Below, piece by piece: positions 1 to 64,000 of a stretch of DNA of 64,000 bases. The notes beneath the pieces are model-generated. The model saw only the letters and a program-made list of their open reading frames with translations, was not told the DNA's origin and searched no databases. Position 1 is the stretch's first letter. The number at the start of each line of letters is the position of its first letter. Where the stretch lies: positions 20,300,001 through 20,364,000 of the forward strand of contig NC_092671.1 of the NCBI RefSeq assembly GCF_964355755.1, given 5' to 3'. This stretch comes from Antedon mediterranea. Lineage: Eukaryota > Echinodermata > Crinoidea > Comatulida > Antedonidae. The translations under genes and the position numbers were made by a program.

Positions 1-2700
1 ATCCCTGTGGCACTCCATGATCCAGAGGAGTACATTCTGATTCTGATCCAAGTATATGGTAACTTTGCAATACCGTTTCACTACATATTATTTGGACCAG
101 TTTAAAGCTTTGTCCTTAATATTAAAATCATTTTTCAATCTATCAACCAGGGTAACGTGATCATAGTGTCGACCGCTGAAGACATGTCTAATAAAACTAA
201 AATAACCACGCGCAATTTATCAAATTCATTGAGAATATCAGTCTTAACTTTTAATAGAGATGTGTCGGTACTATGTGCTAGTTTGTATGCCGATGGGAGG
301 GGTTCATTTAAATTATTCCTTTGCAGATGATCATTAAATAGCTTAACAATTGGACGTTCAATGATCTTGCTCAACGTTGGCAAATTCGATACGGGTCTAT
401 TTTTACTAAGTTGGTTACTGTCGAGAGATGGTTTCTTAATTATAGGATTTATTGCTGCCATTCTTAGATCAGAGGGAAACTCCCCCGACACATAAGAGCA
501 GTTAGCAATATGGGTAATTAAAGGAACCAGTGGATCAACACATTCTTTCATCAGCCACATAGGGAGATTGTCAAGAGGACTGGATTTGGAAGGTATTTTG
601 CTAATAATACAGCGGATATCCTCATTAATTGGAGGAAGAGGAATTGTTCAAGTGGGGAACAATTATTGTCATCATCATTAAATCTATTAATATGAAGGAT
701 AGGAACAACATCTAAATTATCCATGATTATCAATGCGTGCCCTAATCTTAGAAATCTTACTAAAAAACTTGGCAAATTCGTTACAGAGAGTATGGTTAGA
801 AATATTCAACGTGTGAGATGGTTTGCCTAAAAGTCCATATAAAGTCCGATACATGGTTTTAACGTCGCAATTTTCAAATGTGGACGTATACTACAATGTT
901 TTCTCCTTCTTTATTAGTTCGATGACAAACTTTTGCTTTTCGTCGAAGATAACTTTATCCGCTAGCTGCTTCGATTTCCGCCACTTACGCTCAGCTTTCC
1001 TACGGTCAATTCTGGCGTGGTTAACATCGTCGGTAAACCACAATGGGTTTTGTGAAACTTTTTTTATGATAGTCCTTTCTGGACAATGCTTGTCTAATAC
1101 ACAGTGAATTCCTTTATTATAAAGTTTGACTTGTGTGCTAGGGTCATTAGTTGCGAGTATAGGGTAAATTTCTGCTTCGAGATCCTTTTTAAGCGACTCT
1201 ATGTATACGCCTTTAAAGCAACGCGATGTTACTGTTAATTTTGATTGTTCTGGGTTACCTGCTTGTAGGCGAAACGATATCATATTGTGATCTGATCCAT
1301 AAGTGTTAGGTGATATTACACAATTTAAAACAGCTCCGTCATCCTTTCGATTGTGACCAGATTGCTGTGTTGGACCATCTACTAGTTGGATAAAGTTGTG
1401 GTCATGGATCAGGGTAAAATATCTAGAAGTATCCCATTTATCTAGAGTGTCCACATGAACATTTATATCTCCAATAATAATAGCATTTCCGGACCAGCCA
1501 AAACTTCATGCAGAAAATTATTGAATTCTTCGATAAATGTGCAGGTTTTAAGTCCATTCCTTTGCGATGTAGGGGGCCTGTAGACTGCGACTAAACGATA
1601 CGTCTTCAATGGGTCGGTTAAGCACGCATGTTCAAATGTAGTAAAATCGGATTTAAGTGGTGAACTTACAAGTTTCAGGTACGACTTATAGATGATTAAT
1701 AATTCACCTCCATATTGATCTCACCAGAGTGAGTGGCCGAGCGGTTAAGACAGTGGAACCGTAATTACGTAGCCATAACATTGGCAAGGGTTCAAGGCTC
1801 ACTCGCTCCATGGTTCTGGTGGTAGAACGAGTCTTCTCGGATAAGGACTATAAACCGTAGGTCCAGTGTACACATAGCTCATGCGCACTTTAAAGAACCT
1901 AGTACATCTTTCGAGACGAGTAGGGTTACCCCGGTGTACTAGTCCACACAAACACAGCCACTGTCACACACAGCCACTGTGCAAATTACTCACTTGCACC
2001 ACATCCCACCAAAAGTGCTATAGTCTTCAAGTCTGAAGTTTGCACTAAATTGGAAGAAGAAGAAGGATCTGATTTGCGCAGGATATTAAAGAATGTATAT
2101 CCATCAGGTGTAATTCCTTGGTGGTTACAGAGTTGCCATTTTTAATCCATGTCTCCGTAATTACGAGTATATCCACATTAAATTCTAGAATATAATCGAA
2201 CACTGTTATTGTTTTATTACACACAGAATGCGCATTCCATAAATGAGTATTCAAATAATTTTGTTTGTGTGTTCTAATATTGCAGTCAATTGTAATGTTA
2301 GTTAAGTTCGTTGCGTGAAATGAAATGCGTGTTGGAATAGACTTAGGACTATGTTGTGTTGATTCGTTTAACTTATTCAAAGACACCACCTTGGTATCAA
2401 TGAGGGGAATATTGACGAGGGTTCAATTCGTACCTGGTACCTTGTTTCACCGATAGACCCGTCAAGAAATGACTGGCCGTATGGGTCTGCGACAGTGTCT
2501 TCCACCCCTTCTACCTCTCTGTTTAAGACACATAGTATTACTATAAACAGTCTCCGATTCACCAGCTTGGACAAAATTATCGGCGCGATTTCCTTCGTAT
2601 TGAGTTTAATTACAATTCCACAGCTGCTCGTCTGTGTTCAGTACATCTCTCCGGTTCAGGCATGTCATGCTGCGTGATTTGTATAACAATGGACGACTTG
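1..2700 (-). mobile_element. Degenerate APE-type LINE (EN + RT), runs off left edge
   Basis: Reading the minus strand from high to low coordinates gives pieces of one non-LTR retrotransposon polyprotein. The start of an apurinic-like endonuclease lies at 2389-2075, with the pattern NAHSVCNKT followed by VLVITETW-type residues. The rest of the endonuclease lies at about 1720-891, with YRPP, GDxN and SDH(N) motifs in shifting frames. Reverse transcriptase lies at 560-135, with the NRPVSNLPTLSKIIE finger motif and a DMSSAVDT motif where DxSxAFDT is usual. A degenerate version of the (C)GVPQGS region is at about 1-60. Frames shift several times and stops interrupt the reading, so the copy is dead. 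A tRNA-derived SINE splits the endonuclease. The CR1/L2/Daphne-like group is likely, but I cannot name the family. Confidence 0.85.
1727..2070 (+). mobile_element. tRNA-derived SINE inserted in the LINE endonuclease
   Basis: The first 78 bases (1727-1804) look like a class II (Leu/Ser-like) tRNA. GAGTGAG at 1727-1733 pairs with CTCACTC at 1798-1804. An A box (TGGCCGAGCGG) lies near 1735, and a B box (GGTTCAAGGCT) near 1789. The body then carries a GGATAAGGACTATAAACCG stretch, and the copy ends in a GAA-type simple tail at about 2052-2066. A short possible target duplication (GATCT) is present at 1717-1721 and 2067-2071. The element lies antisense to, and inside, the broken LINE, so it is the younger of the two. 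A functional tRNA gene is unlikely because the anticodon arm is not regular and a SINE body follows directly. Confidence 0.8.
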
Positions 2701-3059
2701 AAGTCCGGTATTTGCTGCGGCAGATTCGAATACTACTAGTACCAGATTGTTGACTCGGGCTTAGCAGAAATACATAAAAAATAAAATCACCAAATTACAG
2801 TCACAAAATCCACAAAACATCACAATGTACAAGAAACATCCAAATACGATTAAAAGCAGGAAAAATAAAATGTTTTTTTTAAAACCAAATTCAGCACAAA
2901 CGGCGACGGTTAACCATTTAGAAACACACAGAACTGGAAAATATATGTAATATATGTATAGTAAGTGCATTATGGCTAGTGCTCTATATTTTGTCAGTAT
3001 ATAAATATTCTCTTAAGATAAAAACTGTATTGTGCTTCTTATAACGGTAAATCAATATT
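2701..3059. other. No gene seen
   Basis: A+T-rich stretch between two LINEs. I see no coding exon or clear repeat; part of it may be LINE 5' or 3' flank. Confidence 0.5.
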
Positions 3060-4728
3060 AGCTTTCAATATATTTATTTGTAAATATGGTCAAATTAATA
3101 CATTAATGTATAACAATACATATGTAAACAAAATACATACAATATAATCAATTAATGATAAACAAAAGACCATAAATAGGGGATCAAGATTAGAAGTAAA
3201 AATACTTAGTCTCATAATGACCCCAAATAAAAAACAAACAAAAACAAAAAACAAAAAGAAAATAAACCAATATAAAATACTAAAAAACTAAAGATTGCGC
3301 AAATAATTATCAGTCATCTGACTGATACTTTGATAAACATTGCATTTTCATATTTCTTCTAAAAAGTTTAATTGATTTAACGTTAATAGTGGCTGTATCT
3401 AGGTTATTCCATTGTGTGGGACCTGAAAAAGTAATGCAAAATTGGCTTTTCCTCAGTCTTAAGGGACAAGTAATAAATTAGGTTTCCTTATGTTATATGT
3501 ATGGAGTAATAAGCGATTAGAAAAAAACATTGAAATCGATATAGGTAACAAATTATTGACGTACTGAAACATAAACGAAGTAACTTGAATTGTGTGAAGG
3601 TCATTAATTTTTACGATGTTTAACTTCTTAAATAGAGGTTCAGAGGGCGTTCTAAATGGCGAAAAAGTTATTAAGCAAACGACACGTTTTTGTAATATAA
3701 GAATTTTGTGTAGATTTGAAGGGTAATCGGCTGCCCAAATAATGTTGCAATATAATAAATATGGTAGAATAAACGAATTATATAAAGAAAGTAGAACATG
3801 TTGAGGAAAAAAATATCTCAGTTTGCTTATAATACCTATGTATTTAGAGATTTTATTAGAAATACGTTTTTGATGCCCAGTCCAATTTAAATTTTCATGA
3901 ATTAATTCCCCAAGAAATAAAGTTTCGCTCCGTCTTTCTAGCCTTTCACCATTTAGAAAAACATCAACATTTTTGTTTTGCAACTTATGCTTAATATGGC
4001 GATTATGAAATAGAATAAAATTTGTTTTTGAGGTATTAATTAATAGCTTATTTGTTTTGAACCAGTCACTAATCTTGCACAATTCATCATTAAATGTATT
4101 AAGTAACAAATCAATATTATTATTGGAGTAAAATAAACTAGTATCATCGGCGAAAGAGACAGTGTGCAGAGTGTCACTAACTAAAGTTAAGTCATTAACA
4201 TAAATTAAAAATAATAAAGGTCCGAGAACGGACCCTTGTGGCACACCACACAACATACTGCTCGCCGATGATTTACAATTTTCAATTTGAACATATTGTT
4301 TGCGATTGCTAAGATAAGATTTAAACCAAGAAAATGAAACACCTCTAATACCATAACAAAACAGTTTTGAAAGTAAAATATCATGGTTCACAACATCAAA
4401 AGCCTTAGATAAATCAAGAAAAGTGCTTAATAAAAATTGTTTATTTTCAAACGCAATATTAACATAATTTATAAGTTCAAGAATAGCATGACTAGTGGAA
4501 TGATTTTTACGAAATCCATATTGGTGGTTATTTAATAAATTATATTCAATAAGATATGTGTAAAGGCGAGTATGCATTAGCTTTTCTATTTTTTTTTGTG
4601 AAAAATAGAAATGGGTCTGTAATTTTTAAGTAAGTTAGTATCACCAGTTTTGAAAACAGGAATAACTTTGGCTAATTTTAGGTGATTTGATACAATTCCT
4701 GTGGTGAAGGATAAATTAATAGCATGCG

Positions 4729-6687
4729 TTAGGGGGTTTAGAATAAAAGGAATTACTTTTTTAAGAACTGATGGTGTTAGATAATCATGTCCTGATCCTT
4801 TATTGGAATCAAGGTTGTAAATTATATTTAACTAGATGGTACGCTCGCTTCGCTCGCGTACCATCTAGGTCGTGCCCACAGATGGTTCTCGAATACATAA
4901 TAATTTCAGCGTTAAAAAACTGGCGATTTCAAATGTACGTACCGCAGGACAATAATACATGTCGTTTACAGGAACTAATAAATAGACACTGTGATTTATG
5001 TACTGAACTAAAATTAGCACCCTGGGAATTACTTCCGAAAGAGAAACTTGTCACAAAATGAGACCAATTGTTTAAGTCAAATTTAAACAAACTTAATTTG
5101 TGTTTTGTATGTAACATTAGGGTTGAGGGATGGGAAAGAGGATGGGTGCAAAGAGGAACAATTTTTAAATATATTCTTTATCCATGTAGTAACGAAATAT
5201 TAATTGTTTTCATGTTTTACAAATAATATACCACTAAACACAGTAAAACATTGCGATGTAATACTTTGTTGAAACTATCACCGTCCTAGTCGATTGAAAT
5301 AGTATAGTACATGTAACGATACATCACTACGACGTGTATAATATGTTTATATAATGTAAAACAATTTGTGAAAACCACCCCTATTCGTGGCAAACCATAA
5401 ATTCAAGTAATAAATATTAAATTATCTAACTCAACTTAATTAGTAGGCCTAATGGGTTTCAATTGTTTCTTAGAGCCAATTCATACTTAAGTTGGTTCCT
5501 AACCCTACCCACCAAAGTTGTTCTGCGTTTAGGGCATGTGATGCACCGTAGGCCTATCCTCTACTGGCTTTACAACGCTACTCATGCCAGTGAGGGAAGG
5601 GTGATGATGTCACGTGGGTGGTTTAACTGCAATAATAAAGATTTGTACATAATATACGGCGACTGAAAACGCTAGCTCATTATCCGTTAAAAAATATCTA
5701 TATCCAACCTCTGCAGCACAGATTGAAAAAAAAAATGGATCGAATTTCTGTTATGAGTATACAGTACTTGCCTTTACGACGCCTGAGGGAATAGACACTT
5801 GTGGAACAGAGATTGGAATGTTCCATTCATTTCAAATCAATACATTTGCATAAACGTATATTAAATCTATCAAAATAGTATTTTTTTAAGAAAATCGGCC
5901 TGTCTTCAACATTATGATACTGTACTCGAGCTGTTCAACCGGTTTTCAGCTATTAAAAACAATTATCGTAGGAGGAGATAGGAAAATGCGAAGCCTCCTC
6001 GCATTTTTGTGGCGGGTATTTTTCAAGATGGACATCCATTAGACAGTGTATACCACGATCGGAAAACACCCCTATTTGGGGCAAATCGTTGAACCTAAAT
6101 TCGTTTTAATCGTCAATAACTAATTATCTAACTTAATTTAATTAGTAAACAGGGTTACATCAGGCGGTTAAAATCAGTACCGAAAGTACGAACCAACTTT
6201 ATATACCATCGAGTAAAAATTCTAAAAGTAAGGCGCGATTTACCGAATTTTGCCCTTACGTAAATTTATATATAGATACTTAAGATTCTATTACAGGGTT
6301 TATGAAGAATGAATTTGAGGATGGAGGTGGTAAATATTTAAGCAGATCAATGTTATTGTCGGGTATGGAGTTACTTGATATTTTACCTATTTCTGAAAAA
6401 TAATCATTAAAATAGTTACAAATAGAATTGTTAGGGGGTTTAGAATAAAAGGAATTACTTTTTTAAGAACTGATGGTGTTAGATAATCATGTCCTGATCC
6501 TTTATTGGAATCAAGGTTGTAAATTATATTTAATACTTCAGATTCTGTTACAGGGTTTATGAAGAATGAATTTGGGGATGGAGGTGGTAAATATTTAAGC
6601 GGATCAATGTTATTGTCGGGTATGGAGTTACTTGATATTTTACCTATTTCTGAAAAATAATCATTAAAATAGTTACAAATAGAATTT
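4729..6687 (-). repeat. 257-bp tandem duplication inside the LINE, one unit split by the Helitron
   Basis: Unit A is 4729-4831 plus 6277-6430, broken by the Helitron. Unit B is 6431-6687 and intact. They differ at only a handful of bases (for example TATTACAGG versus TGTTACAGG, and GAGGATGG versus GGGGATGG). The unit length is not a multiple of three, so the duplication alone puts the RT out of frame with the endonuclease. Confidence 0.85.
4832..6276 (-). mobile_element. Non-autonomous Helitron, copy 1
   Basis: Read on the minus strand, this element begins TCTATATATAAATTTACG (at 6276). It ends in CTAG (at 4832), preceded by a strong hairpin whose arms contain GGTACGCGAGCG and CGAGCGTACC (4832-4868). 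The ends sit between A and T: on the + strand, flank ...ATTTAA is followed by the element and then TACTT.... The uninterrupted LINE sequence at about 6535 reads ATTTAATACTT, so no target bases were duplicated. TC start, CTRR end, a 3'-terminal hairpin and A/T insertion without duplication are the known Helitron hallmarks. No Rep/helicase reading frame is visible, so the element is non-autonomous. Small open frames inside (for example 4771-5061 and 5463-5666) show no recognisable product. Confidence 0.9.
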
Positions 6688-8120
6688 GTGTCATAAACAT
6701 ATTCATCTCCGATTTTCAAAACTGTCGGTCGTTTATTGGATTTTTTACCAGGATTTATCACTGAATTTATCACTTCCCATACCTTCTTAATGTTAGTTTT
6801 AACTTGATTAAATTTTTCTTCATAATATTTTTTTTGGGCTGTTCGACAAAGAGCAGTAAACAAGTTATTATATTTTTTGTATGTTCTTTTATCATGAATG
6901 TTTCGAGATTTAATGAATTGTTTATAAAGTTTATGTTTACGCTTACTGCACTTAAGAAGAGTGGGTGACATCCATGGCTGTTTGCATTTCTTTTTCTGCA
7001 TGGGTTTTTCTTTGGTGACTATGTGGTTTTGATGAACAGAAGAAAATATTTCAATAAATGTATCAAAAGAGGATTTAGTATTACAATCATATACATGGGA
7101 CCAATCAGTTTCTGAGAGATCAGAACTAAATGAATTTAAATCACGAATAAAATATGAATAATCAATAGTATTAGTGTTGGTTTGTAAATCATAATCAATT
7201 ATTTCAAAAATTGCTAAATGATCGGAAATATCGGAAATTATAATACCAGAAACGATTTCAGAATTAATATGATTTGAATAAAAATGATCAATAAGGGTTG
7301 CGCTATCTTTTGTAATTCTTGTTGGTATGGAAATAGTAGGGAAAAAAGAGTTAGATAAGATAACGTTAAGATAATTATTAATTAGATCTTTATTATGAAA
7401 TTTAATAAGGTCAATATTAAAGTCACCCATTATATTGCAGAATTTATTTTCAGAGCTTATATTGGAAAGCAGTTCATTTATTAATTTAGAGAAATTTTCA
7501 ATATTTGATTCAGGTGATTTATAAATAACGCCAATTATGGAATTTTTTTTTTATTTTTATGAACAATTTCTATAAAGAGGGAATCACATATTTCATTAGG
7601 TAATACTATATCATTTCTTATTTTAAAATTAATTAAGTTATTAACAAAAATGCCGACACCACCCCCTACTTTATTACCAAGTCGATTTTACTACATAAGA
7701 AAGTATAGTCATCTAGAAATGGGTATACTTTTCGGTCATTTAACCAAGTCTCGGAAAGACCAATGACAGAGAATTTGAGATTGATACAATGAAAAAGTTC
7801 ATTCAATTTATCAAACTTATTAGAAACACTTCTAACATTAAGATGAAAAAGAGATAAATTATTAGTGCTATTTAGTGTTTCTGTAAGTTTATTAAATTGG
7901 TCAATGTCGAAATATTTGCAATGGTCAAGAGTGGATGATCTGGAATTGATGTGGTTAATTAACATATCAGATTGTTGGTCAAATTTAAATTCATCATCTA
8001 TTATTAATGGGTTAAAATTAATATACATTTCAGAGGGTTTAAATGAAGCATTAAATACATCTACAAAATCTACCTCATAAAAAGGTAGTACAGACAAATA
8101 ATTATCCACCATTAGGTTGT

Positions 8121-8564
8121 TTTATATGATTTCGGTTACCAATGGAATGTATAGATATTGTAGCGTGCTATGAGAGTGTCATTTCTGGCCAACAGAGGTG
8201 CCATTCATCATAATTTAAGAGTAATATTTCCAGCCATCTAGGAGTGCTAGTGAACTAAATTCATTTCGCCACAGCCCCTCGTGGCACATGTTTATTGTGA
8301 ATATACTAGTTGAGATTTACCTACCAACTGGTTAAAATGAACATTCAATAGAAACAGGTCCATCCCAAATGATGTTACACTCATAGTGATGTTATTCAGG
8401 CCCTAGCCGGGGAAACTTGTTATGGTTCGGGAGAACCCCTTGACGTTAACATTGAACGCAAATGTTATCCTTAACCGTGTGTGTTTACTGGCCAAAAAAG
8501 TATGCTACGATCATTTGCTAATTGCAAGTGCGTCATTTCCGGCCAACTAGTTTGCTGTTATGTT
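8121..8564. other. No gene seen
   Basis: Spacer between the two LINEs. It may include the 5' leader of the minus-strand LINE. I see no exon or MTRR sequence. Confidence 0.5.
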
Positions 8565-9482
8565 TTAAAATAAGTTGATATGTAAGAAGAATATGATCTC
8601 ATATCTTGGTTGTTTGCTTGATGAAGACCTGTCTGGAGAATCTATAGTTCAAAAAGTTCTTAGTAAGACTAATTCAAGACTTAAATTTTTGTATAGACAT
8701 TCTGCATGTCTAAATTTCTTTTCTCGTAAAATTCTATGTTCGGCACTGATTACTTGTCACTTTGACTATGCATGTTGCTCCTGGTTTTACGGTGTTTCTA
8801 AAAAACTTAAACAAAGACTCCAAACCAGTCAAAATAAAGTTGCTAGGTTTATATTAAATAAAAATAATCGTGCACATATTGGTAAAGACGAGCTGAACCA
8901 AATCGGTCAATTATGTCTAGAGGATAGAATTTGCCAACTCAAACTTAATCATGTTCATAAGATTTTTTATGGAAAATCAGTACCTTATTTGACTGAAAAG
9001 TTTCAAAGAGTTTCATCTAACCACCATTATATGACTAGAAGTAGTGTCAATGGTTTTTCAGTTCCTAAATCTGATAGTCAAATATCTAAAACGTTTTATT
9101 ATACAGGCATAAAGGCATGGAATAACCTACCTCATTCCATTCAACAAATAGAAAACAAATTTAATTTTAAGAAAAATGTTAAATCACATTTCTGTTCTAC
9201 CAAATAACTTTATAAGTCAATCATAGTCTTTAATTTAACTTGTTTTTTATATTATTGTTTTTGTTATATTTACGTGTTTAATGCTATACTTTGTAATGTT
9301 TATATTTTTTATTTTAGATTGTAAAAGGATCCCAATGGAAATAAGCTGATAAGCTTTTTGGGCTATCCTGGAAAATCTTTTATAAATGTATTATTTGTAA
9401 TGTCCGTAATTTATGTTATCACTTTGTATGTATTTTTTATGATGATTTTCCAAATAAATTCAATTCAAATCAAATCAAATAC
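8565..9482 (+). mobile_element. 5'-truncated LINE, RT C-terminal part and 3' tail
   Basis: An uninterrupted 210-residue frame (8575-9207) encodes the end of a LINE polyprotein: SYLGCLLDEDLSGESI, SRLKFLYRHSACLNFFSRK, the KLKQRLQTSQNKVARFILN thumb region, and a final AWNNLPHSIQQ block. The catalytic palm is missing. The 3' flank ends in an AAATTCAATTCAAATC-type simple tail at about 9450-9482, as expected for a LINE copied from its 3' end. The nearest relative in the window is the LINE at 30300-33775. The copy lies just upstream of, and in the same direction as, the first visible MTRR exon, so it is probably in an MTRR intron. Confidence 0.85.
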
Positions 9483-9513
9483 AAATGTAATTACACCATA
9501 TTGTTTTTCTTAG

Positions 9514-12500
9514 GGATTTATCCGGATGCTTGCAGAATACACACCAAATACTTTAGAGAAGGCTCGTCTTCAAGAGTTATGCAGTAGGCAGGGATCATCA
9601 CAATATACACATTTTATTCGAGAGCCTAATCTTTCACTTTTAGACATTTTAAAAGCATTTCCATCATGTTGCCCACCAATAGAAAGAATACTTGAACATT
9701 TGCCAAGACTTTTACCAAGACCTTATTCGATTTCCAGGTATATTATCTGCTTTTGATTCAACCTGGGATTATTATAGTAGTCACAGGTTTCATAAAAATT
9801 TGAAATATTAGTTTTATCATTGTACCTGTTCATCTATTTTCATAACTAATCAATTTTTCCCCCAAAATATTGATTCAAATTTGATTGGTTCTAATATATA
9901 GATTCCCAATAAGATCTCAAATTGTATAATGCATCAAAAAAAGCAGTCTATCTGTTATATTGTGTAGCCTAAGCTTACATGCCTCAGCGAAGAATGAACA
10001 CGTGCAGTACGTCGCTCAGGTGCTGTGTACTGTGTAATTTTCGAATGTCTCTTACAATATTCACTCGGCAAATTTACCAATGAATTATTACGCTATCCTT
10101 TTTGTCAATTATTCTTCATCTCCACTTATTGATTTAAGTCAGCTTAAAGATGCCATATTTTAGAAATTAAGTAGGCCTAGAATCTGATTGCTACATGAGG
10201 CTGGTTGCCTGGCATGTTTGCTGAGGGGACCCAATCCAATGTAGAAATCATCTGTCACTTTATGATCATGTGTATGATCAATCACATGTTAGCATTTACT
10301 TAAGCTATGCAATATGTAAATAACAACAATAAACTAAAATTGTTATTTGTTGTCCAAAGTACAGCTATTAATTACTGCTTCGTTCCCATGCGTAACCCAT
10401 CGTAGCCTACACGTGAGGCATTTTTTTTAATGTGTGTGGAATTTTGCATCAATGTATCGGCACTAGGAGCTCATACTGTAGCTTACACCATCACTATACA
10501 GTAGTACAGAGGGTGAAGCAATGCCAAGTAAGTAAGAAAGAATGAAATCAGTTGCATTTTCTTTTATATTTTCTTCAGTTCACCACTGGTTTCTAGAAAA
10601 CATCTCAATTTTGTGTTTAATATTGTTGAAATACCATCCGGATCAGGCCGACAATATTCTCGCAAAGGTGTCTGTACTGGCTGGTTAAGTTCATCACAAA
10701 TAGATTGTAATAATAAGTCAAAGGTAAGAATGATAACAGAAAGTGGTTTTCCCCTACATTTGAACAAAGAAACATATTACATAAATTTGAACAATTTGGA
10801 ATATTTCAAATAATAATAAATGAAATGCCATAAAAAAAGTTTTTCATACATAATTTACAAATATTCTTTGTTGTTGAAATATTTACAATTTTTCTGATGA
10901 AAAGGAGTTAAAGAAGGAAATGTACAACATTTTCATATGGGGAATACAAACTAATCTTTGTTGTTGCACTATTTATCATTTTTCTGATGAAAAAAAGTAT
11001 AAATGTTTTAAAATATTTAATTATATATTTTAGAGCTGTTATCTTGCTTACATCAGATAATTAAGTGACGGCTGCCAGATAATAAGTGGCGGACACCAGA
11101 TAATAGCTCTTAAAATATAATTAACTAGTGGCCCAAACAGGCTTCCGTATTAATCAACCATGACTCTACATCAATGCAATGATGACAAATAAATCTATTG
11201 CAATACTGTTATGTACAGTAAATTACATTTAGTAAATTACCTTTCTTGTTATAAAATACAGACTCTGATTTTTATCGCTATTAGAAAAAAGCCATGCCAA
11301 GCTCCTGTGACAATGGATAGCTGCTTTATCATGCAATTCAATTTTCAGATTCCAATATATGGAAGAAAGAATTCAAGCTTCCATCTTCCCAGTGATTTAT
11401 CTATTCCAATGATTTTAATTGGAGCAGGCACAGGACTCGCTCCATTTATTGGATTTTTGCAGCACAGAGAAGCCCAGGTTAAGCAATATCAAGATCTACT
11501 TTGTGGACCAATTTGGCTTTTCTTTGGTTGCAGGCACAACGAACGGGATTACCTTTACAGGTATGATATAGTTTTTTAATTAAATACATAACTCACCTAG
11601 GTTCAGCTTTTAAATAAATTACATTTTAATATAAAATATCTAAATTTAATTTACTTTTTAACTTGACTGTGTCCAATAGTAATAACATAATCTTTGCTAT
11701 ACTTTGCCACTAAGACTCCTTACGCATATTGCAGATATTCAACTGCTTATAGATTTTAAATCCTTGCCTTCTTTATCAATAGACTATTCTATTGGAGTAT
11801 ACTACTGTTTAAATTGTTTTACCTTATTATAATATTTTGAATTTTGACAGACTATTCATTGAATAGAAGCCATAAACCAGAATACAACATAGACACTACG
11901 ATTTAGGTGGTTATTAAAACATGAAGAAATATACAATACCTCATAGGATATATTTTATACTAATATAAAAAATACAATATATTATAGTCATACTTGCTTA
12001 ATTGTTTACAATTTACTTACACTTTAAAATTCTCTGCTGCGCAAAAGGTGTGTACCCTTTGAAAATAGTACTGAAGTTCCACAGTTTAACACCCACTTTA
12101 CCCTGGAAATTCTCAATGTTGTTTTTTCACCTGATGATGTTCTAACTGCTATCAACCAGTTAAAAGAAAATTAGTGTGCTGGTCCTGACGTCTTTCATCT
12201 AAAGTATTGAAAGAATGTGGTCTAGTGCTGGCATTACCTCTATATTATTTATTTATTCTTTATTCTGCAATCACTTTCAGTACTAGTGATTTTCAAATTG
12301 GAAATATCTTAACAAACATTGTAAAGTAAAAACAAAGAGTAATCAAAATGATTAAATAGAGAAAATATACATTAAAAATATAAATCAATTTTAGAAAAGA
12401 AAACTGAAAAAAAAATTTTTTTCGGTATACACTAATATGGCTTTCTAACCCAACTTTTGGAATGTTTTCAAGATCTTCACAATGCAGCTGATGACATGAC

Positions 12501-15500
12501 AGAGATCCAGTCGTTATTTACCTCGACTGTAAAAAAGTCTTGATACTGTTCCGTATCTACGACTAATTAACAAATTAAAAAGTTATGGAATCTGCTCTTC
12601 TATCCTTCAATGGATAACTAATTTAATCTTGGTCTTTTCCTTCCTTCTCTTCCAGGATACCCCAAAAAATAGATTATTTCTCCTCGTTAGATTTTCCAAC
12701 TCATCAATTTTATTTTCTAAATCATTGATTATATGGCTGGTACTATCTTTTTGATTATGTTTTATGTCCTCATTTTCTTTAGTTACAAAAACTAGACCTT
12801 CATCTAAATCGCTAATGTTCTTTTCAATTTTTTTTTAGTTAATGCCCTGCATGTCCTCCTTACCCGACTGTACACTAACTATGTGACTTTTGGTGCATGG
12901 TCCTTTGTCTGACTTTTATCGCCTTGCAATCTCTCCGATTGTCTAACATATTGTGTTTCTGGCTTCTTTTTCTTTGAGTTGGACATTTCCAAGTACTTCT
13001 CCAGTTTTCCAGTAGAAATAATAAAATAGCACAGTCTCAACACATGTATATGAGCTCACAAAAAAGACACATCTTAGCTCTTGTGCATACCGCTATTTTT
13101 TAAATCCATTTCTGACAACGAAGCTGACCTTACAAAATGACAACAATGGAGACAGAAATGGTTACCCAAGTTTAACGAATCGAAGTGTAAAACAATGCAT
13201 TTTGATGTACAAAATCCAAATACACATATCACCTGGGGACTACAGCTCTGGAACCTGTCAATTACATGAAAGACATCGGGGTTTTTACTCGGGGTACCCG
13301 GGTCTAGGACTCGCTCATCTTCTCCTCTTCCATTTCCTCCTTCATCCGGACACTATTGAGCCAACTTTCAAGTCCTAGTTCTTTACGCGTCGTGTGACGT
13401 CTCTGAAACATGGCATGCATATACTAGGGTAATACAGTAGGTGAACAAAACTATAGAGAAAATGTTCGTACTTCAACCGGATGCAGAATTATGACGTCAT
13501 ACACATGGTACCAATCAAAAAAATTGCAATTTATAAAGTACTACTCCTCCCTTGTTGTACTGAGCTGGGATTTGGCATGGGTTAAAGGCTATAGAGCCAG
13601 ATTTTTTAATTTCAAACCGGATGCAGTCATATGACGTCTCGAGGATGGTACCTTGGTGCCAAACGATTTTCGTTGTAATATAGCCGTGTTTTTGATGTCA
13701 TTTATTTTTATTTTATTTTATTTTATTCATACTCATTCAACAGCGGGAAACCTGCCCCTTACAGAATGGAATTTCAAAGGTCTTGACTTGGAGAATAAGA
13801 ATACATACAGTAAGCACCTATTTATGATATTGTGACGTCACTTATGCTCCCGGAAATAGCAAAAAAATGGGTTATCCGTATTTGGTAGCGAGGTTATTGA
13901 TGTGTATGTGACGTTACATCCCGCCTTATGACGTCAACTTCTTTTGCTGTACCCCGAGTATCGCACATTCGTGCTTGTTGTTACACATAACCTGAAATCA
14001 ACAGTCCACACTAATAAATCTTCAGCAAATTAAAAGATTAACAGATTAAATGAACAACATGTATCACAAACTAAATACAGTAGCTAGCAAGTCAATGTAA
14101 TTCACACAGCCAATGAAAGACTACAAAATTTAGAAATTTAATTCCTACTGTACATAATCTACATTGTATTGTAAAACTTATTTTGAGTACTACTATCTAT
14201 ATATTAATGCTACTAAATTGTTCGCATAATTTTACGTATCTTTTCCAAAACCACTGAATTTTAAGGATAAACACTAAAAAAGGCAAAAAATAGCAGTAAT
14301 TTTACGTCTCAGCAACCATGTTACGTCACTGTATAAACTACACAGCCACCTCTGTTGTGTACCGCCATGGCCCGATCTACAAATATCATGCCGGGCCGCT
14401 AAATGAACAGTCTTTAGTCAACCGTATCGAATGATCGCGCCGTTGAAGTTTTAATTAATTACACCTATCCTTGGAACAGAATGTATTTTGTAAATCACGG
14501 TTTGGCTCAGTGAGCAAATCGCCAGGACCATTGATATCAATGCTTAGTATAGGTTCGAGTTTAATCCGCGACATGTGTAATAATTAAGTATCACCGTTGA
14601 AAGCTAAAAATCAAAACTAAACTGTAATGTAATTACAAAACTAGCAAAAAAGATACCAATAAATACACACCCAAAACATTTTAAAAAATGTATATGAACA
14701 AACTAAAAAAAAAACCAAAATAAAACGAATCCAAATGTCGTGTTTCCGCTAAATATAAAATATCAACAAAAAATACACCCAAATTTTGACTACATTTTTA
14801 TTCCAATAATTTGATAACATTACCTCACTTTCTGAGGCTGAAGTGAAGGAATAGTGTATAACAAACCAATGGCCGTATTTACAGTAGTTTCGAATTTTAT
14901 TTGTGATACAATTTGTTTTTATTTTAATAATTTGTCAAAGTACTTTTATCAAAGTGCGCTGTTATTATACTTGCCCATGTAAAGTATATAACAACATATT
15001 AAAGCAGAAAAAGACTGTGCGGAGCACGGGTTACTGCTAGTAATTGTTATTTCTGTATGAAATCACTGAACAAAATATATTTGTTTTTATTTTTTTTTTA
15101 TCATATAGGTCTGAACTAGAAAGATTTCATGAAGTTGGCATACTTTCAAATATTTCAGTTTCATTTTCTCGAGACAATTCAACTTCTGCACGATATGTTC
15201 AAGATAACATACTTCTACATTCTGATTCAGTATGTAAGTTGCTTCTGGAACAAAATGCTGTCGTTTATGTATGTGGGTAAGTATTTTTCCAACAACCCCT
15301 ATTACGGTGACACTTTCTCGTAAAACTATTGGCAACTATCAGCACTACAGACAACTCCTATTAGGGATACCCATACTTATGTGGTATATTTTTTTCCCTT
15401 AATGATATTCTACTGTATCAAATATAGTAGTTGAATTCAAATATTCTTGACAGCTTCCATTATGTTTGGAATTTTATATAAATACTGTAAATATGCAGAA

Positions 15501-17018
15501 TGCAACAATTGCTCTCTTTGCAGACGATGCAAAAGGCTTGAAATCTATTAATCAAGTGACCGATTGTAATCTTTTACAAGACGATATCAATTCGTTGTAC
15601 AAATGGAGTAAAACATGGGATCTATGTTTTAATCCATCTAAATGTCAAATAATATCTATTACTAGAAAACGAAACCCTGTAATATATGACTACAGGATGA
15701 ATAGTATTTCTCTCGCTAGATCTGATTGTATCAATGATCTAGGAATCGAAATATCTAATCATCTGAAATGGAATGAGAACGTCACCAAAGTTGTCTCTAA
15801 ATGTAATCGCAAACTTGGTATGATTAAACGGGCTATGGGTTACAATGCCCCTATCAGTATTACTAGGACGCTATTCACCTCCCTGGTTAGAACCAACCTT
15901 GAGTATGCTAGCTCATTGTGGAGTGGCACATCCAAATGTAACATGCAACGTTTGGAAAGTGTACAGCGTAAAGCTACCAAATACATTTTGATTTACTCCG
16001 ATCAAGATTACAAAGAACGTCTAACCTTGCTCAATTTACTGCCCCTATCATATAGAAGAGAATATATGGATGTTAACTTCTTCCATCAATGCTTGCTTAA
16101 CATGAATGATCTTAATATCAAAGATTTTGTTACATTTTCCGGAGACAATAATGGTCGTGCAACAAGATCATCTGTTGATGACCTCAATCTTACTGTCAGA
16201 AATGGTCATACTGAATAACATAAATGGATGTATTTCCAACGCATTGTTCCCATGTGGAATCAGTTAGATCAAGTTACTAGAGAAGCACCTACGTCTTACA
16301 GGTTTAAGCTAGGGGCTAAGAAATATTTTAACGACTTATTTACCAATACGTATGAAACTGGCAATATGTGCACATGGGTGTCCTGTTGTCGCTGCTGTAA
16401 ATGTCGACCAACTTAGTTTAATCTTAAATTATACAAATTTATAAATTACTATTTACTATATTTAAATATTTATTATAATGTTATTAACTTTTGGGATTCT
16501 AGAGGTGTTTACCACCTGTTGGTCCCATCCTTCACTGAATGTACTTTGTTCTTTATATATGTTATGTCTTTTTCTTGCTTTGTATGTACATTTTTTGTGA
16601 GAATTTGAATTAAAAAAAAAAAAATATATATATATATATATGCCTGGGCAGAGGTTTGCGCTCTCGGAATGCCCTTCTAGTTATTTCTGCTATCTCTCAG
16701 AACACCAGTGCTCCTAGGTATTTTATTTATTTTGACCTAAACAGCATATTATGCTAACAATCAAGGGGCCCTCATACACTCTAAAAATATACCATATCAA
16801 TCGCCAAAAAAACAGTTGTGCTGATTTAGACTAAAACTTTGTTGTGATATCACAATTTTGTTTTCCTCTCAAGGGATGCAAGAAATATGAGTAAAGATGT
16901 CAATAACACCATTGTCACTATCATTAGCCAACATCAAGGTATTGCTATGGAAGACGCAAAATCAGTAACTATGAAACTAAGACAAGAAGGCAGATACCTT
17001 GAAGATATTTGGACCTAA
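9514..17018 (+). CDS. MTRR: Methionine synthase reductase, C-terminal five exons (5' end outside window)
   Basis: Five exons splice in phase: 9514-9737, 10579-10723, 11349-11560, 15109-15276 and 16874-17018 (stop TAA). They give 297 residues. The first exon opens with LAEYTPNTLEKARLQELCS and ends in the FAD-binding RPYS motif. The next carries FNIVEIPSGSGRQYSRKGVC followed by TGWL, the second flavin-binding block. The NADPH domain follows: GAGTGLAPFIGFLQHR, WLFFGCRH..RDYLY, SFSRD, YVQDN and VYVCGD. The chain ends YLEDIWT with the family's penultimate Trp, which stacks on FAD. This order and the FGCRH/LQHR wording match MTRR rather than cytochrome P450 reductase or NDOR1. The enzyme reductively re-methylates the cobalamin of methionine synthase using NADPH, FAD and FMN. 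The FMN/flavodoxin half and linker must lie to the left, where the window contains only transposons. A 3.5-kb intron and a 1.6-kb intron hold LINE relics. Confidence 0.93.
12050..12620 (+). mobile_element. LINE reverse-transcriptase relic in an MTRR intron
   Basis: Two decayed blocks of one RT can be read with stops and frameshifts. About 12120-12245 gives DDVLTAINQLKEN, CAGPDVFHLK and LKECGLVLALPLYYLF. About 12440-12610 gives HNAADDM, a degenerate YLDCKKVLDTVPYLRLINKL stretch, and then SYGICSSILQWI. About 190 bases of A+T-rich sequence (12250-12440) separate them and may be a later insertion. No intact frame remains. Confidence 0.6.
12630..13010 (-). mobile_element. LINE ORF1-like coiled-coil relic in an MTRR intron
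   Basis: The minus strand reads, with stops, SHIINDLENKIDELENLTRR followed by NNLFFG. The heptad-spaced leucines and the RRNNL block are typical of LINE ORF1 proteins just before their nucleic-acid-binding domain. Upstream residues (DKGPCTKSHIVSVQSGKED) are less characteristic. It lies next to the RT relic but on the opposite strand, so it is probably from a separate element. Confidence 0.4.
13011..15108. other. MTRR intron remainder; no gene seen
   Basis: Intron sequence. A motif CCGGATGCAG...GACGT...GGTACC occurs twice about 140 bases apart (13479-13511 and 13618-13651), which suggests part of an unidentified repeat. Several TGACGTCA-like words cluster at 13490-13935. Poly-A runs lie at 14640-14770. 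No coding exon is seen here. Confidence 0.45.
15450..16641 (+). mobile_element. 5'-truncated LINE in the last MTRR intron
   Basis: The frame 15466-16218 encodes the RT C-terminal half, starting just before the catalytic LFADDAK motif. It continues through WDLCFNPSKCQIISITRKR, a YAS.LWSGTSK block, RLESVQRKATKYIL and then LPLSYRRE. A single stop at 16216-16218 separates it from the next in-frame stretch (16228-16416), which ends in the Cys-rich CTWVSCCRCCKCRPT. A poly-A run followed by (TA)n at about 16611-16641 forms the 3' end. It inserted in sense orientation between the two final MTRR exons. The lineage differs from the 8.6-kb and 30-kb LINEs, judging by the thumb and the Cys-rich terminus. 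Confidence 0.85.
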
Positions 17019-19418
17019 ACTTTTGTTTTATAATTTAATTAAATAATGTTTAATTTCATGGTTTTAAGTAACAGTCAATTAGTTTTTGCTTTTTAAGAAG
17101 CAAAGAAAACTTTATTAGATATTTATAGATTAACACCATATTAACATTTATATTTTATTTGGAATAAGAACACAGAAGTCAGAATAAAAAAGGAAACAAC
17201 AGAAACTTGATGAATCTCATTTAATGTAAAAGCATAATATACATATAGTCAAATTTGCCAAGTAAGTTAGTACTTGATTTATGTGTTATTCTTAAAAATA
17301 TTTTTGTTTGCACAATATTATCCACAATTGTTAATACCTGTCCTATAGGTAAATACGAACCTACCAACTATTTCGCATTTTCTGACAAATTAAATTAAAT
17401 AGGGCCTATCTGTTGCTTAAAAAGCTTCAAGACAACGTTTTTCATATTATCTTTTATATTTAAATTGTCACTTTTTGACATCTAGTGTTATTCCACTGTT
17501 TTTAGTACTTTACTTTCAAATGTTACCAGTAATAGTAATACAGTATTTCATGTGTATCAATTTTCGATTAGATCAGTAGTGTCAGATGTATAATGTTGTT
17601 TTTAAACCAATAGAACCTTTGAACTGTGTTGCAAATTTAGAAATAAAAATACACTTTTAACATTGATATGTGTGAGGTTTTGTTTTGTGTGCCATTTTCC
17701 TGCATAATAACTTTCAAACTTTCAATTTTTTTAAAGTCAAGGTAAAATGTTGATTAGTCAGACACCAAACATCAATTCCACATTAAATTGATCGACATAA
17801 CAGATTGGTTAATTTAGCATAAACTTCTACACAAACAACAATATTTTAAAACCAATTAGGCCTACAGCAAGTCAGTGAATTATCCAGGAAGTAATTAGTA
17901 GCACATACATGTGTTGTACAATTATTATAAGAAAGACAACTTGTGTTTCTCCGTTTTCAAGTAATGTTCGGACGTGTTAATTATGTTTTAAAACATCTTT
18001 GTGAAATTTAGTACAATGTCAGACAACAAAATTATTATGGATGTGTTAAGGTCAACTGCAGGCATATATTTCAGATATTTGTTAAATTACATGAATTAAA
18101 GATGTGTAACAGAAAAAACGACGAATAAATATGAATTTTTTTTAAATCCATATGGTCAACCTGATGGTCTGGTGACTACATGAAATTAAGAAAGTGCACA
18201 AAAAGCCGGTGAGTATACAATTTTGTTAATTTCATATAGCGCGAAAATTAAGTTGAATAAACAAAATGTAAAATTCAACTTATATTACCTATTAGTGAAA
18301 AATTTATTGTGAGTAAACAATTTCGTTACCACTATTACAGACGCCAGATGAAAATATTTGAACATAATTATCCGATAACATTTGTTGCCACTGTTTATTT
18401 AAACAAATATTTTGAAATCCAATATGGCGGCCAAATTAGGGTCGGGAAAAATTGGTCCCCAGTTGCAATGAATTCTGCTGGTCCTAAGGATTCCAAAAAT
18501 GCCAAGAACTCAACTTGAGCATTAAAATCTAACGGAATTACATTAGGTTCCCCACTAAAACTATAGAATGATAATTATCGGAATGTTTGATCAATATAAA
18601 TGTTTTGGCGTGTTTAAAAATACAGCATCTCTGCAAGCAGTTCAACAAAGTACCTCTCAATATTGAGTATCATTTTTTAATACACCATATCGGTAACCTG
18701 TTCGCAAATAACATTAGTTTAGTAACTACTACTACTTTAGTAATATAAATAATTGATTTAAAACGTAATACAAGCATGTGCAATAAGATTACCAATAAAC
18801 AAATAATGTATTTGGTTTAGTTTATTATTTATATATTTTATTGTTTTTTAAAAAATAAAATAGTAATTCTCAGTAAACATCAAAACAGCAACTTACAGGC
18901 GGCAACAAAAGAAAAAGAAAAAAAAACAATTATGATGTTCATTTTTACCTTGTTTTAAAGAAAAAAAACGGGTGGAGCTCTGATTGGATGATTTGTTGTT
19001 TGTTTGGGATATTTAATATCCGTTTAGTAATTTGGTCAATTTACTATACAACGTCATCCAATTCCTGTGTTACCTTGATGCATATTATGTCGTTGCTTTA
19101 AACTGACGAAGAATATTACCAAAAACATTTTTATTCCAAATTTGACAAAAGTCAAGTTCTTAAATTACCGGTCTTTTTTTTTATTTGTGCGTAAAGAACA
19201 CCAGACCACTGTTTACATCTCAATGGTGATTTAATGGAACAGTAGCTACAAAGGGCGTGATGATGGCACAATTATAGCTCCGCTGAATTTAGGAAACGTG
19301 CAATTAAATAGTAATTTCTTTTCATTAAACAAAACCACTTATATTTAACCGATTTTTACATTATTAAGATGACACTACGTACAAATTACACTGGTGATAA
19401 TCTGGAAATGAAATCGGA
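17019..19418. other. Intergenic; MTRR 3' end and receptor-1 5' flank
   Basis: An AATAAA at 17183-17188 is a candidate MTRR polyadenylation signal, with another at about 17641. The rest is A+T-rich with no exon I can support. The short open frame at 18309-18518 has no recognisable features. Confidence 0.5.
17183..17188 (+). terminator. Candidate polyadenylation signal for MTRR
   Basis: AATAAA 165 bases after the MTRR stop codon, followed by A-rich sequence. Position and hexamer fit a 3' UTR end, but there is no transcript evidence. Confidence 0.35.
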
Positions 19419-22400
19419 ATGGATTGTGTAATATGCTTATTCTTCGTATTAGTTTCTTCAAATGTGAATCGAATTCGTTTAGTTTTGGGAGATAATTTTA
19501 ACCAAGCTGGTGTGTGCCCTCAGAATCAGAGGTAAATTATTATTTTGATATTATAATTTGTGGTTTTGCTGCTACGATTTATTATTTTAAGCTACCTTAA
19601 GTAAAACAGGAATTTGTTTATATATTCGTCATTATTTTCTGTTATAATTATACTGTAATTTTCAAGAATAATTAATCGTTTTATTGGATTTACATTTTAT
19701 TTTTTTATACCAACGTTTCTATCAAATGAGATATATTCATAAATTTGTAATATATTATTGCTATTAATAACCGAAAAAATGTTTATGTAATAGAGTGATT
19801 CGTTATCGTATTGTAAAACAAAAATCACCATCAGCAGCGTTACCACTGTGTTCCATAGGTTTACATGATGTACTTCAAACAGAATCAAAGAAATGCAGAA
19901 GGTAGGACTATATTTAGCATAAAAATTTAAATAAATAATAATAATTAATGTTTATGAGCAAAATTAATTAACTTTATGTTGAATAGGAAGTATATTTTCA
20001 CAAGATTTACAGTTATACGATGTTTCAATGAATAAAAATAGTTATTCAACGGATACAGAACATAAATTATTTGTTTCATATCACGTCAAATCCAAACAGA
20101 AACATGAATTATCCTAACTATAGCAGTGACTAACTAACTGTGGCATACTTGTACGCAAGTAAATATTATTTGTTCTGTACACAAATAAAGGGATTCTGCT
20201 AATTTATGAAAATGGCATTATTGTACTATTTTAATCACTAGGGCGTTTTTTTAAATTTGTGTCACTGACCTATGAAATGTCTTTCCCTCCGGTGATGATG
20301 ACAAACATAATGAATCATAGGTTCCATTTACCAGAATTAAAAAAGACAAGTTTGGGACTAAAATGGCTATGCTTTAAATTAAAGGACGTCGTGTTATCAA
20401 TTAAGCTTTTTAAAATAATGATTTGTCTATAGTTTGATTTTTTACACTGGTAGGTTTGTTTGGTTTTTTTTTCTTTATTTATTTATTTTTTTTGTTTTTA
20501 CAATGTTTTAGAAAATGGGCTTACAATATTGTCTGTCGATAGTAATATTGGTTCCCGAAGAAATACTTAATTTCATCGTGATTGGTGCTAACCCATGACA
20601 TATTTTTAATCTCTCTACTTTTCCAAAGTCAATTGAAGTTCAATTAACATCTAAAATCAAAAGAACAGATAGCCTACATATTATTATTATTATTAATTGT
20701 TTTGGATGTAGAGCCACATCAGAAGTAAAGGAGGTGACTAGATTGGAGAAATACACCACAAATATTACGATTTTCACATGTTGTCCAACCTTCAAACCCA
20801 TCGGAAACATTTGTGTACCAGAAGCAATGTCAGGTAATGGTGATATGATATGTTTATGAACGAACATTTATTGAAGATAATGTAGGTCTAGCTGTATTTT
20901 TCAATGAAAGTGGTTCAGTCGATGTAGTGGTATTGTAGAATTTTCCCCCGCAACAGGCATAGTAAACACACATAACGTTGGCTTCATTTATGAGTGTGCC
21001 TCCGAAATGTTTTTGAACTATAGATTTTTAGGTATTGTTTCAAATAAATGCATACTAGACCTACCAACTAAAATAACGATTTTGACTGTGCTTAAAATAA
21101 TTACTGTACTAATTAAATCTAATTCTTTGAATTTATTCATTTAATGGTTAATTGTAACCTTCCGTGATTTAATCTGATCTATTTGTTACCGTATTAATGT
21201 ATACTATACTATATTATTTATCAACAGAAAACGATACAATAATCGGTTTGAACCAGAAGACCGAGCCAGAGAAAGGTATTGACATGGACGTGTTTTTAAT
21301 GGCATTTAGCATTGTTGCTGCTGGTATTGTTACAGTAATACTCATAATTATATTGTCTGTTCAGTGTAGATGGGTTTCTTGTCTTAAGATTAGAAGGTAT
21401 GTATAGCCTCAATGTTTTCAGTTTAAATAATGGATGCTTAGAATATAGTGTCTATCAATGTTCTCTTTATTCCTCTAGTCAGCGTGAACTGCTTACAAGG
21501 TTTGCGCACGTGTGTTACGTCTCATGTTCTATATTTATCGTGTTCAATATATCTTGCACATCTATATTTTGTATCTCTAAATTGGTTACAGTGCGATACT
21601 ATTATAAGTAGGCCTCTGTACGACTGAATATGTATAATACATAGCATATTATATTTTATCATTGGTAAATTGGTAGATTATTTGCCTGATTATAGTGAAT
21701 CTTCATTATAAATGTTTTTTTAAACATTTAGATTAAAAGAAAGTGGGATAGTCCGAGTTACAAGACGCGGCAAAAATCGTAAGTAACAGTAACAATGTTC
21801 ATCACTATTGCCGGTGTTACCGTACAGTACAATTTAATTAGTCATAGAACATCAACAAAAAAACATTTCTGTTCTGATTTATACTTACAAAATATAAATT
21901 AAAACGATTTACAATATTGAGAATCGTGATTCAACATTTCGATCGTTCGTTCGTTCGAAATCGATTTTTTAAATCTGAATCATAATTGTCTATAATAAGC
22001 CTAATCCAATATGATCGAAATGACTCATTGTGTTAAGAGTTTTTCTATTTTTTTGTTAATTTACTTAAACTTGGTGATCTGATTTGATTCTGATATGCTC
22101 TCCATGTATTTTCCATAGTCATTTTTACTGAAGGAATTGATAATGAATGACTCGTTAACACTGTTAATAGTTTTTCTATTTATTTAGGAAAAACATTATT
22201 ATTTTAATTTTAAATAACCGAATTCTGTAGGGAATACAGAATAGAACATGAGCCCATTCATTTTCTTATGTTTGCTTCCAATTAGACCATGTAAACTTTT
22301 CACATCAACGGACAATAGGACCATGTACAGTATTTAACATATTCAAAATTTCAGATCATTTTTATATATAAACTACGAGACGAACATTTGCTTTGTAATT

Positions 22401-23319
22401 AAAGGGTCCTAAAATTATTTAATTTTAATTTGACTGTAAAAAAATAAAATTAAAAATATTAGAATGTCAGTATCAATATTTTATATATATATACTCTTTT
22501 AATTTAGGTAACTCACGTCAACAGTTTGCATTTCTCGATTTGGCTCAGTCTGCTACAAGTAGTAGATGTTCTTGTATTGCTATGACAGACCATACAGATT
22601 TTGATAATGACGACACGTCAAATTCTACTAGTTTAAATAGACGATCCTTGCCATCCGTTTACGAAATACAAGGATTCCACGTTCAACAAGAAAATCATAC
22701 CAATCCTTATCCTATGCTTGATCCGCCATTACTCAGGCCAAGACCTACAGGGAGAGCCGAATTACAGGAACCAAGTAAAAACCATTTTGACTGTGATGAT
22801 TATGCAGTAGTGTTGTCGTTTGGAAACAGTTTTAAGCACAATCATTCGACAGAAGAAGACGCAACAGCGTCCGCTAATGACTACATAACAACCCTGCGTT
22901 CAAAATTTGGTGATTTCAAAAGTAATTCCCGGCATGGTCACGTATTCTCAACTGACATGAGTGTTACCAATGACTATGTAACTGGTGTTGGAACACGTTT
23001 AGATGATATGACTGTAGGATATGTAACGACAATTGGAGCGCATCCTGACTGTTCGGAATCTAAAAATGACAAATGTCGTTTATTTCCAAGTCAGTTTTTT
23101 GCAGCCTCAGAACTGGATAGTGTTGCAGAATACATAACTTCAGTTAAAAAAACACACGATAATATTCGTTCGATGGTAAACCGAGAATCAACTTCCACCT
23201 ACGATTCAAACTACATGACTCCAATGGATGCAACTCGAACATTATCTTCCAATGCTACCAGTGCGGACTACGATGATGTTGATCTACTCCACAATAATTT
23301 CATTTCTGAAGAATATTAA
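19419..23319 (+). CDS. Single-pass receptor-like protein with mini cysteine module and repeated tyrosine motifs
   Basis: Five exons join in phase (19419-19531, 20712-20833, 21228-21396, 21732-21778, 22508-23319) to give 420 residues. Residues 1 to about 17 form a signal peptide (CLFFVLVSS core). The ectodomain is only about 80 residues, with C33, the pair C61-C62 (FTCCPTF) and C72 (GNICVP), plus N-glycosylation sites N55 and N80. This resembles the cysteine module that precedes the EGF repeats in MEGF/Draper-type receptors, but no EGF repeat follows. Residues 100-123 are a membrane helix, followed by basic residues. The 300-residue tail is acidic and Ser/Thr-rich with eleven tyrosines, including NDYITTL (Y276), NDYVTGV (Y307), VGYVTTIG (Y322), AEYITSV (Y359), NYMTP (Y386) and ADYDDV (Y405). 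These look like phosphotyrosine docking sites. The start ATG is the first one that opens a leader. Exon phases match the receptor at 34790. The function is inferred; I know of no named orthologue. Confidence 0.82.
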
Positions 23320-25058
23320 CATTGTGAGATTATCTTAGATGCACGTTATTTAACTTAATTGAGAGTAACTAAATGCTTCTGCTTAGATATTTAATGAAGA
23401 GGTTTAGAGGATTTTGTGCCGGTGAACCCGTTCTACTTCCTCTTTCCAGACATGCTACAGCAACGCTTAAATGCAGTGAAACAAATTTAATACTTTTGTG
23501 AGAGCCTGGGTTGTCACACTCATTCATTCATTCATTCATAATAACATTTATTTCTTATCATTTCAAAGTAAACAAAATAGCAATTTAAATATAAATAATT
23601 AAGAGGCAACACCCAGAAAGTAATAACATTTACACTTACCCTGTTGCAAACAAAAATGCTTGTTAAAATCAAAAGTCCAAGTACTTCACTTGCACTGGTG
23701 AAGGGCTAGTGTTGCTCTGAAACTTTTTCTGCCTCTTTACTTTTCTTTTTGGTTATTGAGATCCAAACACTGATACCGACAGCATTTCCATAGTCATGTC
23801 ATCAAAATATCCGGGTCCATACGCTGTGTTGAAAGTAGAGCAGGGTGTCCTTTTCATGGGCAATGATTCCATAAAAGTATGAGCGAGAAGAAATAAATGA
23901 TTAAAGTATTGACACTTTTTTTTTTCATTTTACTTGTAATATTAGGAGAATGCGGGGTCTTTGTTCCTTTATACACTACTCAAAAGGGCAAATATTGAAA
24001 TCAAATGACGTGCACTTTCTCTTTGAAATCATGATCAGAACATGCATCTTTTATATAAATTATGTCTAATTCTGACATAGGTGAGCACAATGGAAACATT
24101 TCGGGAAAGACCTCCGCCTTGGATACCTACATCACCTATGTACCGCGAAACGTAGATCTAATAACATTATTTCTCACTATTACGTTATTGTTCCATATTT
24201 CTCTCTTAGGAAGATATCATGGAGGGTTTTAAAACGAAATTATAGGCCTACTACAAATTAATAAAGATCAAATTTAAAAAATTCATAAGACATCGTAGTA
24301 TAATGTGGGGAATAGTATATTAAATGACATCGGGAAAACTGATGACCTTTTTGTGAAATCGAGTGTGAAACCCCGAGTTTTTTAGTAAACTGAAAGGACT
24401 GTAGGCCTATAACTGTGCGCTACCTGTGTCCTTTTAGTACCCTGGGATACTTCTGCCTATGCTACAAGCTGTCTAAAACGTGTTCCTTCCTATCCCGAAA
24501 CGGCCCACTGTGTCGCGGAAGTTAGTTTTTATTTGTAGTAGAATTCATCGTACTGTTATCTACAATTTACCAAGCTTTTGTTAGTTATTTTTACCACTTT
24601 TCATATCTACTAGAGGATTTTACTAACAAATTAAACGTACCCCTCGAATAAACACCTCCCTCAAATGAACTCTACCTCCAAACTATAAGGGCCCTACCAA
24701 ACAATAAAATAAACAAAATAGACCTAGGCCTACTTTAAAATGTTACTATATCAACTAAGACACTGAAACAGAGTAGGTTTAGTTTACGAATATCAATCAT
24801 TTCAATAATAATGTAGACCACGATGTAATTTCGTGTCATTTTTCCGTTAAAAGCAAAATTCAAGCTGATTTAGTGTCTTTAAAATGTAAAATAATAAAAA
24901 AAATATGTTGCCATTTAAAAAGAAAGCCTAAAGGCCCTTTTACACTGCGTGATAACTAATAACATAATAATAATTACATAAGATGATAGGCTTACGACAA
25001 CATAGTGATAACACAAAATGGTGACTCTCAGTAGGCCTAGAGTACTCACTTCTTCATA
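23320..25058. other. Intergenic; 3' flank, microsatellite and a dispersed repeat
   Basis: A short (CATT)n run lies at 23521-23539. A repeat at about 24047-24360 (TTCTGACATAGG, CTCCGCCTTGGAT, TACCGCGAAACGTAGAT, AATTAATAAAGATCAAA) recurs in parts at 25762-26430 inside the Helitron. About 24530-24680 holds sequence resembling the MITE at 38.4 kb. No gene is seen. Confidence 0.5.
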
Positions 25059-25552
25059 CTAGATCTAGGTCGTGCCCACAGATGGTTCTCGAATACACAG
25101 TAATTTCAGCGTTAAAAAACTGGCGATTTAAAATGTACAATAATGCAGGACAATAATATATGTCGTTTACAGGAACGATTAAATAGACACTGTGATTTAT
25201 GTACTCAACTAAAATTAGCACACTGGGAATTACTTCCGAAAGAGAAAGTTGTCACAAAATGAGACCAATTGTTTAAGTCAAATTTAAACAAACTTAATTT
25301 GTGTTTTGTATGTAACATTATGGTGGAGAGATGGGGAAGAGGATGGGTGCAAAGAGGAACAATTTTTAAATATATTCTTTATTTTGTAACGAAATATTAA
25401 TTAACATGTTTTACAAATAATATACCACTAAACACAGTAAAACATTGCGATGTAATACTTTGTTGAAACTATCACCGTCGTAGTCGATTGAAATAGTACA
25501 GTACATATAACTATGGAACGCCGTTTACGCAACATTTCGATGATATGAATTT

Positions 25553-25745
25553 TATGACGCGATATGTGAATGAAATGCATCGATATGAATTAAATGGTGC
25601 GATATATGAATGAAATGTTTTGAATTGAATGCTTTGAATTGAATATTTTGAATGAAATGTTTTGAATGAAATGTTTTGAATGAAATGCTTTAAATGAAAT
25701 GTTTTGAATGAAATGTTTTGAATGAAATGTTTGAATTGAATTGAA
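25553..25745. repeat. Minisatellite, GAATGAAATGTTTT-type unit
   Basis: About ten imperfect copies of a 13-14-bp unit (TTTTGAATGAAATG, with TTTTGAATTGAATG variants) run head to tail inside Helitron copy 2. The first units are less regular (CGATATGTGAATGAAATG). Confidence 0.85.
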
Positions 25746-26909
25746 AAGTCAATAGTCTATATATAAATTATGGTTAATTCTGACATAGGCGAGCACAATG
25801 CAAAAACTTCGGTACAAATCTCCGCCTTGGATGGATACCTACCTTATCTATCTGAGATGTACCGCGAAACGTAGATTTGATAACATTAGTGTTCACGGCG
25901 ACGCTATTGTTCCATATTTCTATCTTAGGAAGATATTATAAAGAGTTTTTTAACACAATTTATGATTTCAACATTAGATTTTCATCTCAATTTCAATTCT
26001 TCCCGGTCAAAGTAATTTCCGAGTTTAAGTTAAGTTCACCTTCCAACAACCTGTTTTCAAATATTATCTCCATTTTATACACAAGTAGTTAAAATAATAG
26101 ATTTGACCCTAAAGGTGACTGGAAACAGGCACTTTCCATCAATCAATACAGTGTCCATTTGGAAGACGAAAAAAAAACCAGAATATTTGGCCATTAATCA
26201 TAGCCATTTCAGTTTTTTGGAAGACGAAAAAAAAATCAGATATAGGCCATTAATCATAGCCATTTCAGTTTTTTGTTTATTTTAAAACATACCGCGGCGC
26301 CTGTGTGAAGGTACAGTAGTTAAATAATAGGAATTATACTGCAAATTAATAAAGATCAAATTAAATATACGCCATAAAGAATCAGAATATATTGTGGGGA
26401 ATAGTATTATAAAATTACATAGGGAGAACAATTTGTGAAAACCACCTCTATTCGGGGCAAATCATAAATTCGATTTAATCGGTAATAAATATTAAATTAC
26501 GGCGACTGAAAACGCTAGCTCATTATCCGCGCTACTCATGCCAGTGAGGGAAGGGTGATGATGTCACGTGGGTGGTTTAACTGCAATAATAAAGATTTGT
26601 ACATAATATACGGCGACTGAAAACGCTAGCTCATTATCCGTTAAAAAAAATCTATATCCAACCTCTGCAGCACAGATTGAAAAAAAAATGGATCGAATTT
26701 CTGTTTTGAGTATACAGTACTTGCCTTTACGACGCCTGAGGGAATAGACACTTGTGGAACGACACAGAGATTGGAATGTTCCATTCATCGCAAATCAATA
26801 CATTTGTATAAACGTATATTAAATCTATCACAATAGTATTTTTTAAGAAAATCGGCCTGTCTTCAACATTATGATACTGTACTCGAGCTGTTCAACCGGT
26901 TTTCAGCTA

Positions 26910-28136
26910 TCTATATATAAATTTACGTAAGGGCAAAATTCTGTAAATCGCGCGTTATTTCTAGAATGTGTACTCGATGGTATGTAAAGTTGGTCATAAT
27001 CTCGGTACTGATTTTAACCACCTGATGTAACCCTGTTTACTAATTAAATTTAGTTAGATAATTAGTTATTGACAATTAAAACGAATTTAGGTTCAACCAT
27101 TTGCCCCAAATAGGGGTGTTTTCCGATCGTGGTATACACTGTCTAATGGATGTCCTCGTGAAAAATACCTGTACACAATAATACGAGGATACTTCGCATT
27201 TTCCTATCTCCTCCTACGATAATTGTTTTTAATAGCTGAAAACCGGTTGAACAGCTCGAGTAGAGTATCATAATGTTGAAGACAGGCCGATTTTCTTTAA
27301 AAAATACTATTTTGATAGATTTAATATACGTTTATACAAATGTATTGATTTGCGATGAATGGAACATTCCAAATTATTTGGTTTAACCATGCTTGCATAC
27401 CTCCATGATTTAACACAAGTAGGTCAATTTATGGGCCCTTTGAGAATAAACATAAATAGTATTGTAAACCTATACAATACTGTAAATAGGTATTAACCAC
27501 TTTTGATAGCCATTTGAATCGCAAATTTCTTATTGTGTGCGTTGGTAGGCCTACTGTTTATTATAATATAAACAAATATACTAATAAACTTTATTACTGT
27601 GAGTGTGGGTAGCCCCTACTTTTAGATTATAAACACATAATAATATAATACTTTATTACTGACAGTTGCTTCTCAACGTTTGTATTGATTAATAATTACA
27701 AAAAAAATATAAACGTCGTGGTGGTGTATCGTTACATGTACTTTACTATTTCAATCGACTATGACAGTGACAATTTTAACAGTTATTAAATCGGAAATGT
27801 TTTACTCTATTTAGTGTTATGTTATTTATAGGCCTATTAAAAAAAAAACCCAACCCTCAATAATGTTAGATACAAAATACAAATTGGGTTTGTTTAAATG
27901 AGTCCAAATGAAACATTTGGACTCATTTTGTGAGAAGTTTCTCTTTTGGAAGTAATTCGCACGGTGCTAATTTTGGTTGACTACATAAATACATAAATAA
28001 ATGTTTTATAGTCATGCGGTACGTAGGCCTACATTTTGAAATCGCCAGTTTTTTTACGCTGAAATTACTATGTATTCGAGAACCATATGTGGGCACGACC
28101 TAGATGGTACGCGAGCGAAGCGAGCGTGCCATCTAG
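26910..28136 (+). mobile_element. Non-autonomous Helitron, copy 3 (nested, complete ends)
   Basis: It starts TCTATATATAAATTTACG at 26910. It ends in CTAG at 28136 after a near-perfect hairpin at 28110-28136, with arms CTAGATGGTACGC and GCGTGCCATCTAG (one wobble). It inserted between A (26909) and T (28137) of copy 2 in the opposite orientation, with no duplication. The interior 27375-27720 differs from copies 1 and 2, while about 26910-27370 and 27725-28136 align with them. A self-complementary CAAATGTTTCATTTG-type segment (about 27890-27930) is peculiar to it. No coding capacity is visible. Confidence 0.9.
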
Positions 28137-28460
28137 TTAAAAACAATTATCGTAGGAGGAGATAGGAAAATGCGAAGCCTCCTCGCATTTTTGTGGCGGG
28201 TATTTTTCAAGATGGACATCCATTAGACAGTGTATACCACGATCGGAAAACACCCCTATTTGGGGCAAATCGTTGAACCTAAATTCGTTTTAATCGTCAA
28301 TAACTAATTATCTAACTTAATTTAATTAGTAAACAGGGTTACATCAGGTGGTTAAAATCAGTACCGAAAGTACGAACCAACTTTACATACCATCGAGTAA
28401 AAATTCTAAAAGTAAGGCGCGATTTACCGAATTTTACCCTTACGTAAATTTATATATAGA

Positions 28461-30299
28461 TTAGGCTATAACATCAACAACATAACATCGACCTTCACAA
28501 TAAGGTATAAATATACTTGTTTTAATATTGTGTTCCTGTCTGAGATACTACAATTGAAATAAAAGCTTCAGTGAAAATAAATGAGATCTATAGACTAATT
28601 TAGAATTTGAAGTAGTTATCTTGACTTTACTTCAGATAGCCATCTTGAATTTGGGCCTTTATATTTCTTTAGAAAAAACGTATTTTTTTCATTCCTTATA
28701 TTATTAAAATATGAAATAAAATCAAAGTTTGCATTTAACAAAAAATATACACGACATATATATAAATGACATAAACCTCCTTCTAAAACCGTTTTACCCG
28801 AGTCATTATCATTCCGAAAACCATCGTCTACACATACTTCCATGGTCTGCACTTCCTAGAGTGGGGGAGCGAGTGAAGTGAGAGAATTGTTACACAATTG
28901 ATTTCCCAGTATTATGAATACGCAAAGCACAGAAAGGTAATTGTAGATTTGGAACTCAATGATTAAGTAAACAAGAAATATTTCTTACAAAAAACGCTGC
29001 TCGCTTATTGATGTAACAGTTTTAAAGATATATTGTCCCTCTGACAAATATTTTTTATTTCAAATTTGTTTTTGAATGTGTCATTTTATTTTCACATAAT
29101 AGTTATTTTATCTGAAAAAATGTAATTTAATGCAAAAAAATACTGTCAGACAATGGTTTGGGGTTATAATTAAACGTCTCTTTCTTTTTTTATACGTGAA
29201 TAAATATTATTTTTTGGTTACAGAAGTGAATAACTTTGATATGAAACACAGATTCAATTTCTGTCACTTTAGTTTATTTTATTGCTAAGGTCAAGTCTGG
29301 GGGTCATTTCATCACGCCTAGGTGCTTCAAGTGTGAAGTATCCTATTACAAACAACAACTTTAATGGACTATTTTGATAATAATTCAATGATTATCTGAT
29401 AGCGAATTACAGTATTATATATCGGTTCAATCTGTTGATTCGCGTCACCTAATCAAAGGGCAAGAATCCAAAATCGTTCAGCCGTGAGCCCTCATAGACT
29501 TTTTTCCCAGACGTTTTTTGGCTCCAGCAGCTGGGATCTATAAATTATAGTCGAGAATCCTTTTTAGCAAAAACGTCAGTGTGTAGTACTTTAATTGCTG
29601 CTTGCTTTCAGCTTATAAATGAGTCATCTCTTGTGACGTAGCGGGCTAGAGCAGCAGCGTGAAAAACGACATAAAGACATAATCCTGAAGTTTCAATGTC
29701 ACAAATCTTACTTTACCCCTTTTTCGCGCCAGCTAATACCCAAGAGGACATAATCAATAAGAAACTGTATCAACGCGAAAGCTATTTAGACAGTTTTAAT
29801 ATTTTGTAAACTCGACTAATTAAACCTTAGGTCCAGCGTACAGATAAGACGTGTCTCGATTCTCTCTCTCGTGAACTGGTTTTTCGCCAGTGTTTTTCGC
29901 CAGTGTTTTTCAACTTAATCGACACCGATCCAGAATAATTGAACAACATATGGAACAGTAAGATCTGGATCTACGCTCAGCCTGTATTTTAACTATTTTA
30001 TCTGAAATTTTTAATCGTTTTTATCCAGTTTTAATCCTCGTAAGCCCATACTACGACGAGGAGGACCAAGGTAACGATCAAAGGCGGTGCCCAGTCTGGG
30101 CGGTGATTTCATCCTAAGCCTAGCTCGACTTTTTGCTGTTTTTAAGCCTAAGTGCAATATTGATCACCTCAATCTAAGTATCAACGACATCATAAATAAA
30201 GAAGTTTTATATGGATATGTACAGTTTTTTGATGTATTTTAGTGTTTTTTTATTCCGTTTTTATCCAGTTTTCATTTGATTTGCTTCGTTGCGTTTGGC
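28461..30299. other. Spacer and probable LINE 5' leader; SINE-like fragment
   Basis: No exon is recognised. A stretch near 29818-29850 (TTAAACCTTAGGTCCAGCGT) resembles the body of the SINE at 1727 (TATAAACCGTAGGTCCAGTG) and may be an old fragment. The higher G+C sequence at 29930-30299, with a repeated TTTTTATCCAGTTTT word at about 30018 and 30257, probably belongs to the leader of the following LINE. Confidence 0.4.
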
Positions 30300-31919
30300 G
30301 AGAAGTTTTAATCAGCTGACCAACACTTGTTTACCTGTTTGATTGACATTGCTAAGCTCCTGGATTACTACAAATGTTCTTATTTTTTTATGCCTTCTAG
30401 TGAGAATTAACTTTACATGCCGCCCAACGTTAAACTCGGACATTTTTTCTACGTTAAACCCCAGCATATATGATAGCTGGGCAATTCAACCGAAGATACA
30501 TACGGATAACCTGAATATAATGTCTCCCTTATGGACAATGTACGGATCTTCTAAACCGTATCCAGTTTGCCGCTTAACCTTAAAAAACCCAAGTTTCCTG
30601 ATGGTACTTATTATTATCGCTGGAGACGTTTCTCCGAACCCAGGACCAATCAGAAACCCATGTTCAATTTGTAAAAAACCGATTGCGAAAACGCACAGGG
30701 CAATGAAATGCTCTGAATGTAAATGTCACTACCATATCAAGTGCGGAAGAATAACTAAAATTGTATATGATAAGCAACGGAACTCGAAAGATAATTGGTT
30801 ATGTAGGCCTAAAGAATGCCTCTTCAATCAGCTTCCGAATGATGAATGCATCAGTGACATTAATATTCATGACAAATTTATTGCCGACGCAAATAATGTG
30901 AATGAAACCCGACAAGATGGACATACATGTACAGAAGACATTTACAAGCATTTAAGCGAGGAATTCAACGTGTTTGACAAAGGCCTACATTTTATTCACC
31001 TTAATGCGCGGTCATTAGTTAATAAAATGTCTGAACTAAGGCACATCGCATCGAAGAGCTGTAACTGTTATATCCATCAGCGAGTCGTGGCTGGACGAAT
31101 CCATCACCGATAACGAGATCAAACCGGTCTGGTGGTGGAGTTTGTATCTACGTAAAAAATGAACGCGCCTTCACACGTAGAAATGATCTGGATATCGACG
31201 GTTTTGAAGCAATTTGGATAAATATATATCTGCCTCGTTCAAAGGAAATTGTGATTGGTACATGCTACCGCCCACAAAAACAGAATGTAACTTTATTTCT
31301 GAACAACTTTGAAGAAACTGTATCAAAAATCAAAGAGAGTAGTGAAATTTATATTCTTGGTGACTTTAACATATGTACTTTAAATATTAATCCAGTATCG
31401 CAAAGATATAATGATTGTCTTATAAGAAATGGTTTTTAGTAATGTTATTAAGGATATAACTAGAATAGGAAAAGAAAAAAGCTCATGTTTGGACCACATT
31501 GTTACTAATGTAATGTAATGTGAAGCAATCTGGAGTAATTAACATTGGCCTTAGTGACCATTTTCTTATTTATTGCACTAGAAAAATACCTAAGTCTCAT
31601 GTTCATAAAAATGAACACAACTCCGCAAAATTACGATCTTTAAAAAACTATAATGTAAATAACTATATTGAAACACTTAACGATATCGATTGGTCTGTTG
31701 TCACTAATAATGACGATGTAAATATCGCGTGATTAACTCTTAAAGATATCATCATTAAGGTGATCGACTCAATAGCGCCAATAAAAAAAGTTAGACTTAA
31801 ACAAAACATAGCACCCTGGTTTACCTCCGAAATTGCCAATGAAATCAAAGTAAGAGACAAACTTTTAAAAAAAATTTAAGAAAGATAAATCTAATCTAGA
31901 TATATACAGGTCATTGTGC

Positions 31920-32332
31920 ATTAGAGCTAATACACTATGTAGAACTTTCTCAAAATGCTCTAAAAACATAAAGTGTTTTTTGTTTAAAACATATTGTAAT
32001 AACTTATACTGTGCTTCTCTGTGGGAAAATTTTAATGTAAAATCAATGGAAGCACTAAAGGTGTGCTTCAACAATGCCTTACGCCTGCTCCTTAATAAAC
32101 CTAGGTCATGCAGTGCCAGCACCATGTTTGTAGAAAACCACATCTGCTCGTTCTACGAACTACAACGTAAGGTGGTGTTTGGCATGTTGTACAGGTTAGG
32201 GAGGTCAGACAATATTGTCATAAAATGTATTCATGAATTTGCTTTTCCTTCATCCAATCTACATAGTAGATGGATGAAGCTATTGTTCTAACCACGTGAC
32301 TATGTTGCGTAGGTTTTTTTTTTTAATATATC

Positions 32333-32377
<45 letters not shown>

Positions 32378-32469
32378 ATATTTGTTATATTTACAATAAT
32401 GTACACTAATTTGTTACTGAACTATGGAGAATTTTTTTTTTCCGAAATAAAAGATGAATGAATGAATGA
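31920..32469 (+). mobile_element. Younger 5'-truncated LINE nested in the 30-kb LINE
   Basis: The frame 31914-32291 is the C-terminal end of a different LINE: LCRTFSKCSKNIKCFLFKTY, then CNNLYCASLW, a LRLLLNKPRSCSASTMF block, and a KVVFGMLYRLGRSDN stretch. A (TA)n run (about 32336-32374), AATAAA and a GAATGAATGAAT tail follow. The flanks carry a diverged target duplication of about 20 bases: ATATATACAGGTCATTGTGC (31900-31919) and ATATATACAAATCTTATTGTGC-like sequence (32470-32491). Host LINE residues IYRSLC and IYKSYC on the two sides confirm this. Confidence 0.8.
32336..32374. repeat. (TA)n microsatellite
   Basis: About 18 TA units in the 3' end of the nested LINE. Shorter TA runs are at 16617-16641 and 60632-60651. 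Confidence 0.9.
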
Positions 32470-33775
32470 ATATATACAAATCTTATTGTGCCTCCAGGAA
32501 CAAAGCTCAGCGGCTGATCAAAAAAGCTAAATCTAATTATTTTCTCAATAAGATTGATGAAAATAAAGACAACCCTAAAAAATTATGGAAAACCCTAAAA
32601 CAGCTCGGATACGAGAAGAAATGTAAAACAAACACTAAAATAGTTCTCGATGCCAGACAATGGTAAAAAAACTTTCTGTCCAAAAGGCGTTGCCTCTCGT
32701 TTTAATGAGTTTTTTACGAATGTTGCGTCAACACTCGTCAAAAAACTCCCAACATGCATAGGCTTTTTCACCATGTCCACTAACGATCTTCATAAATACT
32801 ACGTAAAATTAAAAGGTAACTCAACTCGAAAGCCTAAATGTTAACAAAAGCGTCGGTCTAGATAATATTCCCTCAAGATTTTTACGAGACGGTACGATAA
32901 TCTTGGCTGAACCGATAGCTCATATCATTAACCTTTCGTTTAAAACTAATTGTTTTCCTCGTGATTTATTCTTAAAACAGCTAAAGTTACCCCACTATTT
33001 AAGAAAAATACTAGAACAAGTGTTGAGAATTATCGGCCGATTAGTATTCTGTCTACGGTATCAAAGATTCTTGAAAAATCTGTAGCTATACAAGTTGAAA
33101 GGTATCTTTCCAAAAATAATATACTTTATGCCTATCAATCCGGTTTTCGGAAGGCCCATTCAACTGAAAGCAACCTCATAAATCTCATCGACGGTTTAAA
33201 AAACAATAAGTCCAAAGGCCTTCTTACTGGAATGGTAGTGCCAGGACTGGTTAACTGAAAACAAATTATCTTTACATGTTGGCAAAACCGAAAGTATTAT
33301 CTTTGGTAGCAGAGCGAAGCTTAACAAAGTTAAAGAGTTTTCTGTGGAATTAATGGGCCGTAGAATCAAAAGTACTACGCAAGTTAAATATTTGGGTATT
33401 GATTTAGACCAATATGTATCATGTGATATTATTGCAACTAGTGTTATAAGTAAAGTTAAGTCAAGGTTGAAGTTTTTACATAGGCAAAGTTCATGCTTGA
33501 ATAAAAAATGTCGTAAACTATTAAGCACTGCTTTAATACAATGTACATTTTGACTATTCAGCCTCGGCATGGTACGGCGGTGTCAATAAGAATCTTAAAC
33601 ATAAATTACAAACTGCCCAAAACAAGATGGCACGTTTCATTTTAAATGTTGGTCCGAGGTCTCACATAGGTGCCAAAGAGCTTTCCGATCTTGGGTTTCT
33701 TAATGTCAGCCTCAGAAATAAGTTTTTAAGATTAAATTATGTTCACAAAATTCTTTTTTATTTAATAAACATGTA

Positions 33776-34789
33776 ATATATAAATTTTTTTAAACGTAAT
33801 TTTTAAAGTTCATACAATTCCCTACGGAGGGCGCAATTTATGTACTTAGTTCGTGGCTAAAATCGATTATTTTCGGGGATGTTGTGGACCCTATAAACTA
33901 TATTTCGAAAACTACAAGTCAGATTTTCATAATTCTTTCTTCATTTTAATATTGATACAAAATATTAACTGGCAATGTATGCTAATAACTTCTAATGTTG
34001 CATCGTTATCACTAGCCTAGATAGTAGACCTATACTAGTAGTATGCGAGTGGGTCGCCCGCGGGTCATAGGGTAGGGAGTTAATTCTCCTACCCTGGAAA
34101 TATAGGCTTACTGAAGTTTAGTTTATGATTATAATTTTGTTCTGTACATTAGGCCAGAATATATTGTTAAACAAAAATAGTAAGTCGCACTGTAGCAATC
34201 GTAATCATTGTATATAACAACACTGTCGCACTTTCTAATAACTGCTGTACCAGTTCCCTTCGTTAGACCTACAACAGGCAAAATGTATTCAAAAGTAATG
34301 ATTTGTGAAACCGATTCATACTAGTTTATATTATGTAGCTAAGCAGGACATGGCAAACGGATATATAATTGATTTGAAAACCGTCATTTTGGAGCAGGAT
34401 TAAATTTCAATGATGACCACAATGACATCCGGAGTAGGTCTACTGTATACTTATTTTGGTGACCTACAAAGAATTGTATTGATTTATAGCAACCACTAAT
34501 AATCATATAGGCCTACTCAAGATTTTTCGTAATTATTCGTATTTTTCTTTTACAGTAGACTCATTAAAAAAATCTATTTTTTTATGGATTTCAATCTCAA
34601 ATGTTTGATTTAATATTTAGATACGTACATATGGAAAAGTATAATGGAAATGACTCAAACCTATACCAGATAAACACCTTTACGTCATACTATTAGAAGT
34701 TGAAGCAATGTATGTATGTAGTCATACCAGTTTAATAACAATAAGGAAGACATTGACTGCCCCTGATCTGTTGCTAAATCATTGGAAAG
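33776..34789. other. Intergenic, receptor-2 5' flank
   Basis: No gene recognised. A G+C-richer segment at 34020-34110 contains a CAGGGTAG/CTACCCTG-type inverted pair (GGGTAGGGAGTTAATTCTCCTACCC). The start of receptor 2 follows at 34790. Confidence 0.45.
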
Positions 34790-37700
34790 ATGGGTGACAT
34801 CTATCGCGAAAAATCATGGCTTTTTTGTGTTATTTTATTCATTTTGTTACTAGGTCTAAGTATAAATGATGATGTGGTTTGTGGGAACATAACCGATAGT
34901 AATGACAATGTATGTACTACAGTAAGGTTAGTAAGAAATGTTATTGTGTTTATAATAGGTTTTGCTATTTGGTTGGTGTAAGTAGTGAATGTCATTATTT
35001 TACTCAATACAAGAATTTGAAATAGATTGATGCTATAAAGTAGTGCTTAGTGTTATCAATCGTTTGGTTATTAAAGAAACTGTAATTATTGTAATGGTTT
35101 AATGCAACATGTATCCCATTTTCACGGTATCATGTCCATCGACTTAACCCTGTAGTATCGTGTCTGCTAATGGAAAAAGGCCCAACCATAGGACCTGGTT
35201 ACTTACACCTGACCCTCTAAACAATCCACTATGAAAACGGTTCTCGGTATTGTATACGATTTGTCCAGAATCATAGGAAAGTACTGTCCGTGTTGTATTA
35301 AGGACATCTCATAAGGCCACTGATTTTGATTGTATTGTTTTAGAAATCCTAAATCTAGTCTGGTATGATTAAATAAATAAATTATAATAAAATAATATGA
35401 TAAGCCTAATACTGGACAACATTGTCTTAAATGGAAATACAGCACCGAGAATCAGGTTTAAAACTTAGATCCTAGTATATCGATCGATTGGGAAGCTGAC
35501 GTTTTTAAAAATAGCAATACAGTGTGACACATGTGAGTTGAGCGCAAGGTAAATTTAATGTTGTCTGCGCGTATCATTATACGAATAGTTTGATACCCGT
35601 AAAGAAAAAGTATTAACATCTTGATAATGTGTATAGGTTAGATATGTTGTCCAACTGTGAAGCATTCATCTTATATTCGAACAATTGTGATTTACATTTT
35701 GATGGTAGATTGTGTGAATTTGTTCATCCGGAAAGGTACGTTTATTTTTGTTTTCACAGACGTATTCAGAACGTACATATTTCTATTTGCCCTAATGAAA
35801 CATTTTACAAAACAATGACCGGAAGTACGACATTTGACCCTCGACCCCATTTCTCAATATTGTATATAAATATAATAAAATTAAAATGTCTCCTCTCAAA
35901 TGACTCAGATACATGTTTCTAGTAGGATATAAGACTGTTAAGTAAATCTCAAAAATTCACATGAATAACTCGCCTGGAAAGTATGCAAATTAGTAGTACA
36001 AGTTACATGAAATATGCAAATTAGAGGGTGAAATCACATAATATAAGGCTAGAGAGTTGATTTTTTCAAAGACGAGTTTAGAATGTACATATTTCTATTG
36101 CTCTAATGAAACATTTTACTAAAAAATTGAAGTACAAAAATTGACCCTTGACCCCATTTCTCAATGTTTGCATACAGAATGCGACTAAAATGTCTGTGTA
36201 GAGTCTTTGTTTTGGCCTCAAATGACTCGTATAAAGGTTTCTGAGTAGGATTGTTTAGTATTATTCTCATACTCGCCTCCAAAGTATGCATATTAGTAGT
36301 ATACAACGGGTGAAAGTTACCATATCATTATCGTTTTTCGCGATATGGCACCACTGTAATGTGTAACTTGTACTACTAATTTCCATACTTTCGAGATGCA
36401 TGGCAGGGGTGTGATTTGGGAATTACAAAACGGTCCTATTCTGGCTTTTTGAAAATAGTATTCATCAATTTGAGGCAAAAACTAAATCTCTACAGACATT
36501 TTAGTTACATAAATGCATTGAGAAATGGGGCTTGTACTTTTGTCATTTTTTATTACAGAAAATACAAATAAGTACATTCTGTGAAAAATCATCTCTCTAG
36601 CATTAGCGGTTTAAGATTCGGCGGGAATGTTGTAGTTTCACCCCATAAATTACATATTTAATGTAACCTGTACCACTAATTTGCATATTTTCGAGGTGCG
36701 TGATAAAGGTGTGATTTGGAAATTACTAAACGGTCCTATGCTGGCAATAGTAAACCTGTATCCAAGTCATGTATGTCTGTACAGACATTTTAGTTGCATT
36801 ATTTATGCAAAATTGAGAAATGGGGTCATGGGAGCATATTTCATGTAACTTGTATTACTAATTGGCATACTTGTGAGGTGAGTGATTTACTTACTTTATT
36901 AGAAACCTGTATCCGAGTCATTTGAAGGCAGAAAAAAGTCTATATAGACATTTTAATTTAATTATATAGGCCCTATGCAATAATTTGAAATGGGGTCGAG
37001 GGCAAAATGTCGTACATCCTGTTATTTTTTTGTAAAATGTTTCATTAGAGCAACTAGAGATAGGCCCTATGTACATTCTGAATGTGTCTGTGAAATCGTC
37101 TATATAGATTAAAGTACAGTATAGCGATAAACGATGAATTCAAACTAAATATAATCATGAATCTTGCCCAGTGACATAGATAAAAAGACTTGATTTTTGT
37201 ATTCGATAGTGATACGTCTTTATTACAAATCAACTGTTGTCCCGGATATACTGGTACTGACTGTTATGAAGGTAAGGGTTATGATATACATTGCCATAAT
37301 AATGTTTATTATAATGATTCATTATCATTATCACCACATCATCATCACCACCACGACACCATCATCAATAATAATAGTGGCCAACCTGTATCGGATCACA
37401 CAAGCCCATTACAATGTGAAATACTGAAAACTGATCCAACCAATCATTTATGCATCATTTTACTTCTCTTAATTTTTTCTTCCATTGGTAGAATGTCCGG
37501 AGAATATGTTTGGACTTAATTGTCTTGGTAACTGTGAATGCCAAAATGGTGCCACATGTAACCCCATCAACGGATCATGCACATGCCCTGATGGTTATAC
37601 CGGTGAATTTTGTGAGCGTACCTGTACGGAAGGATTATATGGTGGTGGATGCTTATTGACATGCCCTGATTGCCACACAGACAGCTACTGCGATCATACC

Positions 37701-40700
37701 AACGGTAGTTGCATTTGCCCTCCAAAACTTGAAGGTGAACTTTGTTCTGAAAAACAAAAGGGTAACCCAGACTTCTGTAGTTTTTGTCCACCAAGTGACG
37801 TATGTGGTGAAATTTCGTGCTGTGATTCTAGCAGTGACTTCTGCTTATGCGGACCTGGATGGACAGGGATTTATTGCACAGAACCATGTGAAGTAGGAAC
37901 CTTTGGAAAAAACTGTAAAAAGTACTGTGAATGTGAAAATAATTCTACTTGCTTGCATACAGACGGACGTTGCATATGCACACAAGGCTGGACAGGAACA
38001 TTATGCAACGAACCTTGTGAAAGTGGGTTTTTCGGGAACCAATGTTTTCAGATGTGCAACTGTCCAAATAATAGTACGTGTGACCACATAACAGGGGCAT
38101 GTCATTGTGCTGGTGACTGGCAGGGTATGAGGTATCGTATTCTGTTTAGATTGATTTTATTCATTAATTAAAATTATTTATGGACCTTCTTCCTAAATTA
38201 TGTAGTCCTGCTTTAGTTTAGATATAGATAGTGAATTATAATCAAATTAACTATTACGTTTAAAATATAATATATAATATAACTGCACCGCACATCATAA
38301 ATCGGCAATTACATGATATAGATGTAATAATTTACTGCAATACCGTATTAATTCGAATACACCTTTTTAGGGGTAGTTGGGTGGGTTGTTGTTATTCGAG
38401 AGGGAGGTGTTTATTCGGGTGAGGCGTTTATTTATTTGGCTGTAATATGGTAACATGTATAATCAAATAAATACCCTCTTAGATATAAAAAAAAAAATAC
38501 AACACAATTATATTAAGAAATGATAAGTGAAAATTGTATCAACATTCTTGGTAAATTGTGGATCTTGTCAATCAATGAATTCTACTACAAATAGAAATGC
38601 AATATTGTGTATAAATGCATGTGGTGGGGCGTTTATTACAGGATATTATTAGTAAATTGGGCGTTTATTCGAATAAATACTGTATTCCTTAAAATTATTT
38701 CAAGAATGAGTTGACATTCGTTTTATTTACAGATGTAATGAAGGAATACATTGTAAACCTAATGAAAATTGTCGGCCTGCAAACGGAACGTGCATAGGTA
38801 ATAACTAATATTTTATAGTATCGATGGTAATTGTGATGATAATATCATGATAATAAGAATAATTATTATTGTTATTATTACTATTATTTACCTCCGCGAA
38901 GGCGGTATATGTAGTCGATCGCGTGTTTTTGTTTGTCTGTTTGTGTTTGTTAGTGGGATTACTCAAAAAGTAATTACAATTTACCAAAATGAAAATACAG
39001 ATAGATAGATATGTGGTCAAGGACATCAAGGCATCCGGACCACGGTCCCAATTCTGGACCACTTTTTAGTATAAATTGTTAAAAGAAAGGACAGAATTTT
39101 CAAAAGCCGATGAGTAGTTTTAAAGTAACAATTAGGCCTAAACTGAAAACGCATTTTCTCGAGAACTACTTCATTTGTGATTTGTAATTTACCTCCGCCA
39201 AGGAGGTATATGTAATCGGTAGCGTGTATTTGTTTGTTACTTGGCCAAATTGAAAATTGGCCAAGTATGTTGATCTGTTTGGTTTGTGTGTGTGTTTGTT
39301 TGTTTGTTTGTCATCACTCTAGTGCTCACAGTTTTGATTCGAATGACACCAAATTACTACCATACATGTCACCTTGTGCAAGGACGACACTGCCCAATTT
39401 TGGTTAAAATCTGGACCACGGTCCCAATTCTGGATCACTTTTAAAAAGTATGTTCAGACCTGCTAGTGTTAAAAGATTGGACAGAATTATCAAAATCCGG
39501 TGAGCAGTCTTAAATTAACAAGTAAACTACTAAAATTGCATTTTCTCGAGAACTACTTGTCCAAAAAACTTCATTTTTGTACAAGAGGCAAGTGTTATAA
39601 TTTGTGATTTGTAATTTTAAAACATAATTAGATTTAATGTACAGGTTTTTTGATGCGAATAGTTTTAAAAACCTATTTCTTTTCAAATTCACCCGTGTGT
39701 TTTTCCCGCGTGCTGTTCTATTGTTCGGTTCGGTTTGTGTGTGTGTTTGTCATCGCTCTATCGCTCACAATGGTAAATACACATAGGAATCTTTCTTCAA
39801 ATGTTAGTCAGTTGTGTATGGCTCGGTGGTCTGTGCTGGTGTCTACAGCATTTAAGTTACCGAGATCGAGTCTCACCTTGGGAAATGAAACGAAATCAGA
39901 TTTTTTTTTTATTGTTTGTTGATTTATAATTAAATTTAGAGAAATTATGTCTCTATTTTCATGTTACATGGGAGGTTTATAACATATACTGAACTTTGAT
40001 CAGGTTAAAATCGGTCAAGGTCAAGTTTGTTTAGGAGGCCAATTTGATTTGGCCAAGTATCGCGCTATGCGCGAAGGCTAGTTTGTTTGTTAGCAGGATT
40101 ACTCAAAAAGTAATTACAAGATCTTCACCAAAATAAATATACAGATAGATATGTGGTCAAGGACCATTCCATCAAATTTTGGGACAATTGTCCCAATTCT
40201 GGACCACTTTTTAGTATACTTTTCAGACCTGCTAGTGTTAAAAGATAGGACAGAATTTTTCAAAAGCCGGCGAGCAGTCTTAAATTAACAAGTATACTGA
40301 AATTGCATTTTCTCGAGAATTACTTGTCCAAAAAACTTCATTTTTGTACAAGAGGCAAGAGTTATAATTTTTAATTTGTAATTTTATAACATAATTTGAT
40401 TAAATGTGCACGTTTTTTTATGCCAGTAGTTTAAAAAACCTATTTTCTTTTCAAATTCACTCGTTTGATTTTCGCGTTGCTGTTCTATTGTTAGTCAACT
40501 GAAGCTATTGTTAATTGAAAGGCTTGTTACACAACCATTACACCAAACTCGCATACACATGCTTGTAGTGAAATTAGCCTAAATCACAAACAGCATTAAG
40601 ACACACACAAATATATATATATATATTTTTTTTACCGGAGAAATCTTATGTAGGAGAATTTTACAGTAGGAAAATTCTTGTCTAGAAAAGTTGGATTCGA

Positions 40701-41533
40701 GCTTAGTAAGAATTATTTATTGGTTCTTTCGTTAAAAACGTTTAATGACAATTACCGGTATCTTTATCAACAGCCGATGTGGAAACTATTTCCAAGAGGA
40801 CACCACCAATTAAAAGTGGTATTGCAGCCGGTGCGGGCGCCACTACATTCCTCTGTCTAGTTGTATTGACAATATATTGCATGAAAAGAACAAAAGTACA
40901 ATCAAGGTATGTATGCATACTATACTAATCATCAGATATCTAACTTGCATTATATGCTCGAATGTGCATATATACAGATCTAATCCAAACTTTTCTATAA
41001 TACGTTAGATTCTTTTAATTTCGACTATTAGGCCTATACCGTATTTTTGTACAGTGTTCTTATAATATTTAAGCATACTTTATTTATTCTTTACTGTTTT
41101 AGAACATTTAGTATGGAGAGAAAAGTTCCTATTTCTTCGAATGGTAAGTGACCAATTAAAATTAATAAATATTTATACTTGTTTGACTTACCTACTGTAA
41201 TATATTACCTTTATAATATACAATGAGTATAAGCAATAAATATCGCAGAAATTATAGAAAACGAAATAAGTCTATTATTATTATTATACTGCAGGGCCTC
41301 AGCCACCACCACGACCAGGATTCGCAACGTTCAACAATGAACCAGTTTACGATTCTATTGGTGAAGATGGGCATTATATAGAAATAATTGATAATAAGCC
41401 ATCAGGCATCTATAATCCCGAGTATATAATATCAGGAGGTGAAGGTTACTTAATACCAAGCACAAGACCTACATCATCAGAACATCAGGACACAAGCAGT
41501 AGTGGATCAAATTATTCAACTGATAGTTCGTAA
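34790..41533 (+). CDS. MEGF/Draper/SCARF-like EGF-repeat receptor with ITAM-like tail
   Basis: Eight exons join in phase (34790-34926, 35637-35735, 37210-37271, 37492-38131, 38733-38797, 40774-40906, 41103-41143, 41295-41533) into 471 residues. A signal peptide has its hydrophobic core at residues 10-24. A cysteine module follows (C31, C42, C53, C63, C72, and C88-C89 in INCCPGYTGTDC), like the end of an EMI domain. Residues 101-334 hold about five EGF-like repeats of the short MEGF/SCARF type (GYTGEFC, GWTGIYC, GWTGTLC, DWQGMRC). Residues 350-371 are the membrane helix. The tail has a proline-rich PQPPPRP, a tyrosine pair YDSI...YIEI (Y411/Y420), NPEY (433-436) and YLIP (Y444). CED-1, Draper and MEGF10 use NPxY and YxxI/L motifs to recruit PTB and Syk/Src-type adaptors in engulfment, so phagocytic or scavenger signalling is a reasonable inference. 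The exact orthology is open. The exon at 37210 could instead start at 37188, but only 37210 keeps the phase. Confidence 0.87.
35756..37100. repeat. Palindromic cluster of ~290-bp repeats in receptor-2 intron 2
   Basis: At least two forward units (about 35756-36060 and 36062-36345) are followed by inverted, diverged units (about 36350-36640, 36650-36860, 36865-37100). Forward units share TACATATTTCTATTG, AATGAAACATTTTAC, GACCC(T)(C/T)GACCCCATTTC and CAAATGACTC. Inverted units carry the complements (GAAATGGGGTC, AAAATGTTTCATTAGAGCAA, ACATTTTAGTT, GAGTCATTTGA). The parts could fold back on each other. No coding capacity is seen, and I do not recognise the family. Confidence 0.75.
37318..37378. 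repeat. Imperfect CAT/CAC microsatellite
   Basis: A run of TCATTATCATTATCACCACA-type triplets lies in the short intron between receptor-2 exons 3 and 4. In some frames it gives poly-histidine, but it is intronic. Confidence 0.7.
38338..38690. mobile_element. MITE-like element with ~25-bp terminal inverted repeats
   Basis: The left end AATACCGTATTAATTCGAAT matches the complement of the right end (AATACAGTATTTATTCGAAT) with few differences. Both continue into CACC/ACGCC. The interior has GTTATTCGAGAGGGAGGTGT and GGCGTTTATT blocks and no reading frame. It lies in the intron between EGF exons. Partial similarity at about 24530-24680 supports a repeated family. Confidence 0.6.
38885..40500. repeat. 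Diverged repeat array in receptor-2 intron 5, with a nested insert
   Basis: Three diverged copies of one unit lie at about 38890-39180, 39190-39640 and 40080-40490. Shared words are CTCCGCGAAGGCGGTATATG, GGATTACTCAAAAAGTAATT, AGATAGATATGTGGTCAAGG, CCCAATTCTGGACCAC, GACAGAATTTTCAAAAGCCG and CATTTTCTCGAGAACTACTT. An inserted block from about 39238 begins with a hairpin (ACTTGGCCAA / TTGGCCAAGT) and ends near 40081 with CGCGCTATGCGCG followed by AAGGCTAG, next to T. This could be a second Helitron-like family, but a TC start is not evident. No coding exon is seen between 38797 and 40774. Confidence 0.6.
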
Positions 41534-41555
41534 AACTATGTGATTGATCATATAT

Positions 41556-42000
41556 ATAAAGATGCAAAGAACATAATTCTAAACCGCCCGGTGATATACT
41601 GAACATTTATTAATTAATTTGAAACGAAGAGTCGCTATGCAATCGAGTTTCCACAATTACCATGAAATGCCCAGTAGTATAATGTCAGGACATCTGCATA
41701 TCAAGAAAAAGGTTCTGGGTTCGAATCTCGGTTTCGGTGACGTTTTCTTATTCTCACAGATTTCCTCATCTTTATCGTTTCAAATTAATTAATTAATTAC
41801 CGTACATTTCAGTATTTCACCAGGAAAGGTGGGATCTCTGAAGAGATACCTTTTTATATGTAATATTACAGGCACAGAATAAATTCTAAACCACCCGGAA
41901 TAGCACTAGTCCCTCAGTTGTACGCACGCGCACCAGAGATCAAATTGATACGCCCTCATCTTTCAGTATTTTATTCACGGAGCGGGATGCGGGATATAGG
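41556..42000 (+). repeat. Composite repeat with tRNA-like head, copy 1
   Basis: It begins AATTCTAAACCGCCCGGTGA and carries a tRNA-like block at about 41669-41740, with a degenerate A box region (CAGTAGTATAATGTCAGGAC) and an intact B box (GGTTCTGGGTTCGAATCTCG). Then come ATTAATTAATTA and a distal part ending CAGAGATCAAATTGATACGC, CCTCATCTTTCAGTATTT. The same order, in reverse, is seen at 51.7-52.3 and 56.5 kb. It lies directly after the receptor-2 stop codon, so it probably sits in its 3' UTR or downstream. Confidence 0.65.
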
Positions 42001-45000
42001 CTATATAATGGATATATAGTATAGTGACAGCTGTTATAGCTACCACCATTTTGAAATAATCTTGTATAAATAAATAAGAGAAAAAATATAACACCAAAAT
42101 AAAAACGTTTTTTCAACGAACATGAATTTGAAAATGATATATCACAAAAGAAAGGAATTAATTGCATGCCTATTACACACATGATAATTAGGCCTATAAC
42201 ATCATAAATTCAGGTTCTATGTATATATAGTACTGTATATCGATCTATACAGCAGCGTGGGAGCAATGTTATTGGAATTAAGTACTTTGTTTACTGCTGT
42301 GTTTTCTTTCGGATTCTAATTTGAAATACAAATTTAACATGTGTTATTTTTGTTGCTACCATGAGTGCGGGAAATTTACTTTACAGAACCAAATACACAT
42401 AATGGATTAGTCTTAAGTCGAATAAAATAGATATATAGGTATACAGTATAAGTGTATTATTAGAATAATATACTTTTTTTTTAATAAGTTGAATTAGTGG
42501 TGAACTGGTCAACAACACTATTTGAACTTAATATAATTGTAAACCGAAATAATCAACACATACAATGTACAAAACATTTTCTTTTTAGACAATAATTTAA
42601 ATATAATAGATACTCGAGACATTTTCTACGAACGTCGACTACTTTTAGACACAAAATCGTATATTTATTTTACTAGATACTTGAATTCAATTAATAATTG
42701 AAGTAAGTAATTACATTTATACTGTTCAAGTTTAAGTGTACTATGTTTTTCCTATAAAACATCGGTATGTGATAATGTTTTAATCTTAATAAGAATTTGA
42801 AAGTGTCATTGAGTGTCAATGAAAATTAAAGATTAAAATGTCTGTTTTTTCTTTTTACAAACTCGGTTCGTTAACCTCAAATAATATATTATAATCACAC
42901 TCATTTATCCAAATTAATTACTAAACAATTTTAATATTCCAATTCGGCTCTTTGGTGTGGTAAATTTGAAAATGTAAATGTTTTAAAAATGAATCCGTTG
43001 AAGAATTATGGAGGTCTGGTCTTATTGTGAAGTGAGTGTGTCATGTACTATATTATTAATGTGTAGACAGACCTACCATGGAGCTAGCTCCATGGACCTA
43101 CTGTAAGGCCAATTTACACAGATAAGAGGAGCGGTAACGGTAAGCAAGCAGAAATGCGCGTACCGTACCACGTATAATCTGTATCTATCCGTTTTGTGTA
43201 ATCGGCCATAAGAAATAATATAGAATAACAGATTCTATATTTGTGTTGACGGCCGTTACTGATCGTCTGTATAAATTCGGCGCGGTCTATAGCCTATTCA
43301 AACGCCATGATAAACTAAATACAGAATTAGGAAGTATGCCCTTTACAACAACATAAAACATATAATGCATTCATAATGTTATCATTATTTTTAATGTTTG
43401 ATTATTATAATTATTACTACAATAAATGGTACAATTCAGTTTCTTGTTCAGTTCAATACCCTTTTGTTTTCATCTGATCTGCACGAATAAGCTTAATTAT
43501 TATTTAATATGCATTGCCGTAAAAATTGAATAAATGGATTATATATAAATTATTTACTAAATCCAATGGTGTAGGCAATACATGTTTGTAATTTTAAACA
43601 GTTGCATAGAAATACCGTTTGATATCCTTATTAATGTATTTTATAAACGTGTTGCGGTAATGCCTAATGGTTTACAACCCCAGAGAATAATGACACTGAA
43701 CTTGAATGTTGACACAGAAGAATTATATATTCATTTATATAAAACACATTGTAAGTGACTTCACTAAATAAACATCATAAATGAATCATTTGAAATTGAA
43801 AAATCGCAACTTCATTTGCTGTCGTTACTCAGTCACAAACAGAAAATGAACAAAGGCATAGTTAGGTTAATGTTACAAAATCGATATGTTTTATTTTACG
43901 GTTGGGACAAAACTTATTTAATACTGTATTAGATGATTTGAAACTTACGTTTTAGTGCTACAATTAATATAAGTATCATACTACTAAGTTAAATTCACCG
44001 TTTTATACATCGATTGAGCACAACACAAATTGCCATTTTAAAAACAGATACATGTCAATTTAATTACAAAACAAAAACATCTGATGCTATCTAAGTAAGT
44101 GGTTACAAGAATATACCAATTACTGACTATAAAACAGAATAAGAATATTCGTTTATGTTCTTACTGAGAATTGACTCCATATTGTATCGCTTGTCAAACG
44201 TTTGACCAACCGTCGATATTTCGTATTCTAAATATTCATTGACTTGCTAAAAGCATTTAAAATAAAATGAATGAATAAAACAGTTTCTAGTGCAATATGA
44301 ATAAAGTTAACAGTACAATAATAATACTATTCTTATTCAATTGAACATTTTAGGAAATTATCCATCCAATGACGTTTTAATTGTTAATAATAATGCTAAC
44401 ATCATTATTCACTCAAAATATATTCATAATCTGTTGCATTTTTATTACTAAAACATTTATTAAATTTATTTTTATGGATACTATAGTTAGTATACTACTT
44501 GCTTTAGTATACTGCATTTACGAATGTTATTTAATAATGGAGGCAACTAATTCATGTTGGTATACTTTCTAAATGTATAACATAATATCGCATATCGTGT
44601 ATCTCACGAGTCGTCTCTTATGAGTGGTCTACTGGTTGCTTAGGTCATTTTATTTACCGATAATGAACTACTGACCATGATGTTTAATGCATTTTCATGG
44701 TTCGATCTCTGTTACTCTTTGAACAGACCTGTTTCAAGACAATATTCGCACTGCGAATTAGATTGATTCTGCTTGTAACAGATGAATATATCTATGCTCC
44801 TGGCCACGCTTAACTCTTGTATCATTATATGATATTATAATATTGTCCATAGGATTAAGGAGTTTACACCATGTTCGTTATCGTGTTCAACTCCATTACT
44901 CAAAAGCACTGTACCTTCTTCGATAGTAAACGTATAATAAGGTGATTTTGATTTATTCGATTGATCAGAACGTTTTGAATTATAGAAATTGATTTGAGTT

Positions 45001-45967
45001 GACGATGGTTTTAGTAATTACACCCGAATACAGAGGAAATTTTAATGGCAAGGCGCGCTGCATTTAGCATGGTGTGTCATGTTCTGTCGGTGTGGGAGGG
45101 GAATGACGGTGGGCGAACCCGTGAGTCACAGCTATGTTTTACGTATGGTTATACACTATACAACACATTAACTTGTTCGTATATAGAACTATACAGTAAT
45201 TGCATCAAGCAAACATGTTTATGATATAGGCAAATATATAGTTGGATGTATTAACTTTTGTATTCGAAAAAATACAATATAAACTAATTTGTTCTCCTAT
45301 CTTTACTAGTTTGTATTATTATTATATACAAATAAATACATTTATATTTGTTTTGACAATTGTAAACAGGTATGGACTTATCAGCGGGAATTAGAAGTAC
45401 AGTGCTAGAAATTAGTCTTGGTAGCCTATACCACGCTGCCAATCTAGGTAAGGATATTTACCATGAGCATAAATTGACAAGTAGCTGCAGCTAAAAAAGG
45501 CTGATTATATACAGTAATTTGACATAAATATTGGCATTTTATCCATACTTTGATCTTGAGTAACGTTTAATTTTTGTTATATCCTGCATATCGGTTTAAA
45601 ATTGATAATCCGTAAAGTCAAATAAATTGTTGATTAATCGTGGTATCCTACAAAAGAAAACATAATTAGTATTGATAAATTATAAGGCCTATATTATCGT
45701 TGTTGTATAATGTTTTAACTGTTGTTATTATCACACCCATTCAAAGAAGCATGTTCATTTTTCCTCAACATCACATGAGATAGATGGTTGAATATAGCAA
45801 CTCAACTTACTTTATTCATATTATTTTCCATCCGATAAATCAAACAATATTATAATGGCATTGCGTCACATATGTTAATTGCCACCAATGGCTGGTGGCT
45901 GAAGAGAAACCAATAAGGGTCTTGACAAACACTGATATGACTTTGGATGTGTACAAAATGTATTTAC
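42001..45967. other. Gene-poor stretch
   Basis: A+T-rich sequence with no supported gene. A perfect 20-bp palindrome lies at 43076-43095. The 63-codon open frame at 44381 is hydrophobic A+T-rich chance sequence. A possible small exon (45372-45447: ATG start, good acceptor before and GTAAGG donor after) cannot be tied to a recognisable protein. Confidence 0.45.
43076..43095. repeat. Perfect 20-bp palindrome
   Basis: CCATGGAGCTAGCTCCATGG reads the same on both strands and stands alone in gene-poor DNA. Its role is unknown. Confidence 0.8.
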
Positions 45968-46112
45968 CTATTCCGTATATGCTGTTTTCTTTAAATTATT
46001 GTGTTCAAATACAGTGAGCATCCAAGGTGACACTTTTCGAGCTTCATTTTTATTTTTAGATAAATTTCCAATCCAACTAGGTGCCGATTCCAGTCTCTTT
46101 TCTGTAGCAAAG
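45968..46112 (-). CDS. Possible second exon of the peptide-precursor gene
   Basis: On the minus strand an acceptor (TTATACACAG) precedes a frame reading FATEKRLESAPSWIGNLSKN and ending at a stop at 45968. It joins the 47.3-kb exon in phase only if that exon uses a GC donor (AG|GCAAGT, ending at 47293). It would then add another KR site and bring the precursor to 94 residues. If the normal GT donor is used (exon ending at 47289), an acceptor a few bases further in gives a different Cys-containing tail. All three minus frames and a plus frame are partly open here, so coding status is weak. Confidence 0.2.
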
Positions 46113-47288
46113 CTGTGTATAATGACAAATAAGAGTATCAAATTATTCAGAGGTATAACACATTCAATAATAAACAATAGCTTTTATAATAAGAAAAAAA
46201 ACCTAATGGAAATTATAAATAAAGTCGAGTGTGTTTTTTTTATGGATAAATGTGATGTGAGAAGCAATTTCACGTGCGAGATCTCGACCAAACAGAATTT
46301 TAAAGAAAGTGATTTCCGTACCAAATGTACTTTATCAATTAAATATCAATTAATAGGACAATTTGACTGGTTGTTAATAAAACAGAAATAAAGGAATAGC
46401 GTCATTTTAAAATAGCACCAATTATTATCGTTATTAATATCATGATACTAATTTCTCAGTTATAATGAATGCCCTCAACCAAAATCATGCATGATATATC
46501 TACATAGGAATAAGACAGTTTTCAAAAAGGCTTAAGTGAACACATAAACTGCTCAAGTAAATGATTTGATTGAATAGGCCACCATATTAATTAACTAATT
46601 TGATCCAAATTGATCCGGTTAGCACAGCAAAGTTTAATCTATCGTTATTTTTCTAAACCACTTGATACCTTTCTGGAACTCTTCACAGACATGAATTAGG
46701 CCTAATGGTAATCAGAAAATAAAAATAAAGCACACACTAAGCAAGATAAAACAATAAACTTAGAAGTATCAAACCACAGAGTGGTCAATATATGTTTTAT
46801 AAGAGGCGTTTACAAGTATAAACTGCAAAATATATGACATGACATAAGAAAACAAGGTAGTCCTATATCTTCATTTGAGAAAAATAATTTTGTATGAAAA
46901 ATTGCAGGAACAAGATAGAGGAAAAGTAGAAGGGAGATGAATCGGTGTCCCTCCTTTCTACATGCCCGACCAGAGAATTAAGAACGGTAGGTCTAACATT
47001 TACATCTGGTCTAGTTTGATTTGCTCTGAGTAAAAATTAACACTATTGTATGAATTTACTTGTTGCCTGGTCAGATAAAAATGAATTAAATGATTGTAAT
47101 ACAACTCTTTAAATTAAACCTCATGAAATCTAATGTTCAATGAAATACTTTAAATGAAGTCAATATAGTACAGTATTGGATCCATTATCCTGTCGCTATT
47201 TTTACTGACTTTTGTTTTTACTGTTATTGATACAGTGTATAACCCTTATAGTCACTACTATTATGCTACTAGAAATTAGGATTATTAC
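46113..47288. other. Putative intron of the peptide-precursor gene; otherwise nothing seen
   Basis: A+T-rich. The plus-strand open frame 45999-46391 overlaps its left end but has no recognisable product. No repeat family is identified. Confidence 0.35.
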
Positions 47289-47432
47289 TTGCCTATTAGT
47301 ATTGTCCCGTTTACCCCATCGTTGGCGTGATCTGATTCTACAACCTTGTGGTGGGCATCCATTTGGTCTGGCAAAGCACGGGGTCAGTAACATCACAACA
47401 AACAGTGTAACTATACTCAACCGCATCACCAT
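47289..47432 (-). CDS. Secreted peptide precursor, first exon (neuropeptide-like)
   Basis: The 48-codon exon starts at ATG 47432 (a second ATG is two codons on). Residues 1-21 are a clear signal peptide (LSIVTLFVVMLL core, likely cut after CFA). Next comes RPNGCPPQGCRIRSRQRW followed by GKR, the classical amidation plus dibasic cleavage signal. The predicted product is an 18-residue peptide with a C26-C31 disulfide and a C-terminal Arg-Trp-amide. DNTNRQ follows and then a donor (CAA|GTAATA, or the GC donor four bases earlier). RW-amide endings are known for luqin-type peptides of echinoderms and hemichordates, but those lack this disulfide, so I do not assign a family. Signal peptide, small size and processing site together make chance unlikely. 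Confidence 0.55.
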
Positions 47433-49854
47433 TGTTCTTCTTTATTACATAGCAAAATATTTAGAAAAATAAACAATTATTAGAATAATTAATCTTTCTA
47501 CACTAAAGACATTCTAGTAGAAATGACAATTGAATGTGTTCGTGTGTGTTTAAATAATAACCAAATGAATTACTTAAACCGGATAATTAGTTTTTCTAAT
47601 TGAATGACTTCATTATATAGTTAGCAACACATTTAGTCTATTCATGAAAACACCACGATGAAGCGTGCAAAATGCGTACACAAAGTGTACATAAAATATA
47701 ACAATTACTATTGACCGATACTAAAGTAAGTACCACTTTACTTACTGATACACTCACAATAATTTGCTCTTCAATAGTATAGAGAAATAATATGTATTGT
47801 GATTTATTGTTTCAGTTTATTAAAGTGTGTAATTTGAGATTAAAACGAAACAAACATACGATAGATATCACGATTGTTAGTAATAATGGTAATTTTCGTA
47901 TTCAATTAACGAGTTTCCTGATGGAATTGATAGAATTGACTATTGATTTACAATTATATTATATTAATGCTATTTCTGCGACATTACGAATACATAACGT
48001 AAATGGATGTAAAGGGGGTATCTAGTATCTTCTCTACGCTGTTATTAGGCCTATTCAACAATGTACAATTAAGACCGTTGCAAAGATTTATACATATCTT
48101 CAGAAACAAATTATGTTATGAGTTGCAACACTTCACCTTGGAATTATATCACAAAGTATAAACGGCAAGCTCGCGTATTAAACTAATTCCAATCAGTGTT
48201 GCTCATCTGAATGATAATTTTATACATAATTAAAATGATTACAGTATTTAGTGCTTATAACATCGGGTATTCTAACAATTAGGATAATAATATAAATTAT
48301 TTATTACGAAATGTAATCTGGAATCAAGCAAAATATACAATATGTAAATACTGATCAATCGGTTTCGCATTCGGAAAATACTAGTTGACGCAATACGGAC
48401 ATTTGTGACGCAATGTATGCATCAACTTAGTTCGTTTCGCGAACGCGAAGCTTGTCGATTATTTAACATTTTATTTTCGTAACATTTTTGGTGTCTATAT
48501 CGCGCTAAAATTGAGGTTTTATTGTTGGAAATGCTATTAGAAGTCTATATATATATCATATTTCGTTACATTAACACTTTAAATTGACAGGTCTTGGTAG
48601 GTCTTGGTAGGTCTTGGTATTTAGGAGGACCCCTTCATTTGCCTATATGGACATGTTGATGTAATATTATTACAAATCATATTTGGTCACATCACATTTT
48701 TTTTGTCAAACTAGTTTTTATTTTAAAAGAAATTCAAAGCGTTTATATCTGAATTCGTTTATACATATGCCTACTCGAAGAAACTGACATTTTTTAACAA
48801 CAGATTGATCTTAATAATAATTATATATTATTTGTATAAATCTTTTACTGACGATGATGATTGTATCTTTCGGTAAAAGTGCACGACACTAACCTGCCTA
48901 AAAACTAGCAGGTTATATAATTATTGCATTTAGTTCGTTTTAATAGTTAGCATATTAAAATTCCATTCATTTTATTGACATCCTCCAATAAATATGCTGC
49001 AATTGAGAATGTTATAATTATGCTTTTAAAATAAAATCGAGATAAGATATTTTTGCTCCTCTGAACTGCTTTCACTCTAAATTTAGGCCTAAAGAAAAAT
49101 AATAATTTGAAATGGCTTATAACGCAGGCAGGCCTACGGGTACATCTTTCCAGGCGGGATATATACTGGTACCATGAACTTAACATTATAATAATTTATT
49201 AATATATTGTAATACATAAAAAATAAAGTAGATAAAGACGTTCTGAATTACAAGACAATGAGATAAATGTGTATTATAGTGTATGCATTGGAAAAGTGTA
49301 CACATTTTGTCGTGGTGTTACAGGTAAAAATGCAAGAAAACCGATTTCATGAAATTATATCGTATTTGGCTAATAATTTAAAAATTATGCAACAATAATT
49401 ACAATCTGCTGCATCCTTTTTTATTATTAAATATAAAAAAATGAATGTGTCAACTTAGTTAGAAAGACGTGGATGTTGAGGTAATATTAATTCAAAAGTT
49501 AACAATAATCATATATTAGAAATAAAGTAGAATATTTCATCATTGATCATTTTTAGTTTTATCCATTTTGAATGATTCCTAATAGTTCTGAATCGATCAT
49601 GTTACCTACTAAATACTATCAGGTTGTGCAATGCACTTTTAGGTACATTTCACCTAAACAATTCATATTTCACTCAAGAATTAACACTTACCGCTGTGTG
49701 AAAGATATTGCAATGTGGCAATTAATATTGTTGCGATGTTTCAGTGATGCATTTATAAAATTATAACTTATTATGATTTCTATATCATGTATGCAAAGTG
49801 ATAATAAATCAGGAATTAGTAGTTGGATTAATTCAAATAACCTGTGTTTTTTGC

Positions 49855-49893
49855 GGGGGAGAGGGAGGGAGGGAGGGGGGGGGGGGGGGTGGG
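49855..49893 (+). repeat. Poly-G / GGGA tract
   Basis: A purine run GGGGGAGAGGGAGGGAGGGA is followed by an unbroken run of about 14 G and then TGGG. It is strikingly G-rich within an A+T-rich region and has many possible four-tract G-quadruplex registers. Confidence 0.85.
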
Positions 49894-50324
49894 TATTCTT
49901 GCTTTCTTGTTTAAACTATCCGAGAACATAGTCAGCTGTTGTTTAATTACGTTGTTTTTAATAACTGTGAACCCGAAGGCTGTTACGTCTCGTGTGAACC
50001 AGATTGTGAAATTATTGTTAATGGTTCTCACTTTAGGTTTTTCCAAGTCACTAAACATAAAGGCGGCGAATTATCAAGGCTATTTGGCTGTAATATACAT
50101 TACTTTGTCAAAAACCATACATATGTATAAGATTAGGTAAATTAATTAATTTAAAGAAATAACAACATTGCAATCGTCATAATTTATTTTCGTTAGAATG
50201 TAACTATTGTTTACTGCTCGAATCGGTTACAGTTGCTGTGCACTAAAGTATAGATGTATACAAAATGAAATAAGGTTATGACGTTGTTCCGTCACTAAAC
50301 ACCAGTGCATAATAATCATGAATA

Positions 50325-50400
50325 CGAGGAGATGCTTTGCATTTACCTATCTCCCTGTACGATAATTGTTTTTAATAGCTGAAAATTTGTTGAACAGCTA
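50325..50400 (+). mobile_element. Helitron fragment
   Basis: About 75 bases match the middle of Helitron copy 3 (27190-27260). They include TACGAGGA, the CCTATCTCC block, TACGATAATTGTTTTTAATA and GCTGAAAA, then TTGAACAGCT. Both ends are missing. Confidence 0.7.
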
Positions 50401-51696
50401 ATTAATGTGCATTTGCATGAGGTAGGCCTACAACTCATAATTATTATTGAATAATTGCGCATAAAAAGATATTACGTTTTTGTTACATATATTTCGCGTG
50501 AGAGCACATACATTGTACCAGTCATTGGTACGTGTAGCCTGCTTAGTCGTCAAGCTTGTGGTAGCACCTGATCTAAACGAACTTATAAATTACCGTATTC
50601 AATTTCGGTTTTTTTTCACAAATGACATATACTGTAAATAAAGAAACAAATGAAGAAAATAAAGAAATACATGTACACAACAAATTAGGCCTACAAAGAG
50701 AGATTAAATTAATTTTAAAAAAACGTACACTCTTTCAGAGAATAGTGAATAAACAATTAAAATAACAACATTTGCAAAACATAAAAATAAAAAGGTAGGC
50801 CTATATAAATGTAATTCAAGTTAGAAATGAACATAATGCGTTATGTAATTAGCTTAATTTTAAAATATGTGTAGCATTTCTGTACAAGATAGCGTGTTTG
50901 TAACATCAAAGGAAAATCAGTCTTCGCCCTAAAGGTTCCAAATCTGTTATGGAAAATCCGTACTTTTTTGTCTATTGGAAAAGGACTGAGTGGAGTGAGT
51001 GGAACAACTATATAGCAATTTTGTATTTTATTTTAAACTCTATATTAAAGTTGAAAGTATAAAAGTGAAAGGAAATACACTAGTATAGTGTTGGACTTCA
51101 CCTCAATGCAGATTACTAATGATCTCAATTTCTACTTCATTGGTGATTTTTTTAAATGTAAATTGCATCGAGCACCTCAACCCCACCATGATTCAAACTG
51201 AATTGCTTTGATGCTCTTCTGACCCTACATTAAATACAGCATTTGAAATGAAAATATGAAATGTATCAAGATTTTACCAGTAAATCAATGGCTAAAACAA
51301 AAGTGTGTGAATGTGATTTACACAATTATTATTTTTCTCTCCTCTAAAACCCGTTTATTATAATAAATATCAGAATTACGCCTTGGTACTAAATGACATC
51401 ATAACGGTCGATGATAATTACGTTACACCACTTTACAACTGTTCAATCAATTTTAAACAATGATTACAAGCTATCAATCATAACAATTTACCTGTACTCT
51501 TTAGTATCTTTCGTCTTTTGTTTCACGTCAACCAGAATTCCTGAAATATATTTCCATAGAGACGTTATCATGTTATTTTTATATAATTTGCTCAGAAATA
51601 CCGGTATCACACTAAAATTATGTAATATTGAAAACAGAAATACAGATGATGTGAAGTATAGTTTATGAGATAATGAATGAATGTTCTGTGCCTATT

Positions 51697-52255
51697 TTAT
51701 ACTGAAATTTAATTAATTAATTTGAAACGATAAGATGAGGAAATCTGTGAGAATGAGAAAGATTTGAACCCGGAACCTTCTGCTTGATATGCATGGTATT
51801 GTTCAAACCCGATTGGAAGCGACTCTTTAACATTTCCGGCGTGGTACGGCGGAACAGCACTATTCCTTCAGAGATCAAATTGATACGCCCTCATCTAACA
51901 GTATTTTTATTCACGAATCGGGATCTCCGGAGAGATACTTTATATATAGATAGGCATAGAAAAATAATTCTAAACCGCCCGGTGATATACTGAAATTTAA
52001 TTAATTAATTTGAAACGATAAGATGAGGAAATCGCCCCAACCGAGATTCCAACCCGGAACCTTTTGCTTGATATGCAGATGTCCTAACCATTTAGACCAC
52101 TGGACCTTTCATGGTATTGTTCAAAACCGATTGGATAGCGACTCTTTAACATTCTGGGCGGGATAGCACTAGTCCCTCAATTGTACGCACGCGCACCAGT
52201 AAAATACTGAAAGATGAGTGCGTATCAATTTGATCTCTGGTGCGCATGCGTACAA
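51697..52255 (-). repeat. Composite repeat with tRNA-like head, two tandem copies
   Basis: Two copies (about 51697-51960 and 51962-52235) lie head to tail. The second has a full tRNA-like head at 52041-52120. On the minus strand this reads CCAGTGGTCTAAATGGTTAG (A-box side) and GGTTCCGGGTTGGAATCTCG (B-box side). In the first copy the A-box half is cleanly missing (GATATGCATGGTATTG). The unit ends with a 19-bp inverted repeat, TTGTACGCACGCGCACCAG (52181-52199), against its complement at 52237-52255 with one mismatch. A further tRNA-like B-box fragment is at 52320-52345. Confidence 0.7.
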
Positions 52256-55084
52256 TAATGAAGTAATAAGTATAAACATTAGAAAAAAGATTAATAATAT
52301 TTCAATCTTTTAAAAAATCGAGACTCGAACCCGGAACCTTCTGCTATATATATATTTTAAAGTATGTTTATACAATTAGTACTTTTCTGGTGTTTAAAAC
52401 TCGTAAATACCGATAAGATCAATAATACGAAGTGAATCGAAGAAATTTGTTGTTACGATACATGATAAACCCATGCAATCATGCTTGACATTTGACCACC
52501 ACCATGCGTTTATTAAATATGCGAAGCAGCAATGGCCCATTGTTTGTAATACATACATAAAACAATAAATCCAACGTCCTATTGTGTTTGTTTTTTTACG
52601 TCAATTGACTTAATTAACTGTTCTAGATATTTTCGTCAGGTCATTTCAAGTAATGATGCGAACAAAAATATATGATTGTGAGCTTGAAATGGTTATTTTT
52701 ATAATAACACCTAAGGGTAATTTAATAAGAATATATAAGTAAAAGAACTTTACAAAGAACAGCGTCTAAAACGTGTACAAGAAAAGCAATAAAGTGCCTT
52801 TTATAAGTGTTCATCAGAACATGTCTATATTTTTTTTAATGTATGTGAAAATATTTGGAACACCTAGGAGCAACTTTCTATTCACGCTTCGTCATATTTA
52901 ATAATTTTAATATATTCGGAAGTAATATGTCTTATATATCAACCACGTTACTGTCGTCTTACATAAAGATTGGAAGAGATCACACAACGAGTGTCACACA
53001 AAAATGAATGCAAAGCAGTAGGAAACATTATTAAGCTAGACATATTTGCGGATATGAATTATACAGTCATATTTGTAAAATGTTTCAATATTGACAGTAT
53101 CACTAAAGAATTTTAGAGATTCAATCATGTAGTTATTATTTTATTTTAAATTTAAGTTGCAATGTTTGAACTTTGACATTAATTGTTCTATTATGATGAA
53201 AATGGTAGTAATGGTAAGAATTATAATGAAGTGATAACTATAAACATTAGAAAATATATTTCAATTGTATCCATACGGTTCGTAATAAAGAAAAGTCATA
53301 ATGATGTAACTTATTCAAAGTCAAGTATGTTTGTTAATGATGACACTTGATATTTAAAAATTACGATATAGTTGATAATTTGAATTGCTGTGCTTGTCAA
53401 CAGTAATATTTGATAATGTGTATCGAATATCAATCTATTATTCATATCTTTTGTTATTTTGTTGACACTTGCTGAAAGGAAGCTTGCTTCTTAAAATAAG
53501 TACCGGTATTGATTAAATCCACTTTAAAAGGCGCACACCCACATCGACAACACTAGTATTTTTATCTCGGGAATTAGGGTTCTACTACAAATAATAATGC
53601 ATAATGTTCTCATAAATCGTTGTTTTCACCCCTAATACGTGTTATTCATATAATAAAAATCGATAATACTAATTTTGTTGTACTCTTAAGTAAAATATAG
53701 CACATATCTAAAATATTAATTTGATAGATAATACTAAATATTATACCATATTGGTGTGGTAACATTAAATTTGAATGTAACTTACCCATGTTACTTGTTA
53801 GAATGTTTTATAGGTTTACAAAAATTTAAACAATCGCAAAATAAAGTGTAAAACTATCAAGATGTTAGTTTTATCGGTTCCTGTGGATTGTCTAGTTTTT
53901 GATAAATGTTAGAATTTGAATTTGTAAAGCATTAAAACTCAAATATTTAGACTAGGGGATCACCGGTGAATGGACATTAAGTATAGTAATAATTACGTAA
54001 ATATGTATTTTAAGCTAACATAATAAACAAACTACAGAGTAAACTTGAATCATGTCGAAATTAGTCACCATATATTAGATAACTGCCCATGCGTTGAATT
54101 CCGACCATCCATCATATATGTCAAACATATTTTTAAAAGTTATTTTCTGTTGTTAATCGCGTTTGAAAACAAATATCGATGTGTGTAACAGAGAGGAAAG
54201 TTGATCTCAATTACATATTGCAGTAAATATAAATATAACTAAATCTTTCCCAGGAGAGAATCGTTCAAACCTAATGGCCACAACACACCAAATTCATAAT
54301 TAACAGTCTGTTAATATTACTTACGTTTTTGTTTTGACTGTACTCTTCCAAACTAAAGAAATGGTATTAATGTGACTATCGCATCTGGAAGAATATCTAC
54401 CTTCAATTAACAAATACACAGATCTGTTGAAACAGAGAGCGCTTTCAGCTTTCGTAATGAAAAGTCGTGCGATAGTTAACGTCTATATAACTGACAATTG
54501 CCGCTGGTAACGTTGGCAATGTGATTTCGTCAGCACAATTGATGTGTATTGCAACAAACTAGGCACTGTTCACAGTATCATGGAATGTTTAAAATGTACA
54601 ATGTCGTCACGTTAAACGCGCTCGTTTGCGATACGTCGACAGGTTTCTCGTGTAATCCCTAGTTACCTGCAATTGTTGAGGCGGTAAATTGCAGTATCCA
54701 AGTGGGCATTAGCCGTCAAAATAAACAGACCTACACACGGTTAATGAATCTCAAGCGTCTGCTAATCATTGTAATATTGCAAGTGTTTTATGTAATTAGT
54801 AATCGTTTTTAGTTTTAAATATCAAACGGACCACCACCTGTGAACGAGAATATTAATGGTTTATGTATAATTTATTCTTATTACATTACGCCACGGATAC
54901 TGTTATATTTAATTATAGATTACGTATGTGTAAACAAAAACAGCTACATCTCTATGGCATTTCTTTACTCCATGCTCCATGGTAAAAATTGTATATTGTA
55001 TTTCATACAGTAAGATTTAATCGGATTTCCGCCCAAAATATTCTACATTAACAGCTACAACAAACACATAGGCCTATGCTAATT
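52256..55084. other. Gene-poor stretch
   Basis: Apart from the tRNA-like fragment at 52320-52345, I see no exon, RNA gene or clear repeat in this A+T-rich sequence. Confidence 0.45.
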
Positions 55085-55560
55085 GGCTTTCGAGCATCAA
55101 CTAATAAGGGAAGTTAACTTTATCGAAAAGTTATTGAAAAGTCCTTTACTCTGACCAAGCATAATATTTTGATTAAGAAACTTCCATACTATCACCCTTT
55201 TAAAGTCTATAAAATGGTTTACTTCTTACCTGAATCAATACCGTACTGTTACATAGGATCCCCAAGGATAACAGTTGACATGTACGCTGATGATACTATC
55301 CTCTATATTTCTGATACGCATGTTCCTACTATTGAACAAAACTTATTTCTGATCACATTAATTTGCAAACTTGACTTTCATGCAAACTGCTGTTTAATCA
55401 CACAAGCACCGAAACAATGTTTATTGGTACAACACAGAGATTATCTCATCAACCCACAATCAACATTCACATTAATCAGCACCTCATAAAACAAGTCAAT
55501 TCACACAAGCATTTTGACACAAACACAAACGTAAATCGGAGAGTCGGGACTTTTGTTTAA
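55085..55560 (+). mobile_element. LINE reverse-transcriptase remnant
   Basis: The frame 55169-55489 contains the catalytic palm motif in MYADDTILYISDTHVPTIEQ, preceded by a shortened fragment (LPYYHPFKVYKMVYFLP). The upstream finger motif can be glimpsed at 55130-55165 in another frame. The stretch between them, including the expected GVPQGS, is deleted. It ends in another frame after 55490. Confidence 0.75.
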
Positions 55561-56449
55561 GGTATCATAATGTTAAGTAAAAGGTACACATATCCGAAAT
55601 ATAATTATCAACTACTGGTACCAACTTCACACAAAAGCATTTTAACATTATTGTCTATCATTACTATAACTTTACCTTTTTTATTTTATAAAGAAGCAAC
55701 AGACGATTGTAATTATGATGTAAAATAACAAAATGATTTGTAATGATTTCTTGATAATCAAGTGTTTCTTTAAACACATGTTATTCTTCAACATTTTAAT
55801 TTTATAGAGATCAAATTACCATCAAGTGTATTGCACAAAATGGCAAAGTGGTTTCTAAATTAGACTTTTGCCTAACCACATTGAACCAAAAAATTGAATT
55901 ACGATCTCTTAATTAAGATTAGAAAAGGTGACTTATAGTTAGAATTTTAATTGTCTACGTTAAGCGACATTTTTATAGATCTTTAATTGGAAAACGGTCA
56001 TTTTTATGTTTTAATATACCATATTAGCTTTCAACAGTTAATACAATGTATACACACGATGAATAGGCCTATAATACCATGGAGGAAAAATCTTAATGAC
56101 TTAATTAATTACAATTTCAGTTTCTGTTTTTTATGTATTCTTTATGGTTGGAAATTCTGTCGCAATTTTAAGTTTCTTAATACGAGTTATTTGTACGAAT
56201 TGTATGATTAATGTATTCTAATGAAGATGTTCTGAAATATATAAAAAAAAAAATTCAAATTGTCGAGGCCTAATCGAAAACAACTTGGTGTAATTTTGTT
56301 ACAGCAGCAGGTAGCCTATATAGAAAATATATCGGAAGTTGTTCAACTAAAATTAGAAGCGCAATGTTATGAACTTCTAGGATATTCATCTCAATCGTCA
56401 TAATTGAGCACATCCTAGGCTATCCGACGTGTCCGATTATATTATATCC
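55561..56449. other. No gene seen
   Basis: A+T-rich. The 74-codon open frame at 55987 is Phe/Tyr/Ile-rich without a domain and is probably chance. Confidence 0.45.
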
Positions 56450-56890
56450 CAAATTTCAACAATTGTCATTTCTGAGACATGTTAAAGAGTCGCTATCCAA
56501 TCGAGTTTGAATTATACCATGAAAGCCCCAGTGGTCTACTTTTTTCTCATCTTTATCGTTTCAAAACACAATAGGCATACACATTAATTCTAAACCGCCT
56601 AGTGATATACTGAAATGTAATTAATTAATTTGAAACAACAAGATGAGGAAATCTGTGAGAATGAGAACCGAGATTCGAACCCGGACCTTCTGCTTGATAT
56701 GAAACTGTCCTAACCATTAGACCACTGGGGCTTTCATGGTATAGTTCAAACCCGATTGGATAGCGACTCTCATTCTCGGCGTGGTACGGCGGAACAGCAC
56801 TAGTCACTAGATTGTACGCACGCACACCAGAGATCAAATTGATACGCCCTCGTCTATTCAGTATTTTTATTCACGAAGCGGGATCTTCCA
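56450..56890 (-). repeat. Composite repeat with tRNA-like head, copy 4
   Basis: Same order as the 51.7-kb copies. The block 56590-56640 carries TTCTAAACCGCC and TTAATTAATTTGAAAC. The tRNA-like head is at about 56666-56740; on the minus strand this reads CAGTGGTCTAATGGTTAGGA for the A box side and GGTCCGGGTTCGAATCTCGG for the B box side. The distal part has GAGATCAAATTGATACGCCC (56830 on) and ends near CACGAAGCGGGATCT. The head is the best preserved of the copies and could still bind Pol III factors. Confidence 0.7.
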
Positions 56891-57083
56891 GTCTGGCACC
56901 GGCAATCATATCGAACGTTAATGTTTCGATTTCACGCGGGTACCCGCATATTGATTGGTGCATAGCCACATGGAGCGTCGTGAAAACGAAACTATAAGGT
57001 TCAATTTGATTTGCCGGAACCGTGCCGAAAACATGTGTGAAAGACCCTTGAGGAATCTGGATTGAGTACAGAATTATTGTCAT
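56871..57083 (-). other. Unrecognised 70-codon open frame, G+C-richer
   Basis: The minus strand reads ATG to TGA as a coherent protein-like sequence (YSIQIPQGSFTHVFGTVPAN, then IEPYSFVFTTLHVAMHQSIC and GYPREIETLTFDMIAGARLE). Its stop lies in the neighbouring repeat end. The base composition is more even than its surroundings. The plus strand is also open over most of it. It may be a relic exon, part of the repeat, or an unknown element; I do not recognise it. Confidence 0.25.
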
Positions 57084-57089
57084 AAATAT

Positions 57090-60000
57090 TAAAAAGAACG
57101 GATTTAGAATAAAGGATGATTATATGTAGGACAATCATATAGAAATGACCACTGTCTCAATCTACCCCTAACATAACTACGAAACGAAGAGATACATTTA
57201 TTATGAAAAACAAAACGTCGTAATGTCAGCAACAAAAATCAAACGCCTTGGGAAAGTTTGAGTAAATAAATATATCACCAGACACCGAGAGAGACCCGAA
57301 TTCATATTAATACATCTAAAGCTATTTAGAAATTGTAGTCAAAAGAGAGTGGTACAACACCCCCAAGCCCACCAACTAATTAATTTAAAATAGGACAATT
57401 ATTGAAACGTTTCTAAAAAGAAGATGGTTACAAAGATTATCACATCCCGGTTCATTTATGAATGGTTTCGAATAAGTACGGGAACACATTGACAATTTCA
57501 TGATTTGAGGGGACATTACTTTTAATTTTATCAAGAATCTTTCTCGGACAAACCTTATTTTTGAAGGGAAAAGAAAGAAATATTATTAGCACTATTCGCT
57601 CATGCAGTGAATGTGTTACTCATATTTTCATTTAATTTAATGGAAATTCTCAATAATTAGTTTGGTTTTAGTTATAAGTGGATTGCTACTAATAATATCA
57701 CTTTTGATAACATATTTTAATCACAGAAAATGAGTATATTGTGAAGGACCATTATCATCGACTAGATGAGCACTGTGATTAAATATCCGCTCATTCTCGA
57801 CCAATAGAATCGACACAGTGACGCAATATTAAGTAGGTCTAAACATTTTAGCGGTGGATACACTAGTTTCTCAACACCGCTGATTTTACCACCCAAAAAC
57901 GTTAAACAATTGAGATAATGTAGTTATGTTTAAATAATCATTCAAAATCAATTATTATAAAGAAATCTTGTTTAACCGATCTTGAAATATGATACTATTG
58001 TACTTAATGTTAGTAAATTGAGGCTTTCGAAGTTAATAACATTACATTAACTCATTATTCAAACAAAATAATAATGGAGGAGTTGGACTATACACCACGG
58101 TTTTGCTGGCTCATAGTATCCACTTTCATGTTTCAAGAAGTAGAACAAGAGGATAATTAATTTTATATGCATTCTGGTTATTTGGTAATTTATTAATAGT
58201 GTTTTAATGTAACATTTTACTACTTTCTGCAATGGCGATGTTCAATACCACGTTAAGAAACAGCGGTGCTCCGCCGAAGAAGATAACGTCTATATATCAG
58301 ATTGGCATATGAAATGCATCGGTTCAAGCGTACTTATGCAAGATGCTCTACTCTCATTAGCTCATCCTTCACTGCATTTGGCTGCCGTGGGTCCGAAGAG
58401 GGTTAGGTCTTAGTTTTCAGTGATTATAAATAATGGAAGATTTGATACCACTTGTGGGCATTTTGTACGTTAGTTTCACGTAGAAGTTATAGAAGTAACC
58501 ATCATGTGATAAATTTTAATAGTAATTCAATATCTAAAATTTAACCTCAAATAAAGTTTTGTTATTGGTAATAAATACATTGATTAACATTTTAAATTGA
58601 AGAAACATTTTGAACATTTGTAATTAATGAACACCATAACTTTAACTCTTAATAAATTAAATACTGCACTATAATACAGTCATTTTAGCAAATCTTTCTT
58701 AACATCAATATCTTTTTTTTAAAATAAACATACATAAAGCCTATTGGTAATATAACTTGGTGTGCTGTGCACTAACCATGATTGAGATAAATTTATACGT
58801 ATAATAAGCATCACATTTCTTGTGTGTTCTTGACGCTTTTGTTTCAACAATGGAATTATCCTGGCCATATTAAATAATTTTGATTTATTTATGAAATACA
58901 TCACTGAATACACATATAAATGTATAGTTAATGATTGAAATACTATCACTCACATTATTGCCAATCGTTGTTTTCGATCCAATAGTAGTAGGCCTACAGT
59001 AGTGTAACAATTTGATTACAAATACAGGTCAAATTAAATACACCTAACAACTAGTAAAATCTAATTCAGTCAATTAGTATCTATGGAATTCAACTTACTC
59101 AAATCATGAGACACCTCTCTGATCAAAGCGTTGTTGATATACACTACAATAAAAAAGAATTTCAGTATATTTTGATACAGTATGTTGTTATTTTAGGTAT
59201 AGTGGCAATATGATTATCATCAGCTGCTGCTGATGTGCTTTCAGACTGTGACTGAGTGATTTCATTTAGATGTTCAAGCAGTCTATCAGGCCTAATACAA
59301 ATTACATTGTTTAAAATTAGTAATAAGTGATATTTATGAATTATGTGGCATGTATTAAATTATTGTCATGTTGACGCCATAATGTACAACTATTTTAAAA
59401 CCTTTTGGTGGATAAGCTTTGTACAAAAAAAGTTTTAAAATAGTCCAATTCCTCATTTAATAAATTGTTATACTTTAGATGGTTTGTTTAATGGGTTGAT
59501 GTTCACTACTAATATTAAAGATTGGTTAAATATTGGCTTTGTTATGTACTACTGTAATTTATATATTATATATATATATATTCTTTTTTTTTTCGGTGGT
59601 CTAGACCTACAATCTTTTCAATTCAGCTTTTTACAATATTTTCTTTACTGAATTGAATTTACCTTGAATAATATGTGTACATAGCACTTTTAAGTCATGT
59701 ATGACCATGTTTATATATGTTGGTACCAATAACTGCATAATCTGCAATAATCTATCAATTGTGCTTTTTACTACATGACATGATTCCAAATTGTTTTTAA
59801 ATCAGCAGTGTATTGAATTATAATATTGTATAAAGTACCTTTTAAAAATAAAAACCTCCAATTAAAAAGACCAATTTATAATGTCAAAAAAGAGTAGTCT
59901 TTATAATTAATAATATTAAATTATAATTAGTATTCAAAATATTGCATTTCACTTAATATTTATTCTCATTTTAAATAAAAGCATTCAAAACCATGTTGCT

Positions 60001-60202
60001 CCCGTCACAACCAAAAACAAAAAAAAGAAAAGAACAGTTTCATTATAATTAATGTAAGTATATACATTGCAAAATCGTTCAACAATAAAAAAAAAACGCA
60101 TCAGCAAATAAACTAAACAGCTGGTTAAAACAATATTATCTAGAATTTTTCGACTGATCCTTTCCAATACGGTATTTCATTATAAAAGAGAAATTTTCAA
60201 TT
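57090..60202. other. Gene-poor stretch and MEIOC 3' flank
   Basis: No supported gene. A (TA)n run lies at 59568-59581. TTTATT at 59959-59964 is an AATAAA on the minus strand, a candidate MEIOC polyadenylation signal about 240 bases after its stop. Confidence 0.4.
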
Positions 60203-63200
60203 TTACTGGGAATTACCATTGTGTTTTACTCTTTTTAAATGATGTTGCCTTGCCAATTGAAGAGCACACCACAAGCCTGTCCTTGCCTTCCTTGTTGCTA
60301 AGTTCAAATGAGCAATGCTTGCAGCTAATCGCATTATATCTGCTGAATAAGAAAACAAACAAAAATGTAATGTTAATTTTAAATTGTGTCTGACTAACAT
60401 TCAATAAATAATAATAATAAAAAATATAAATAAAGTAGGAAAACTTTCATCCTAGAACTAATAGGAGAACCATTTATGCCGTCGTTGATAAAATAATATT
60501 TTTAAAAATCCAATCAAATGACGTCATGATCAATAAGAACAATAGAATCGTTGTATTGTCATGATATAATTTACATCTTACATTTACGTCATTAATTAAA
60601 AAACATATTATTTTCATCAAAAGCAGCACATATATATATATATATATAGTTCTAGGATAAAAACTTTCCTAATGCAAAAAAAATGCATGTTTATCTATTT
60701 AACATCTATCGTTATCATAAGTTTGACATTCTTATAAATAAACTAATGTCACTAATACCACTTTCACACCAAAAGCAATTCGCCGGAGACACTCCGGAGT
60801 TGAAACCCCTTTGTGTTGAAAATATAAAATAATAAAATAAGCACTCACATTTATTTTCCATTTTTTGAACACTAAAATGCTGAGTTGAAGTTTGATGAGC
60901 AAGTTCATCTCTACGGCAAGTCTCAACTTTACGAATAGCATCCATCCAGTTATCGTTGACTTTCTCTACACTAGGATGTAGAGCTTCAGCTCGCAGTCCT
61001 TCTATCTTACTGGCTATAGTAATGACCTTTAATGAAAATTAAAACTACTAGATTATCTAGTCATCCAGAAACAATTATCTGGCTTTACATTAAAAAATGA
61101 GGTATGTAAAATGTGAATATTATCTTTCAGTTTCATAAACTATTTCTTAAATGAAAACAGCATGCTTAACCAATAATTTAATACATTCATTTTGGTGAAC
61201 TAAAATACCTTATTATGTTCTCTTATCATGTCAACAATAAGCCTGTCAACCTTTGATGGATTAACTGGTAACTTTGGAATTGGAATAGTGTTTGAACTGC
61301 TCATACGTCTACCAGGATTCATTACAACAAGGTCAGATTCAGTCTGTACATGTCAAAAGTATACAGGCACTTAATACGTTGCAATTGTAAATGTTTAAAT
61401 GTATAATAAACAAGAAATATTTCTTACAAAAAGACAATGATTTTTGGTTAAAATTAAACATTTCTTTTCTCTTTTTAGTCGCGTGCAACGCGACTCTACA
61501 GCTCCCGGTTGGTTGGTTGGTCAGATATTTGACAGTGAATTATTATATCGCCGTAGGTTGACAGCAAGAACAAAGTCATTATTTGTTGAACAAGATTTTA
61601 CAGATTGTTTTCAAATTTTCAAATGTTTTCATACTCTTTTCTCCCAGACGTGCTTTGGGGTTTGTAATTTGAGCATGACCCGTCCTAGTTTACAAAATTC
61701 CAAAATTGTCAAAATTACTATTAGAATGCAAGAAAATAACAAATACAAAATTAGACTTACTTTTTTCCGTTCTCTTTCCATAAACCTAAGTTGTTCATAG
61801 GCTCCTTCTAACTGAATATGTAGATCTGTTGACAAACTGGGTTTTCTTAAGAACTGATTCATATACTGGCCAGCATATGGAAATCCAGTTTGCACATTAT
61901 GGTGCACATCATACATGTGAACATTTGACTGATGCAAAATTGGGCTGTTGATATGATGATTGTAAAATTGTTGAGATGCCGGCATTTCTGGATTAACATC
62001 AACTTGATTATAATGTTTGCTTTGTTTTTGCAGTGGCATGAAAGAATGATATTGTGGCTGAGTGAGCCTTACTGCTGGAAAATTTGGCATAGACAAGGAG
62101 TGTTCATCAGACAATTGCTGTCTAGTTTCAAACACATGTTGCATATTATTGTAATATTTATCTTGAATGTAGGAATCCCTGTTTTCAAAATTGCCAGACA
62201 TTCTTTCAGTAGGTAATACCTTTGTGTGGTAAAGTTTGTCAAATCTGGAATTACTGGCAGTACTGTACATTTGACTAAAATTCGAGCCATTCATAGGTGA
62301 AAAGGAATGTGACAGTAATGCTTGGCTAGTATCTGAGACTGAGAATGATGACGAATCATATGTATTTGGAGAACTTGAACCAGTTGAAAATTCAACGGAA
62401 GGTTTTATTTTGAAAAACCTTTGATCATCACCATGGTGTGAGAAATTACTTTCCTGATTTGGCTTGTTTATGTCATGCTTATGGTCAACATTGGGATTGG
62501 TAGAAATATGTGATTCATTGATTGGTCTTCCATATACGGAGGAAATAATACCATTTTCAAAATATCTGTCACTTATAATATTCAGTGCCTTTAACTTGTT
62601 AATAGCATCTTGTTGCATTGTAGAATCTGTAGATTTTAAATATGTTTTTCCAAAAACGTCTTGAAACAAACCTAAAGAGAATAGTTTAATAAAAATTGAT
62701 AAATCTGGAAACTTCATGTCTTCTGTATAATATGATGAAAACTGTTGTTTATGACTGGATGAAACAAGAATTCATTCAAGGGGTTTCATACATTCTATAC
62801 AATAAAATTTGCAGTACAGATGAATGAATTCCTAATATACCAACACATTTTGAAGAGCACTAATCAAAGCCATCGGCCAGTAAATAATGATATTTAAAAT
62901 GTATAATTACCTGGATTTGATTGATCTTGATGATCATATGTTGTACACTGGTGTTGAAACTGTGACGTGTTAAGTTTGCAAGATTCAGGAAGTTGGTTTG
63001 AAGGTAATTTTTCAGAAAAATTGAAATCATATCCATCAACAGTGGTACATTTAGAATTGCTACCTGAATGCTGAGTTCTAAAAAAGTTGATTTTAAATAA
63101 CATTACAACATAAAGATTAATAGCCAATTCTTCTTATATATAAATTTACATATGGTATAGTAAGTTAGGGTACATACTTTCGGTACTGAATGTAAAAACC

Positions 63201-64000
63201 TGTTTACTACGTTTAGTTAGATAATTAGTTAAACGATTTTCCTCAAAAAGGGATGTTTTCCAAATGTGGTATAGGCCTACACTGTGTAATGGTTGTCAAT
63301 GCTGAAACATACACGCACACAATAATACAAGGATGCTTCCAATTAATTGCCTATCTCCTGCAAAAATTCTTTTGCTAAAAACCGGTTAACAGCTCAAGTA
63401 CAGCATCATAATGTTGAAGACAGAAATACTACTACTTTTAATAGATTTCAATATACGTTTTTACCAGGGAAGAGCTTCCCTGGTTTTTCCAAACGTATTG
63501 CTTTGCAATGAATTCTCTTTCAAGTTTCAATACACTCATAACAGAAATTCGATCCAGTTTTAAAATCTGTGACTGCAGAGGAGGTGGGAGAGGTATTTTA
63601 TGAGAGATATTGAGCTAGCGTTTTCGGTCACGGTATATACAATCAACTTATTACTGCAGTGAACTTGATAAGTTTTGAACCGTAGAATTTATTCCACTCA
63701 CATCAAATGCTTTAAATGAATTTTAAAGTGCATTAAATTGAAGCACGAGAGACGCAAATTTATTTTAATGACTTTAACCTACCTATCATAAAATGAGTAG
63801 TTAGGATTTAATACTGCTTTGATAGGCCTACCATCGTTTTCATCTGGCTTGGTAGTTGCCCCTTCATCAATTATCTGTGTTACAAGATCATCCAATCCAC
63901 CAAATTCATCATAGAAACTAGTCTTAGCAGATTTACACACATCAGCATTTCCATATACTTCATCTTGGTTATTGGCAGACCATGGAGTGAACAAATTACA
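60203..64000 (-). CDS. MEIOC: MEIOC-like meiosis-specific protein, C-terminal 582 residues (5' end outside window)
   Basis: Six minus-strand exons join in phase: 64000-63783 (open to the edge), 63077-62911, 62671-61761, 61343-61209, 61026-60849, 60342-60203 (stop). The long N-terminal part is low-complexity, Ser/Asn/His-rich. The conserved C-terminal block has the family's wording: YEQLRFMERERKK, IPIPKLPVNPSKVDRLIVDM, IREHNKVITIASKIEGLRAE, ALHP, and finally LNLATRKARTGLWCALQLA. This fits the MEIOC C-terminal domain. In mammals MEIOC binds the RNA helicase YTHDC2 and is needed to enter and sustain meiotic prophase; the fly Bam/Bgcn pair is related. The protein would act in the germ-cell cytoplasm. 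All splice sites are GT-AG. A decayed Helitron lies in the intron at 63.1-63.7 kb. Confidence 0.82.
63135..63660 (+). mobile_element. Decayed Helitron in a MEIOC intron
   Basis: It starts TATATATAAATTTACATATG, near the standard 5' end. It then follows the copy-3 order with many changes: CTGTTTACTA, GTTAGATAATTAGTTA, AGGGATGTTTTCC, GTGGTATAGGCC, AATAATACAAGGATGCTTCC, AACCGGTTAACAGCTCAAGT, CATAATGTTGAAGACAG. It ends around GCTAGCGTTTTCGGTCACGG, short of the 3' hairpin. A hairpin CCAGGGAAG/CTTCCCTGG (about 63463-63482) is inserted relative to the other copies. Confidence 0.75.

Follow-up and report, generated by a model that had tools for sequence, protein, structure and literature searches.

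A predicted receptor gene with an EMI-like ectodomain and a tail of repeated tyrosine motifs in an echinoderm genome

According to the relevant passages of PMC8092387, MEGF10, Draper and CED-1 are single-pass proteins with an EMI domain outside the cell and tyrosine motifs inside it. For NimA, excerpts of PMC13076899 describe an EMI domain that is needed for cell adhesion, and not for multimerisation, together with a tail that contains no known domain but has predicted phosphotyrosines. Among echinoderms, an extracellular matrix review (PMC10381214), in the portion dealing with this gene, lists collagen XXVI as an EMI gene.

Within a window of 64 kb (the whole stretch of DNA that was analysed) a gene was predicted that looks like a stripped-down variant of this established class of receptors for cell contact and engulfment. 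The reading towards which we lean is that of a type I membrane receptor in which a single divergent EMI module faces outwards and the tail within the cell offers several tyrosine docking sites, i.e. an EGF-less relative of the PEAR1/MEGF10/NimA type; at present, this claim concerns a single gene prediction. What places the gene near the CED-1/Draper/MEGF10/PEAR1/NimA kind is the likeness of its ectodomain to a divergent EMI domain. Its single span and the order of its parts fit those of MEGF10, Draper and CED-1, with an EMI-like module (sub-threshold in Pfam) at the N-terminal side and tyrosine motifs in the tail, whereas the EGF-type repeats and, by pattern, the ITAM and/or NPxY motifs of those receptors were not found in it. 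Since no ITAM, ITIM or NPxY is present by pattern in its tail, the window gene does not count as a true MEGF10/Draper receptor. NimA and PEAR1 also have the EMI domain outside (EMI-like here), and phosphotyrosines are predicted in the NimA tail; NimA, however, has one NIM repeat and two EGF-like repeats and PEAR1 has multiple EGF repeats, while none were found in the window gene. NimA offers the closest working model. Echinoderm collagen XXVI, in the part of the review that covers it (PMC10381214), has an EMI domain too, but is a matrix protein with triple-helix parts. The original prediction, that no described family has this architecture, was too strong, given the EMI-like ectodomain and an EGF-repeat receptor gene with the same predicted exon phases 11 kb downstream; the combination of an EMI-like module only, no EGF repeats and a Y-[IVM]-T tail was not met in the portions of the literature that were searched.

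The window gene (positions 19419-23319, + strand) is predicted to consist of six exons with GT/AG splice sites, joined in one continuous frame of 456 residues, with exon ends in phases 2, 2, 1, 2 and 1 (Table 1). Its product comprises a signal-like start, a six-cysteine ectodomain, one membrane span and a tail of 295 residues. The hydrophobic stretch VICLFFVLV at the start has a 9-residue hydrophobicity mean of 3.6, and on the Kyte-Doolittle scale the computed 19-residue mean peaks at 2.92 (residue 139), which marks a strongly hydrophobic span. A signalling adaptor or co-receptor had been proposed for this locus. That proposal is partly supported, a single-pass membrane protein with a phosphotyrosine-docking-type tail being the best anatomical reading.

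Table 1 Features of the predicted window gene and of its predicted neighbour. Positions are those of the window; exon borders and phases are predicted.
Feature	Position	Strand	Description
Exon 1	19419..19531	+	Start codon, signal-like stretch VICLFFVLV, first cysteine of the module (GVCPQNQ); ends in phase 2
Exon 2	19794..19901	+	Cysteines 2 and 3 of the module; phase 2 to 2
Exon 3	20712..20833	+	Last part of the EMI-like module (TCCPTFKPIGNICVPE); phase 2 to 1
Exon 4	21228..21396	+	Short linker, membrane span (~residues 137-161), then RWVSC; phase 1 to 2
Exon 5	21732..21778	+	Short juxtamembrane exon, basic (LKESGIVRVTRRGKN); phase 2 to 1
Exon 6	22508..23319	+	Bulk of the cytoplasmic tail, repeated tyrosine motifs, stop codon
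Six Y-[IVMA]-[TV]-x-[ILVM] sites	22801..23226	+	DYAVVL, DYITTL, DYVTGV, GYVTTI, EYITSV, NYMTPM
ADYDDV	23263..23280	+	Fits the Nck SH2 consensus pY-D/E-x-V/P
Neighbour gene	34790..41533	+	Predicted, 471 residues; 11 kb downstream of the window gene

The resemblance of the ectodomain to a divergent EMI domain is suggested by the order of its cysteines and by a 2-to-1 exon phase. It was compared with five EMI domains of the same genome, including those of stretches L005 and L006. The six cysteines are separated by gaps of 23-14-24-0-9 residues, against 25-7-24-0-10 in L005 and L006; the cysteine order agrees with all five domains, and four of the gaps differ by no more than 2 residues from the closest domain. 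The second gap, however, is 14 where the five domains have 6-7, and the first and last (23 and 9) fall just beyond the EMI ranges of 25-27 and 10-12. The exon of the window gene that bears the CC pair runs from phase 2 to phase 1, and at the seven EMI places of the genome the top-scoring donor was of phase 1 in every case and the top-scoring acceptor of phase 2 in six. The length of 80 residues originally given for the ectodomain fits the six-cysteine module (~80), but not the whole predicted ectodomain past the signal peptide, which measures about 110 residues.

On a profile made from the five own-genome EMI domains the ectodomain obtained 10.3 bits, a value reached by none of 996 scored full shuffles (1,000 were made), which is a narrow pass as the best of them gave 10.2 bits, and by 5 of 1,000 shuffles in which the cysteines were kept fixed (best 15.3). 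The Pfam EMI family (PF07546) matched it over the second half only, with 11.1 bits against a cut-off of 25, and a provisional join of the ectodomain gave 15.1 bits; the full 456-residue protein had no match in Pfam, EGF families included. Three joined EMI domains of this genome scored 57.5, 38.2 and 22.6 bits in Pfam, and the genome-wide EMI search returned eight matches in seven places, four of them over the cut-off and none in the window gene. In view of both the EMI features and the sub-threshold scores, the ectodomain is named EMI-like and is not filed as a member of the family, its EMI assignment being putative. The best-surviving alternative, which we regard as rather unlikely, is that it represents another small disulphide-rich fold, in which case the receptor would be unrelated to PEAR1/MEGF10 and its tail would still be an SH2 docking platform. 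The sub-threshold Pfam result, the odd second cysteine gap, the failure of the genome-wide EMI search to list the gene and a profile score hardly above the best shuffle all favour such a fold, but the order of the cysteines, the 24 residues that precede CC, the CC..C ending and the course of the exon from phase 2 to 1 are as in EMI, and one of the three joined EMI domains scanned from this very genome (L008, with 22.6 bits) is likewise below the Pfam cut-off.

All the motifs to which attention had been drawn at the outset (NDYITTL, NDYVTGV, VGYVTTIG, AEYITSV, NYMTP and ADYDDV) were recovered in one forward frame at the places given for them; in the five Y-[IVM]-T sites the codon for tyrosine starts at 22882, 22975, 23020, 23131 and 23212, and in YDDV at 23269. 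The tail of 295 residues includes 11 tyrosines, and the motifs are computationally enriched: Y-[IV]-T occurs four times, whereas composition shuffles average 0.09 (four or more in 0 of 100,000), and Y-[IVM]-T five times, which was again reached by none of 100,000 shuffles. In a scan of many two-position tyrosine patterns, which allows for the post hoc choice of motif, 3 of 3,000 shuffles equalled or exceeded the observed maximum of 5. The longer pattern Y-[IVMA]-[TV]-x-[ILVM], picked after the data had been seen, has six sites (0/20,000 shuffles). An identity of the tail as an ITAM, ITIM (pattern [SIVL]xYxx[ILV]), NPxY, YxxM or YxN type was ruled out, none of these being present by pattern, and the other tyrosine patterns comprise one YxxL/I (YPML), one YxxQ (YEIQ) and one YDDV. 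A search of this genome with the tail (E up to 0.001) returned matches to its own exon only, and membership of a recognisable family within the genome was thus ruled out.

By motif fit, the tail is a candidate SH2 docking platform. In BRDG1, BKS and CBL, the SH2 domain recognises a hydrophobic residue at position +4, with Leu or Ile preferred (PMC9783222), and the +4 residue is Leu or Ile in three of the six repeat sites. A hydrophobic +4 taken by itself was found six times, where shuffles average 2.4 (six are reached by 319 of 20,000); this point is weak because, with ten offsets allowed, 3,026 of 20,000 shuffles reach six hydrophobics at some offset, so that +4 is not significant. For the Y-[IVM]-T-x-[ILVM] sites, the +4-reading SH2 domains of BRDG1, BKS and CBL would be a better match than those that read ITAM or ITIM motifs. 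The single ADYDDV site fits the consensus given for Nck SH2 in PMC8187788, and Nck may be the most specific partner by motif.

Elsewhere in the genome, an EGF-type receptor in stretch L013 (1388-2032; contig 2, ~38.9 Mb) has a tail exon with NDYSKL, GDYGKL, EEYDTL and DTYNVL. This tail is rich in tyrosine motifs of another kind, and tyrosine-rich tails therefore recur in this genome. By eye, no Y-[IVM]-T array was seen in six contig 2 stretches near matches to an EGF-repeat query; these were picked from the 95 EGF-query matches listed and viewed as filtered rows and frames of up to 400 residues. In L009, an EGF-query stretch, there was no clear membrane-span exon.

The mechanism that we propose for the EMI-like receptor, in which ligand, phosphorylation and every binding partner are putative, would begin with contact of the EMI-like module with another cell or a cell surface, upon which the receptors would cluster, a cytoplasmic tyrosine kinase would phosphorylate the tail and SH2 proteins would dock on it; pYDDV would then recruit Nck and so link the receptor to actin. 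Since NimA multimerises without need of its EMI domain, clustering through this module is not a given. If this reading is true, receptors of the EMI type can dispense with an EGF stalk, one array of a repeated tyrosine motif replaces ITAM/NPxY signalling, and the locus offers a compact natural case for the function of EMI alone and for multivalent SH2 docking in echinoderm cells.

The gene 11 kb downstream bears on the origin of the window gene. It is predicted to encode a signal-like start, a cysteine-rich start with CCPGYTG, EGF repeats and a membrane span, with the motifs YDSI, YIEI and NPEY in its short tail. It is like the window gene in strand, predicted phases, span exon, short juxtamembrane exon and single tail exon, but unlike it in having EGF repeats and NPEY, and there is no significant similarity between the two proteins (best E 0.21), so that the sister reading is drawn from predicted phases, order and strand. 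The predicted phases of the neighbour are 2, 2, 1, followed by two EGF exons (2, 1) and then 2, 1; in other words, the phase series of the window gene recurs in it on the two sides of an EGF block with phase 1 at both ends. Loss of such a block would preserve the frame and may have taken place in the window gene, which probably descends together with EMI-EGF receptors of the PEAR1/MEGF10 kind, its EGF exons having been lost or never gained. The neighbour is accordingly best called a candidate sister.

In Pfam the neighbour matched EGF families, with a sub-threshold match to a PEAR1-like EGF family (17.6 of 37.5). Neither Pfam nor the cysteine pattern marks its start as EMI, and this start obtained 6.3 bits on the EMI profile, a score reached by 6 of 996 full and 30 of 1,000 cysteine-fixed shuffles of the window gene. 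Some of its splice sites were chosen for frame rather than by score: the first EGF exon ends at a donor that is not among the best four, and for the CC exon and two later exons the acceptor used is not the top-scoring one. By top-scoring sites, membrane-span exons run from phase 1 to 2 in six of seven genes tested (the window gene, the neighbour, L010, L011, L012 and L014, and not L013), and that part of the pattern is therefore general.

That the two genes are adjacent, share a strand and agree in predicted exon phases also invites a second alternative, improbable in our view, in which the window protein would act on the EGF receptor next to it as an inhibitory partner or a decoy, clustering with it and recruiting negative regulators, Cbl for example, at the +4-type sites. 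The repeat motif does have the hydrophobic +4 that the BRDG1/BKS/CBL SH2 group reads, according to PMC9783222, but the tail contains no ITIM by pattern and the +4 preference is weak after correction for ten offsets. There is also a slim chance that the gene exemplifies an echinoderm receptor class of its own, with an EMI-only ectodomain and a +4-read phosphotyrosine array, which would signal by valency and not through ITAM/NPxY, and would act together with the EGF neighbour.

The gene model itself combines predicted splicing and exon phases with a tail exon whose openness is computed directly. The exon 1 donor reads AG/GTAAAT. Exon 2 has a strong donor (9.1) and a weak acceptor (-0.3), for which reason it is counted as putative; among 11 open phase-2 exons of at least 40 bases between exons 1 and 3 it is the sole candidate with two cysteines. 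The exon 3 acceptor ranks second by score, the top-scoring one lying upstream and out of phase, and since the phases of exons 1 and 3 join in frame, an isoform without exon 2 is possible. Exon 6 is the coding part of a stop-free frame (22429-23319, + strand) of 296 codons, a length matched in none of 200 first-order simulations of the window (longest 220 codons), and its period-3 signal was reached in none of 2,000 simulations. EGF exons hidden in the window gene were ruled out, as neither Pfam nor, among the matches listed, the EGF-repeat query gave an EGF match there. That the locus is a pseudogene, or a mis-spliced piece of a larger receptor with overlooked EGF exons, is very improbable: the gene is a prediction alone and its exon 2 acceptor is weak, but the frame of the tail stays open over 296 codons and its period-3 signal is strong, the gap between exons 3 and 4 is just 394 bases, and of at least 95 genome matches listed for the EGF-repeat query (a lower bound, as 150 of 313 candidates were scored) the one in the window belongs to the neighbour.

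The genome searched comprises 354 Mb in 18 contigs. With the whole window protein as a query (E up to 10), it returned the six exons of the gene itself, in order, and nothing else. A PDB search by sequence gave no match, NCBIfam gave a single meaningless one (HpnI, 13.1 of 310 bits), and nine pattern matches in prokaryote genomes included no relative. A COX1 search, intended to reveal the mitochondrial code, gave no match. The ambulacrarian setting assumed in the original prediction is supported by a match in the genome to Bindin, an echinoderm sperm protein (E 2.3e-28 over 66 of 238 positions), for which none of 14 control genomes was matched.

Several other features were noted. In contig 2, at 5.46-5.47 and 19.50-19.51 Mb, open frames of 1,643, 1,262 and 1,062 codons contain many matches to the EGF repeats of the neighbour, and L010 (1681-2265) holds a tandem repeat of about a dozen near-identical units, open in two frames. 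Within the window, frames resembling reverse transcriptase at 138-9204, 15451-16215 and 30343-33550 are, by eye, apparently remnants of LINE retrotransposons. A frame at 61632-62771 (- strand) of 380 codons gives a sub-threshold match (21.3 of 27 bits) to MEIOC, a meiosis-specific coiled-coil protein, and another at 11193-11576 (+ strand) contains an oxidoreductase NAD-binding domain (Pfam E 6.3e-07) and presumably resembles methionine synthase reductase.
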